DNA of 48,003 nt, taken from assembly GCA_009838975.1 (NCBI GenBank), contig VXQO01000108.1:1-48003 (forward strand), given 5' to 3'. The notes under the pieces were generated by a model that did no database searches, was not told the origin of the DNA, and saw only the letters and a program-made list of their open reading frames with translations. The stretch is from Gemmatimonadota bacterium (GTDB lineage Bacteria > Gemmatimonadota > Gemmatimonadetes > Longimicrobiales > Gaopeijiaceae). A program made the translations under genes and the position numbers. Numbering within the stretch: position 1 is the first letter of the stretch; each line of letters opens with the position of its first letter. Positions 1 through 48,003 of this stretch are shown here, one piece after another.

Positions 1-875
1 ACCAGGGGCCGGGCGGGGAGGGTGGGCAGCGCGGCCGCTGTGTCCGACGGGCAAAAGTCCTGCAGCGCCTGGACCGCGTCGAGGCGCGATGCCGGACTTC
101 GGAGCTTGCAGAAGACGTGAGCGGTGTGGCCGTCCAGGACGGGGACCCGGTTCACAGCCACCGCGACGTCGATATCGGTCTCGAGGATCTTGTTGAGTTC
201 GGGGCCGATCTTCTCCTCTTCGCCGCGGATCCACGGGACCACGTTCCCGGCGACCTCGACCGCGTTGAGACCGCTCAACCCCGCGCCCGAGAGGGCCTGC
301 AGCGTCACGACCGTCGCCGACTCGATCCCGAAAGCACGCTCGATGGGCGCAAGCGCCATGGCCAGCGCGACGACCACGCAATTCGGGTTGGCCACGAGCG
401 CCCCGCCGGCCTTGGACCAGGGCTGGGTTGCGACTCCCGCGATCGCCGCCGCGTTCACCTCCGGAATGACCAGCGGCGTATCGGGTCGCAGCCGATGCAC
501 GGACGCATTGGTGCACACGGCATGGCCGGCGTGTGCGAGAGACAGTTCCGTCTCCTTCGCCGGTGCGGATGGCAGGGCGGAAAGCACCACGCGGCTCCGC
601 AAAGGTGCTCCCGGCGGGAGCAATCCGAGCCCGGACGTCCCTGCCGCGGGATCTCCGCCGATCGCCCATGGGGTCGCTTCGGCGTAGTCAAGGCCGGCAC
701 GACGCTCCGAGCCCACCACTTCTGCCAGACGGAAGAAGGGATGTCCCTCGAGCATCCGAACCAGCCGCTGTCCCACGAGGCCTGTCGCGCCGAGAACGGC
801 CACGGGTGTTCGGCTCCGGCCCGCAGCGGCGCCCGAGCCGTCGGCTGGCTGTCCGGTCAGCTGAGTACCGGCCAC
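1..875 (-). CDS. asd: Aspartate-semialdehyde dehydrogenase, 3' end cut by the window
   Basis: NADPH-dependent reduction of aspartyl phosphate to aspartate semialdehyde, the branch point to homoserine, lysine and methionine, in the cytoplasm. The translation shows a Rossmann start GATGLVG (residues 29-35), the catalytic-cysteine motif NPNC (Cys166), and RVPVLDGHT further on, the last being typical of the archaeal/fungal-type Asd rather than the E. coli type. About 291 codons are present with no stop, so the C-terminus lies beyond base 1. The start chosen is GTG at 875, the first in-frame start upstream of the Rossmann motif; it overlaps the aspartokinase stop by 19 nt. It is the fourth gene of the SAM-riboswitch operon, downstream of metX, metB and aspartokinase. 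Family assignment is firm; the exact start is less so. Confidence 0.9.
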   Translation of the reverse strand, partial: MAGTQLTGQPADGSGAAAGRSRTPVAVLGATGLVGQRLVRMLEGHPFFRLAEVVGSERRAGLDYAEATPWAIGGDPAAGTSGLGLLPPGAPLRSRVVLSALPSAPAKETELSLAHAGHAVCTNASVHRLRPDTPLVIPEVNAAAIAGVATQPWSKAGGALVANPNCVVVALAMALAPIERAFGIESATVVTLQALSGAGLSGLNAVEVAGNVVPWIRGEEEKIGPELNKILETDIDVAVAVNRVPVLDGHTAHVFCKLRSPASRLDAVQALQDFCPSDTAAALPTLPARPL

Positions 876-1648
876 CCGACCCGCGCCCCGATGCTCGTCC
901 CCTCCCCCCTCAGGCCGGTCACCCGGAAACGCAACCTCCGGCGCTCGGCGAAGTCGATGGCCTTGGGCTGAACCACCCCGCCACCGATCTCGCGCGCGCG
1001 GTCCCAGCTGAGTTCCCGGAACGGCTGCACGGCGCTGCCGCTTCGGGGATCCGATGGGAAGATCCCGTCCACATCCTTGATCAGGCGGATCTCGGCGGCT
1101 TCCAGCGCATCGCCCAGGAAGAGCGCGGTCAGATCCGACCCTCCCCGTCCCAGCAGCGATGCCACGCCCGTCATGTCGACCCCGATGAAGCCCGGAAAGA
1201 CCACCGCATCACGGGTGCGGAACGCCGCGCGGATCTGCCCCGCATCCACAAAGACCGGATCGGCATCCTGCAGGGCACCACTGGTGCGCAACGGCACTCG
1301 CGAGGCGTTGAATCCCACCGCGCACACCCCTCGGGCGGCGAGCGCCAGGGAGAGCAGGGCCACCGAAGCCTCCTCTCCCGTCGCCAGCAGTGCGCCGAGC
1401 ATCGTGTCGGAGGGCACCGGTGTGACCGACCGGGCCGCCGAGAGGAGCGAGTCCGTCGTCTCGCCCATGGCGGACACCACCGCCACGACCTTCCGCCCGC
1501 GGGCGACCTCGGCGGCGATCACCTCCGCGGCTCTGGTGTAGTCTCGCGGACAGGCGAGGACCGATGAGCCGAACTTCAGGACGGCGATGTGATCACCGTG
1601 GTCGAGGCCCGGGGAATGGGTGGCCCGCGCCCGATGAGCGGTCGTCAT
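857..1648 (-). CDS. lysC: Aspartokinase, catalytic domain only (no ACT domains)
   Basis: ATP-dependent phosphorylation of aspartate, the first step toward threonine, methionine and lysine. Visible amino acid kinase motifs are KFGSS near the N-terminus (canonical KFGGT), VSAMGETTD, GRGGSDLTA and KDVDGIFPSDPR. The protein is only 263 residues and stops right after the kinase fold, at GTSIG; ordinary aspartokinases are 400-460 residues with two C-terminal ACT domains that bind lysine, threonine or SAM. ATG at 1648 overlaps the metB stop as ATGA, so translation is probably coupled. With the ACT part absent, end-product control is likely to come from the upstream SAM riboswitch. The G-to-S change in the KFGG motif is unusual. 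The symbol is by family; other aspartokinase names would fit equally. Confidence 0.85.
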   Translation of the reverse strand: MTTAHRARATHSPGLDHGDHIAVLKFGSSVLACPRDYTRAAEVIAAEVARGRKVVAVVSAMGETTDSLLSAARSVTPVPSDTMLGALLATGEEASVALLSLALAARGVCAVGFNASRVPLRTSGALQDADPVFVDAGQIRAAFRTRDAVVFPGFIGVDMTGVASLLGRGGSDLTALFLGDALEAAEIRLIKDVDGIFPSDPRSGSAVQPFRELSWDRAREIGGGVVQPKAIDFAERRRLRFRVTGLRGEGTSIGARVGWPVLS

Positions 1649-2862
1649 AACGCAGCCACGGAGACCGCCGCTTCGGCGCGGTCGAGTGCCCGTTCCAGGT
1701 CGGCGACGAGGTCTTCGGCCGCTTCGATGCCGACCGAGAGCCTGAGCAGGCCCTGGCCGATCCCGGCGGCCACGCGGGCGGGCTCGTCCATCGATGCGTG
1801 TGTCATGGTCCACGGGTGGGTGACCAGACTCTCCACTCCTCCCAGCGACTCGGCCAGCGCGAAGTGCGTGATGCCGTCGACGAACGCATCCACCGCCGCC
1901 CTTCCCCCCCTCAACTCGAAGGAAGCGAGGCTGCCCCAGCCGGTCTGCTGGCGGCGGGCGATCTCGTGCCCCGGATGCGTCGGAAGGCTCGGGTGGTTGA
2001 CCCGGGTGACCGCGTCGCTGGCGGCGAGCACGTCGACCACGCGCAGCGCGTTTTCCTCGTGCACGCGGCTGCGGGCGTGCAGGGTGCGCATGCCGCGGAG
2101 CGTGAGGTAGGAATCGAATGGCGATCCGGACAGCCCCATGGCGTTGGTCCACCACGCCACCTCCTCGAGCAGGTCTTCGTCGGCGGCCACGACGGCACCC
2201 CCCACGATGTCGCTGTGCCCGTTGAGGAACTTGGTCGTGGAATGGACGACCAGATCGGCGCCGTGTTCCAGCGGACGCTGGTTGACCGGCGAGAGGAAGG
2301 TGTTGTCGGCCACGCAGATGGCGCCGATCTCGCCCGCGAGGGCCGCCCACGCCGCGATGTCGGTAATGCGCAGGTGCGGATTGCTGGGCGTCTCGATCCA
2401 GATCATGCGCGGACGCAGTTCGCGCGCGAGGTCCAGGGTCGCGGGATCCCAGGGGTCCGCGAATTCGACCCGGTAGGCGCCCTTGTCCGCCTCGTGGCGG
2501 AAGAGGCGGTAGCTGCCCCCGTAACAGTCGCGCGGGGCCAGCAGCAGTTCGTCCGACGAGAGCAGGCGGGTGGCGGCGACGATCGCCGACATGCCGGACG
2601 AGGTCACGGACGCGCCGCATCCGCCCTCCAGTTCGGCGATCGCGTCGGCGGCGAGGTCGCGCGTGGGGTTCGCGGTACGTGTGTAGTCGTACTTCCCGTA
2701 GACGCCGGGGGACTCGAAGAGGTAGTTCGTGGAGAGGTGGATCGGCGGCATGACCGCGTGGTGGGCCGTGTCGACGCCGATGCCGGCCCGGACGGTGCGG
2801 GTGACGGTCGAGGCGCGGGGCGCGGAAGGCGGGCGGGGGCTGGAACCGTTCAGGGTGCTCAT
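1645..2862 (-). CDS. metB: Cystathionine gamma-synthase / Cys-Met PLP enzyme
   Basis: PLP-dependent gamma-replacement enzyme of the Cys/Met metabolism family, 405 residues, the usual length. Activated homoserine (acetyl or succinyl ester from the neighbouring metX) plus cysteine would give cystathionine. The PLP lysine is Lys211 in HSTTKFLNGHSD, preceded by the ADNTF aspartate that contacts the PLP ring; TSSGMSAI near residues 87-93 is the phosphate-cup region. I start at ATG 2862, which overlaps the metX stop as ATGA, rather than further upstream, since the extra 39 residues of the longer frame lie inside metX and look like out-of-frame sequence. An O-acetylhomoserine sulfhydrylase or cystathionine gamma-lyase role cannot be excluded by eye, but the operon favours methionine synthesis. 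Confidence 0.88.
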   Translation of the reverse strand: MSTLNGSSPRPPSAPRASTVTRTVRAGIGVDTAHHAVMPPIHLSTNYLFESPGVYGKYDYTRTANPTRDLAADAIAELEGGCGASVTSSGMSAIVAATRLLSSDELLLAPRDCYGGSYRLFRHEADKGAYRVEFADPWDPATLDLARELRPRMIWIETPSNPHLRITDIAAWAALAGEIGAICVADNTFLSPVNQRPLEHGADLVVHSTTKFLNGHSDIVGGAVVAADEDLLEEVAWWTNAMGLSGSPFDSYLTLRGMRTLHARSRVHEENALRVVDVLAASDAVTRVNHPSLPTHPGHEIARRQQTGWGSLASFELRGGRAAVDAFVDGITHFALAESLGGVESLVTHPWTMTHASMDEPARVAAGIGQGLLRLSVGIEAAEDLVADLERALDRAEAAVSVAAL

Positions 2863-3917
2863 CGAACCACCTCCGGGGTGCGTGGCAGGGACGCGTTCAG
2901 CAGGGACGTGACCTGACCGACCTCCTTGAGGAAGGCGTCGTGGCCGAAAAGCGAGGTCACGGTGACGTGTCGGGGACATCGGCCGCTCCGGGTCGCCAGT
3001 TCGTCGACGAGCCAGGGCGGGACGAGGGCATCGGTGTCGAAGGACACCAGCAGCGTTTCGGGCGGTAGCGACTCGGGGGACGTGCCGTGCAGGTCGATCG
3101 ACTCGGAGAGCGCGAGGAAGCGCTCGGTGTCGAAGCGGTGGGCGAAGTCGGCCCCGCGGGCGTCAAGGTACTCCTCAACGGGGAAGCGGGCGGGGGTCCG
3201 ACCGGGCTGGCCTGGGTGCAGGGGACGCGCGGAGAAGCGCTCTTCGAACTCCTCGGGGCTTCGGTAGGTAGTCATCGCGAGGGCGCGCGCCAGGGCGAGA
3301 CCGCGCGCCGGCTGACCGGTGTCGGCGCCGAGCGACGCGGCCGCGCGCTGCACCGACCGGATTCCGGTGGCCATGGGGTGCGTGCGGTGGGACGCGCAGA
3401 GGATGACGAGCCGCGCGGTCCGCTCCGGGAAGAGTTCGGCGAAGGCCAGCGCGACCATCCCGCCGTACGAGGATCCCACGAACGAGGCGGCGGTGACGCC
3501 GAGTTCGTCGAGCGCGGCCGCGACGGCGCGGGCCTGATCGTGGGTTGTGACCGGGCGAAGGAGGCCGTTTTCCGTCCTTCCACCGAGGAAGTCGATGCCG
3601 ATGAGCAGGTGGCGCGCCGGGTCGAGGGCGTCGCCCTCCCCCACCACCCCAGGCCACCATCCCTTGCTCGGATCGGAGGTTGTGGGCGCGAGGTGCCGGC
3701 CCGCCGAGATTCCCCCGAGGACTACGGTTGCGGGCGCGTCGGCCGGACCCTGGGCCTCGTAGGGGACTTGGACCGTACGCGGCCCCAGGTGATCGAATGT
3801 AAGGCGTGGGCGCACGGAGCCCGAGCGAACCGTCGGGATCGGGACGCGGGGACATCGCTCAGGCGCGTCATACGGCGCGGCGTATGAGGCAACGCGAGCG
3901 GCAGAGCAGTTGGCCAT
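2859..3917 (-). CDS. metX: Homoserine O-acyltransferase, MetX type
   Basis: Alpha/beta-hydrolase-fold acyltransferase that activates homoserine with acetyl- or succinyl-CoA. The 352-residue protein has an oxyanion-type GGISAG segment (residues 68-73), the nucleophile elbow GSSYGG with Ser150, a candidate acid in SFDTDALVPP, and the catalytic His in GHDAFL near the C-terminus. All of these fit MetX. The start at ATG 3917 has a GGAGAGG Shine-Dalgarno stretch just upstream; longer in-frame extensions run into the riboswitch leader. It is the first gene after the SAM-I riboswitch and overlaps metB by 4 nt. Whether the acyl donor is acetyl- or succinyl-CoA is not settled from the sequence. Confidence 0.87.
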   Translation of the reverse strand: MANCSAARVASYAAPYDAPERCPRVPIPTVRSGSVRPRLTFDHLGPRTVQVPYEAQGPADAPATVVLGGISAGRHLAPTTSDPSKGWWPGVVGEGDALDPARHLLIGIDFLGGRTENGLLRPVTTHDQARAVAAALDELGVTAASFVGSSYGGMVALAFAELFPERTARLVILCASHRTHPMATGIRSVQRAAASLGADTGQPARGLALARALAMTTYRSPEEFEERFSARPLHPGQPGRTPARFPVEEYLDARGADFAHRFDTERFLALSESIDLHGTSPESLPPETLLVSFDTDALVPPWLVDELATRSGRCPRHVTVTSLFGHDAFLKEVGQVTSLLNASLPRTPEVVR

Positions 3918-3987
3918 GATGACCTCTCCGAGTCTCGAGTTTGCCTCATCGGACTCCGGAGATTCGACCGCCCTGTTCCTGCCGGCT

Positions 3988-4005
3988 ACCGCCCCGGAGG
4001 GCGGT
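3988..4005 (-). promoter_or_regulatory. Hairpin in the SAM riboswitch expression platform
   Basis: Perfect 7-bp GC stem (ACCGCCC / GGGCGGT) with a TCCG loop, just 3' of the riboswitch P1 helix and about 70 nt before the metX start. No U-tract follows, so it is not a classic intrinsic terminator. It may be part of a Rho-dependent or translational switch. Confidence 0.5.
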
Positions 4006-4011
4006 GAGCGG

Positions 4012-4126
4012 CTCATCTTTACGGCGGACGCGCGTCCGTCGCAGGAGTTGGCACCTTCGTGGGAATGCCACTTCCCACAGGTTGCCCCGGCTTCAACGGG
4101 CCTGTCCCTCAGCCGGTCTCGATGAG
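4012..4126 (-). promoter_or_regulatory. SAM-I (S-box) riboswitch
   Basis: On the minus strand the leader carries the S-box signature in order: P1 5' arm CTCATC followed by GAGACCGG, then GAGGGACAGGCCCG and GAAGCCGGGGCAACC (P2 with its kink-turn and pseudoknot side), a P3 hairpin with arms GTGGGAA/TTCCCAC, the GGTGCCAACTCC junction, a P4 hairpin CGGACG/CGTCCG, and the P1 3' arm GATGAG. P1 arms pair 6 of 6. This fits the known SAM-I consensus closely. It sits between a strong promoter and metX, so SAM abundance should shut off the four-gene operon. Confidence 0.93.
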
Positions 4127-4139
4127 TTGTCGTGCACGC

Positions 4140-4168
4140 AGTGTACGGGGTTGGCGGGCGAATGTCAA
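4140..4168 (-). promoter_or_regulatory. Sigma70-type promoter of the metX operon
   Basis: On the minus strand TTGACA (4168-4163, perfect -35) is followed after exactly 17 bp by TACACT (4145-4140, 4 of 6 to the -10 consensus). Transcription would start around 4133, a few bases before the riboswitch P1 arm, which is the expected spacing. Confidence 0.75.
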
Positions 4169-4502
4169 CGACGACTGGCGAGGGCCGCAGCGCGCCGTCG
4201 CTCTACGGGGCGCACCCAATGGTCCCGCAGAAACCACCAGGGACACGAGCATGCGCGGATGGGACAGACCGGCGGATAGGGCCTCCCGTCTACATCACGG
4301 AAATCAAAAAGTAATGTGTACATGACATTATGTCATGCGTACATGACATGTAGCGGTTGTCTTGTCGATAGCGTCCGAAATCAGGTCCCATTCAGCTATT
4401 GGAACGCCCCCGAAACCGAGCCACCGTATTCGCGCCCCACGGAACACCCTCGGTTGCCTGCCGCTCCGAGTCACCAAACTGTCCCTGCCATCCCCCGCCC
4501 CT
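4169..4502. other. Intergenic stretch between the metX promoter and the Rpn gene
   Basis: About 330 bp without a convincing gene. The first 140 bp show nothing recognisable. The remainder holds the AT-rich repeat at 4309-4350 and then about 150 bp of unassigned sequence before the Rpn start. Short reading frames here lack a ribosome binding site and any family signature. Confidence 0.6.
4309..4350 (+). repeat. AT-rich palindromic repeat, copy 1
   Basis: Contains the palindrome CATGACATTATGTCATG (4321-4337), nested in outer GTAC arms, preceded by AAGTAATGT and followed by a further ACATGACAT half-site. Markedly AT-rich against the surrounding GC-rich DNA. Related copies occur at 20698-20736, 28583-28613 and, diverged, 34777-34815. 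It lies about 165 bp upstream of the Rpn gene. It may be an operator or the trace of a small mobile repeat. Confidence 0.75.
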
Positions 4503-5531
4503 ATGTCTGTCGACCCGGCCCGCACAAAGCACGACGAAGCCTACAAGCTGCTCTTCTCCAGCGCGGCCATGGTCGAGGATCTGTTGTCTCACATCCTTCC
4601 CGAGTTCGCGAAGCGGGTTGACATGCCGACGCTTCGCCTGCTGTCGCCCAGTTTCGTCAAGGCCGAGGGTCTCCAGCAGCGACACGCCGACATGCTGTGG
4701 CGTGCTCAACTTCGGGAACACGACCGACACCCTGCGTACCTGGCACTCGAGTTTCAGTCGACGACGGTGAGCAACATGGCCCTTCGGGTGCGTGAATACG
4801 TTGGCTTGATGCTCCGTGAGGCGGAACTAGCGGGCGATCTTGGTCCGGGGGGAAGACTGCCGATTGTGGTACCGATCGTTATCTACAACGGCACGGCACC
4901 GTGGAAAGCCGCGAGGAATCTGGTTGACTGGATGGTGCCGGGCGCAGATGAGGTGATCGCGCATGCGCTTGGCCTCCAGATGCGGCGAGAGTATATTCTC
5001 GTCGACCTGAAGGCGATCCCGTCATCCGAGCTCGTGGCCGACAGTTGGTTCTCGGCGCTGGTTGAGTGGGAGAGCGCTCGGTGGGCCAGGGATGCCCGCC
5101 GCCTGGAACGACTATGGCGGCGCGCGCGAGACTCCGGCGACGAGAGCATTGTTCGTGGGTTCGGCGCACTGCGACAGCAGATTGCCCCCTGGTTGCGGAT
5201 CCCGACAGCGGGTCGCGGTGGACCCGAATCCGGCAAGAGGAAGAAGACCATGATTCGACACGAAGAGACCTGGCTCGCAGACAACCTCCGGAAGCGAGAC
5301 GAGGAATTGCGTCAGGAAGGGCGTCAGGAGGGACGCCAGGAAGGGCGCCAGGAAGGGCGCCGGTCACTGCTGCGCCAATTGGCGCTTCAGGAATTCGGAC
5401 CGGAGGGCGTTGCGGAACTATCGGCGCTGCTCGACGACGCGTCGGACCCGGATCGCGACGGGGCACTGGCCCGCGCGATCATCGAGTGCGAGACGCTCGC
5501 CGAGGTTGTTGCCCGAACCAGGGAGCTCTAG
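4503..5531 (+). CDS. Rpn/YhgA family PD-(D/E)XK nuclease (recombination-promoting nuclease, transposase_31-like)
   Basis: A 342-residue protein of the Rpn/YhgA family. The N-terminus has the family opening HDEAYKLLFSS, then a nuclease core with the aspartate of HADMLW and the LEFQST motif (E-x-Q of the PD-(D/E)XK fold), and PIVVPIVIYNG. The C-terminal third is helical and charged, with four tandem RQEG units followed by RRSLLRQLALQEFG, as is common in this family. Rpn proteins are DNA endonucleases linked to recA-independent recombination and, in E. coli, phage defence. ATG 4503 is chosen because the family motif begins 9 residues later; no good ribosome binding site precedes it. It ends 21 bp before a convergent protease gene. 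A nuclease-deleted paralogue lies at 20057-20674. An internal ATG at 5250 may start a separate small protein. Confidence 0.85.
   Translation: MSVDPARTKHDEAYKLLFSSAAMVEDLLSHILPEFAKRVDMPTLRLLSPSFVKAEGLQQRHADMLWRAQLREHDRHPAYLALEFQSTTVSNMALRVREYVGLMLREAELAGDLGPGGRLPIVVPIVIYNGTAPWKAARNLVDWMVPGADEVIAHALGLQMRREYILVDLKAIPSSELVADSWFSALVEWESARWARDARRLERLWRRARDSGDESIVRGFGALRQQIAPWLRIPTAGRGGPESGKRKKTMIRHEETWLADNLRKRDEELRQEGRQEGRQEGRQEGRRSLLRQLALQEFGPEGVAELSALLDDASDPDRDGALARAIIECETLAEVVARTREL
5250..5531 (+). CDS. Possible intragenic small protein within the Rpn gene (RpnS-like antitoxin)
   Basis: In-frame internal ATG at 5250 starts a 93-residue C-terminal product beginning MIRHEETWLA, preceded by the purine stretch AAGAGGAAGAAGACC. 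In E. coli, rpn genes are reported to make a short C-terminal product from an internal start that blocks the full-length nuclease. The second Rpn copy, at 20278, keeps the same MIRHEETWLA start behind an even better Shine-Dalgarno sequence. Expression here is inference. Confidence 0.4.
   Translation: MIRHEETWLADNLRKRDEELRQEGRQEGRQEGRQEGRRSLLRQLALQEFGPEGVAELSALLDDASDPDRDGALARAIIECETLAEVVARTREL
5310..5357 (+). repeat. Four in-frame 12-bp tandem repeats in the Rpn gene
   Basis: Four copies of a CGYCAGGARGGR-type unit, encoding RQEG each time, without frame change. The last two copies are identical, suggesting recent slippage. The paralogue at 20057-20674 lacks the array and keeps only one REGRR. 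Copy number probably varies between strains and changes the length of the C-terminal helix. Confidence 0.85.
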
Positions 5532-5552
5532 CCTGCCCCGGGCGTGCGAGCA

Positions 5553-8500
5553 CTACCGCATGCCGACCTCTCCCATGCTCACCCAATAGCTCTCGCCGCC
5601 GGCACGTCCCTCCACCAACACCGCCAGGTAGGGCCCGCGGTCCTCGGCGTGCGCTGCCGAAGCCGTCCAGCCGTGCGCCGTCGTGGTCCACCGCGCTCCC
5701 GAGGCGCGCTCCTGCGGCATGTCGATCGAGCCGACCGTCCCGTAGGCGGGGTTGAACACGACGTCGAGGTACTCGTATGTCGCCCCTTCGTCCGGCACGG
5801 CGGCGCCGTCCACCACCACCTTCCAGGTCCCGGCGGCGGGGTTGTGCACCACGATCGATTCATCGCCCACCGGATCCCCGTCCGCGCGGGCGCCCGAGCA
5901 GGCGTCGCCGGTGCAGTCGAAGACGTAGACGTCCAGGTCGGCCTCACCCTGCGCCCTTGTCCGCACCATCAGCGCCGTCGAGCCCGGCAGCACCTCGATC
6001 TCGTAGACCTGCTGCTCGCGCGGTGCGATTCCGCGCTGCGCCCGGTGTGCGCTCCCCACCGGTGTCGTCACCGCGGCCCCCTCGAACGCAGCCATGCGGT
6101 TCGTCATCCACACCTGGTGGCTCGCGCCGTTGGTTGCGCCGTTCCCGTTTCCGTTGTCGGCGACGATGTCCGCGTTCACGACGTCGACGTCCACGGCGAG
6201 CGCCGACACCGTGAGGGTCGCGGGCGTGGGCGGCACCGGCTCGTCCTTCTTGGCCTGCTGCCAGTCGAAGGTCTGGGTGTCGGCGATGTCGGCCAGCCGC
6301 ACCTCCCAGGTCCCGGGAACAGGATCGGCGATTACTTGAGTGATCCCCGACCCGCCTCGCTCGACGATCTCGCCCCGCTGGTAGCGGGTGTCCGGCCGGG
6401 CCACCGCCAACGCAACCGCGCGGTCCTCCCAGGTGACTTCCAGCTTCAGCGCCGTCACCCCTTCGGGCACGTCGAAGAAATGGCTCTGCATGCCGGGGCG
6501 CGGGACTTTCACTTCTTTCCTCACCGTGTAGTCACCCGCCGCGTTCAGGGGATGGGGCGCCACGATCGCCGCCAGCATGCGGTGCGCATAGCCGGTGACG
6601 TCGTCGTGATCCAAAGTCAGGTGCGCCGTGTGGACGCCGTGGCCTGCGGGGGTCGCCGTGACGGGGAAGTCGACCGGCGTGCCGAGTGGCAGCGTCACCG
6701 TCAGCGGGGACGAGAACGTCCCGTGGTCGTTGCCCTCCCAGCTGACGTCGAAGGTCATGGGGCCGGAGGGACCCGAGGTGCGCGTGAGCGTCACCGTGCG
6801 CTCGCGCCTCACCCCGTCCTTCCAGCCGCTGCGCTCGTACAGCCCGAAGCCCTCGTGCGGAGTGGGCAGCATGTGGCTGTATGGCGTCACGATCGACGAG
6901 CGGCTTTCGATGTCGACCATCATGCCGCCCGCGTGCAGTTCCTGCAGGATCTCCCACGCGCCCGCCACGCTGATAACCCCGTTGCCCTGCTTGTAGGCGG
7001 CGATGTTGGGCACGTACCGCGCCCCGCGCTGCACCGCGTACTTGATCGTGTACGGATCGACCTCCATCCCGGACTGCCGGGCCGCGCTGATCAGGAGCGC
7101 CACGGCTCCGGAGGCGGTCGGCGTGGCCGTTGAAGTGCCGCCCGCAATGGTGTAGCCGGGGGGCAGCTCGAAGAGGCCCGGAATCGCGCGCCCGTCCACG
7201 AATCCCTGCGACGTGCTGACGTAGTTCGACGGCGAGATGATGTCGGGCTTGAGCGTGCCGTCGCCCATCGGGCCGTAGCCGCCGGTGATCAGCAGCATGT
7301 CGTCGTACTCGACGCGCACCCCGTGGTTCATGAAGAAGTTGTCCTTGCCCTCGTGGCCCCCGACCCCGATCACGCCCCGACCCATGACGATGTCGTCGAT
7401 GGCGCCGAGGACGGGGAAGTTGTGGGTGGGTGACAGGATCGACGAGCCGTAGCGCTCCACCAGCCGGTCCGCAATGACCGACGGGACCAGACGCCCGTCC
7501 CGCAGCAGGTAGTTGTGCGTGATGTTCGAACTCTGCTCGAAGTAGACGACGTCGACCGAGGGGTGTGCCGCCGCGACGATGGTGGCCTCGGTCTGCCCGT
7601 ACGCCGAGCCGCCTTCGCCCACCGCGGCGAGGCGGGCACCGGGGGCGACGCCGTCGAAGCGGCCGTTTTCGCCACGGCTGCCGACCGACGCGCCTACGAC
7701 CAGCGTTCCATGCCGCGCGATGCCCAGGTTGAGGGCGACGCGGCCCTTGTCGGCGTCGATCTGGACGCCGAACCCCACGGATTCGCGCACCGGGGTGTCG
7801 GGGTCGTCCGTGCCGAAAACCCCGAATTCACCGCGCTCGTCGTACTCCCCGAGCGTGGCCTCGTCGGTCAGGTCGAGGTCCTGGTCGGTGTCCACCCACA
7901 CGTCTCCGGTGGACTCGTCCCACAAAACCGCGAAGAAGTGACTGGAACCCTCCGGATTACCGTCACGGTTGACGTCGAGATCCAGACCCTGGAAGCCGAA
8001 GACGCCCGCGGAGTCGGCCTTGGACTCGTCGAAGAGCGCGATCCGGAAGACGCCGTCGCGCGGGGCCGTGTACGTCGAGTCGCGGTAGGTGAAGGTGCCG
8101 CCCGAGGCCTCGACCATGTCGTCCATGTCGATCCAGCGGCCGTCGTCCTCGATCTCGGGGTCCAGCACGTTGCGGTACACCTCGATCTTGGACACCGGCT
8201 GGCCGTCGAGCGTGTAGGCGGTCTGGAGCTCGGGAAGCAGCATGTCCGGGAACATGTCGATCTGCGCGATCGTGACGCCGCGCCCGTCGAAGGTGGGGTT
8301 CTCTTCGCGGAACTCGATGGCACGCAGGTCGCCGATCGGGCTGTAGCGGTTGGAGAGCGGACGGTCGCTCAGGACCGGAGGCCAGACGGTATCGGCCGGC
8401 TGCGACGCCGGGTCAGCCGGCAACATCGGCGCGTCGTCCGCAGACGCTTCCCCCGCCAGCCCGAACGAGCGGGAGCGATTCGTGATCGAGACGTCGATGC

Positions 8501-8822
8501 TGTGGACGTCCGGGTGGTCGGCCAGGTCCTCGGCGCCCTGCACCGGAACCCAGGCGCGCACGTAGTCCACCTCGTCGAAGCGGAATCCGATGCGGCCGCC
8601 CATGGCTTCGATGGCGGCGGCCACCCGCGCATTCCGGCCCGGCATGGACGCGACGACCACCACGACCTCGGATTCCCCGCGCGCTCGAGCCTGGGCGAGT
8701 TCGCCGCGGGCGTCCTTGAAGAGGTAGGGCCGCCGTTCGGGCTGTGCGTCGGCCTCGGGGGGAGCGAGGAAACTGAGCAGAACGAGGGGCAGGAGTACCG
8801 AGACGATCGACTTCTGGCGCAT
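5553..8822 (-). CDS. Large secreted subtilisin-family (S8) serine protease
   Basis: Predicted exported peptidase of 1089 residues. A hydrophobic signal peptide (residues about 6-26, ending ADAQ) is followed by an inhibitor-like region, then the S8 triad: Asp189 in TIAQIDMFPD, His371 in ARHGTLVVG, Ser564 in GGTSTATPTASG, with Asn in SSNITHN as the likely oxyanion residue. The Asp-His gap of about 180 residues is long and holds a stretch rich in D/N/G (DLDVNRDGNPEG, DTDQDLDLTD) that looks calcium-binding. C-terminal to the catalytic domain are several beta-rich modules, the last resembling a pre-peptidase C-terminal domain (DLDVYVFDCTG). ATG 8822 has GGAGAG upstream; the longer frame to 9179 overlaps the divergent promoter region. 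Homologues of this size include TPPII-like S8 enzymes; specificity is unknown. Confidence 0.87.
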   Translation of the reverse strand: MRQKSIVSVLLPLVLLSFLAPPEADAQPERRPYLFKDARGELAQARARGESEVVVVVASMPGRNARVAAAIEAMGGRIGFRFDEVDYVRAWVPVQGAEDLADHPDVHSIDVSITNRSRSFGLAGEASADDAPMLPADPASQPADTVWPPVLSDRPLSNRYSPIGDLRAIEFREENPTFDGRGVTIAQIDMFPDMLLPELQTAYTLDGQPVSKIEVYRNVLDPEIEDDGRWIDMDDMVEASGGTFTYRDSTYTAPRDGVFRIALFDESKADSAGVFGFQGLDLDVNRDGNPEGSSHFFAVLWDESTGDVWVDTDQDLDLTDEATLGEYDERGEFGVFGTDDPDTPVRESVGFGVQIDADKGRVALNLGIARHGTLVVGASVGSRGENGRFDGVAPGARLAAVGEGGSAYGQTEATIVAAAHPSVDVVYFEQSSNITHNYLLRDGRLVPSVIADRLVERYGSSILSPTHNFPVLGAIDDIVMGRGVIGVGGHEGKDNFFMNHGVRVEYDDMLLITGGYGPMGDGTLKPDIISPSNYVSTSQGFVDGRAIPGLFELPPGYTIAGGTSTATPTASGAVALLISAARQSGMEVDPYTIKYAVQRGARYVPNIAAYKQGNGVISVAGAWEILQELHAGGMMVDIESRSSIVTPYSHMLPTPHEGFGLYERSGWKDGVRRERTVTLTRTSGPSGPMTFDVSWEGNDHGTFSSPLTVTLPLGTPVDFPVTATPAGHGVHTAHLTLDHDDVTGYAHRMLAAIVAPHPLNAAGDYTVRKEVKVPRPGMQSHFFDVPEGVTALKLEVTWEDRAVALAVARPDTRYQRGEIVERGGSGITQVIADPVPGTWEVRLADIADTQTFDWQQAKKDEPVPPTPATLTVSALAVDVDVVNADIVADNGNGNGATNGASHQVWMTNRMAAFEGAAVTTPVGSAHRAQRGIAPREQQVYEIEVLPGSTALMVRTRAQGEADLDVYVFDCTGDACSGARADGDPVGDESIVVHNPAAGTWKVVVDGAAVPDEGATYEYLDVVFNPAYGTVGSIDMPQERASGARWTTTAHGWTASAAHAEDRGPYLAVLVEGRAGGESYWVSMGEVGMR

Positions 8823-9035
8823 GATGACTCTCCGGGTCCAAAGGCGCGTACAACGGGAACCGGCGAGTCGGCGGCATGGCCGGCGGGCCGGCGCTACATG
8901 CAGAATCGGGGCATGGCGCCGGCTTCGCAATCGGGCGCCTGGCCAACTGGCCGGTCGCAACCCTTGTATCAGGCCAGCTGGGGCCTCGCGACCCCCGCCA
9001 CCGGGCCTCCGCGGATCAGCTTGCGATAGTCGCCG

Positions 9036-9065
9036 TTCGAATTCCGGGGAACGCTGTACTATATT
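9036..9065 (+). promoter_or_regulatory. Candidate promoter of the DUF5916 gene
   Basis: TTCGAA (9036-9041) and TATATT (9060-9065) with an 18-bp spacer, ending 32 bp before the ATG at 9098. It is the most AT-rich patch in the 275-bp divergent gap between the S8 protease and the DUF5916 gene. Match by eye only. Confidence 0.35.
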
Positions 9066-9097
9066 CTGGCCGGTCAAAACCTCCGCACTACAGGCTG

Positions 9098-11443
9098 ATG
9101 AAGACATCCTCCCGCAGGTTCCCCCGGCTCGGAATCCCCTCGACGCCAGGCGCGCTGGCCTCACTGTGCGCCTGCGCAATGGCCGCGCTGTTCACCGCCG
9201 CCCCCCTCTTCGCGCAGAACTCCGAGTCCGGCGCGGGCAACGGCGGCACAGCCGGCACCCTGCCGACCACCGCCACGGCCGTCGAAGTCACCGAGTCCCC
9301 CACAGTCGATGGCCGCCTCGACGAAGCCGTCTGGCAGCAGGCGGGCGCCATGACCGACTTCACCCAGCGCGAGCCCTTCGACGGGCAACCCTCCAGCGAG
9401 CGCACCGAAGTCCGCGTCATCTTCGACGACCGGGCGCTCTACGTCGGCGTGTGGGCCTTCGACAGCCAGGCGGACGCCATCACGTACGGCGAACGCATCC
9501 GCGACTACGAAGTCAACCAGAGCGACGCCGTCGTCTTCGTGCTCGACACTTACAACGACGACCAGAACGGCTTCGTCTTCGGCACCACGCCCACCGGAAT
9601 CGAGTACGACGGCCAAGTCGCCAACGAGGGCCGCGGTGGCGGCCGCTTCCAGGGCGGCGGATTCAACTCCCGGCGGCGCTTCCAATCCGGATCCGGCGGC
9701 GGCTTCAACAAGAACTGGGACGGAAGCTGGACCGTCGCCACCACCGTCGACGACCAGGGCTGGTACGCCGAGTTCCGCATCCCCTTCAGCACCCTGCGCT
9801 ACGGCAACGACACCCGGAGATGGGGCTTCAACGTCTCCCGCCGAGTCCGGCGCCTGAACGAGGAATCGTTCTGGACCCCGGTGCCGCGCGAATTCAACCT
9901 CTACCGCCTCAACTACGCCGGCGACCTCGAGGGACTCAGGCCCCCCTTCCGCCGCTTCGCGACGGCCACTCCCTACCTGCTGGGCTCCACGGCCCGCGAC
10001 TACACCAACCCCGGCGAGACCGGCTTCGGCCAGAACGGCGATATCGGCGGCGAGGTCAAGTTCCAGGTCACCCAGGGGCTCACGCTCGACGTGACGTACA
10101 ACACCGACTTCGCGCAGGTCGAGGTTGACGACCAGCAGCTCAACCTCACGCGTTTCGCGCTCAACTTCCCGGAGAAACGGCCGTTCTTCCTCGAGAACGC
10201 CGGGTTCTTCAGCGTCGGAGGAGGAGGCGCGGACCTGTTCTTCAGCCGCGCCATCGGCATCCACCAGGGTCAGCCGGTGCCGATCAGGGGCGGTGCCCGG
10301 CTGTCGGGCCGGGCCGCGGGCCTGAACGTCGGGCTGCTGCACATCGAGACCGGCGGAGCGAGCGAGCTCGGGGCGGACGCGCACGGCTTCTCGGTCGTCC
10401 GGCTCGCCAGGGAGCTGCCCAACCGGTCCCGCGTCGGGGGGCTGTTCATCAACAAGAGCGGGCCCGCAGGAGACTTCAACCGCACCCAGGCGGTCGATGC
10501 CTCCGTCAGCGTGGGACAGGCGGTCACCCTCGGCAGCTTCGTCGCGACCACCAACGGTCCCGGAGCCGGCAACAACGAATACGCCTGGGACGTCTCCGGC
10601 AACCTCAACATGCGGACCTTTGTCATGACGGCTCAGGTCCGGGAGATCGGGGAGGAGTTCAACCCGGAAGTGGGCTTCCTGCCCCGCGCCGGATACCGCT
10701 ACTACCAGTCCTACATGATGTACAGGATCCATCCGGAGTGGCTTCGCGAAATCCGGCCGCACATCTCGTACTACACCTACCAGAGCCGCAAGAGCGGAGT
10801 CGATGCGGGCTTTCAGGAATCGGGCTTTCTGCACATCGATTCCCACTGGGAGTGGCACTCGGGAGCGCAGATCCACACCGGGATCAACCTCGTCACCGAA
10901 GGCATCTACCAGCCCTTTACCATCCGCGGCACCGACGTGACAGTGCCCGTGGGGACGTACCGCGGCTGGGAGTCCCAGCTGGTGTTCAACAGCAACCCCA
11001 TCTCCCGGTTTTCGGCGACTTCGCGCATCAACTTCGGGCACTTCCTGAGCGGCTCGCGGGCGGGCGGCAACGGTTCGCTCACCTGGCGCCCCAACCCGTC
11101 GTTCAGCACCTCGGCGCGCATCAACTACTTCAATGTGAACCTGCCGCAGGGCGAGTTCGAGACCGTGCTGCTGGGAATGAACTTCGGGTACTTCTTCACG
11201 CCGCGGATCTACCTGCAGTCGCTCATCCAGTACAGCAACCAGGTCGACAGCTGGTCGGCCAACCTCCGCTTCGGCTGGCTCAACACGGCCGGGACGGGAC
11301 TGTTCATCGTCTATAACGATGTGCAGGGCCTGGACTATCCCGCCGGACTCAACCACGATGGAGCCCGGTTCGTGGAGAGCGGCACGCTGGCGCGGTCGTT
11401 CATCGTCAAGTTCACAAGACAGTTCAACCTTTTGGGAGGGTAG
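9098..11443 (+). CDS. DUF5916 outer-membrane protein with N-terminal CBM9-like domain
   Basis: A 781-residue exported protein. After a signal peptide ending LFAQ (about residue 38) comes a CBM9-like beta-sandwich ([17 protein letters not shown], later [18 protein letters not shown] and [14 protein letters not shown]), then the DUF5916 part with [15 protein letters not shown] and a long C-terminal segment of alternating residues ending in an aromatic-rich strand, read as an outer-membrane beta-barrel. Function of DUF5916 is unknown; it often accompanies amidohydrolases and peptidases in Gemmatimonadota, Acidobacteria and Bacteroidota. ATG 9098 is chosen because the signal peptide starts there; the frame extends upstream but without signal features. 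It is followed 1 nt later by copC. Confidence 0.85.
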
Positions 11444-11444
11444 G

Positions 11445-11888
11445 ATGAAGGGCGCAGGTCACCGCACCGTGAGGAGACCGCACTCCGCAGCCCGGAAGCG
11501 GGTACCGCGACCGCGGGGAGTTTCCCTGATTCCGCCGCTGCTGGGCCTCATCACCGTGGCGGCCTGTGCTGCCATCGGCCACGAGGCGCTGCACTTCGGG
11601 CTCGACAGGTCCGTGCCCGCGAAGGATGCGTCCGTCGCTCCACCCGGCGAGTTGCGTCTCTGGTTCACGCAGGAGCCGCAGGACAACTCGATTGTGATCC
11701 GCCTGATGGCCGGAGACGAACTGGTCGTGACGGGACCCGCGGTGCAGGACCCCGATGACGGCAAGGTGTTCAGCGCAGCCATCGAAAGCGCTCTGGGGGC
11801 CGGGGCGTACTCGATCAACTGGCGCGGCATGGCCCAGGACGGCCACGTCGTGCGGGGCGAGATTCCCTTCTCTGTAGTGGTTCAGTAG
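11445..11888 (+). CDS. copC: CopC-domain periplasmic copper-binding protein
   Basis: A 147-residue protein with an N-terminal hydrophobic signal segment (about residues 24-44) and a CopC fold: [20 protein letters not shown] followed by LRLWFTQEP, then [20 protein letters not shown] and a final FSVVV strand. The DGHVVRG histidine and the His pair in GHEALH match positions that bind copper in CopC proteins. It would carry copper in the periplasm and hand it to CopD. ATG 11445 has GGGAGGGTAGG upstream and begins 1 nt after the DUF5916 stop, so the genes are probably co-transcribed. Confidence 0.82.
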
Positions 11889-11971
11889 GGGGACGACTGG
11901 ACGCTGGGTCACTCCCGGCCGCCGCGATCGGCTGGCTTCACTTCGCGGCGCTGATTGCCGTCTGGGGGGCC

Positions 11972-12814
11972 GTGTCCAGCCGGTGGCTCATCGTACCCCG
12001 TGTTTCCGAGGGGGTACAGGACAACCTGATCGGCACCGCCCGGCAGGTGGGGATGGTGGCTTCAGCCGTGCTCGCCGTTGCAATGGGGCTGGTGTTCTGG
12101 CGCCAATTGGCAGACTTCCGCGATCCGTTTGTGCCGTTGCGGGAAGACGCCGCGATCCTGCTCACAACGGAATGGGGACGCGCATGGGTCCTGGGAGCGG
12201 TCGGCGCGGTGTTGGCACCCATTCTCTTTCTGGCGGGGTCTTCCACGGGGAGCCGCGGCACCGCCAGCCGGGCATCGTGGATCCTGGCCACGGCCGTGGC
12301 CGCCGGGATGTGTGCCTTTCCGGCATTCACGGGACATGCGGCCGGAAGTGAAGGCCTGCGCTGGCTGCTGATTCCCGCGGACATCCTCCATGTCCTGGCG
12401 GCCGGAAGCTGGATCGGCGGTTTGCTGTTCGTTCTCGTTGCGGACGCGGCGGCGAGACGCCTAAGCGGCGATGGCGGGGGCGTTCTCGCCGATGTGGTGC
12501 CGCGTTTCTCGTCCGTCGCGCTCGTCTCTGCGGGGTTGCTCGCGGCCACCGGCACCCTGGCGTCGTTCGTGCACATCGAATCGGTGGGTGCGCTGTTCAC
12601 GTCCACCTACGGGCGACTGCTGCTGGCCAAGGTCACCCTCGTCCTGCTCGCGATGGTTATGGGTGCGATGAACTGGCGACGCCTGACGCCGCTACTCCTG
12701 GAGGAAGACGTCGATGCCCCGATCCGGCGAAACGCAATGCGGGAACTCGTCGTCGCACAACTGGTCATCGTGGTCACGGCCGTGCTGGTGCGCACCTCAA
12801 TGAGCGGCGGGTAA
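11972..12814 (+). CDS. copD: CopD-domain inner-membrane copper protein
   Basis: Multi-pass membrane protein of the CopD family (about eight predicted helices), expected to import copper together with CopC. Visible are the HVLAAGSWIGGLLFVLV segment, STYGRLLLAKVTLVLLAMVMG and a terminal LVVAQLVIVVTAVLV helix, all typical. The start is uncertain. GTG 11972 is the only canonical start, but the frame is open back through copC and encodes AAAIGWLHFAALIAVWGAV just upstream, which looks like the first CopD helix. A CTG at 11897, 9 nt after the copC stop and preceded by AGGGGGA, would restore that helix. In some bacteria CopC and CopD are one protein (YcnJ), so a non-ATG start or a break of an ancestral fusion are both possible. 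Confidence 0.8.
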   Translation: MSSRWLIVPRVSEGVQDNLIGTARQVGMVASAVLAVAMGLVFWRQLADFRDPFVPLREDAAILLTTEWGRAWVLGAVGAVLAPILFLAGSSTGSRGTASRASWILATAVAAGMCAFPAFTGHAAGSEGLRWLLIPADILHVLAAGSWIGGLLFVLVADAAARRLSGDGGGVLADVVPRFSSVALVSAGLLAATGTLASFVHIESVGALFTSTYGRLLLAKVTLVLLAMVMGAMNWRRLTPLLLEEDVDAPIRRNAMRELVVAQLVIVVTAVLVRTSMSGG

Positions 12815-12816
12815 CG

Positions 12817-12840
12817 CTGCGCAACGTTTTTGTTGCGCGG
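12817..12840. terminator. Hairpin between convergent genes
   Basis: Stem GCGCAAC/GTTGCGC with loop GTTTTT, extended by two further pairs. It lies in the 41-bp gap between the copD stop and the stop of the convergent lipoprotein gene. The T-run is in the loop rather than after the stem, so it is only a probable bidirectional terminator. Confidence 0.4.
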
Positions 12841-12855
12841 CAATCTCTACGCGTG

Positions 12856-13800
12856 TCAATCGGCCAGGGGTGGCCCGCAAAGAGGCAGGTCATTGTCGCC
12901 GTTGGCTTCGCGCGACTCCACGGAGAGCCTCCAGCGCACCGCGGTTCCGAACCACCCTGTGCCATCGCCGAAGACGGAGGGCACGCGGACGTCGCCGCTC
13001 AGGTTGATGCGGCCCTCACGGATCCAGTTGGTCCAGTTCAGGTCGACCGCCCCCAAGGCGATGTCTGCGACGGCGCCTTCCGGGAGACCTGTACGCAGTT
13101 CGCCCGCCAAGTCCGGATCGGTCACCTCGAGCACCGCAAGCAGTCCTCGGGGAAAGGCCACTTCGGACAGGTCATTTCCGATAAGCACCGTCGTCCAGGA
13201 CACGCGGTCGTCCACCTCCATCTCGCCCACTCCCCCGACCCCCAATTCGGCCAGGTACGCAGCCGCCCCTTCAACCGGAGCCCACTTGAAGCGGTAGTTG
13301 GTGTCAGGCGACAGACGGCAGCGCCCGTCCTCAAGAGCGAGGTCCGAGGCGGAGAATGTGCCCGGCATCCGACTGGTCCCGTAGAGCACACCGCCGTCGG
13401 GCAGAACCACCTCCAGAGACAGCATCTCACCCGGGTCAAACGGAGACAAAGGGCTGCCTCCCCGGTAGCAGGCACCGAAGAAATCCCTGTCCACGCAGTT
13501 GGGTACCGGATCCATCTCCTCGGACAGCTGCATCGACTGCCCGGACTCGCCAGTCACCCGGATCGACGCACCGTGCACAGGATGGGGGTGTCCGCGGTCG
13601 GGATAGCGAGTGGCAATTGCCAGGATGTGCGCGTGTCCGGGCGCAGGGTGGGTCGGGTCAACCGTGAGAACCGCCGTCGCCTCGACGACCATCACGTCCG
13701 GCACGGGAACCACGACTTCAACATTGGCCAGATCGCAACCCACACAGGCAAGCAATGCCGCGAGAGGGACCCCAACGGTCCCGGCGAAACGATCCGACAT
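12856..13800 (-). CDS. DUF4249-like lipoprotein, partner of the TonB receptor
   Basis: A 314-residue predicted lipoprotein: hydrophobic leader and lipobox LLACVGC (Cys about residue 22). The mature part begins with beta-strand sequence (VVVPVPDVMVVEATAVLTVD), followed by GASIRVTGESGQ and a proline/glycine-rich Ig-like fold. This arrangement resembles DUF4249 lipoproteins, which often follow TonB-dependent receptors in Bacteroidota and relatives, but the match is by layout and weak motifs only. ATG 13800 overlaps the TonB receptor stop by one base (TGATG), so it is the last gene of the sigma-FecR-receptor operon and probably acts at the outer membrane with that receptor. Function unknown. Confidence 0.65.
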   Translation of the reverse strand: MSDRFAGTVGVPLAALLACVGCDLANVEVVVPVPDVMVVEATAVLTVDPTHPAPGHAHILAIATRYPDRGHPHPVHGASIRVTGESGQSMQLSEEMDPVPNCVDRDFFGACYRGGSPLSPFDPGEMLSLEVVLPDGGVLYGTSRMPGTFSASDLALEDGRCRLSPDTNYRFKWAPVEGAAAYLAELGVGGVGEMEVDDRVSWTTVLIGNDLSEVAFPRGLLAVLEVTDPDLAGELRTGLPEGAVADIALGAVDLNWTNWIREGRINLSGDVRVPSVFGDGTGWFGTAVRWRLSVESREANGDNDLPLCGPPLAD

Positions 13801-16598
13801 CAGAAGGACACCTCCACTCCGATTGTGGGCAGCAATGGACTCATCGAGACACCGTTCAGAACGGTCCTGTCGGTTCGGTAGGCAAGCGAGTAGTACAGCA
13901 CATTCTTCCGGTTGTAGACGTTGATCACGTGCAGATATGGGGTTATGCGGCCCCATCCCTTTTCCCAGGTTCTGCGGAAGCTCACGTCCAGACGGTGATT
14001 GACGGGATACCGCTCTCCGTTTCTGGGACCCAGGAGGACAACCGACCTGTCGAACGGCTCGGCCGTCAGATCCATCAGCTCGTGCCGAGTGACGTGGTAG
14101 TCGCGGAGGGGCAGCGTGTAGGGAAGCCCGGTTCCGAGGTTCCAGCGCAGCCCGCCCGTGACCGCCCAGGGGAGTGCATGACGAATCACCAGGTCCACCT
14201 CCAGGCGCCGGTCGAAGTCTGCGGGATGTTGGACCGTTCGTGCTGCATTGGGCCCCGCTCCGTCACCGGGAAGCCTCCGGTCTGCCTTCAGGAGAGAGAC
14301 CGAGAGCCATCCGGTGGTCAGGCCGGCGGTCTTTCGCAACAGGAAGTCCGCTCCATATGCCCGTCCGTCGCCGACGAACAGGTCGTCGGCCGGGTCAGCG
14401 GGATGGTCGCCCCAATTTCGGGCGACCAGGCCGTCCTGGGTCCGGTAGTATGCCTCCAACGAAGTGAACCAAATGTCGGTTGTACCGAGCCATCCCTCCA
14501 GCCCCGCCTGGACCTGATCCGAGATCAGTGGCGGGGCCTGCTGGCCGGATAGTACCCAGGCATCCAGGCCGAACGGAATCTGTTCGTCCCGTACCGAATG
14601 CAGGAACTGGGTGTAGCGACCTCCCGCCGCACGCACTGCCCATCGCCCACCGCCCACGAAGCGCTTCGCTGCGATGCGCGGTGAAACGGTTACGGTGCTC
14701 GGAGATCCTTTCGGCCGCCAGTGGTCCACACGCACGCCACCCTCAAACACCCAGGTCGCATTCGGTGTCCAGTCGAGTTGCGTGTAGGCCGCCGTCCCCA
14801 ACCCCGTTCCATCCCCGACGGGGAACGGTTCGGGGCTTCCGCCCGTCGCGAGATTCTCGTACTTGGACCAAGTTGACTCGATGCCGGACTTCCACCGTGT
14901 GTTCCGCCCCGGGTGCCGCTCAAGGCTGGCTGCAATGGACGAGCGGCTGATGCCTGTGCCAAACCCTGCTTCCGACGCGTCCGAGAACTCGAAGTATGCA
15001 TCGGAGCTCGAAAGGGAACCGCCTACCTCCAGCGCACCGCCGTCCCCGAGGAGGCGGGTCCAGGAAGCGCCCGCGGCCGCGCTACCCCAGCTCCAAACGA
15101 TCTCGGGAGCACGAGAATCCAACTCCGGCCACGTATCGTTGAGGCTCGCCAAGCTTGCCACGTCCAGAACATCCCTGCTGAGGTAGCCCGTAGCCTTGAC
15201 CCGATCGCCACGTCGCGTCCACCCCTCGAATGCGGCCTGGAAGTCCTGCAGATGATACGGGAACGCCCCCTCAGAGAAGGGCTCGATCAGCGCATCGAGG
15301 TAGCTGCGGCGAGCGGATGCCCTCCAGCGCCCACTAGCCAGGCCCAGACGGTTTTTCAGGCCTTCCGGCAATCCGCCCCGAACGGCGGCTCGCGACGCAA
15401 GCAGACTTAGGCCCGCGTCGACGCCGAACTCTTCGTCGCCCGGATCCGATTCGATCCGAAGCACTGAAGAGACCCTGCCCCCGTACTCGGCGGGGAACCC
15501 TCCCAGTTGCAACTCTGCACGTCCGACCATGTCGGCGTTGAATGCCGAAAACAGTCCCAGTGTATGGAACGGACTGAAGATAGGAATGCCGTCGAGCAGG
15601 ATTAGATTCTGATCCGCGGATCCCCCGCGCACGTTGAACGCGGCGCCGAAATCCGACATCCGAGTCACACCCGGAAGCACGTCAACCGACTTGATCGGAT
15701 CCGCTTCCGCGATTCCGGGAATCGCCTTGAGTTCAGCGCGGTTCAACTCCTGGACGGTCGCGCCTACCGACCGCTCGAACCGGGTCAGACGCCGGCTGCG
15801 CTCACCCTCAACCTGCAGGCCTCCCAACGCCACGGCCTCTTCGGTGAGCCGAATGGCCACCTGGAGGTCGTCGCCCGGGGCCACGGCAATGGTCTCTTCG
15901 TGGAGCCGATACCCGATCCGGTCAACCGAAAGCTCGTAGTCGCCCGCTGCCAACTCGTGGAAGGCGAAATAGCCCAGCCGGTCGGTGCCGGTGATGTGCC
16001 CTCGCGTTGGGTCCCCCGCAGGCGTCAGGCGGACCGTGGCATCCTCGATGGGAACCGCGACCTCGGAGCGCACGCGGCCGCGCAACAGGCCATCGGGCGG
16101 CGTGCTTCCCGCCCTGGGTACGACGACCACCTGCGACCCGAGTTCGGCGTATCCGAGGTCGGTGTCGGCGAGGAGGTGGTCGAGTGTCTTCGCCAGGTTC
16201 AGCCCAACGCAGTCACAGTCGACGCGCACGCCGGCCGGAAGCAGGCTCGGGCTGAAGGCGATCTGGACGGTCGACCGCTCGGCCAGCCGGACGAGGGCTT
16301 CGCCGAGTGGGACGCTCTCGATGGACAGCATTGAGATGGTGGCCAAAAGGGTGCCCGGGTCGGGGTCCACGCCGGTTTCGCCCCTCAGTGCGGCCAGGAC
16401 CTGCGTGTCCTGTGCGGAGAGCGCCGCGGGGGCGAGCGTGGAGGGCGCCGCAGCGATGCCCACGGGGAGCAGGAGGGTGAGCGCGTTGCGAGCGGCAAGG
16501 CGCGATTCCGTGGCCTGGCGCGAACCGTGGGCCGCGAGGAACCGCCCCACTCTCCGCACGCGCCGCAGCGTTCGGGTACTCCGGCGTGCCCGCCTCAC
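13800..16598 (-). CDS. TonB-dependent outer-membrane receptor with STN signalling domain (FecA-like)
   Basis: A 932-residue receptor. After a signal segment (LTLLLPVGIAAAP to LSAQ) comes an STN domain (SIESVPLGEALVRLAERS through LLADTDLGYAELG), then a carboxypeptidase-regulatory-like beta-sandwich (LRGRVRSEVAVPIEDA), a plug domain (VDVLPGVTRMSDFG, FNVRGGSADQNLILLDG) and a long beta-barrel. STN domains pass ligand occupancy to a FecR-type regulator in the periplasm, which agrees with the FecR gene upstream. GTG 16598 overlaps the FecR stop as GTGA and fixes the start; the open frame continues far upstream through FecR and the sigma gene but that part is a shadow. Substrate is unknown. Confidence 0.9.
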   Translation of the reverse strand: MRRARRSTRTLRRVRRVGRFLAAHGSRQATESRLAARNALTLLLPVGIAAAPSTLAPAALSAQDTQVLAALRGETGVDPDPGTLLATISMLSIESVPLGEALVRLAERSTVQIAFSPSLLPAGVRVDCDCVGLNLAKTLDHLLADTDLGYAELGSQVVVVPRAGSTPPDGLLRGRVRSEVAVPIEDATVRLTPAGDPTRGHITGTDRLGYFAFHELAAGDYELSVDRIGYRLHEETIAVAPGDDLQVAIRLTEEAVALGGLQVEGERSRRLTRFERSVGATVQELNRAELKAIPGIAEADPIKSVDVLPGVTRMSDFGAAFNVRGGSADQNLILLDGIPIFSPFHTLGLFSAFNADMVGRAELQLGGFPAEYGGRVSSVLRIESDPGDEEFGVDAGLSLLASRAAVRGGLPEGLKNRLGLASGRWRASARRSYLDALIEPFSEGAFPYHLQDFQAAFEGWTRRGDRVKATGYLSRDVLDVASLASLNDTWPELDSRAPEIVWSWGSAAAGASWTRLLGDGGALEVGGSLSSSDAYFEFSDASEAGFGTGISRSSIAASLERHPGRNTRWKSGIESTWSKYENLATGGSPEPFPVGDGTGLGTAAYTQLDWTPNATWVFEGGVRVDHWRPKGSPSTVTVSPRIAAKRFVGGGRWAVRAAGGRYTQFLHSVRDEQIPFGLDAWVLSGQQAPPLISDQVQAGLEGWLGTTDIWFTSLEAYYRTQDGLVARNWGDHPADPADDLFVGDGRAYGADFLLRKTAGLTTGWLSVSLLKADRRLPGDGAGPNAARTVQHPADFDRRLEVDLVIRHALPWAVTGGLRWNLGTGLPYTLPLRDYHVTRHELMDLTAEPFDRSVVLLGPRNGERYPVNHRLDVSFRRTWEKGWGRITPYLHVINVYNRKNVLYYSLAYRTDRTVLNGVSMSPLLPTIGVEVSF

Positions 16599-17608
16599 GA
16601 GGCCGCTCCGCGATCGGCGGACTCGATCCTTACTACACCTGCGTCGATGCTGCAGCGGGCGTCGATCACGCCGCACACGACCGTCATGACCTCCGACAGC
16701 GACTTCGATTCGAACCACATGGTGAGGGTTCGGTCCAGGAGCGCGGTGTCGGCGACCACCACATCGGTGCCGTAGTGCTCCTCGACCTCGTTCATCGCGG
16801 CGTCCAGCGGAGTGTCGTGGAAGATGAGGAAACCATCCATCCAGCCAGCCACGGTCTCCATCGGCGCGGCGGCTTCGATCGGCGACGGCACCCCGCGCAA
16901 CAGGCTGGTGGCCTGCCCCGCTCCGACCTGCACCTCGTGGTCCGGCCCGGCCAGGGCGACGCGCCCTTCGACCACCGTCACGGCGAGCTCGTCGGTGTGG
17001 GCCGCGAGGTGGAAACGTGTGCCCAGCACGCGCGCGGTCCCTGCGTCGGCGACGATGGTGAACGGGCGCGCCTCGTCGGTTGCTACGGCGAAGAAGGCCT
17101 GGCCCTGGAAGGTGGCTGTGCGAGCCGACGGGTCTGCCCATGTGGTCAGGCGGCTGTCGGGACCCAGTCGGATCACCGTGCCGTCCGCCAGGCGCACCAG
17201 CTCGGTTTCTCCAGGGCCGGTCGCGAAGTCCTGGAGAACGGGCGCGCTCCCGGGGCCCCCGTTGGAACCGCCGACGAAGAACTGGAACACCATCGAGGCC
17301 GCCAGGGCCACGACCCCCGCTGCGACGAGGTCGAATCGTCGCCGCGGGCGCGGTAGCCTGAGCCGCCTCCCGAGACGCGCCACCCCCGAACCAGCCCTTC
17401 GCGCCTCGGCCCGCCAGATCACCTCCTCGGCGGCCGGTACATCGCCGGGCACGATCCGGCGGTCGGCCATCCGCCCGGCCTCGACCAGGCGCCTGAGTTC
17501 GGCCAGCTCGCGTTCGCGCTCCGCCGAGCCGCTCAACCACTCTGCCACCGTCACGCTCTCCTCTTCCGTCGTCTGCCTGCGCAGATGCCGGAGCAGCAAT
17601 TCGTACAT
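16595..17608 (-). CDS. FecR-family anti-sigma factor / sigma regulator
   Basis: A 337-residue inner-membrane regulator. The N-terminal cytosolic part (MYELLLRHLRRQTTEEE onward) would hold the sigma factor; one transmembrane helix (about residues 94-112, VAAGVVALAASMVFQFFVG) follows a basic stretch; the periplasmic FecR domain shows FATGPGETELVRLADGT, RTATFQGQAFFAVA and GTRFHLAAH. A C-terminal STN-like segment (FHDTPLDAAMNEVEEHYG) follows. It begins directly after the sigma stop and overlaps the receptor start by 4 nt. The set sigma-FecR-receptor is the classical cell-surface signalling arrangement. Confidence 0.9.
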   Translation of the reverse strand: MYELLLRHLRRQTTEEESVTVAEWLSGSAERERELAELRRLVEAGRMADRRIVPGDVPAAEEVIWRAEARRAGSGVARLGRRLRLPRPRRRFDLVAAGVVALAASMVFQFFVGGSNGGPGSAPVLQDFATGPGETELVRLADGTVIRLGPDSRLTTWADPSARTATFQGQAFFAVATDEARPFTIVADAGTARVLGTRFHLAAHTDELAVTVVEGRVALAGPDHEVQVGAGQATSLLRGVPSPIEAAAPMETVAGWMDGFLIFHDTPLDAAMNEVEEHYGTDVVVADTALLDRTLTMWFESKSLSEVMTVVCGVIDARCSIDAGVVRIESADRGAAS

Positions 17609-18199
17609 CTAGTCCTCCTTGATCGCTCGCCGGACGCTCCTCAGCGCGGCGCTCATCTGGTTCGCCACCGTCTGCACCGAGATGTCCAGCACAGCCGCCG
17701 CCTCCGCGTGGCTCAGCCCGCGTTGGAAGACGAGCTGGAACACCTCGCGGCGGCGGTCCGGCAACGACGCGACGGCCGCTTCGAACGCATCCGCCAGCAC
17801 CTTCGCGTCCAGTTCCTCGGCAGGGGTGGCGGGCCGCGGCGCATCGACGAGCCGCTGGCGTTCCGCCCACCGCCGCCGCACCCCCTGCTTCCGCTTCTCG
17901 TCGATCACCAGGTGCCGCACGATCCTGTACAGGTAGGCGCGCGCGGATCCGCGGGGCCGCCAGCCCCGCCTCCGCTCCCACACCTGGATGAACGCTTCCT
18001 GCACGACGTCGCGGGCCAGCTCCACGTCGCCCAGCTGGCGCGCCGCATAGCGCACGAGCTCCTCCCAGCAGAGGCTCATGAGGCGACCGAGCGCACGTGA
18101 AGACCCGCCCTTGATCGCGGCCATGAGCCGGTCGAGCCGGTCGTCGCCCGTGGCGATCCGGGTGTCGTCGGTTTCTCGCATCAGTTGAAGGCTTCGCAT
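17609..18199 (-). CDS. ECF RNA polymerase sigma factor (FecI-like)
   Basis: A 196-residue extracytoplasmic-function sigma factor. Region 2 is visible as YAARQLGDVELARDVVQEAF with FIQVWERRRGW and YLYRIVRHLVIDEKRK; region 4 as LPDRRREVFQLVFQRGLSHA with VLDISVQTVANQMSAALR, a helix-turn-helix. It would direct transcription of its own receptor operon when the receptor is occupied. I use ATG 18199, which has GGAG five bases upstream; the longer frame begins with TTG at 18220. Its stop adjoins the FecR ATG with no gap. Confidence 0.9.
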   Translation of the reverse strand: MRSLQLMRETDDTRIATGDDRLDRLMAAIKGGSSRALGRLMSLCWEELVRYAARQLGDVELARDVVQEAFIQVWERRRGWRPRGSARAYLYRIVRHLVIDEKRKQGVRRRWAERQRLVDAPRPATPAEELDAKVLADAFEAAVASLPDRRREVFQLVFQRGLSHAEAAAVLDISVQTVANQMSAALRSVRRAIKED

Positions 18200-18345
18200 T
18201 TGGCTCCGCGTTCGGTCCAATCCAGACAGTTACGCAAAGAAAGCGGATGAGCGGCGGCGCACTACTATGGCCGCCCCGGACCGGGCAGCCTACGATGTCC
18301 GGACCCCCCGCCGCGTCCGTGAGTTCCCGAGCCGGAGACGACCGC

Positions 18346-20034
18346 ATGAAGACCGCTATAGGCAAAGCCCTGCCCGCCGCGCTCGCCGCCGGCGCCGTCC
18401 TCCTCGCCGCGGCCTGCACCGACGCCGATCCCCCCGTCGACACCTACCCCTTCGACATCCTCATCACCGACGCCCGCGTGATCGACGGAACCGGCGGGCC
18501 GCCCGCAGACGCGGACGTCGGAGTGCGCGGCGACCGCATCATGGCCGTGGGCGACCTATCCGGCCGCGAGGCCGCCCGCTCCATCGACGCCGCCGGCCGC
18601 GTGGTCGCCCCGGGCTTCGTCGACATGATGGGCCAGGCCAGCCTCGTCCTCATCACCGATCCGCCAAGCGCCGAGAGCAAGCTGCGCCAGGGCATCACCA
18701 CGTACCTCTCCGGCGAGGGAAGCTCGGCCGCGCCGCAGAGCGAGGCCACGCTGAGCAACCCGCCCGTGATCGACGGCGACACGCTGCGCTGGCGCCGCTA
18801 CTCCGAGTACTTCGCGATCATGGAGCGCTACGGCATCCCCATCAACGTGGTCCACGACGTCGGCCTGACCCAGGTGCGGCGCGTGGTGCTCGGCAACGAG
18901 GATATCGCGCCTACGCCCGAGCAGCTGGAGCAGATGAAGGCGTTGGTAAGAGAGGGGATGGAGGACGGCGCGGTCGGCGTGTCCACGTCCCTGATCTATC
19001 CGCCCGCGATCTACGCGTCGACGGAGGAATTGATCGCCCTGAGCGCGGTGGCCGGCGAGTACGGTGGCGTCTACTTCACGCACATGAGGAACGAGAGCCA
19101 CGCGGTCCTCGAAGCCATCCGCGAAGCGCTGACCATCGGCGAAGGCGCCGGCGTGCCCGTCCACATCTACCACCTCAAGGCGGCCGGCCAGCGCAACTGG
19201 CCCCTCATGGACGAGGCCCTCGCGCTCATCGACTCGGCCCGCACCGCCGGCATGGACGTCACGGCCGACATCTATCCCTACATCCGCAACGGCATCGGCC
19301 TCGGCTCGTTCCTGCACCCGCGCCACTACGCGCGCGGCACCGGGACCTTCCTGGCCACGCTCGGCGACCCCGACCTGCGGGCCCGGCTGCGCGAAGAGGT
19401 CGAGACCGACCCCGACTGGGAGAACTGGTATCAGCACGTCGGCATGGACTGGAACAACGTGCTGATCGTCTCGGCGCCCGCTTCCGTCGACCCCGGTGTC
19501 GTCAACCGCTCCGTCGCGGAAGCGGCCGAGGTCCTCGGCACCGACCCGTGGAACGCCTTCTTCGACCTCGTCCAGGCGGGCGGCGTCAGCGTGAACCCGC
19601 TCAGCATGAACGAGGAGCAGAAGTGGGCCGCGTTCAGGGCGCCCTTCGTGATGATCGACACCGACGCCTCACCGGTGAACCCGGCCTCGGTGTCGAGCAC
19701 GCACCCCCGCGCCTTCGGGGCATTCCCCCGCGTGATCGCAAAGTACGTGATGGAGGACGGCGTGATCACCCTGGAGGAGGCCGTGCGCAGAATGACTTCG
19801 CTGGCCGCGCGCCGCCTGGGGATGCAAGATCGTGGCACTGTCGAGGCAGGGATGGCCGCCGACCTGGTGGTCTTCGACCCGGGACGCCTGCGGGATCGCG
19901 CCGAATTCGGTGCGAACGCGACGCTGCAATCCGAGGGTGTGGACTACCTCTTCGTGAATGGCGAACTGGTCATCGACGACGGCGAACTGACGGATGCGAA
20001 GCCGGGGAGGCTGCTGAGGCGAACGGACCGGTAG
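18346..20034 (+). CDS. Lipoprotein amidohydrolase, N-acyl-D-amino-acid deacylase-like, altered metal site
   Basis: A 562-residue amidohydrolase-superfamily protein with a lipobox leader (LLAAACTD, Cys24), so it is probably anchored in a membrane facing the periplasm. Family motifs are FDILITDARVIDGTGGPP, GVSTSLIYPPAIYASTEELI, YFTHMRNES, HIYHLKAAG and the C-terminal GTVEAGMAADLVVFDPG, which fit the D-aminoacylase group. The strand-1 HxH metal motif is replaced: residues 93-97 read DMMGQ where D-aminoacylase has DVHTH-type sequence, and the metal-binding cysteine of GNCG appears as GEGS. Aspartate in MIDTDAS and the later histidines remain. It may be a subfamily with a single metal, or inactive. 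ATG 18346 has GGAG upstream. Divergent from the sigma operon. Confidence 0.82.
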   Translation: MKTAIGKALPAALAAGAVLLAAACTDADPPVDTYPFDILITDARVIDGTGGPPADADVGVRGDRIMAVGDLSGREAARSIDAAGRVVAPGFVDMMGQASLVLITDPPSAESKLRQGITTYLSGEGSSAAPQSEATLSNPPVIDGDTLRWRRYSEYFAIMERYGIPINVVHDVGLTQVRRVVLGNEDIAPTPEQLEQMKALVREGMEDGAVGVSTSLIYPPAIYASTEELIALSAVAGEYGGVYFTHMRNESHAVLEAIREALTIGEGAGVPVHIYHLKAAGQRNWPLMDEALALIDSARTAGMDVTADIYPYIRNGIGLGSFLHPRHYARGTGTFLATLGDPDLRARLREEVETDPDWENWYQHVGMDWNNVLIVSAPASVDPGVVNRSVAEAAEVLGTDPWNAFFDLVQAGGVSVNPLSMNEEQKWAAFRAPFVMIDTDASPVNPASVSSTHPRAFGAFPRVIAKYVMEDGVITLEEAVRRMTSLAARRLGMQDRGTVEAGMAADLVVFDPGRLRDRAEFGANATLQSEGVDYLFVNGELVIDDGELTDAKPGRLLRRTDR

Positions 20035-20056
20035 TGCACGGATAGGACCGACCTGA

Positions 20057-20278
20057 CTAAAGCTCCCGAACTCGGGCGATGAACTCCGCGGCCGTCGCGC
20101 ACTCGATGATGGCCAGCGCGATCCCTCGAGTCCGATCCGAATCCGACGGCCCGGTCAGCACGCGGGACAGTTCCGCAACCGCTTCTGGACCGAACTTCTG
20201 GAGCACCAACTGGCGCAGGAGCAACCGGCGGCCTTCGCGACGGTTTTCGGCGAGCCAGGTCTCTTCGTGTCGGATCAT
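20057..20278 (-). CDS. Possible surviving intragenic small protein of the Rpn remnant
   Basis: In-frame ATG at 20278 (MIRHEETWLAEN) is preceded by GGGGGGAGGAAAACG, a strong Shine-Dalgarno match with 6-nt spacing. The product would be 73 residues, ending in ARVREL. It corresponds to the internal start at 5250 of the intact copy. If translated it could still neutralise the intact nuclease. Expression is inference. Confidence 0.45.
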   Translation of the reverse strand: MIRHEETWLAENRREGRRLLLRQLVLQKFGPEAVAELSRVLTGPSDSDRTRGIALAIIECATAAEFIARVREL

Positions 20279-20674
20279 CGTTTTCCTCCCCCCGGGCAGT
20301 AGGCGTGCACCGGGTTCAGCTGCCGGGATCGGCAACCAGGAATCTGTCTGCTGTCTCAGTGCGTCGAACCCGCGAACAATGCTGCTGTCGCCGGACCCGC
20401 GGGCCTTCCGCCAGAGTTCGACCAGCCGGACCGCGTCTTCGGCCCAGCGGGCGCTTTCCCACTCGGCCAGCACTGCGAACCAGTTGCCGGGGGGCAGATT
20501 CGAGAACTCCGGCGCCTTCAGGTCGGCCAGAATATATCCGTTGTAGATGACGATCGGTATCACGATCGGCGGCGCCCCCTCGGGCCCGGTGTCCTCCGTG
20601 ACATCCGCTTCGCTCAGGATCAGGTTGACGTATTCGTAGACTCGAAAGGCCATGTTGTTCACCGGCCTGGACAA
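20057..20674 (-). pseudogene. Remnant of a second Rpn-family nuclease gene, catalytic core deleted
   Basis: Aligns by eye with the Rpn protein at 4503-5531 but starts within it: NNMAFRVYEYVNLIL matches SNMALRVREYVGLML, so the family N-terminus, the catalytic Asp and the E-x-Q motif are all missing. A second deletion joins PIVIYNG directly to YILADLKA, removing about 34 residues. The rest (WESARWAEDA, SSIVRGFDALRQQ, MIRHEETWLAENRREGRR, FGPEAVAELS) is intact and open to the stop. There is no ATG at the 5' end, only TTG at 20674, and the reading frame reaches a stop within the adjacent repeat. The loss of the nuclease with retention of an open C-terminal half fits decay of a toxin-antitoxin gene from the toxin side. 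Confidence 0.8.
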
Positions 20675-20697
20675 CAGTGAGGCTTTGAGGTGACGAT

Positions 20698-20736
20698 AAG
20701 TAATGTCTACATGACATTATGTAATGTTGATATTAC
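20698..20736 (+). repeat. AT-rich palindromic repeat, copy 2
   Basis: AAGTAATGT, CTACA and then CATGACATTATGTAATG (20710-20726), the last being the copy 1 palindrome with one change in the right arm. It is followed by a second inverted repeat GTAAT...ATTAC (20721-20736). It lies directly upstream of the Rpn remnant. Confidence 0.75.
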
Positions 20737-20781
20737 ACACGCGCTGGACCAACCCCTCCGTCGAAGCCGGCGGACGCAGCC

Positions 20782-22140
20782 CTATCCGTCCGCCCTGCCG
20801 TACCGCCAAATCCAATACGCCACCACCCCCGCCCCGATCACGCCGAAGCTGAACAGCGTCGACCCCGGCGCCCCGACCAGGGCGTTCGCCAGCATCGCGA
20901 AGGACGCCAGCAGGAACACGCCCGGCACCCACGGATAGCCAAGCACGCGGTACGGTCTGGGGTGGTCGGGCCGCGTGTGCCGCAGCCGGAAGACCCCCCA
21001 CACGGCCAGGATGTAGAACGGCCAGAGCCCCAGGATGAACGTCTGCACGAGTTCGGAGAAGGTCCTGAGCGACACGTACCCGACGCCCAGGATCGTGACC
21101 AGGGCGATCGCCACGGCGGGCGTGCCCCAGGTGGGGTGGATGCGTCCGACGCGCCGGAGGAAGAGGCCGTCCTCGGCGAGGGCGTAGAAGACTCGCGGGC
21201 CGCCGAGCAGCGTGGCGTTCAGGGCGCCGAAGGTGGAGACGACGACCAGTCCCGCCACGATCGAGGCCCCGGCCGGGCCGAAGATGCGGGTGGCCGCGTC
21301 CGACGCGACGTGTTCGGAGACCGCCATCTCCCCGACCGGGATGACCCACAGGTAGGCGGCGTTCACCAGCAGGTAGACCGCGGCGACGACCAGCGAGCCG
21401 CCGATCAGCGCGCGCGGGAGGTTGCGCTCGGGGTCCTTGACCTCGCCGGCCGCGTAGAGCAGTTCGCCCCAGCCGTCGTAGGCCCACAGCACGGCGATGA
21501 GGGCGATCCCTGCCCCGGTCCACGAAGCCGGCGCGAACCGCGGAGCCGCAGCCAGCGCTCCGGCGCCGCCGTCCCCGAAGACGAAGATCGCGACCGAGAG
21601 GCCGACGATGGCCAGCACCTTCGCCCATGTGCTCACGTTCTGGACGGCGGCGCTCCACCGGACCGAGCGGGCATTGGTGGCCCCGAGCACGACGATGGCC
21701 GCCGCGGCGACCACACGCACGCCGGTCCCCGACAGCGGGACCAGCGTGTCGACGTAGGCCGCGAAGATGAGCGCGATGCCGCCGATCACCGCGGGCTGGA
21801 TGAGGAGCAGCCGCGTCCATCCGAAGACGAACGCGGGCATCGGGCCCCACGCTTCGCGCAGGTAGACGTAGACACCGCCGGCCCGCGGGAACATGGCAGC
21901 CAGTTCCGACATGCTGAGTGCGGCGCAGAGGGTGATCGCCGAGCCCGCAAGCCAGAGGAGCGCGATCGCGCCCACCGTGCCCGCCTCCGCGGCGATCTCC
22001 GCAGGCACACCGAAAATGCCGCTTCCTATGATCGCACCAACCAGGATGGCGCCTGCACTCCAGACCTCTAACTCCCTCCTCAGTCCACCGGAGTTTGCGG
22101 GTGGCGCTTCACCGTCTGCGCCACCGACGACGCCGGTCAC
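20782..22140 (-). CDS. APC-superfamily amino acid permease
   Basis: A 452-residue inner-membrane transporter with about twelve hydrophobic helices. The N-terminal motif GAIIGSGIFGVPAEIA is the substrate-binding G(S/T)G signature of APC amino acid permeases; MFPRAGGVYVYLREAWG and the later WAYDGWGELLYAAGEVKDPE are also typical, the latter close to LAT-type permeases. GTG 22140 overlaps the stop of the upstream amidinotransferase-like gene (GTGA), making it the last of five genes in this operon. It could import or exchange the amino acid used or made by that enzyme. The exact substrate is not readable from sequence. Confidence 0.88.
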   Translation of the reverse strand: MTGVVGGADGEAPPANSGGLRRELEVWSAGAILVGAIIGSGIFGVPAEIAAEAGTVGAIALLWLAGSAITLCAALSMSELAAMFPRAGGVYVYLREAWGPMPAFVFGWTRLLLIQPAVIGGIALIFAAYVDTLVPLSGTGVRVVAAAAIVVLGATNARSVRWSAAVQNVSTWAKVLAIVGLSVAIFVFGDGGAGALAAAPRFAPASWTGAGIALIAVLWAYDGWGELLYAAGEVKDPERNLPRALIGGSLVVAAVYLLVNAAYLWVIPVGEMAVSEHVASDAATRIFGPAGASIVAGLVVVSTFGALNATLLGGPRVFYALAEDGLFLRRVGRIHPTWGTPAVAIALVTILGVGYVSLRTFSELVQTFILGLWPFYILAVWGVFRLRHTRPDHPRPYRVLGYPWVPGVFLLASFAMLANALVGAPGSTLFSFGVIGAGVVAYWIWRYGRADG

Positions 22141-23108
22141 GCGCCGGCAACCCGGTCCCGGGTCACGACCCCGCTGAGGCAGCCGATTCCGCCTGCGCAC
22201 TTGTGGAGTTCGCCGAGTTCGACGGTGACGCACTCCACGCCGGCCGTCTCGTAGGCGGCGCGGGTCTGCGGGCAGCGCTCGGGCATGAGGACGCGGCGTG
22301 GGCCGAGGGTCACGATGTTGTGGCCGAAGTCGCTCACCATCTCGCCGTCGTCCGGGAAGAAGCGGACCTGGTAGCCGTGGGCGCGGAGCAGTTCGAGGGC
22401 GGTCCAGGGGATGCGGCCGGCGCGTGCGAAGGCCAGGTCGCGGCCGGGGAAGCGGACTTCGCCCATGAGATGCATGGAGGTGTGGGGGAGGTCGACCACG
22501 TGCGTTTCCACCCCGATCTCGGCGAGGGTTGCGGCCACCTGCGCGGCGCCCTCCGTGTTGGTGCGGAGTCCGCGGCCGATCATCGCAACCTCCGGGGCCA
22601 GCCAGCAGAGGTCGGCGCCTTCGAAGGTGCCGTGGCCTCCGACGCTGCGGAGGATCGGCACGCCGCGGTCGGCAAGGCGGCGGGCGACCCAGCGCTCTTC
22701 GCCGGCGCGCACGGTCGATGCCGGGCGGCCCACGACGGCGCCGGAGGGGGTCATCACGAAGAGGTCGGCGCAGAACATCTGGTTGGGACGCGGCTCGCCC
22801 GGGTCGACATACACGACCTCGACTCCGTTGGCGCGGTAGGCATCGGCCAGGGCATCGTGCTGCGCGGTTGCGAGCGCGGGGTCCGGTGTTTCCAGCAGCA
22901 GGTGCTCGTCGGGGTCGGCGAGGCCGAAGAGTTCCGGGCCAGGGCGGTGCAGGATTACCGTCCGCAGGGGGGCGTATTCGCTGTCGATTCCGCAACGTGC
23001 CCAGACGGAGCCGATCTCGTCGGCCAGGGAGGCGTGGCGGGCGGACCAGTTGGGACCACCGTAGGCGGCGGCTCCGGCGTCGGGGTGCGGGGCGCCCGCG
23101 TCGCTCAT
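22137..23108 (-). CDS. Amidinotransferase/DDAH-type guanidino-group hydrolase
   Basis: A 323-residue member of the guanidino-group-modifying superfamily (arginine deiminase, dimethylarginine dimethylaminohydrolase, amidinotransferases). Signs are YAPLRTVILHRPGPEL at the N-terminus, NQMFCADLFVMTPSGAVVG, GGHGTFEGADLCWL with MIGRGLRTN (the N-terminal half of the active site), an internal DLPHTSMHLMGEVRF with candidate catalytic His, and a C-terminal Cys310 in GGIGCLSG in the place of the catalytic cysteine. Such enzymes split or transfer the guanidino group of arginine, methylarginines or agmatine-like compounds. ATG 23108 overlaps the NCS2 permease stop by 4 nt. DDAH versus arginine deiminase versus amidinotransferase is not settled. 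Confidence 0.8.
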   Translation of the reverse strand: MSDAGAPHPDAGAAAYGGPNWSARHASLADEIGSVWARCGIDSEYAPLRTVILHRPGPELFGLADPDEHLLLETPDPALATAQHDALADAYRANGVEVVYVDPGEPRPNQMFCADLFVMTPSGAVVGRPASTVRAGEERWVARRLADRGVPILRSVGGHGTFEGADLCWLAPEVAMIGRGLRTNTEGAAQVAATLAEIGVETHVVDLPHTSMHLMGEVRFPGRDLAFARAGRIPWTALELLRAHGYQVRFFPDDGEMVSDFGHNIVTLGPRRVLMPERCPQTRAAYETAGVECVTVELGELHKCAGGIGCLSGVVTRDRVAGA

Positions 23109-24850
23109 GCGGCTCCGACCGGGTCCACCCGGACGGTCACGATATCCGTATCGTGGTACTTCTGGTGCCGCACCGAGGTGGCGATGTGCCGCAGGAGACG
23201 GATCGAGAAGTCCTGTTCGACGGGCACCTCGGTCGCGCTTCCGCCGATGAAGGCCATGCGATCTTCTATGTTGCCCTCCCCAGCGGCCGCAAGGAACTCG
23301 AGTTCGGCACCGCCCCCCTCGGCCCGGGCCGTCACCCGCAGGCGTCGCGTCCCCAGGGTGTCGTCCTCGGTCATCTCGTTGAGGAGGACCAGGAGCGTTT
23401 CCTCCGCGGCGAGGCTCATCCGGTGGACCAGGTCCTCACTCAGGCCCGAGCGTGCCCCGAATGTCTCCATGAACCCCTGGATCTTCGGCTGCGCCTCGAC
23501 GTTCAGAGTGGTCTCGATGCGGCGGCGTCTGGGCCCCGACAGCTCCATGAACGCCGACAACAGGATCGCGGTCAGCCCGCCGGAGGTCATTCCGTTCTCC
23601 AGCAGCTGGCCGGCCCAGCTGAAGTACTCCGAGGGGATCTGGCCGCTCTGGAAACCCGCCCCGATCCAGAACGAGACGCCGATGATCGTGGCCTTCCGGT
23701 AGTCGATGCCGTCCTGGGTGACCATCTCCAGGCCGAGCACGAAGAGGATCGCGATCAACACGACGATGTAGGCGCCGACCACCGGGTTGGGGATGGCAAG
23801 CAGTACCGCGGTCGCCTTGGGGAAGAAGGCGAGCGCGATGAAGATCACACCGATGCAGACGCCCACCCGACGGGCGGCGACTCCCGTGATCTCGACGATC
23901 GAGACGCTGTTCGAGTAGGTCGTGTTGGGGACGGTGGCGAGAAGCCCCGAGAGCAGGTTCCCCACTCCGTCGGCCGCCACCGCGCCCTGCACCGCGCGGA
24001 AGTCGGTGGCCCGGCGCTTCCGCCAGGACACCCGCTGGATGGCCATCCCGTCGCCGATGGTCTCGATGGCGCCGACGAGCGTGACGAAGATGAAGGCCGG
24101 CAACATCGCCCAGAACGCGGGGCTCAGGCTCAGGTCGAACCCGGGCCACCCGGCCGCCGGCACCCCGAACCACTGTGCTTCGGCCACGATGCCCATGTCG
24201 TAGATCCCGTATCCGGCCGCGACCAGACAGCCTCCGACGGCTCCGATCACCGAGCCCCACAGCCGCAGGGCTCCCCTCGCCCGCAGCACGATCACGATGG
24301 TAATCACGATGGTCGCCAGCGCGGTCAACGGGGCTGCCGCGGGGTCGGCGCCCTCGGGCGCCAGGAAGAGCAGGTCGAAGCCGATCGGCATCACCGTGAC
24401 CGCGATCAGCATGATGACCGTGCCCGCCACGGTGGGCGTGATGACGCGCCTGAGCAGCGACAGCCGTGACGCGATCAGGAACTGGAAGAGCGACGACGCC
24501 ACGATGAGTGTGGCCAGGAGCGCGGGGCCGCCCCGTTCGAGTGCCGCCACGGACACCGCAATGAAGACCCCGGACGTCCCCATGAGCAGGATGTACCCTG
24601 CCCCGATGCGTCCGCCGATCCGTTTCGCCTGGATCAGCGTCGAGATCCCGCACACGATCAGGACCGCGAACGCCGCCCACGTCAGGTAGGTCTCGCTGCC
24701 GCCCCCGGCGCGGACCACGATCGCCACCGTGATGACGATCCCGGCGATGTTGAGCAGGACGTACTGGAAGGCAAGCCCGAACGATACCGGGTATGCGGGG
24801 GACTCATCGGCCTGGAAACGAAGGTCCTGGCGAGTGTCGCGAGCGGTCAT
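23105..24850 (-). CDS. NCS2-type permease fused to a C-terminal GHKL/HATPase-like domain, copy B
   Basis: A 581-residue protein. Residues about 20-430 are a solute-carrier-23-like nucleobase transporter (FQYVLLNIAGIVITVAIVV, VGAIETIGDGMAIQ, ATVPNTTYSNSVSIVEITG, SFWIGAGFQSGQIP). The NAT signature is altered: the usual QNxG appears as SNSV. Residues about 440-581 are cytosolic and look like an anti-sigma/RsbW-type GHKL domain: HRMSLAAEETLLVLLNE as a helix with the N-box position, then a hydrophobic strand and DFSIRLLRHIATSVRHQKYH leading to a final TVRVDP strand. A clear G1 box is not visible, so ATP binding is doubtful. ATG 24850 overlaps the aminotransferase stop by 4 nt. Substrate unknown; xanthine or uracil is only the family default. 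Confidence 0.85.
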   Translation of the reverse strand: MTARDTRQDLRFQADESPAYPVSFGLAFQYVLLNIAGIVITVAIVVRAGGGSETYLTWAAFAVLIVCGISTLIQAKRIGGRIGAGYILLMGTSGVFIAVSVAALERGGPALLATLIVASSLFQFLIASRLSLLRRVITPTVAGTVIMLIAVTVMPIGFDLLFLAPEGADPAAAPLTALATIVITIVIVLRARGALRLWGSVIGAVGGCLVAAGYGIYDMGIVAEAQWFGVPAAGWPGFDLSLSPAFWAMLPAFIFVTLVGAIETIGDGMAIQRVSWRKRRATDFRAVQGAVAADGVGNLLSGLLATVPNTTYSNSVSIVEITGVAARRVGVCIGVIFIALAFFPKATAVLLAIPNPVVGAYIVVLIAILFVLGLEMVTQDGIDYRKATIIGVSFWIGAGFQSGQIPSEYFSWAGQLLENGMTSGGLTAILLSAFMELSGPRRRRIETTLNVEAQPKIQGFMETFGARSGLSEDLVHRMSLAAEETLLVLLNEMTEDDTLGTRRLRVTARAEGGGAELEFLAAAGEGNIEDRMAFIGGSATEVPVEQDFSIRLLRHIATSVRHQKYHDTDIVTVRVDPVGAA

Positions 24851-26166
24851 GGCGTCGGTCGGCCCTCGATCGTGGCCGCGTGCCGCACGAGGAAGGACTC
24901 GAACTCGGCAATCAGCCGGTCGCAGTCCTCGTCGTCGTGGGCGAGGGAAACCGAGATGAAGCCGCGGCGGGCGATCCAGTTCCCTGCGAGCAGCATCTCG
25001 AGGTGGAAGAGATCGCGCGCGGCCTGCGACGTCGCGGCCAGGTCGGCGTGACGGCGGATCGGCGCGCGCTGGAAGTGCACGTTCATGATCGACCCCCGGC
25101 CGGTCACCTGCGCGGGCGCGTCGAGCCGGGCCGCGACGGCGTTCAGCGCGTCACGCAGCGCGTCGCCGCGGCGGTTGAGGCCGCGCACCGCCGCGGGTGT
25201 GAGCACGTCGCGCAGCCCGGCGAGGCCCGCGGCCATCGTGAGAACGTTGTTGTTGTGCGTGCCCGCGTGGCTGAAGTGATCCGGGCGGCGCGGGTCGAAC
25301 CGGTCCATGAGGTCCGCTCGGCCGCCGAACGCCCCAAAGGCGGCGCCGCCCCCCAGGTGCTTGCCGAAGGTCGTTAGGTCGGCGTGGATGCCCAGCACCT
25401 GCTGCAGTCCGCCGGGCGCAAGGCGCGACGTCTGCACCTCGTCAAAGACGAGCAACGCGCCACTCCGCTCGGTCGCGTCCCGGAGCGCGCCCAGAAACGC
25501 GTGTGTCCCGGGGACGCACCCGCCGCCTCCGAGCATGGGCTCGACGAGCACGCACGCGATTTCGCCGGCGAGCTGGTCTATCAGCCGCGCCGACTCCACG
25601 TCGTTGTAGTGGCAGACGATCCACGGGAACGGAAGGTTGAGTCGCCGGTCCGCGCCCGTGAAGCTCAAAGGCCCGCCGTGGTATGCGCCATCGAACACGA
25701 GCACGCCGTCGCGTCCGGTGACGGCACGCGCGAGGCTCGCCGCCATCAGGTTCGCCTCCGTCCCCGAGTTCGTGAACCTCACGCGTTCGACTGAAGGAAA
25801 GCGCTCGCAGATGAGCTCCGCGAACTGCTGCTGGTTCGGGGTGGGGCCGCCGAGCGTGAGGCCGTTCCTCGCGGCCGTGGTGATCGCAGCCTGGATGAGC
25901 GGGTTCGAGTGCCCGTAGAGGCCCGCCGTATGGTCGTTCAGGAAGTCGACGTACTCGTGCCCGTCGAGGTCGTGGAGCCGGGCGCCCTCGCCCCGCACGA
26001 TCGTCACCGGGAAGGGCGCGTAGTGGTTTACCGTGCGGGTGTCGGCCCCGGGCAGAAAACCCGTCGACCGCTCGAAGCTGGCCTGGCTCAGCGGATTCGC
26101 CGCGGTGTACCGGGCAGCCGCCTCGGCTGCGAGGTCCTCCAGGGTTGGCGCCATTACCGGAGTCAT
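24847..26166 (-). CDS. Class III PLP aminotransferase, glutamate-1-semialdehyde aminomutase-like
   Basis: A 439-residue PLP enzyme of the class III (subgroup II) aminotransferases. Seen are TNSGTEANLMAASLARA, the DGAYHG segment, FDEVQTSRLAPGG, and the PLP lysine Lys269 in TTFGKHLGGG. It resembles glutamate-1-semialdehyde 2,1-aminomutase but the operon (two permeases, a guanidino enzyme, an amino acid permease) points to catabolism rather than haem synthesis. AGXT2, a class III enzyme of animals, transaminates methylarginines, so a guanidino amino acid is a possible substrate here. The start at ATG 26166 is chosen over TTG 26202; another ATG lies at 26154. It is 66 bp after the upstream permease stop and overlaps the downstream permease by 4 nt. 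Confidence 0.83.
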   Translation of the reverse strand: MTPVMAPTLEDLAAEAAARYTAANPLSQASFERSTGFLPGADTRTVNHYAPFPVTIVRGEGARLHDLDGHEYVDFLNDHTAGLYGHSNPLIQAAITTAARNGLTLGGPTPNQQQFAELICERFPSVERVRFTNSGTEANLMAASLARAVTGRDGVLVFDGAYHGGPLSFTGADRRLNLPFPWIVCHYNDVESARLIDQLAGEIACVLVEPMLGGGGCVPGTHAFLGALRDATERSGALLVFDEVQTSRLAPGGLQQVLGIHADLTTFGKHLGGGAAFGAFGGRADLMDRFDPRRPDHFSHAGTHNNNVLTMAAGLAGLRDVLTPAAVRGLNRRGDALRDALNAVAARLDAPAQVTGRGSIMNVHFQRAPIRRHADLAATSQAARDLFHLEMLLAGNWIARRGFISVSLAHDDEDCDRLIAEFESFLVRHAATIEGRPTP

Positions 26167-26232
26167 GGTGGGATAATCGGTGCCGAACGGCGCGCATCGC
26201 AACCCGGGGACATGGCGCCCGGGTCCCGGCGG

Positions 26233-27993
26233 CTACGCCGTCACGCCCCCCGGGTCCACCCGCACCGTCACCACATCGATGTCCTCGTACTTGTGGTGCT
26301 GCACCGAGGTCGCCAGGTGTCGCAGCAGCCTCAGCGAGAACTCGTGCTCCTCGGCGGCGTCGACAGCGTGCGTGCCGACCACGGCCAGATGATCCTCGAT
26401 GTTGCCCTCGCCGCCCGCGGCCAGGAACTCCAGCTCCGCGCCTCCGGACTCGGTCCGCGCGGTGAGGCGCAACCGGCGCCCGCCGGAACCGGGAGCCTCG
26501 TCCCCCTCCGCCTCCCCGATCAGCAGCAACAGCGTCTCCTCGGCCGCGTGCGCCAGCCGGTTGGCCATCCCGCTCCCCAGGCCGCGGCGCCCGGCGAAGT
26601 CCTCCAGGAACCCGTGAATCTTCGGCAGCGACTCCACCTGCAGCTCCGTCTGCATGCGCACGCGCCTGGGCCCCGTCAGCTCCATGAACGCGGTCAGAAC
26701 GAGCGCCGTCAGCCCCCCCGACGTCATGCCGTTGCTGAGCAGCTGCTGCAGGAAGGGCGCCAGCCCGTCGGTGGGGATCTGGCCGCTCTGGCAGCCGACG
26801 CCGACCCAGAACGAAAACCCGACGACCGTGGCCTTGCGGTAGTCCATGCCGTCCTGCAGCACGATCCTGGTACCCAGCATGAACAGCACGGCGATGATCA
26901 CCATGGCGTACGCGCCGAGCACCGGATCCGGGATGACCAGGAGCACCTGCGTCACCTTCGGGAGGAAGGCCAGCAGGCAGAAGATCAGGCCGATGCATAC
27001 CCCAACCCGCCGCGACGCGATCCCCGTGATCTCGACGACCGAGACGCTGCTCGAGTAGGTCGTGTTGGGCACCGTGGCGAAGAGCCCCGAGAGCAGGTTG
27101 CCGAACCCGTCGGCGGCCACGGCCCCCTGCACCGCCCGGTAGTCGGTCGCCCGCCGCTCGCGCCACGAGACCTTCTGGATCCCCACCGCGTCGCCGATCG
27201 TCTCGATCGCCCCCACCAGCGTCACGAAGGTGTACGCGGGGAGGATCGCCCAGAACGCCGGCCCGAAGTCGAACCCAAGCCCCGGCCAGCCCGCGACCGG
27301 GACGCCGACCCACATGGCCTCGCGGACCGGTCCGCCGTCCAGCAGCCCGAAGGACCACGCTGCCACGACCCCGGCGACGATCCCGATCAGCGGGCCCCAC
27401 AGCCGCACCGGGCCACTGAACTTCAGCATTACCGCCAGCGTCACCACCAGCGTCGCCATCACGGTGACGGGTGCGGCCAGCGGCGCGCTCCCCTCGGGCA
27501 CGTTGTCCATGAAGTCGAAGAGGAACGGCATCACGTTCACCGCGATCAGCATGATCACGGTGCCCGCCACCGTCGGCGTCAGGATCCGCCGCAGAATCGC
27601 CAGCCGCCCCGCCAGCAGGAACTGGAAGAGCGACGACACGATGATCAGCGTGGCGAGCAGCCCCGGTCCCCCCTGCTGGAGCGCCGCCACCGACACCGCG
27701 ATGAACGCCCCCGACGTCCCCATCATCAGCACGTATCCGGACCCGAGCCGTCCCACGCGCCGCGCCTGCAGAATGGTGGCCACGCCGCTTACCAGGAGCG
27801 CGCCGAAAGCCCCCCAGGCCAGGTACCCCGCGCTGCTCTCCGCGCTGCGCAGCACGATCGCGACGGTAAGCACAACACCCCCTATCGCCAGCACCGAGTA
27901 CTGAAGCGCCAGCCCCGCGGCCAGCGGCCAGGGCGGCCTCTCGTCGGGTTCGTAGCGGACGCCGTGTGCGGTTTGGCCTGGCTCGGATGCCAT
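26233..27993 (-). CDS. NCS2-type permease fused to a C-terminal GHKL/HATPase-like domain, copy A
   Basis: A 586-residue paralogue of the gene at 23105-24850, with the same two-part build. Membrane part: LALQYSVLAIGGVVLTVAIV, TVAGTVIMLIAV, VGAIETIGDAVGIQ, PNTTYSSSVSVVEITG, CQSGQIP. Cytosolic part: ANRLAHAAEETLLLLIGE, GAELEFLAAGGEGNIED and EFSLRLLRHLATSVQHHKYE. The two copies share most of these segments nearly word for word, so they are a duplication separated by the aminotransferase. ATG 27993 has GAGAGG upstream. It is the first gene of the five-gene operon, and the 181-bp gap to the divergent rhodanese gene must hold the promoter; a minus-strand TTGACA at 28112-28107 is the best -35 candidate but lacks a well-spaced -10. 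Confidence 0.85.
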   Translation of the reverse strand: MASEPGQTAHGVRYEPDERPPWPLAAGLALQYSVLAIGGVVLTVAIVLRSAESSAGYLAWGAFGALLVSGVATILQARRVGRLGSGYVLMMGTSGAFIAVSVAALQQGGPGLLATLIIVSSLFQFLLAGRLAILRRILTPTVAGTVIMLIAVNVMPFLFDFMDNVPEGSAPLAAPVTVMATLVVTLAVMLKFSGPVRLWGPLIGIVAGVVAAWSFGLLDGGPVREAMWVGVPVAGWPGLGFDFGPAFWAILPAYTFVTLVGAIETIGDAVGIQKVSWRERRATDYRAVQGAVAADGFGNLLSGLFATVPNTTYSSSVSVVEITGIASRRVGVCIGLIFCLLAFLPKVTQVLLVIPDPVLGAYAMVIIAVLFMLGTRIVLQDGMDYRKATVVGFSFWVGVGCQSGQIPTDGLAPFLQQLLSNGMTSGGLTALVLTAFMELTGPRRVRMQTELQVESLPKIHGFLEDFAGRRGLGSGMANRLAHAAEETLLLLIGEAEGDEAPGSGGRRLRLTARTESGGAELEFLAAGGEGNIEDHLAVVGTHAVDAAEEHEFSLRLLRHLATSVQHHKYEDIDVVTVRVDPGGVTA

Positions 27994-28174
27994 GGATGAA
28001 TCCTCTCGGGGGTGAGCGAACGCGGTATCAATCGGGCGGCTGCGGAGCCCCACGCATCCCGGGATCGAGACCGCCCGCAGGATAGTCGGGGTGGCGCCTG
28101 CCCCGTTGTCAAGATCCATGTAGATTACGGCGCGTCAGCCCCGGTCCACCCGATCACACCCTCCCGGATACGCC

Positions 28175-28570
28175 GTGAACATCGATCAGCTCAACCACTA
28201 CAAGCAGAAGCTGGCCTTCGAAACCGACTCGTGGGACGTCTACGAAGCCCTCAGCCGCAACGAGCCGGTTGTCGTGGTCGACGGCCGGTCCGCCGAAGCC
28301 TACGCGCGCGAACACATTCCCGGAGCCATCAACCTACCCCACCGCGAGATCAGCGCCGAGACCACGGAAGCGCTCGACAAGGCCAGGCTGTACGTCTGCT
28401 ACTGCGACGGGATCGGCTGCAACGCGTCAACAAAGACCGCACTGAAGCTCCTCACGCTTGGCTTCCAGGTCCGTGAGCTCATGGGTGGTCTGGATTGGTG
28501 GAAGCGCGACGGCTACGCCACGGCTGGCGAAACCGCGAGGGTCGGCACCGAGATCGTGTGCGGCTGCTGA
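28175..28570 (+). CDS. Rhodanese-domain sulfurtransferase
   Basis: A 131-residue single-domain rhodanese. The N-terminal VVVVDGRSAEAYAREHIPGA and INLPHREIS are the family's CH2A motifs; the active-site loop is CYCDGIGCNASTKTA, where the last cysteine before NAS is the likely persulfide carrier. It moves sulfane sulfur or reduces thiosulfate-type donors in the cytoplasm. The start is GTG 28175; no strong ribosome binding site precedes it. It is divergent from the permease operon and followed by the third AT-rich repeat. Confidence 0.85.
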   Translation: MNIDQLNHYKQKLAFETDSWDVYEALSRNEPVVVVDGRSAEAYAREHIPGAINLPHREISAETTEALDKARLYVCYCDGIGCNASTKTALKLLTLGFQVRELMGGLDWWKRDGYATAGETARVGTEIVCGC

Positions 28571-28582
28571 GGGGATGTTCAT

Positions 28583-28613
28583 GTAATCTGTACATGACAT
28601 TTTGTCATGCGTA
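28583..28613 (+). repeat. AT-rich palindromic repeat, copy 3
   Basis: GTAATCTGTACA followed by the palindrome CATGACATTTTGTCATG (28593-28609) and GCGTA as in copy 1. It begins 13 bp after the rhodanese stop, directly before a gene fragment. Confidence 0.75.
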
Positions 28614-28797
28614 GCTTACATACCGTTGAGCGCCTTAGTCCTGGTCAACAACCGGGCGCTTGACCGGTACGACCTGACTACGGGTTCCTATGTGGAAACG
28701 ACGGTTCTTCCACGACCGGTACATCGGGTCGCTGTTTCCGGTGATGGCCTCCTGGTCATTGAGGCCGACGAACTCTTTCCCACTGTGGCCTCCGTTA
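28602..28797 (+). pseudogene. Short gene fragment resembling part of a beta-propeller protein
   Basis: About 65 open codons: the segments ALVLVNNRALDRYDLTTGSY and RPVHRVAVSGDGLLVIEADE read like a blade of a YVTN/NHL-type propeller. There is no proper start (only a TTG inside the repeat palindrome) and the frame runs into the convergent penicillin acylase gene at 28795. This looks like a relic of a larger gene rather than a functional ORF. Confidence 0.35.
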
Positions 28798-31068
28798 GGC
28801 GCCGGGCGATGCCACCCCGATTCCCGTCTCCACCGTCTCCGACGACTGGACCACCCCGGCCAGCTCATCGGCATTGAAGTAGTTCGAACGCAGCTCACCG
28901 GGTCCACGCAGGACGCTCTGGTCGCTGTAGTGAGGTGATTCGGGGTCGTCGCTGGCGCCGTACGCCGCGGCGCTCATCGAGCGTAACGGGTCGGTGAACT
29001 GCACGATGAACGGGAAGCGTGCGCCTCCCACGGACAGGTAGGAGCCGCTGTCGCCGTCGGGTGCGTAGGCGGAGGGGAAGAAGGAGATCATCCCCTGGCC
29101 GGTCATCAGGGCGGTGCCGCGCGATGGCTCGCGCACGTCTCCGCGGCCGACCCGGTAGACGTCGCCGAAGGTGGCGGTAGCCCCATCGGGCCGCCCCTTC
29201 AGCCGTTCGTGGGCCGCAACCGTGGCGGCAAACAGCGTCGCCTGCTGGTCGCCGGTCAGGGGTTCTCCGTCGTGCACGGCCATTTCGAGTGGAAAGGCGG
29301 CCTCTCCATGGGTCTCACGCAGTGTGTTGCGGGTCAGATGATGCGCCAGCGCGCCGCGCGATTCCGGCAGGAAATCGCCGTCGAAGTTGGTCAGCTCGTC
29401 GTGGAACGCGGCAAAGGCCGGATCCTGGAGCGCCGGTTCGCCGGCAAACCGCTCGCGCAGTGCGCCAAACGCCCGGTTCCACCTGTCATGGCCGAGGACC
29501 TGGACGTCCACGATCGCCGCGACCGCGTCCTCGAAAGAGAATCTCCCGTCGCCTTCGAGCAGTTGGATGGAGCGCAACTGGCGCGTGCCCGTGAAGCCGG
29601 GTTCGAATCCGAAGTCGGGCGGATAGTCGGCCGGGTCGATCTTCGGCTCGGCGAACATCATGTCGGGGCTGATGTTGGAGTTGCTCAGATAGCCCTCCTC
29701 CGGATCGACGACGTGAAGCAGCTCTTCATAGGACCGGATGCCCGGCCATGCGGTCGCCGAGGTCGAACCGTTCACGATGCTCATGCCGTCGGCGCCGTTC
29801 GGCCGGATCGGCGTCCGCCCGGGACGGATGTAGCGGATCGAGCCGTCGGAGCCCCCCATGATGATGTTCGCCGGGTAGATGTCGCGATTGACGAGCGCCC
29901 GGTCCAGCTCTTCCGATGAGCCGGCCAGGAGCATGTCCCGGAACTGCTCGACCGCCGCCCCGGCCCGGCCCATGTTGGCCGAACTGACCACGTACGCGGT
30001 ATTCCCCTCGCGGCGGACCACGGGCGAGAGAACGCCGTTGTGCTCCGTGTAGTGGAATTCGCCGCTGACCGGATCGCCTCCCGCGACGTCGACGACGTAG
30101 GGCTCGACGATCATGCGCCGGACCTCGCCGTCGACGGTGTACGCCGTCGGGTCGTCCGGCAGGGTCGGCACCGCGATGCAGTCGGACGGAAAGCGCGGGC
30201 CTTCGGTGATGCCCCACCCGAAGTGACGTGAATGACCCTTGAGCCCGATCGGCACCCCGGCGGAATTGACCACGAATGCATCGATCGGCCCGGCCTTGAT
30301 GCGGGCACCGAGAAGCAGGGCGCCCGCCCCGTATATGACGGGACCGTGCGAGTCGGAGGCGAAGATCACGGCACCGGCTTCGGTTCGCCCGGGCGCGAGT
30401 GCGAAAGCGTTCGAAGCCGCTAACCCGGACCGCCTGTCTTCGTCACGCGCACTTGCGACGCCCGCGGACCCAAGGAGCTGATCGCAGATCCCGACGCCCG
30501 ACATGATGAACTGCCGCGACACCGCCGCCACCAGGGCGGGCTCCAGCTCGGGCGCCCACGCCGGAACCCTGTTCGGGTGCTCGTTCATGAACTGCCGGAT
30601 GCCGGCGACATAGGCGGTCAGGTTCGCCTGCACCTGGGGCGACAGGGACGCGAAGTTCTCCCGGGCGTTCTTCAGGTAGCGCCAGCGCCTGGCGTGAATG
30701 TCCTGCTCGACCAGACCGTCGACGGGCCCGCCCCACTGGTAGAAGCCTGCTCCGGTGCCCGCCATGCGAACCGAAGGCGACGTGCGGCCGTCGATGTCGG
30801 TGGGTCCTTCGCCGAAGCGCGACGCGAGTTCGCCCCTCACGGCCAGGTAGTTGAAGAGGATGCCGTAAAGCCGGTCGGCCGCTTCCGAATAACCGAGTCC
30901 CCAGAAGCCGTCCTCCTCTCGCTCGGCGTAGACGTGGGGCATTCCCCAGTCGTCGCGGTAGATGTTGACCTGGCCCGGCGGAGCCTCCACAACCACGGGC
31001 TCCGGCGAGCAGCCGACGGCCGCCGCCAGCGCCACCGTCGCACAGATCAGGCGCATTCTCGTGTTCAA
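28795..31068 (-). CDS. Penicillin acylase-family (S45) lipoprotein amidase
   Basis: A 757-residue N-terminal-nucleophile hydrolase. The leader ends in a lipobox (AAAVGC, Cys20), so the mature enzyme is anchored outside the cytoplasm. After an alpha-chain-like part (VNIYRDDWGMPHVYAE, YSEAADRLYGI) comes the autoprocessing site with Ser219 in GLAASNAFALAPG, the usual nucleophile Ser-Asn pair, then beta-chain motifs ASDSHGPVIY and WGITEGPR. These enzymes cleave amides such as penicillins, acyl-homoserine lactones or N-acyl peptides; substrate not readable here. I take TTG 31068 as start, since GGAG lies 7 nt upstream; ATG 31056 is the alternative. It follows the S9 peptidase by 13 nt. Confidence 0.85.
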   Translation of the reverse strand: MNTRMRLICATVALAAAVGCSPEPVVVEAPPGQVNIYRDDWGMPHVYAEREEDGFWGLGYSEAADRLYGILFNYLAVRGELASRFGEGPTDIDGRTSPSVRMAGTGAGFYQWGGPVDGLVEQDIHARRWRYLKNARENFASLSPQVQANLTAYVAGIRQFMNEHPNRVPAWAPELEPALVAAVSRQFIMSGVGICDQLLGSAGVASARDEDRRSGLAASNAFALAPGRTEAGAVIFASDSHGPVIYGAGALLLGARIKAGPIDAFVVNSAGVPIGLKGHSRHFGWGITEGPRFPSDCIAVPTLPDDPTAYTVDGEVRRMIVEPYVVDVAGGDPVSGEFHYTEHNGVLSPVVRREGNTAYVVSSANMGRAGAAVEQFRDMLLAGSSEELDRALVNRDIYPANIIMGGSDGSIRYIRPGRTPIRPNGADGMSIVNGSTSATAWPGIRSYEELLHVVDPEEGYLSNSNISPDMMFAEPKIDPADYPPDFGFEPGFTGTRQLRSIQLLEGDGRFSFEDAVAAIVDVQVLGHDRWNRAFGALRERFAGEPALQDPAFAAFHDELTNFDGDFLPESRGALAHHLTRNTLRETHGEAAFPLEMAVHDGEPLTGDQQATLFAATVAAHERLKGRPDGATATFGDVYRVGRGDVREPSRGTALMTGQGMISFFPSAYAPDGDSGSYLSVGGARFPFIVQFTDPLRSMSAAAYGASDDPESPHYSDQSVLRGPGELRSNYFNADELAGVVQSSETVETGIGVASPGA

Positions 31069-31081
31069 GGTGCGGCTCCCG

Positions 31082-33658
31082 TCAATCGGATTCGGGCGTC
31101 GCGGCGGGCCTCGCCCCCCCTTCGCCCTTCACGAACCGGTCGAACCACTCGATCCAGCGGGCCCACATGTCGAGGTTGGTCTCGATCGCGCGGGGCGTGT
31201 GCGACTCGAAGGGGTATTCGTACAGCACCGCCGTCTTGCCGAGCCCGGTCAGCGCCTGGATCAACCGCTGCGACTGGACGGGGTACGTGCCCGAGTTGTT
31301 GTCGTCGGCGCCGTGGTAGAGCAGCAGCGGCGTGTTGATCTGGTCGGCCTTGAAGAACGGCGACATCTCCATGTAGATGTGCGGCGCCTCCCAGATGTCG
31401 CGCGGTTCGGCCTGGAATCCCATGGGGGTAAGCGACCGGTTGTAGGCGCCGTTGCCGGCGATCCCGGCCTTGAAGAACGGCGTGTGCGCGAGGAAGTTGG
31501 CGGTCGCGAAAGCCCCGTAGCTGTGCCCTCCGTGCCCGATCCGGTCCATGTCGATCACACCGAGACCGTCAACGGCGCGGATCGCCGCGTACATCCCGTC
31601 GACCATGTTGGAGATATAGTAGTCGTTGTAATTCTGCCCCACGATCGGGATGTCGGGGTATATCAGCGCGTACCCCTGGGTCAGCCAGATGTCGGACCAG
31701 CGCAACCAGGTCAGGCGCGTGTAGGCGTTGTGGTTGCGCGCGCGGATGGTCGCGTTGTCGAAGTCGTCCTCGCTCCGGTACTCGCGCGGATAGGTCCAGA
31801 AGATGGCGGGCACCTTCGTCCCATCGACATAGTCGACGGGCAGCGACACCCGCCCCTGGATCTCGAGCCCGTCCCGCCGCGTGAACTGGAAGTCGATCCG
31901 CCTGGCCGCCGTCAGCTGGGGAAACGGGTCCACGTTGCGGGTCAGGTTCTCCATGGAGCCGCCCCCGCCCCGCGTCCACAGGTAGCTGTCCGGGAACGTG
32001 TTCCTGCCCTCGCGGCCGACGATCATCCGCTCCAGATCCGCATCCAGCGGCACCAGCGGCCGGTCGAAGCTGTCGCGCGAGCCCTCGAAGATCCGCTCCG
32101 TCGCCCCGTCGGCGAGCCCCAGCCGGTCGACGAAAGGCTGCGGCCGGAAGTCCTCCTTCCAACCGTCGCCGCGCAGAAACGCACTCCCGCCGTCCGAAGA
32201 CATCCAGGCATACTCGATCCCGTTGCCGCTGCGGCCGGTGAGCAGCTCGCCGGGCAGCGCAACCGCGTCGCCGGTATCGTGGAACGGCACCAGCACCCGC
32301 CCCTCCGCGGGCGTGTTGATCGGCGGATCGAGCGCGTAGTGCACAAGCCCGTCCTCGCCGTCCCGGCTGACCGAGGCGAACGCATCCCGTCCATCCGCCG
32401 AATAGACGACATCGCTCACGGGGTGTTCGCTGCGCGCAACCTCGATCGCATCTCCCTCGCCGAAGGGTGGGGGAAGGAGCATGATCCGGTCCCCCCGGGG
32501 CCCGTCGGCTCCCCCGGCCTCGTCATCCTCCGCGGCGCGGTGAAGGTACGAGATCCCGCTCCCGTCGGGCCGCCAGCGCCAGGCACGCGGGCCATCCTGC
32601 GACCCGCCGCCCCGTCCCTCCCGCAGCTCGCGCTCGTCGAGCGTGGCCAGCACCTCGCCCGTCGCCACGTCCAGCACCTCGGTCACGCGCGGGAACCCCG
32701 TGTAGCTGTTGATGAACGTGAACGGCCGCGTGATGCGCGTGGCGATCACATGCCGGCCGTCGGGGCTCACCGAGACGGCTTCGTACATGCCCGCCTCCCC
32801 GATCGGACGCGCGGCCGCGCCCGGAACCAGCTCGACGATCTGGCTGCGCGTGTAGTACTCGAAGAGGTCGGCGTCGTGATCGTGCTGCAGCAGGAACGGC
32901 ATGGTGCGGTTGGGGGTGGCCTCCGCACGTGTGTGGCGGATCTTCGGGCCGGACGGCAGCGCGGGTGGGGGCGGGGGCGCGCCCCGGCCGGCAGGCGCGG
33001 CAAGCGTGATCAGCGAGCCCGAGGGCGTCCACTGCAGCATGTTCGACGGCGCCGAGCCCTGGCCGCGCGAGGAAGTCCCGATGGTGGTGATGACGTGGGT
33101 GTCGCCCGCCGGGCGGACCGAGCCGTCGCCGGGCGACGCGATCCACACCTGGGTGGCGTCCTCGAGGTGTGCGAGGAAGGCGAGCTGTGACCCGTCGGGG
33201 GACCACATGAGGTCGCTGATATGGGTGCCGTCGGGCAGCTCGACATCGGTGAACGAGCGATCAGCGAGCGAGTAGAAGCGCAGCCCGTACAACCCGTAGA
33301 TGTCCAGGTGCCACGGCCGGTCGGTCTGCGCGCGAAGCTCGAGCATCGCGAGACGGAGGGTCTCCTCGCCGACCTCTTCCAGGGTGGAGAGCTCGGTCGA
33401 CAGCGGGATCACGAAGTGGTCGCCGTCGGGGCTCATGTGGTCCAGCGTGGCGAAGTTGGGATCGGTGGCGAAGAGGTCGCCAACGGGGGCCGGAGGAAGG
33501 ACGTAGCCGGGCGGCGGATCGAGATGCTCGCCCGATCCCGAGTCGGCTTCCTGCGCCGCGAGCGGGGCCGAGAGAATGGCCGGGCCGGCAAGGCAAAGCA
33601 GCAGCGGGAGAAGGCGAGGGCCGTGAAAACGGGTCGTCGGGCCGCTGGAAACGCACAT
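31082..33658 (-). CDS. Secreted S9 prolyl-oligopeptidase-family peptidase
   Basis: An 858-residue exported serine peptidase. Signal peptide residues about 13-35 (LLPLLLCLAGPAILSAPLAAQ); then a beta-propeller-like region with WSPDGSQLAFLAHLED and VSPDGRHVIATR; then the C-terminal alpha/beta-hydrolase domain with nucleophile Ser713 in GGHSYGAFAT, candidate acid Asp785/786 in YHGADDNNSG, and His820 in PFESHTPRA. It resembles the S9 glutamyl-endopeptidase/acylaminoacyl group. Such enzymes release di- or oligopeptides outside the cell. ATG 33658 has GGAGGAG 8 nt upstream and is divergent, with a 46-bp gap, from the flavoprotein gene. Probably co-transcribed with the penicillin acylase homologue. 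Confidence 0.88.
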   Translation of the reverse strand: MCVSSGPTTRFHGPRLLPLLLCLAGPAILSAPLAAQEADSGSGEHLDPPPGYVLPPAPVGDLFATDPNFATLDHMSPDGDHFVIPLSTELSTLEEVGEETLRLAMLELRAQTDRPWHLDIYGLYGLRFYSLADRSFTDVELPDGTHISDLMWSPDGSQLAFLAHLEDATQVWIASPGDGSVRPAGDTHVITTIGTSSRGQGSAPSNMLQWTPSGSLITLAAPAGRGAPPPPPALPSGPKIRHTRAEATPNRTMPFLLQHDHDADLFEYYTRSQIVELVPGAAARPIGEAGMYEAVSVSPDGRHVIATRITRPFTFINSYTGFPRVTEVLDVATGEVLATLDERELREGRGGGSQDGPRAWRWRPDGSGISYLHRAAEDDEAGGADGPRGDRIMLLPPPFGEGDAIEVARSEHPVSDVVYSADGRDAFASVSRDGEDGLVHYALDPPINTPAEGRVLVPFHDTGDAVALPGELLTGRSGNGIEYAWMSSDGGSAFLRGDGWKEDFRPQPFVDRLGLADGATERIFEGSRDSFDRPLVPLDADLERMIVGREGRNTFPDSYLWTRGGGGSMENLTRNVDPFPQLTAARRIDFQFTRRDGLEIQGRVSLPVDYVDGTKVPAIFWTYPREYRSEDDFDNATIRARNHNAYTRLTWLRWSDIWLTQGYALIYPDIPIVGQNYNDYYISNMVDGMYAAIRAVDGLGVIDMDRIGHGGHSYGAFATANFLAHTPFFKAGIAGNGAYNRSLTPMGFQAEPRDIWEAPHIYMEMSPFFKADQINTPLLLYHGADDNNSGTYPVQSQRLIQALTGLGKTAVLYEYPFESHTPRAIETNLDMWARWIEWFDRFVKGEGGARPAATPESD

Positions 33659-33704
33659 GGCTAAAGCTCCTCCGCGAATGGTTGGGCGGGTTATCATTCG
33701 ACTC

Positions 33705-34763
33705 ATGGCCGCAAAGTACGACATCGCCGTGATCGGCGCCGGATTCGCCGGGTTGGCGTGTGCCCGACAGGCCGCCGAGCGCGGGCTTTCCGTCGTGGTC
33801 CTCGATCGCAAGTCCGGGCCCGGTGAGCGCATCCACACGACGGGCATTCTGGTCAAGGAGGCCTGGGAGGAGTGGGCGGTCCCCGCCACGCTGGTCCGCA
33901 GAATCAGCCGCGTGAGGGTCTACACGCCGAGCCACCGGTTCGTCGAACTGGACCGTGACCGGTACTTCTTCATGGCGACCGACACCGTTGCGCTCATGCG
34001 GCACCTGGTCGACGAGACCCGAGACGCGGGGGCCGAGATCCGGTTCGGCGAGAAGTACATGGGCGCTGCGAGAAACGGGACCGCGTTCAACCTGGAGGAA
34101 TCCGGTGTCTCGTGCCGCTTCCTCGTCGGCGCCGACGGCGCGCGGTCGCGGGTGGCCGAGAGCTTCGGTCTCGACCGCAACCTGCGTGTGCTGAAGGGAG
34201 TCGAGTGGGAGTTCGAGCCCGCGCCCGGCGACGGCGATTGCCTGCACTGCTTCATCGATCCGGAGTGCGCGCCCGGCTACATCGGCTGGGTCGTTCCCGG
34301 CGTGAAGGTGACCCAGGTCGGGCTCGCGGTCCATCGCCGTGCCAAGGCCGACATGCAGCGCTTCATCGCCCGGCTCGACCCGCTCTTCGGACTTTCGGGG
34401 AGGACGGTGCTCGAGAAGCGCGGCGGGGTGATCCCCATCGGAGGGCTGCTGCGCCGGTTCCACACCGACCGCGTCCTGCTCATCGGCGACGCGGCGGGGA
34501 TGGTGTCCCCGCTCACCGCCGGCGGGATCCACAATGCATACCGGCTGGGCCGGCTCGCCGGCGACGCCATAGCCGACCACCTCGAAGGGGGTGCCCCGGA
34601 CCCGGGCCGGGTCGTCCGCCGCGCGTACCCGAACCATGCGTGGAAGCGCGCGGCCCGCTGGAGCTTCGACCATCTGCCCGTGTCGCGCGCGCTGGAGGCC
34701 GGGCTGCTGACCCGGAACCTCTTCCGCAGGCTTGCCGAGAGAGTGTTCTTCAGTCGGGGCTAG
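33705..34763 (+). CDS. FAD-dependent oxidoreductase, geranylgeranyl reductase-like
   Basis: A 352-residue flavoprotein. The dinucleotide-binding motif VIGAGFAGLACARQ is at residues 9-22, FLVGADGARSRVAESF gives the second FAD motif and VLLIGDAAGMVSPLTAGGI the third, all as in the geranylgeranyl reductase/GGR-type group of the PHBH-like flavoproteins. Members saturate isoprenoid chains or modify lipids at the membrane; the substrate is not evident. ATG 33705 is used because the FAD motif begins a few residues later; a longer frame upstream overlaps the divergent gene. Confidence 0.83.
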   Translation: MAAKYDIAVIGAGFAGLACARQAAERGLSVVVLDRKSGPGERIHTTGILVKEAWEEWAVPATLVRRISRVRVYTPSHRFVELDRDRYFFMATDTVALMRHLVDETRDAGAEIRFGEKYMGAARNGTAFNLEESGVSCRFLVGADGARSRVAESFGLDRNLRVLKGVEWEFEPAPGDGDCLHCFIDPECAPGYIGWVVPGVKVTQVGLAVHRRAKADMQRFIARLDPLFGLSGRTVLEKRGGVIPIGGLLRRFHTDRVLLIGDAAGMVSPLTAGGIHNAYRLGRLAGDAIADHLEGGAPDPGRVVRRAYPNHAWKRAARWSFDHLPVSRALEAGLLTRNLFRRLAERVFFSRG

Positions 34764-34776
34764 AACGCATCGCATG

Positions 34777-34815
34777 TAAAGTAATGTTGACACTTTGACA
34801 ACTAAACATGTCATT
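34777..34815 (+). repeat. AT-rich repeat, diverged copy 4
   Basis: AAAGTAATGT followed directly by TGACACTTTGACA, compared with AAGTAATGT, five bases and TGACATTATGTCA in copy 1, so it looks like a copy with a 5-bp deletion and two substitutions. An ACATGTCATT half-site follows. It contains two TTGACA hexamers and could contribute a promoter for the TonB receptor 126 bp downstream. The rest of the 177-bp gap shows nothing recognisable. Confidence 0.5.
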
Positions 34816-34940
34816 TCCGATGATTAGGACTCCGTCCGTCTGGCTCATGTCGGACCCTTGAGCTATCGTGCTGCTTTGGGTGGGCCATCGGCCCGCCGAA
34901 TCCGAATTGACATCGCCCATTCCACCTACGGTCACCTGCC

Positions 34941-37643
34941 ATGCGACTACCGTCGAGAACGCCCAGCAGGAATGTCGCCTTGCAGCTGCCTACCCTTGCG
35001 GTCCTGGCGGCGCTCGGCCCACCGACCCTCTTCGCCCAGCAGGCCACGATCACCGGGCGGGTCACCGACATCGAGACCGGCGCGGCGCTGTCGGACGCCA
35101 CCGTCCAGGTGCTCGGCGTGCAATCGGGGACCGTCGCCACCAACGCGTCAGGCGCCTTCCAGGTCACCGTCCAGGCGGGCACCCACTCCATCGTGGTCAC
35201 GCGGATCGGCTACGAGACTTTCCGCATGGACGGTGTCGGCGTAGAGGCGGGGGGAACGGCGACCGTCACCATCGAACTCCGTTCCCGGGCGCTGGCGCTC
35301 AACCCGCTGGTGGTCACCGCGTCGCGCCGCGAGGAGAAGGAGCTCGACGCCCCGGCGTCCGTCTCGACGCTCACCGGTGAGCAGATCTCGAGGATGATCG
35401 CACGCACGCCGGCCGATCACATCAAGACGCTCCCCGGGGTCGACCTCGCCACCACGGGACTGACGCAGAGCTATGTGGTCGTGCGGGGATTCAACAACGT
35501 CGCGTCGGGCCGGTTGCTGAGCATCGTGGACAACCGGTATGCGCGCATCCCCGCGCTGAGGATCAACGCGATCAACATGATCCCCACGACCGACATGGAC
35601 ATCGAGAGGATCGAGCTGGCCCGCGGACCGGGGGCCGCGCTCTACGGACCCAACGCGGCCGAGGGCGTCATGCACGTCATTACGGCCTCGCCGATCGACA
35701 GGCCGGGGAACACGGTGTCGCTGGCCGGCGGGGAACGGTCGCTCTTCCAGCTGCTCTTCCGGAGCGCCAACGCGGTGTCGGAGCGGTTCGGCCTGAAGGT
35801 CTCGGGACAGTATCTGCGGGGAACCGACTGGGAATTCACCGACCCCTGGGAGGTGGCGGCCCGCGAGGCGAACCCGGGTCACCCGCGCATCGGCGTGCGC
35901 ACTCCGCTCAACGAGCGCTACTTCGTCGACATCCGGACCGACTACCGCTTTGCCGACGACGGCGAGTTCATACTCTCGGGCGGGCTGAACAACTCGCTGA
36001 GCAGCATCAACCTGACCACCGTGGGGTCCTCTCAGACGCACGACTGGCAGTACCGCTACGCGCAGGCGCGGTTTCTGAAGGGCCGGCTGTTCGCGCAGTT
36101 CTTCCTCAACCAGACGCATTCGGGCGACAACAGCTATCTGCTGCGAAGCGGGGAGCTGATCGTCGACCGGTCGCGCACGATGGCGGCGCAGCTGCAGCAC
36201 GGACTCGATCTGGGCGATCGGCAGCGCTTCACCTACGGGTTCGACTGGCAGCGCATCGAGCCCCGCTCCGAAGGCACGATCTACGGCCGCAACGAGGACG
36301 ACGACCTGCTGGTCGAGTCGGGCGTCTATCTGCACTCCGAGACGCGGCTGGGCGATCGGCTGGACCTGGTGGCCGCGCTGAGGGTCGACGACCACAACCG
36401 TCTGGCCAACGTCAACGTCTCGCCGCGGGCCGCGCTGGTCTTCCGCCCCGCCGAGGGCCACAACCTGCGCCTGACCTGGAACCAGGCGTTCGCCACGCCC
36501 GGGACTTCGTCGCTGTTCCTGGACATCCCGACGGGGATGATCCCCATCGCGCCCGGCGTCGGGTATACGCTGCGGGCGGTGGGGGTGCCCGCGGGAGGGC
36601 TGACCTTCTCGGACCGCTGTCAGGGTGGACACATGGGGCACTGCATGCGCTCGCCGTTCCTGCCGGGCCAGCTGCCTGCCAACGCGGCGCTGTTCTGGGA
36701 TGCGCTGGTCGGCCGGTTCGCCCCCGAGACTCTGAGGTCTTTCCTTCTGGGCCCGGGAAGCCGACCCGGTGACCCTGCCCTGGGGACCGTGTTTCGGCGC
36801 CTCAACACCGATGCGCTGGGTCCCGCGGGCGGCGAGGTGTTCCCGGTCGATCAGGGGCCGGGCGACCTGCCCGCACTGGTGCCGACGGTGTTCAACAGCA
36901 TCGAAGCCGGGTACAAGGGGCTGATCCGGGACCGCGTGAGGCTGGCCGCCGACGTGTACTTCTCCAACGTCGAGAACTTCATCGGCGCGCTGAAGGTCGA
37001 GACCCCCAACGTCTTCCTGGACCCGGCCTCGACGGGCGCGTTCCTCGCGGGCCGGCTCGGGCCGCTGGTTCAGGCGGGGCTCGTGACTTCCGAACAGATC
37101 GCGGAGCTGGCCGCGGGGCTCGCCGCCGTGCCGATCGGCGCCGTGACTCCCGACCAGTTCGACTCGCCGGACATCGTCATGGCCTCTCGCAACTTCGGCT
37201 CGGCCAGCTACTGGGGAACGGACCTGTCGGCCCAGGTCATCGCCTCCGACCGGTTGAGCCTGACCGCCGGCTACTCATTCCAGAGCCAGGAGTGTTTCGA
37301 CTTCAATGACGACCGCGACTGCCCCGGGAGCGACGACCTGGCGCTGAACGCCCCCAGTCACAAGGGCTCCCTCGGGATCGCCTTCACCGACCGCGCCCGG
37401 GGTTTTCTGTTCGACTCCCGCTGGCGGTTCTCCGACGGGTTCGAGATGCGATCGGGCGTTTTCGCCGGCACGGTGGATGCCTACCACGTCCTGGATGTGA
37501 CGACGGGCTATCAGCTGCCTTTCCAGCCCAATGCGCGCCTGGAGCTGACGGTGTACAACGCGCTCAACAACCTGCACCGGGAGTTCGTGGGGGCGCCGGA
37601 GTTGGGGAGACTGGCGCTGGTGAGGGTGCGGTACGACTTCTGA
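34941..37643 (+). CDS. TonB-dependent outer-membrane receptor with carboxypeptidase-regulatory-like N-domain
   Basis: A 900-residue receptor. Signal peptide (LPTLAVLAALGPPTLFAQ), then a CarboxypepD_reg-like domain (QATITGRVTDIETGAALSDA, GTHSIVVTRIGYETFRMDG), a TonB-box-like VVTASRREEKELDAP, a plug domain (YVVVRGFNNVASGRLLSIVD, RIELARGPGAALYGPNAAEG) and a 22-strand-type barrel ending LALVRVRYDF with the terminal Phe typical of barrel insertion. There is no STN domain, unlike the receptor at 13800-16598, so it is not expected to signal through a FecR. No adjacent partner lipoprotein. The cargo is unknown. ATG 34941 is supported by the signal peptide. Confidence 0.9.
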   Translation: MRLPSRTPSRNVALQLPTLAVLAALGPPTLFAQQATITGRVTDIETGAALSDATVQVLGVQSGTVATNASGAFQVTVQAGTHSIVVTRIGYETFRMDGVGVEAGGTATVTIELRSRALALNPLVVTASRREEKELDAPASVSTLTGEQISRMIARTPADHIKTLPGVDLATTGLTQSYVVVRGFNNVASGRLLSIVDNRYARIPALRINAINMIPTTDMDIERIELARGPGAALYGPNAAEGVMHVITASPIDRPGNTVSLAGGERSLFQLLFRSANAVSERFGLKVSGQYLRGTDWEFTDPWEVAAREANPGHPRIGVRTPLNERYFVDIRTDYRFADDGEFILSGGLNNSLSSINLTTVGSSQTHDWQYRYAQARFLKGRLFAQFFLNQTHSGDNSYLLRSGELIVDRSRTMAAQLQHGLDLGDRQRFTYGFDWQRIEPRSEGTIYGRNEDDDLLVESGVYLHSETRLGDRLDLVAALRVDDHNRLANVNVSPRAALVFRPAEGHNLRLTWNQAFATPGTSSLFLDIPTGMIPIAPGVGYTLRAVGVPAGGLTFSDRCQGGHMGHCMRSPFLPGQLPANAALFWDALVGRFAPETLRSFLLGPGSRPGDPALGTVFRRLNTDALGPAGGEVFPVDQGPGDLPALVPTVFNSIEAGYKGLIRDRVRLAADVYFSNVENFIGALKVETPNVFLDPASTGAFLAGRLGPLVQAGLVTSEQIAELAAGLAAVPIGAVTPDQFDSPDIVMASRNFGSASYWGTDLSAQVIASDRLSLTAGYSFQSQECFDFNDDRDCPGSDDLALNAPSHKGSLGIAFTDRARGFLFDSRWRFSDGFEMRSGVFAGTVDAYHVLDVTTGYQLPFQPNARLELTVYNALNNLHREFVGAPELGRLALVRVRYDF

Positions 37644-37660
37644 AGCCGAGGGCGCCCCCC

Positions 37661-38344
37661 TTAGCGTCCCACCGTGATCGTCGCGCTTCCCGGATCGCGC
37701 TGCTCGTAGCTGCGCGCCGCCGCCTGCGAGACCTGGCCGCCGTACTCGCGCAGGCGGGCCCGGTCGTCGGTCCAGAAGCGGAAGAGCGTGCCGGACTGCG
37801 GGATCGCCCCGGCCACGAAGACGAGCACGCCGCCCCGTGCGGGGACCTGGTAGAGCGTGAGATCCGGGGCCGCCTGCAGCGAATCGAACATCGGACCCGC
37901 GACGAAGAGGACCACTGCGCCCCAATCCGGCTGGTCCTGCTGGATGTCGACGTTCAGGTAGCCGAAACGATCGTCCACGTTCAACCCGATCCGTTGCTGG
38001 GCCGACAGCCCGGCAGGGTCGCGGGCAGTCACGGTAACCGTACCCTGGCCCGCAGCCAGCCCAACGATCGTGACGACGCTCCCGGCGACCGAGGCCGAAG
38101 CCACCGTTCCGGGAGAAACCGTGGCGTCGTAGGTGAGGCGGTCGCCGTCCGGGTCGGTGAAGTACCCCGACACATCCACGGTGAAGGTCTCGTCGACGAA
38201 GATTCTCGCTGCGGGAACGGTGCCGGTGGCCAACGGTGGGCGGTTCGCCGGGGGTGGTGGCGCGACCGGCTCGTCTCCACCGCATGAGTAGGCCGCTACG
38301 ACAAGCGTCACGGCGGTCCCGACAAGGAGCACGATCCTCTTCAT
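37661..38344 (-). CDS. Small lipoprotein with an Ig/cadherin-like domain
   Basis: A 227-residue predicted lipoprotein: hydrophobic leader and Cys21 in VAAYSC, a proline-rich linker (EPVAPPPPANRPP), then a cadherin/Ig-like fold with SGYFTDPDGDRLTYDA and GQGTVTVTARDPAGLS. The last third has no recognised family. ATG 38344 overlaps the stop of the BNR-repeat protein by 4 nt, so the two are translationally coupled and probably work together at the cell surface. Function unknown. Confidence 0.8.
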   Translation of the reverse strand: MKRIVLLVGTAVTLVVAAYSCGGDEPVAPPPPANRPPLATGTVPAARIFVDETFTVDVSGYFTDPDGDRLTYDATVSPGTVASASVAGSVVTIVGLAAGQGTVTVTARDPAGLSAQQRIGLNVDDRFGYLNVDIQQDQPDWGAVVLFVAGPMFDSLQAAPDLTLYQVPARGGVLVFVAGAIPQSGTLFRFWTDDRARLREYGGQVSQAAARSYEQRDPGSATITVGR

Positions 38345-41300
38345 CCCGGCTCCCTCCTTTCCTGGCGCACATCGCCCGGGAGTCTCTCACAGCCCGACCC
38401 TTCGCCGATGGTGCAGTGGTCCAGCCACTTCAGCACGTCGCCGGCGTTGAAGACCTCGTCGCGGTTGCCGAACCAGTCCAGGAAGCTCTCCTGCCCGGTC
38501 TCCAGGCGTTCGAGACCGAGCAGATGGTGCGCCGCGTCCTCGACGGTCATCGGCGGTACGACCTGGAAGCGGTCCACGATGAATCCGACAAGGTCCGGCC
38601 GCCCATCCACGCGGATCGTGACCGTGTCCTCATAGACTCCGGGATCGAGGGACTCCGACGATCGGGTCCAGACGATGGGATCTTCGTGGCCTCCCCCGCC
38701 CCGCTCTATCGCGAGCCATTCCGAAGTGCTCGACGCGGTCCAGGTCGCCGAATCGGCGCCGAAGCCGGCCAGTCCCGCCGAGATGGAGTCGACAGAGACA
38801 AATGACCAGCCCGATAGTCCGTAGCTCGGGACAGCGCGCAGCGCGGACACGCTCAACGGCGGCTCCACGGACAGCGTGTACACCAGGGCAGCGGGGCTTC
38901 CGGTCGCCAGGCTTGCCTCGACCACCACCCGTTCAGTGTATGTTCCCACGTCGATGCTGTCGGGATCCACGGTCCACGTCACGAATCCTTCTCCGACACC
39001 GGAATCGTTTCGCAGATCCAGCCATTGACTGTTCCCCGGCTGCGTCGCGCGCCACTCGACAGTGGCCGCCTGCGCCCCTTCGAAGGCGACCGCAACCGAG
39101 TCCTCGAAGGGTTCGGTGTCGTAGACAAGCACCGATTCCCGAGTCTCGTGTCGGGCCAGCGCCATGTGGCCCCTGGGGGCAGCGGCGTGCACGCGCACCG
39201 GAATGGTCATGGCGTCCGACACCCCGGACACCCAGACCTCCATTGCAGCCTCGTGGTCACCCGGTGTGAGTTCGGATGCCGCGATACTGTAGGTGAAGCG
39301 CCCACGCCCCTGTCCTATGCCCCTGTTGCTGGTGAGCGCGAGCCACGGCGCGCTGCCTGACACAGCCGCGGTCCACCCGGCCCGGTAATCGGCCCTTCCG
39401 TGCGGCGCCACGATCACGCGGCCGTTCAGCTGCTGGTCCACTCCCAACAGGACCGTGTCGTTCACCGCTTCCGGCCGCACCCGCGCCGTGAGGGGGACAT
39501 CGATCGGGATCTCGAACATGCCTCGTCCGTGGGTGGCGGCGACCAGCCTGCCTGTTCCCGGGGCGACCGCCAGGTCGAAGACCGCGACGGTCGGGAATCC
39601 GTCGGCAAGCATGTCCCAGCTATCGCCTCCGCGGGGGGAGTGGAAGACCCCCAGGTCGGTTCCGATGTAGATGCCGTCGGGGTTCTCGGGATCGTACAGA
39701 ACGGCGTTGACGGGATGGTCGGTGAGGTTGCCGGTGCGGTCGCGCCAGGTACGTCCGCCATCGGTGGTCTGGAAGACGTGTCCGGTCCCGAATCCGCCTA
39801 CAACAGCGTACGCCTGGTCCGCTTCGTCGGGATGCACGGCCAGGTCGCCGATGTAGCGAGGTGCCCTCAGCCCCAACTCCGATTCTTCCCAGGTCAGGCC
39901 ACCGTCGTGGGTGAATACAATCCGGGAGAGGTCAATGGGACGCGTGCGCACGATGGATGCGTATACCGTGTTCTCGTCGGAGGGAGCAGGGGCGATGGCC
40001 CTGACGGTGGCGCGCCGGGGGCTGCTGTAGATGCGCACCCAGTTGTTGGCCGAGTTTTCCGTCCGGTAGATGCTCTGCGTGCCGAAGTAGAGCCTCCGCG
40101 AGTCGACAGGATCCATGACGAATGGGGGGATGAACGCCGCCCTGTCGTTCCGGTCGATGCCTGACCGCACATACCGACCGTTCTTGAATGGGCCGTTGGG
40201 CCATTGCGCTTCGCCGTACCAGACATCGGGGTTCTCGGCATCGATGGCCGTGAATCCGCCGTCGCCGCCAAAGATCTTCGTCCATGGGGCGGTCGGCGCA
40301 GCGCCGCGCAACGTGCCGTGATCCTGTGTTCCGCCCAGCGCCTCGACAGGGCGCGCCGGATGAGGGGTGACCCCCGGATAGAACTGCGCAATCGCGAGGT
40401 CGGTGGCCAGGGATGTCCAGCTGATCCCGGCGTCCATGGAGCGGTACACGCCGCCGTCGTTGGCCAGGTAGAGAGCGTCGGGACCGCTGAGGGTGTCGAA
40501 GACCAGCAGGTGTTCATCCACATACACGTTGTCCGGATGGACCCAATCGAACGTCTCTCCGCCGTCTTGCGAGATGAACAGACGCTGCCCGGCGCCCAGA
40601 TGGAGACGGTCGGGATTCAGCGGATGCACCGCCAGCGTCAGGGCGTACCAGCATACCAATGCACAGCTGCTTCCACTCGCTTCGAGTTCCCGCCAGGTGG
40701 CCGCGCCGTCGTCGGTGCGGTAGACCAGCAACCCACCCCGCGCCGCTTCCTCCCCGATGTCCCGGATCGCCGCGTAGAGGATATCGGGATCGGATGGCGC
40801 GATGGCGAGGTTGATGCGGGTGATCTCCGTATCTCGCATGCCGCTCGCGGAGCGGGTCCAGGTAACGCCTCCGTTCGTGGACTTGTAGACCCCGTCCCGC
40901 ATCAGGGCCGCATGGAGGATCGACGGATCGGCCCTGTTCATGACGAGGTCGTTCACGACCCCTGCGAGAACCCCGCGCCAGGTGCGGCCGCTGTCCGTCG
41001 ACCGGAACAGACCGAAGTCCGTGGCGGCCAGGACGGTGGTCGAGGCGGTCGACCCGGCTGTCAGGGGGTCGATGAGGACTCTGGATATTCTGGCCCCACC
41101 CCTCGAGGCATGGAGGAAGACGCTCGCGCGCTGCCGGTCCCACTCCCACGTCGAGCCCCCGTCGAGGGACCGCAGCACGCCGCAGCCGTAGTAGCTGTCT
41201 CCCGAGAAGTGCTGCTCGCCGGTACCGGCATAGATGATGTCGGGATCGACCGGGTCGATGGCGATCGATCCCATTGCCAGCGAGCATTCGTGGTCCGACA

Positions 41301-41739
41301 GCGGGCTCCAGGAAGCGCCCCGGTCTTCGGTCTTCCAGACGCCCCCCTGAGCCGCGCCGATATAGACGATCGCGGGATCGTGCGGATGGATCGCGATTGC
41401 CGACACACGACCGGCCACCTGACCGCGCCGGGGGTCGTCGATCTGCGTCGGCCCAAGCGGTTGCCAACTGGAGAAGTGGCCTCCCCGGGGAGCGATACGG
41501 CGCAGGGCCATCGCCCGCTCGCGCGCCGCGCGCATTCGGGCGGAAACGCTGACCCCAGGCCCGGAATAGGTCCGAATACGCTCGTACTCCAGGCGTGCGA
41601 GAATACGGTCTGCTTCGTCGGTGTCCTGAGCCGTGGCGACAGCGGGCACGGTGAGGAGATGGAGCGCCAGCAGAAGGGTGCCGGGACGAAGGCAGGCCCT
41701 GGAATGGAGAGCTGCCCTCCGGTCCAGACAGGATTCCAT
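38341..41739 (-). CDS. Secreted sortilin/VPS10-like BNR beta-propeller protein
   Basis: An 1132-residue exported protein. A signal segment (LLLALHLLTVPAVATAQ) is followed by two beta-propeller-like regions with at least nine Asp-box (BNR) units: TEDRGASW, SLDGGSTW, STDSGRTW, STNGGVTW, SQDGGETF, SMDAGISW, THDGGLTW, TTDGGRTW and a variant TDDGAATW. Each unit marks a propeller hairpin; the set resembles sortilin-type glycan or protein binders rather than sialidases, since no sialidase arginine triad is seen. The C-terminal 350 residues are repeated beta-sandwich modules (PEAVNDTVLLGVDQQL and later VEPPLSVSALRAVPS). Start ATG 41739 is taken for the signal peptide. Overlaps the lipoprotein gene start by 4 nt. 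Confidence 0.82.
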   Translation of the reverse strand: MESCLDRRAALHSRACLRPGTLLLALHLLTVPAVATAQDTDEADRILARLEYERIRTYSGPGVSVSARMRAARERAMALRRIAPRGGHFSSWQPLGPTQIDDPRRGQVAGRVSAIAIHPHDPAIVYIGAAQGGVWKTEDRGASWSPLSDHECSLAMGSIAIDPVDPDIIYAGTGEQHFSGDSYYGCGVLRSLDGGSTWEWDRQRASVFLHASRGGARISRVLIDPLTAGSTASTTVLAATDFGLFRSTDSGRTWRGVLAGVVNDLVMNRADPSILHAALMRDGVYKSTNGGVTWTRSASGMRDTEITRINLAIAPSDPDILYAAIRDIGEEAARGGLLVYRTDDGAATWRELEASGSSCALVCWYALTLAVHPLNPDRLHLGAGQRLFISQDGGETFDWVHPDNVYVDEHLLVFDTLSGPDALYLANDGGVYRSMDAGISWTSLATDLAIAQFYPGVTPHPARPVEALGGTQDHGTLRGAAPTAPWTKIFGGDGGFTAIDAENPDVWYGEAQWPNGPFKNGRYVRSGIDRNDRAAFIPPFVMDPVDSRRLYFGTQSIYRTENSANNWVRIYSSPRRATVRAIAPAPSDENTVYASIVRTRPIDLSRIVFTHDGGLTWEESELGLRAPRYIGDLAVHPDEADQAYAVVGGFGTGHVFQTTDGGRTWRDRTGNLTDHPVNAVLYDPENPDGIYIGTDLGVFHSPRGGDSWDMLADGFPTVAVFDLAVAPGTGRLVAATHGRGMFEIPIDVPLTARVRPEAVNDTVLLGVDQQLNGRVIVAPHGRADYRAGWTAAVSGSAPWLALTSNRGIGQGRGRFTYSIAASELTPGDHEAAMEVWVSGVSDAMTIPVRVHAAAPRGHMALARHETRESVLVYDTEPFEDSVAVAFEGAQAATVEWRATQPGNSQWLDLRNDSGVGEGFVTWTVDPDSIDVGTYTERVVVEASLATGSPAALVYTLSVEPPLSVSALRAVPSYGLSGWSFVSVDSISAGLAGFGADSATWTASSTSEWLAIERGGGGHEDPIVWTRSSESLDPGVYEDTVTIRVDGRPDLVGFIVDRFQVVPPMTVEDAAHHLLGLERLETGQESFLDWFGNRDEVFNAGDVLKWLDHCTIGEGSGCERLPGDVRQERREPG

Positions 41740-41898
41740 CGTGGCCAGTGTCTTCCCCGCTTGAGTTTCGTGAAAGGTTTCCAGTATACGAAGCCGAACA
41801 GAGGTGCGCGCGGTTCGCCCCTTGCCAACGGTCCCCCCGATTCGGCTAACATCAGGGCGATTGCCAACGCTTCGCCATCTGAAATCGGATCGCCCGCG

Positions 41899-43002
41899 AT
41901 GAAAACCACCTGTCTTTTCGGCCTGCTTGTTGTCCTGCCGGCTCTGGCCTCCGCCCAGACGCCAGAGCTGGTCTACTTCTCGAACGTCTCCGCCACGGCT
42001 GGCGATGGCGGGCCCCTGACGACCGTCGAGGGGCAGACGGCCGCCACGCTGGACGCGCTCGGAGAACAACTTCGCGCGCACGGCCTCGGCTACGACGACG
42101 TCGTCGCGATGAACGTCTTCCTCCGGGACACCCGTCACTTCCAGGCGATGAACGGAGTCTACCGAGGCTACTTCGCCACCGACCCCCCGACGCGCGCCAC
42201 GGTCGAGGCCGACCTGCCCGACCGGGACGCGCTGGTGCAAATCACGGCAGTGGCTACACCCGACGAGACCGAGGTGATCTCGCCGGCCGGCTTGCAGTCG
42301 CCGGCGCTGCCGTATTCCTGGGGTATTCGCACGGGCGACGTGCTGTTCATCGCCGGGGCGACCAGCCGCGATCCCGACACCTATCAGCCGGTCGGCGGCG
42401 ACGTGCAGACCCAGACGCGGCGCGTCTTCGGCAACATCGGCATGGTGCTGGAGGCGGCGGGCATGGGCTATGGCGACCTGGTCGCGTGCAAGGTGTTCCT
42501 CGACGACGTGCGCCTCTGGGGCGACATGAACGCGGCGTACCGCGAGTTCGTGACGGCAGAGGACCCGCCGGCGCGGGCGGCGGTGCGCGGCGGTTTGATG
42601 AATCCGGCGTTCCTGGTCGAGATCCAGTGCGTGGCCGAGCAGTCGGACGAGCGGCGCGTCGTGCTGCGCGAGGGTCAGCGGCTCGGGCGCTCACCGCTGT
42701 CACCCGCGATCGCGACGGGTGAGCGGGTCTGGCTATCCGGGATGCTGGCGCGCGGCGACGGTGCGGAGGGCGAGGCGCGGGCGACGCTGGCCAGCCTGGG
42801 GGCGACGCTCGAGGCGGCCGGGCTGGGGTTCGGGGACGTGGAGGACGTGTGGGTCTATCTCACCGACGTGCGCGACGCGGAAGCCGTGTTGGGGGTGCTC
42901 GCAGAGGTGATGCCGGAAGGGGCGCCGATGCCTACGGTTGCCGGGCTGCCGCTGGTGGGCCGGCTGGGTGTCGAGATCCAGATGACGGCGGTGGTGCGCT
43001 GA
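41899..43002 (+). CDS. Exported protein of three tandem RidA (YjgF/UK114) domains
   Basis: A 367-residue protein with a signal peptide (residues 1-20, CLFGLLVVLPALASAQ) and three RidA-like domains at about 22-120, 126-237 and 252-367. RidA proteins hydrolyse reactive enamine/imine intermediates in the cytosol as trimers; one chain of three domains could form a pseudo-trimer. The arginine and glutamate that hold the imine carboxylate in RidA are seen together only in the middle domain (Arg216 in PPARAAVR, Glu231 in LVEIQCVAE). Domain 1 keeps the Arg (Arg99) but has Gln in place of Glu, and domain 3 has lost the Arg. Export is unusual for the family. ATG 41899 fits the signal peptide; the open frame upstream is antisense shadow. 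Its stop lies 7 nt before cobT. Confidence 0.85.
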   Translation: MKTTCLFGLLVVLPALASAQTPELVYFSNVSATAGDGGPLTTVEGQTAATLDALGEQLRAHGLGYDDVVAMNVFLRDTRHFQAMNGVYRGYFATDPPTRATVEADLPDRDALVQITAVATPDETEVISPAGLQSPALPYSWGIRTGDVLFIAGATSRDPDTYQPVGGDVQTQTRRVFGNIGMVLEAAGMGYGDLVACKVFLDDVRLWGDMNAAYREFVTAEDPPARAAVRGGLMNPAFLVEIQCVAEQSDERRVVLREGQRLGRSPLSPAIATGERVWLSGMLARGDGAEGEARATLASLGATLEAAGLGFGDVEDVWVYLTDVRDAEAVLGVLAEVMPEGAPMPTVAGLPLVGRLGVEIQMTAVVR

Positions 43003-43009
43003 GTCGCTG

Positions 43010-44104
43010 GTGAGCGGATCCGCCGCATTGCTGGAAGACGCGATCGGCCGTGTGGCGGCGGCCGTCCCGTTGGGCGACCGTGTTGCGGTTCAGTCGCACG
43101 TGGATGCGCTGACCAAGCCGCCGGGCAGCCTTGGCCGGCTGGAGGATCTGGCGCTGCAGGTCGGCTGCGTGCTGGGCGATCCGCCGCCCGCTCTCGACGA
43201 CGCCGTGGTCTTCGTCTTCGCGGCGGATCACGGTGTCGTCGCGCGGGGGGTTTCGGCGTATCCGGCCGAGGTAACGGCACAGATGTGCGCGAACTTCAGC
43301 GCGGGCGGTGCGGCGATCAACGTGCTTGCACGGGCGTGCGGCGCCGAGGTGCGGGTGGTCGACGTGGGGGTGGCGGTGGATGTTCGCCGGCTCGCGGGGA
43401 TCGAGCACCGGAAGGTGAGGGCGGGCACGCGCGATCTGTCCGTGGGGCCGGCGATGACGGCAAGTGAGGTCGTGGACGCGCTGGCTGTGGGGTTGGAGGT
43501 GGCCGGGAGTGCGGGCGCGCGGATCGTGGGCGTCGGCGAGATGGGCATCGGGAACACCACGGCGGCGGCGGCGGTGACGGCGTGCCTGACCGGGGTTGCA
43601 GTGCGCGATGTCGTGGGCCGCGGCACCGGGGTCGACGATCGCGGACTGGCCCGCAAGCGCGAGGTGGTGGAGCGCGCGGCGGCGCGGGTAGCGCGTCTGG
43701 ATGGTCCCCGCGATAACGCGCTCGAGGTACTTCGCCGGAACGGCGGACTCGAGATCGCCGCGATGGCGGGCGCGATGATCGGCGCGGCGGCGCGGGGCGC
43801 CCTGGTCCTGGTGGACGGCTTCATTTCCGCCGCCGCGGCGCTGGCGGCATGCCGTCTCTGCCCTGGCCTGCCGCCATACCTGGTCGCGTCTCACCGCTCG
43901 ACCGAGCCGGGCCACGCGGTGGTGCTCGATTCGCTTGGACTCACACCCATCCTCGACCTCGAGATGCGGCTGGGCGAGGGGACCGGGTGCGCGCTCGCGA
44001 TTCCCGGCGTGCGGGCGGCCGGCGCGCTACTGAGGGAGATGGCGACGTTCGAGTCGGCGCGGATCTCGGGGCCGAGCGGCGATCTGCCCGGGATCGCCCC
44101 ATGA
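43010..44104 (+). CDS. cobT: Nicotinate-nucleotide--dimethylbenzimidazole phosphoribosyltransferase
   Basis: Makes alpha-ribazole phosphate from dimethylbenzimidazole and nicotinate mononucleotide, for the lower ligand of cobalamin. The 364-residue protein shows KPPGSLGRLEDLALQ, FAADHGVVARGVSAYP, GEMGIGNTTAAAAV and, near the C-terminus, MRLGEGTGCALA with the catalytic glutamate. Length is usual. GTG 43010 starts 7 nt after the RidA stop and the stop overlaps the cobU ATG as ATGA. Confidence 0.93.
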   Translation: MSGSAALLEDAIGRVAAAVPLGDRVAVQSHVDALTKPPGSLGRLEDLALQVGCVLGDPPPALDDAVVFVFAADHGVVARGVSAYPAEVTAQMCANFSAGGAAINVLARACGAEVRVVDVGVAVDVRRLAGIEHRKVRAGTRDLSVGPAMTASEVVDALAVGLEVAGSAGARIVGVGEMGIGNTTAAAAVTACLTGVAVRDVVGRGTGVDDRGLARKREVVERAAARVARLDGPRDNALEVLRRNGGLEIAAMAGAMIGAAARGALVLVDGFISAAAALAACRLCPGLPPYLVASHRSTEPGHAVVLDSLGLTPILDLEMRLGEGTGCALAIPGVRAAGALLREMATFESARISGPSGDLPGIAP

Positions 44105-44634
44105 TGGAACTCATCGTGGTAACGGGGGGCGTCCGCTCCGGAAAGAGCCGTTGGGCGCAGGACAAGGCGCTGGCGCGTGGGGCGGAAGCGGTGACGGTGA
44201 TCGCGACCGCCGAAGCCGTCGACGACGAGATGCGTGACAGGATCGAGGCCCACCGCCGCGACCGGCCCTCGGGGTGGCGCACCATGGAGGCGCCGAAGCG
44301 GGCGGGCGAGGCGATCCTCGCCGCCGGGACGGACACGGTGGTGCTGGACTGCGTGACGGTGCTGACCGGGATGGCGATCGGGCGCGCGGGCGCGAAGAGC
44401 GAGGCGGCCGCGCTGGAAGCGATGGCCGCCGAGATCGACGGGATCCTCGAGGCGCGGGGGGCGCGCGCAGGGGTGCTCATCGTCGTGACGAACGAGGTGG
44501 GGTGGAGCGTGCACCCGCCCACCGCGCTGGGGCGGTGGTACCAGGACGGGCTGGGTATCGCCAATCAGCGTCTGGCCACAGCCGCGGACCAGGTGGTGCT
44601 CATGGTCTCCGGGCTGGAGACGCGGCTGAAGTGA
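44101..44634 (+). CDS. cobU: Adenosylcobinamide kinase / adenosylcobinamide-phosphate guanylyltransferase
   Basis: A 177-residue bifunctional enzyme that phosphorylates adenosylcobinamide and attaches GMP. The P-loop is GGVRSGKSR (residues 9-17), with VVLDCVTV and TNEVGWSVHPPTALGRWYQD plus NQRLA matching the CobU family C-terminal half. Ordinary length. ATG 44101 overlaps the cobT stop, and its own stop overlaps the cobS GTG, so the set is translationally coupled. Confidence 0.93.
   Translation: MMELIVVTGGVRSGKSRWAQDKALARGAEAVTVIATAEAVDDEMRDRIEAHRRDRPSGWRTMEAPKRAGEAILAAGTDTVVLDCVTVLTGMAIGRAGAKSEAAALEAMAAEIDGILEARGARAGVLIVVTNEVGWSVHPPTALGRWYQDGLGIANQRLATAADQVVLMVSGLETRLK

Positions 44635-48003: not shown

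Follow-up and report, generated by a model that had tools for sequence, protein, structure and literature searches.

Do five tightly spaced genes of a Gemmatimonadota bacterium encode a single pathway, or does their close packing conceal more than one system? The genes lie on the minus strand at positions 20,782 to 27,993 of the window, the whole stretch of 48,003 nucleotides analysed here and a single contig within an assembly of 4.5 Mb. The first-pass annotation regarded them as an operon whose products probably act together, possibly in the uptake and breakdown of a methylated or guanidino amino compound, in analogy to the two mammalian routes for asymmetric dimethylarginine (ADMA), via DDAH and AGXT2. 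The explanation that we favour, and consider reasonably probable, is that the locus is composite, with one module (module B, an amino acid permease of the APC superfamily and a hydrolase) joined to another (module A, a pair of NCS2 permeases bearing an additional C-terminal tail). The genes and their surroundings are as follows.

28175..28570, plus strand: rhodanese-domain gene (Pfam PF00581; synteny).
26233..27993, minus strand: NCS2a permease with a C-terminal pseudo-GHKL domain (Pfam PF00860, 164 bits against a cut-off of 27).
26236-26694: pseudo-GHKL domain of NCS2a (tail aligned with 42 homologues).
24847..26166, minus strand: class III aminotransferase, beta-amino-acid transaminase family (phmmer against 4ao9; below HemL cut-offs).
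23105..24850, minus strand: NCS2b permease with a C-terminal pseudo-GHKL domain (Pfam, 159 bits against a cut-off of 27).
23108-23557: pseudo-GHKL domain of NCS2b (AlphaFold2 model matching SpoIIAB/RsbW/UsfX).
22137..23108, minus strand: Cys hydrolase of the DDAH/arginine deiminase superfamily, distinct subfamily with an NQMFCAD motif (profiles, alignment, AlphaFold2).
20782..22140, minus strand: APC-superfamily amino acid permease, LAT/SLC7-like (AA_permease_2, 207 bits).
20700..20736, minus strand: AT-rich palindromic intergenic repeat, genus-wide, just 3' of the operon.
18346..20034, plus strand: amidohydrolase, downstream edge of the insertion (Pfam Amidohydro_3; empty-site comparison).
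12856..18181, minus strand: genes for an ECF sigma factor, FecR, a TonB-type receptor and an unknown protein (Pfam).

All five reading frames are present as claimed, and the same set was returned by a codon-based gene caller trained on relatives. Since two other species of the genus have orthologues that are 92-99% identical and identically ordered, so that three species altogether share the arrangement, the frames represent real genes. The families that had been assigned also held in Pfam and NCBIfam searches: Xan_ur_permease twice, Aminotran_3, the ADI/DDAH superfamily and AA_permease_2. The junctions had been described as overlapping or close in four cases out of five; there are four junctions rather than five, although the tightness itself is real, with a 66-nt spacing followed by three 4-nt overlaps, the last of which joins the hydrolase stop to the GTG start of the APC permease gene. 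The three overlaps, one of which bridges both modules, hint at coordinated expression and, together with the persistence of the order in three species, count against a merely composite locus; the co-oriented modules are probably co-transcribed in the three species. A consensus scan of the locus found nothing resembling a sigma-70 site, and the single terminator that it called, at chance level, is located inside the aminotransferase gene. Of the named records that share this locus, the nearest are Gemmatimonadetes MAGs, and, as read from isolate names, the host bacteria are apparently sponge-associated.

The hydrolase is the gene on which the analogy with ADMA breakdown depends most directly. 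It is 323 residues long, with C310, H213, E163, R134 and R182 as its predicted key residues, and sequence and profile searches place it between PaDDAH and arginine deiminase. Its AlphaFold2 model (pLDDT 91.6, from an alignment of 52 sequences) has PaDDAH 3rhy as best PDB match in Foldseek (E 1e-19, TMt 0.88), and the fold is also common to 1rxx (4e-19), the nitrohydrolase NnhA and AGAT. With PaDDAH (3rhy/1h70) and human DDAH-1 it shares the fold, the Cys/His/Glu triad and both carboxylate arginines; unlike them, it has an extra 70 residues at the N-terminus, as arginine deiminase does. With arginine deiminase (PaADI, 1rxx, 2abr) it shares the core fold and triad, and the N-terminal segment, the middle and the C-terminal stretches align, but it has 323 residues compared to about 410.

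In PaDDAH and PaADI, two arginines bind the carboxylate of the amino acid while acidic residues bind the guanidinium group, and in PaDDAH the acidic residues of the methylguanidino pocket are D60 and E65. We compared these positions in 64 relatives of the hydrolase from Gemmatimonadota, Alpha- and Gammaproteobacteria, Anaerolineales, Actinomycetota and one Oceanobacillus-labelled contig. The catalytic triad is kept almost throughout (C310 in 62/64, H213 and E163 each in 63/64), and R134 and R182, the equivalents of the carboxylate arginines R85 and R132 of PaDDAH, are found in 64/64. The positions of PaDDAH D60, E65 and K164, in contrast, are occupied by N109, A114 and M215, again each in 64/64. 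M215 is also the equivalent of Asp280 in PaADI, with MHLM of the hydrolase aligning with MHLD of 1rxx. By comparison with PaDDAH and PaADI, the arginines of the hydrolase would hold the substrate carboxylate, and the missing acids would be the guanidinium binders. Because Asn, Ala and Met replace the acidic residues of DDAH and arginine deiminase in the relatives, methylarginine is not a predicted substrate, and since the subfamily is devoid of the acidic guanidinium-binding residues of both enzymes, ADMA and ordinary arginine are both unlikely as its substrate. Scores against curated families fall far short of the DDAH cut-offs (101.7 bits against 340 for the best model, 69.7 against 450 and 47.9 against 300) and of the arcA cut-off (60.6 against 489.1 bits). 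Judged by its sequence, the hydrolase is a separate subfamily of the arginine deiminase/DDAH superfamily. The earlier "DDAH-like" label is therefore apt at the level of the superfamily, given the Cys-His-Glu triad and the fold, but the pocket residues and cut-offs argue against DDAH proper. The parallel with the DDAH and AGXT2 routes is correspondingly weak, as the acidic residues of the guanidinium site are replaced in every subfamily member.

The same residues bear on one of the alternatives, namely that the hydrolase is a short, isofunctional variant of arginine deiminase or DDAH that makes citrulline, and that the locus is ordinary arginine catabolic cargo. The hydrolase profile does match PaADI about as well as PaDDAH (E about 1e-18), and its fold is equally close to both, but with Met for Asp280 of arginine deiminase and Asn/Ala for Asp60/Glu65 of DDAH in all 64 sequences, and with no sign of an arcB/arcC partner in the annotated part of the called neighbourhood, we regard this explanation as doubtful.

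Arginase-family genes are found beside or near hydrolase relatives at two loci (L061, L063). Other relatives have as neighbours an ABC transporter of the amino acid type (L074) or of the peptide type (L065), a TRAP transporter together with an FAD-dependent oxidoreductase (L055) or aminotransferases (L081); some adjoin plainly unrelated genes, such as recR, dnaX and gyrase/topoisomerase A. Marine Alphaproteobacteria widely possess members of the subfamily, and since the cultured genera Thalassobaculum, Nisaea and Oceanibaculum are among them, its substrate can be sought with cultivable strains.

The most consistent partner of the hydrolase is the APC permease, for which the PDB matches are system xc-, b0,+ and LAT1. 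The two genes are paired across an order. The pair is kept at L021, at L023-L030 and at L006, and the hydrolase is followed by the permease with a 4-nt overlap in the genus of the window, in most of L023-L030 and in L006 (genome G051). L023-L030 belong to another genus of the same family, with hydrolases that are 77-82% identical, while L006 is from a different family; in both groups the overlapping pair has no NCS2 or aminotransferase genes beside it. At L023-L030 the gene run comprises an ECF sigma factor, FecR, a TonB-type receptor, an unknown gene, two further genes, the hydrolase, the APC permease and an AIR-synthase-like gene, and in five of these loci (L023, L024, L025, L028, L030) the sigma/FecR/receptor/unknown block precedes the pair in one gene run. 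In the window, the corresponding block lies past the amidohydrolase, on the strand that also carries the pair. Conservation of the pair is not strict, since the APC gene of G013 (L022) is interrupted and shortened. It is nevertheless the best-supported functional unit of the locus, and it is reasonable to expect that its substrate is a guanidino or amidino amino acid. From the conservation of the pair, we infer that the permease could import an amino acid bearing a guanidino or amidino-like group, which C310, H213 and E163 would attack with release of ammonia or an amine, while R134 and R182 would hold the carboxylate during hydrolysis. The earlier guess of guanidino-compound uptake and breakdown is thus reasonable for these two genes, but not as a five-gene route.

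Comparison with related genomes separates this pair from the remaining genes. Among the 23 genomes of the genus, the aminotransferase (82-92% identity) is present in eight and the hydrolase in three, while close NCS2b orthologues (at least 83% identity) occur in at least 17 genomes. Across 59 related genomes, the aminotransferase (at least 82%) was found in eight, all of them of the window's genus, the hydrolase (at least 58%) in six, and both together in three. Five congeners have the aminotransferase and NCS2 genes without the DDAH/APC pair, eight have the NCS2 genes in direct tandem with nothing between them, and G001 retains 136 residues of the aminotransferase as a remnant. Other genera have the DDAH/APC pair without the aminotransferase and without adjacent NCS2 genes. 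A rhodanese-domain gene is the upstream neighbour of NCS2a in many congeners, and in those lacking the hydrolase/APC pair the amidohydrolase directly follows NCS2b. The distance from NCS2b to the amidohydrolase is 63 nt in G009 and 163 nt in G005, compared to 3071 nt in the window, where the gap holds the hydrolase, the APC permease and a 205-residue ORF; positions 23095-20020 of the window have no counterpart in either of the two genomes. The same spot is filled by other genes in G016, G001, G019 and G033.

Because empty sites exist and other genes occupy the same place, we conclude that the hydrolase/APC pair was inserted behind NCS2b at a variable site; repeated loss of the pair from this position would account for the pattern less simply. 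On these genome comparisons, the five-gene locus is two separate gene modules that were stitched together recently. Their separation in most genomes, together with the empty site, argues against one ancient five-step system, and the claim that all five products act together does not fit modules that occur apart and two congeners in which the junction is empty. A composite origin in turn makes one five-gene ADMA pathway unlikely. The locus shows plainly that a shared pathway cannot be deduced from tight spacing of genes by itself, as these neighbours were joined recently.

The aminotransferase is not HemL, the haem-pathway identity that the first-pass annotation had named as evidence against its own proposal: it scores 266.6 bits against the curated cut-off of 527.3, and its best relatives among structures (phmmer) are beta-transaminases, with 430 bits for the beta-phenylalanine aminotransferase of Variovorax paradoxus (4ao9), 427 for the beta-transaminase 2yku and at most 223 for HemL structures. 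The match to 4ao9 and 2yku is full-length. A motif consisting of R41, V43 and E75-Y76 has been proposed for beta-transaminases of the VpAT type (PMC9850050). Aligned to 4ao9, the window protein keeps the equivalents of V43 and of R41, which binds the substrate carboxylate, but has D-H in place of E75-Y76, as do most of the orthologues read (D-Y in L143). The amino donor is thus likely to be a beta-amino acid, as far as the sequence indicates.

Another possibility is that hydrolase and transaminase act in series on a guanidino or amidino beta-amino acid, imported by the APC or NCS2 permeases, and that the modules were joined for this purpose in the three species. The co-oriented overlap in those species is consistent with such a route, as are the R41 and V43 equivalents and the more polar pocket of the transaminase, but the hydrolase is missing from five of the eight genomes that have the transaminase, and the transaminase from the other genera that have the hydrolase, so that we consider it improbable. 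One example of a substrate for a serial route of this kind would be a natural product of the sponge holobiont that resembles beta-arginine. Similarly improbable is a single five-gene system that takes up and degrades methylated arginine or some other guanidino compound, with hydrolase and aminotransferase acting in parallel (DDAH- and AGXT2-like) or successively. The tight spacing with three 4-nt overlaps, the superfamily of the hydrolase and the order kept in three species can be cited for it; against it speak modules that are apart in most genomes and an existing empty site, a hydrolase that has not kept the guanidinium-site residues of DDAH and ADI and misses the curated DDAH cut-offs by far, and a beta-amino-acid transaminase with H for Y76 in its side-chain pocket.

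In the composite locus that we favour, the tailed NCS2 permeases, rather than a methylarginine pathway, are the most unusual part. NCS2a and NCS2b are 63% identical, and each ends in a tail of about 150 residues. Neither window tail has a GHKL match in Pfam, and a tail sequence profile had no match against the PDB, but 26 of 42 tail relatives match HATPase_c_2 (best 7e-7). Modelled with AlphaFold2 (pLDDT 73, from an alignment of four close sequences), the NCS2b tail has the expected order of helices and strands, and its first 16 PDB matches in Foldseek are UsfX, SpoIIAB, RsbW or their complexes (E 8.8e-7 to 2.5e-4, TM 0.63-0.72). Based on the Pfam matches of family members and the predicted fold, beta-alpha-alpha-beta-beta-alpha-alpha-beta-beta, the tail is linked to RsbW, and the earlier description of an NCS2-GHKL fusion has proved sound. 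Unlike SpoIIAB, RsbW and UsfX, the tail is attached to a membrane transporter and lacks the ATP motifs: inspection of 68 aligned tails and two Pseudomonadota members found neither an N-box Asn, four residues past the invariant Glu pair, nor the Gly-rich motifs DxGxG or GxGxG. Three tail residues, N96, H124 and H131, do not vary across the 42 aligned sequences.

Nearly every tail match listed is in a frame long enough for a fused permease. The tail was found in 42 of 298 Gemmatimonadota genomes, representing 8 of the 119 genera sampled, and is rare in Pseudomonadota, with 2 of 398 in a sample centred on Thalassobaculum fulvum, which accounts for one of the two positives. Copy numbers reach 12 per genome, and genomes of the window's genus have 3-12 tailed permeases each. 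The permease domain is that of NCS2/NAT carriers such as UapA, UraA and PbuX, to which the anti-sigma-like tail is an addition. The TM8 E and D of UapA are kept in NCS2b, while the TM8 Glu varies between subgroups. The Q-N-x-G signature of the NAT family is not retained: Q408-N409 of UapA, a purine contact, is replaced by N-S or S-S in tailed permeases (N314-S315 in NCS2b), and Q-N is not the common state among 68 sequences. With Q-N lost and the TM8 Glu varying, the tailed copies probably have different substrates, and these are not necessarily purines. Copies elsewhere lie next to further solute systems: proteins recognised by eye as TRAP transporters (L113, L114, L119, L126 and, in Thalassobaculum, L174) or as betaine-type (BCCT) carriers (L127, L176), a DmdA-like demethylase (L146; 395 against a cut-off of 410) and an agmatinase-type gene (L118; 179.4 against a cut-off of 174.3). 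We also considered STAS proteins as general companions of tailed permeases and rejected them: the window has no STAS partner gene, such a gene lies about 110 nt from one paralogue in the genome, and STAS genes are close only in one paralogue subgroup (L118, L146-L149, L153).

Fusions of a solute transporter with a GHKL-type signalling domain are known from the SLC5/STAC histidine kinases CbrA, CrbS and RpuS (PMC7096432, PMC9100948, PMC13022988). These differ from the tailed permeases, with their SLC23 fold and degenerate RsbW-like domain, in having an SLC5 transporter, an active kinase, a STAC domain and a response-regulator partner. Our literature searches found no described case of an NCS2-GHKL fusion, nor of a bacterial DDAH operon with amino acid permeases. 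We read the tailed permeases as a transceptor-like family with a putative signalling role; module A consists of tandem permeases with ATP-motif-less, SpoIIAB/RsbW-like tails, which may be docking or regulatory domains, and of a beta-amino-acid transaminase gene that lies between them in part of the genus. If regulatory, the tail would represent a new wiring of transporter to regulator, distinct from that of the SLC5/STAC kinases and of the SulP-STAS transporters. It has multiplied in apparently sponge-associated bacteria that face many host-derived solutes. We suggest, tentatively, the further possibility that tailed permeases couple uptake to partner-switching or other regulation and that the hydrolase at the same time founds a third functional branch beside DDAH and arginine deiminase, with an undescribed amidino or guanidino substrate. 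Of most interest at the locus are the family of tailed permeases and the hydrolase subfamily of a third type, both novel forms of known families.

The AT-rich palindromic repeat just 3' of the operon has five matches in the window, compared to 0.01 expected, and, against 0 for the reversed control, 32 in the genome.

At the variable site behind NCS2b, which holds the hydrolase and APC genes in the window, two compared loci (L131 and L132) carry instead a gene pair that was judged by eye to be HipA/HipB-like. Between the APC and amidohydrolase genes of the window lies a 205-residue ORF, which had no match in Pfam, NCBIfam or PADLOC and looks, by eye, like a truncated nuclease- or transposase-type protein.

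L131:6248-7850, HipA/HipB-like pair (by eye)
L132:5474-7079, HipA/HipB-like pair (by eye)
window 20057-20674, 205-residue ORF

The APC gene 3' of the hydrolase is broken in L022, the locus of G013, which is among the three species carrying the complete cluster; this is possibly an assembly error. In most of the hydrolase/APC runs of another genus of the family (L023-L030), an AIR-synthase-like gene, a relative of SelD/ThiL/HypE, overlaps the APC gene by 4 nt.

L023:12300-13328, AIR-synthase-like gene (relatives likewise)

Elsewhere, genes assigned by eye as HMG-CoA-lyase-like and CaiB-like CoA-transferase precede hydrolase relatives (L049, L054, L056 (Nisaea), L036, L048 and L080), and the spacing is -4 to 6 nt in Nisaea.

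An AT-rich palindromic repeat, with arms GTAATGT/ACATTAC, is found between genes.

window 4311-4350, 20700-20736 and 28583-28601, palindromic intergenic repeat, AATGTMATGTNNNCATTAC

It has five matches in the window and 32 in the genome (≤2 mismatches), its reversed control has none, and it was found in 22 of the 23 genus genomes. Copies are at times tandem or back-to-back, and they frequently lie no more than tens of bases from a gene end.

One subgroup of GHKL-tailed permeases is adjoined by, or close to, a STAS (anti-anti-sigma-like) gene. Some of these STAS genes are followed by a conserved protein of ~91 residues and a very large protein, which may be a PKS.

STAS genes near GHKL-tailed permeases:
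G000:C118:24837-25685
L146:6398-6745
L149:8262-8609
L153:6234-6578
L147:5403-6065
L148:5682-6335
L118:4997-5464

TRAP transporter genes, recognized by eye, adjoin GHKL-tailed permease genes in L113, L114, L119, L126 and L174, across two phyla. A DmdA-like demethylase gene lies near such a permease in L146 (9735-10892; 395 bits against a cut-off of 410 for this copy) and also in L149, L150, L151, L153 and L156, where use of DMSP or methylated amines is a possible theme.

Follow-up and report, generated by a model that had tools for sequence, protein, structure and literature searches.

Rid proteins are regarded as guards of cytosolic PLP enzymes. RidA, UK114, TdcF and AmnE consist of separate subunits and form homotrimers (a hexamer in AmnE). 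In the chorismatases FkbO and Hyg5, three Rid-like domains are joined in each chain, and there are fewer sites than in a homotrimer.

The pockets of Rid proteins are composite. The cleft of AmnE combines alpha4, beta4 and beta5 from one subunit with beta2, beta3, beta6, loop Lp1 and alpha4 from the next one (PMC6742747). Arg105 of TdcF is oriented by Asn88, whereas Glu120 forms a bond to residue 107 on the other side of the interface and packs against Gly31, a position that hence must be small (PMC1884159). Every N-terminus of salmon RidA pairs with the C-terminus of a neighbour (PMC7311433). The available text on Arabidopsis RidA and S. aureus YabJ confirms inter-subunit clefts and trimer contacts and contains nothing on handedness.

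The name 3x-RidA was introduced in 2015 for triple Rid chains such as EF_0115 of Enterococcus faecalis, which were presumed to be covalent trimers (Niehaus et al. 2015, PMC4433059); this name was found in one paper only. Cyanuric acid hydrolase and barbiturase, compared here by description, are also single-chain pseudo-three-fold barrels with three YjgF-like domains and amide chemistry, but their barrel encloses one active site, which has Ser-Lys dyads (PMC4051656). The pathway of another Rid protein, OngD, was placed in the cytoplasm by its authors (PMC9537276). The papers listed by our literature searches name no exported Rid protein and include nothing relevant on RidA together with a cobalamin riboswitch.

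Here we consider a triple-Rid protein encoded in a 48,003-nt stretch of Gemmatimonadota DNA, the whole of which is called the window below. Its contig is part of a 4.5-Mb genome, whose closest named records are Gemmatimonadota MAGs, one of them labelled Longimicrobiales. With three Rid domains fused per chain, the protein belongs to 3x-RidA as described (PMC4433059); EF_0115, known to us from that description only, likewise has three tandem domains, but the available text mentions neither export nor loss of half-sites. The pocket residues of RidA, UK114, TdcF and AmnE are the same as those of its middle domain, D2, whereas the whole protein is one asymmetric, apparently exported chain. The triple-Rid architecture is already known; the export, the fixed asymmetry of half-sites and the neighbourhood of C-N hydrolases are, as far as literature searches reach, new.

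Gene, Leader and Distribution

The open reading frame at 41899–43002 of the forward strand encodes 367 amino acids and starts about 160 nt from a divergent gene (38341–41739). As the original prediction had it, three Rid domains, each a stretch matching PF01042, follow a Sec-type leader in one chain (Table 1).

Table 1. Features of the triple-Rid locus in the window (positions of the whole stretch).
Feature	Coordinates	Strand	Basis and remarks
TonB-dependent receptor	34941..37643	+	model matches; immediately precedes the Rid gene in some relatives (G015, G008)
Predicted Sec-type signal peptide, 19 aa, ...ALASA/QTPELV	41899..41955	+	leader composition; similarity to five relatives' loci begins at 41938–41961
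Rid domain D1, mature 1–103	41956..42264	+	strand 1 and Tyr17 loop missing; Asn66 and Arg80 kept (N88/R105 equivalents); Gln95 at Glu120 position in 36/36
Rid domain D2, mature 105–230	42268..42645	+	Tyr120, Gly134, Asn192, Arg207 (codon 42574–42576), Glu222 (codon 42619–42621); invariant Cys178/Cys225
Rid domain D3, mature 231–348	42646..42999	+	Gly262 and Glu340 retained; equivalents of Asn88 and Arg105 lost in 36/36; L/F/Y at Tyr17 position
cobT, GTG start	43010..44104	+	PF02277 (DBI_PRT, E 1.8e-126); TIGR03160, 418 bits
cobU	44101..44634	+	PF02283
cobS	44631..45407	+	PF02654
cobC-like histidine phosphatase (alpha-ribazole phosphatase type)	45404..45952	+	PF00300; TIGR03162, 119.7 bits, below cut-off 162.9

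A profile built from 22 relatives was searched against 395 Gemmatimonadota genomes, which set the scope of this survey, and matched in 37 of them: 18 of genus g1 (the window's own), 8 of g12, 4 of g25, 2 of g15, 1 of g14, 3 of family f6, and G302. The match in G302 is a divergent paralogue and was excluded, leaving 36 orthologues in two families; five further g1 genomes contain no Rid gene of this kind. In a scan of named genomes, 15 of 16 loci were full-length or nearly full-length relatives, all from Gemmatimonadota records, and the remaining one was a partial match in a Krumholzibacteriia record. No plasmid record covered 80% of the query.

The leader of the window protein, MKTTCLFGLLVVLPALASA, is followed by Q and contains a hydrophobic core and ASA at positions -3 to -1. 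Leaders of 25 of the 36 orthologues were compared; the set omits seven of the eight g12 genomes, G007 (truncated at a contig end) and G237, G316 and G272, inspected by eye outside this count. A nine-residue stretch with mean hydropathy of 2.03–3.24 was found in all 25 and Ala at -1 in 24, so that these leaders have the features of Sec export, namely an n-region, a hydrophobic core and small residues at -3/-1. Mature proteins of g1 are 79–98% identical to that of the window and their leaders are unrelated; at the DNA level, likeness to five relatives starts at 41938–41961, around the cleavage site. Since the unrelated leaders all have a hydrophobic core and precede near-identical mature parts, Sec export, assumed in the original prediction, is well supported by these sequence comparisons. 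Selection for a functioning leader rather than for its sequence would give such a pattern. A misplaced start without a true leader was ruled out, as relatives with different upstream DNA also carry leaders.

A 4.3-kb block of the window (37653–41950), with genes for an Ig/PKD-domain protein and a sortilin/BNR-repeat protein, is missing from G015 (96% identical), where 164 nt take its place. The junction coincides with the Rid signal peptide, and the leaders of the window and G015 are unrelated. Repeats upstream of the Rid gene included nothing noteworthy, and the finding of no promoter or terminator consensus at the locus is uninformative.

Three Domains and Their Fold

The whole protein matches PF01042 at E 2e-55 (cut-off 27.3 bits), and in a search of its own genome D1, D2 and D3 match separately at E 1.5e-15, 2.8e-26 and 6.5e-10, each alone above the cut-off. 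TIGR00004 is also passed (146.9 bits against a cut-off of 106.25), with the best stretch in D2. Identities of 35% for D1/D2 and 28% for D2/D3 (hhalign) relate the domains to one another. Within the 18 g1 genomes (153 pairs), dN/dS was 0.211 for D1, 0.112 for D2 and 0.185 for D3; all three domains are maintained by selection, D2 most strongly.

An AlphaFold model based on 16 similar sequences was of moderate quality (pLDDT 68.7, pTM 0.64). Its best whole-chain matches were the chorismatases FkbO/Hyg5 (PDB 4bps, 5ag3, 5a3k), with Z of 18.9–19.4 over 275–277 residues; the match to 5ag3_A had Z 19.4 over 277 residues and rmsd 3.8. A full-length match to one-chain proteins with three Rid-like domains supports a ring, but not the details of pockets. 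Identity in the fold alignment is only 14–18%, no chorismatase occurs among the 60 listed of 66 profile matches, and no chorismatase model was among the NCBIfam/Pfam hits. Glu-334 of Hyg5 is given in the chorismatase papers, the available text of which does not assign it to a domain, so the handedness discussed below does not rest on this residue.

Cys178 and Cys225 of D2, both on predicted strands, are invariant in 36 of 36 orthologues and have no counterpart pair in D1 and D3 of the window protein; a disulfide between them is possible. Another Rid protein of the same genome, with a lipoprotein-like leader (locus L112, G000:C155:19754-20083), has Cys at both equivalent positions, which is not the case in a cytosolic-looking Rid (L111).

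Probable Composite Pockets

Residue equivalences to E. coli RidA were assigned by hand from the RidA sequence and numbering and are consistent with the alignments made. Counts refer to the 36 orthologues; the divergent G302 (33% identity), with different residues, was omitted. The N88 equivalent is present in D1 of all 36, in D2 of 35 and in D3 of none; that of R105 in 36, 36 and 0; that of G31 in 1, 36 and 36; and that of E120 in 0 (Gln in all 36), 36 and 36, respectively. At the Tyr17 position, the segment is missing from D1, D2 has Tyr in 36/36, and D3 has Leu in 28, Phe in 7 and Tyr in 1. The Arg105 position of D3 corresponds to mature residue 325, and across 320–331 a single Arg was found, at 322 in G272.

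The statement that Arg and Glu are retained together in the middle domain alone is correct to the letter: both pocket residues of the RidA subfamily, Arg105 and Glu120, occur in D2 of all 36 orthologues, D1 having Arg without Glu and D3 Glu without Arg. What did not hold is the domain as a unit of counting, since Rid pockets are common to neighbouring subunits. Based on the inter-subunit pockets of published structures, the half-sites were taken as {N88, R105} and {Tyr17 loop, G31, E120}. If the first half of each domain meets the second half of the next one, D1/D2 and D2/D3 are complete, the latter having Leu or Phe instead of Tyr in the majority of orthologues, and D3/D1 has lost both halves; the opposite handedness would leave one pocket complete and two half-broken. 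In 3 of 9 ways, two lost halves would meet in the same pocket by chance, a weak argument taken alone. The pairing of Di with Di+1 is favoured by the N-to-C contact of salmon RidA (PMC7311433) and by the order of domains along a covalent ring; this handedness is inferred from papers. Two complete pockets and one dismantled pocket, rather than one active domain, thus seem the most likely arrangement. Replacement of Glu120 in Salmonella RidA had little effect (PMC4433059), and the Glu may therefore not determine activity.

Cobalamin Genes and Riboswitches

The Rid stop codon ends at 43002 and cobT starts with GTG at 43010, which confirms the spacing of 7 nt; each successive pair of the four cob reading frames overlaps by 4 nt. 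The idea that the Rid gene heads a cobalamin operon stood for the window (G000) and for G003, G009, G015, G016 and G020, where cobT is directly downstream, and for G019, where the same order is split by a contig break. It failed elsewhere: a search of 42 genomes (the 37 with a Rid match and the five g1 genomes without one) found cobT in nine, every one from g1. In G008 it lies elsewhere in the genome, and cobT had no match in 27 of the 36 genomes with an orthologue. A cobT remnant is situated directly behind the Rid gene in G011 (G011:C70:24440-24571, in L021 and L090), consistent with loss of cob genes.

A cobalamin riboswitch was found on the Rid contig within about 11 kb in 15 of the 18 g1 genomes; G019 is the sixteenth linked genome, inferred from cobT split over two contig ends, and in G008 and G022 the Rid gene is unlinked. 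No such riboswitch was detected on the Rid contig of any of the 18 orthologues outside g1. The cobalamin link is thus real but limited to g1 (16/18 linked vs 0/18 elsewhere), and it is neither necessary nor general.

Gene order also varies. No cobalamin riboswitch was detected at E<=1 in the window between 41000 and 46500; the riboswitches of its contig (the nearest at G000:C103:54034-54220) and btuF-btuC-btuD lie past the window end. By position, a riboswitch precedes the Rid gene only in G001, G003, G005 and G016. The order is riboswitch-btuF-Rid-cobTUSC-btuC-btuD, on one strand, in G003 and G016, riboswitch-btuF-btuC-btuD-Rid-amidase in G001 and riboswitch-btuC-btuD-Rid-amidase in G005, in both cases on one strand from riboswitch to Rid. 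It is Rid-riboswitch-btuC-btuD in G006, G012 and G021 and Rid-riboswitch-btuF-btuC in G007. The names BtuC, BtuD and BtuF follow from NCBIfam matches below cut-offs together with the riboswitches. Co-regulation with cobalamin genes is probable in some species. A btuC-btuD-amidase string is retained without the Rid gene in G018 (L102) and G004 (L103).

C-N Hydrolase Neighbours

Enzymes acting on C-N bonds recur near the Rid gene. An AS-family amidase is the next gene in G001 and G005, and the Rid contigs of 10 of 18 g1 genomes (G001, G003, G005, G006, G009, G013, G016, G017, G021, G022) carry an amidase with at least 79% identity to the query. In g12, a GFO/IDH oxidoreductase and then an AS-family amidase come after the Rid gene in 8/8 genomes. 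The divergent neighbour in g25 is a creatininase in 4/4 genomes, and a convergent acetamidase/formamidase-family gene comes after Rid in both flanks read. In G189 (g15), the third upstream gene encodes a creatininase. The Rid gene of g14 has a metallo-hydrolase as its nearest neighbour, the third upstream gene being a flavin amine oxidase. The three orthologues of family f6 have no C-N hydrolase as a direct neighbour. Several neighbour enzymes appear to be exported, as judged by eye from their N-termini. Creatininases numbered 3–13 per genome in the ten genomes searched, and amidases were also many. The presence of four unrelated families of C-N hydrolases near one gene suggests amide/amine nitrogen chemistry.

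In G189, the triple Rid is fused in frame to a C-terminal Amidohydro_2 domain (PF04909) in a protein of 673 amino acids (L079, 8099–10120, reverse strand); this fusion is absent from G036, also of g15.

Proposed Function and Alternatives

The observed reading frame, three domains, export-type leader, conserved residues and neighbourhoods are, in our opinion, best explained by an exported Rid ring formed from one chain, with two pockets of composite type, which acts as an extracytoplasmic imine/enamine deaminase of an amide/amine-nitrogen pathway; the chances that this explanation is correct appear to us about even. The protein would be exported via Sec and fold outside the cytoplasm as a one-chain pseudo-trimer. 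D1 (Asn66, Arg80) would face D2 (Tyr120, Gly134, Glu222), and D2 (Asn192, Arg207) would face D3 (Gly262, Glu340), giving two pockets predicted to be complete for carboxylate binding and water positioning; the D3/D1 pocket would lack both halves. The predicted reaction is conversion of 2-imino acids or enamines into oxo acids and ammonia, and the probable substrate is an imine or enamine from extracytoplasmic breakdown of amides or amines by C-N hydrolases encoded beside Rid in most lineages. Cobalamin genes would be lineage-specific neighbours, sharing with Rid a riboswitch-led gene string in some species.

A more specific reading, put forward tentatively and with slightly less than even confidence, is that this reactive-imine deaminase kept exactly two composite pockets, had the third removed, and clears or uses imines formed by C-N hydrolases and oxidases outside the cytoplasm. 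As part of it, the protein may represent a periplasmic branch of metabolite-damage control, none being described in the papers found; this, too, we would rather call conceivable than probable.

The count of pockets depends on handedness. With the opposite one, D1/D3 alone would be complete and the other two half-broken, a reading close to what the original prediction implied and consistent with the fact that D2 alone has all the conserved residues of both halves. We find it rather unlikely, because clefts in the published structures need two adjacent subunits, so that no domain functions alone, and because the contact seen in salmon RidA (PMC7311433) points to Di/Di+1. Of similarly low probability is a non-catalytic extracytoplasmic holdase or binding scaffold, with the Rid ring merely a frame. 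In its favour are the loss of one pocket, the weaker constraint on D1 and D3 (dN/dS 0.211 and 0.185 vs 0.112 for D2) and a record of chaperone activity for a Rid protein (PMC4433059). Against it, the losses are not scattered, and the half-sites that remain show no or almost no variation across 36 orthologues, with the Gln of D1 found in 36/36. The redesigned scaffold of the original prediction is unneeded, as D2 is fully canonical and most constrained (0.112) and the composite count leaves two complete pockets.

A dedicated part in B12 acquisition, in which the exported Rid would handle a corrinoid or a by-product in uptake or salvage together with BtuF-BtuC-BtuD and CobTUSC, looks improbable. 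The riboswitch linkage in g1 (15/18, plus G019 inferred) and the riboswitch-led single-strand strings of G003, G016, G001 and G005 speak for it, but none of the 18 orthologues outside g1 shares a contig with a detected cobalamin riboswitch, G008 and G022 are unlinked within g1, and G018 and G004 retain btuC-btuD-amidase without Rid. Moreover, the riboswitch begins downstream of Rid in G006, G007, G012 and G021, none precedes the Rid gene of the window, and known Rid pockets bind small carboxylates. The existence of the Rid fusion without cobT in 27 of 36 carriers among the relatives surveyed contradicts a dedicated cob role; the earlier interpretation as a whole was partly supported. The survey is a caution against inferring function from a neighbour 7 nt away: the cob link is gone one genus away.

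A conserved exported Rid, in a genome where two further Rid genes have lipoprotein-like leaders, would imply that the handling of reactive imines extends beyond the cytoplasm. With half-sites switchable singly in one polypeptide, the asymmetric one-chain ring would allow the number of pockets required by a Rid trimer to be tested cleanly.

Further Observations

The window genome contains two further Rid genes with lipoprotein-like leaders. A single-domain Rid with such a leader (G000:C137, L004, frame ending at 1791) adjoins a reverse-strand gene at 1821–3194, the product of which has a twin-arginine-like leader and resembles a PLP enzyme (by eye, aminotransferase class V); an exported pair of PLP enzyme and Rid is possible there. 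In the window itself, a SAM riboswitch (RF00162, 76.8 bits) is located at 4010–4128 of the reverse strand, upstream of the reverse-strand genes at the window start.
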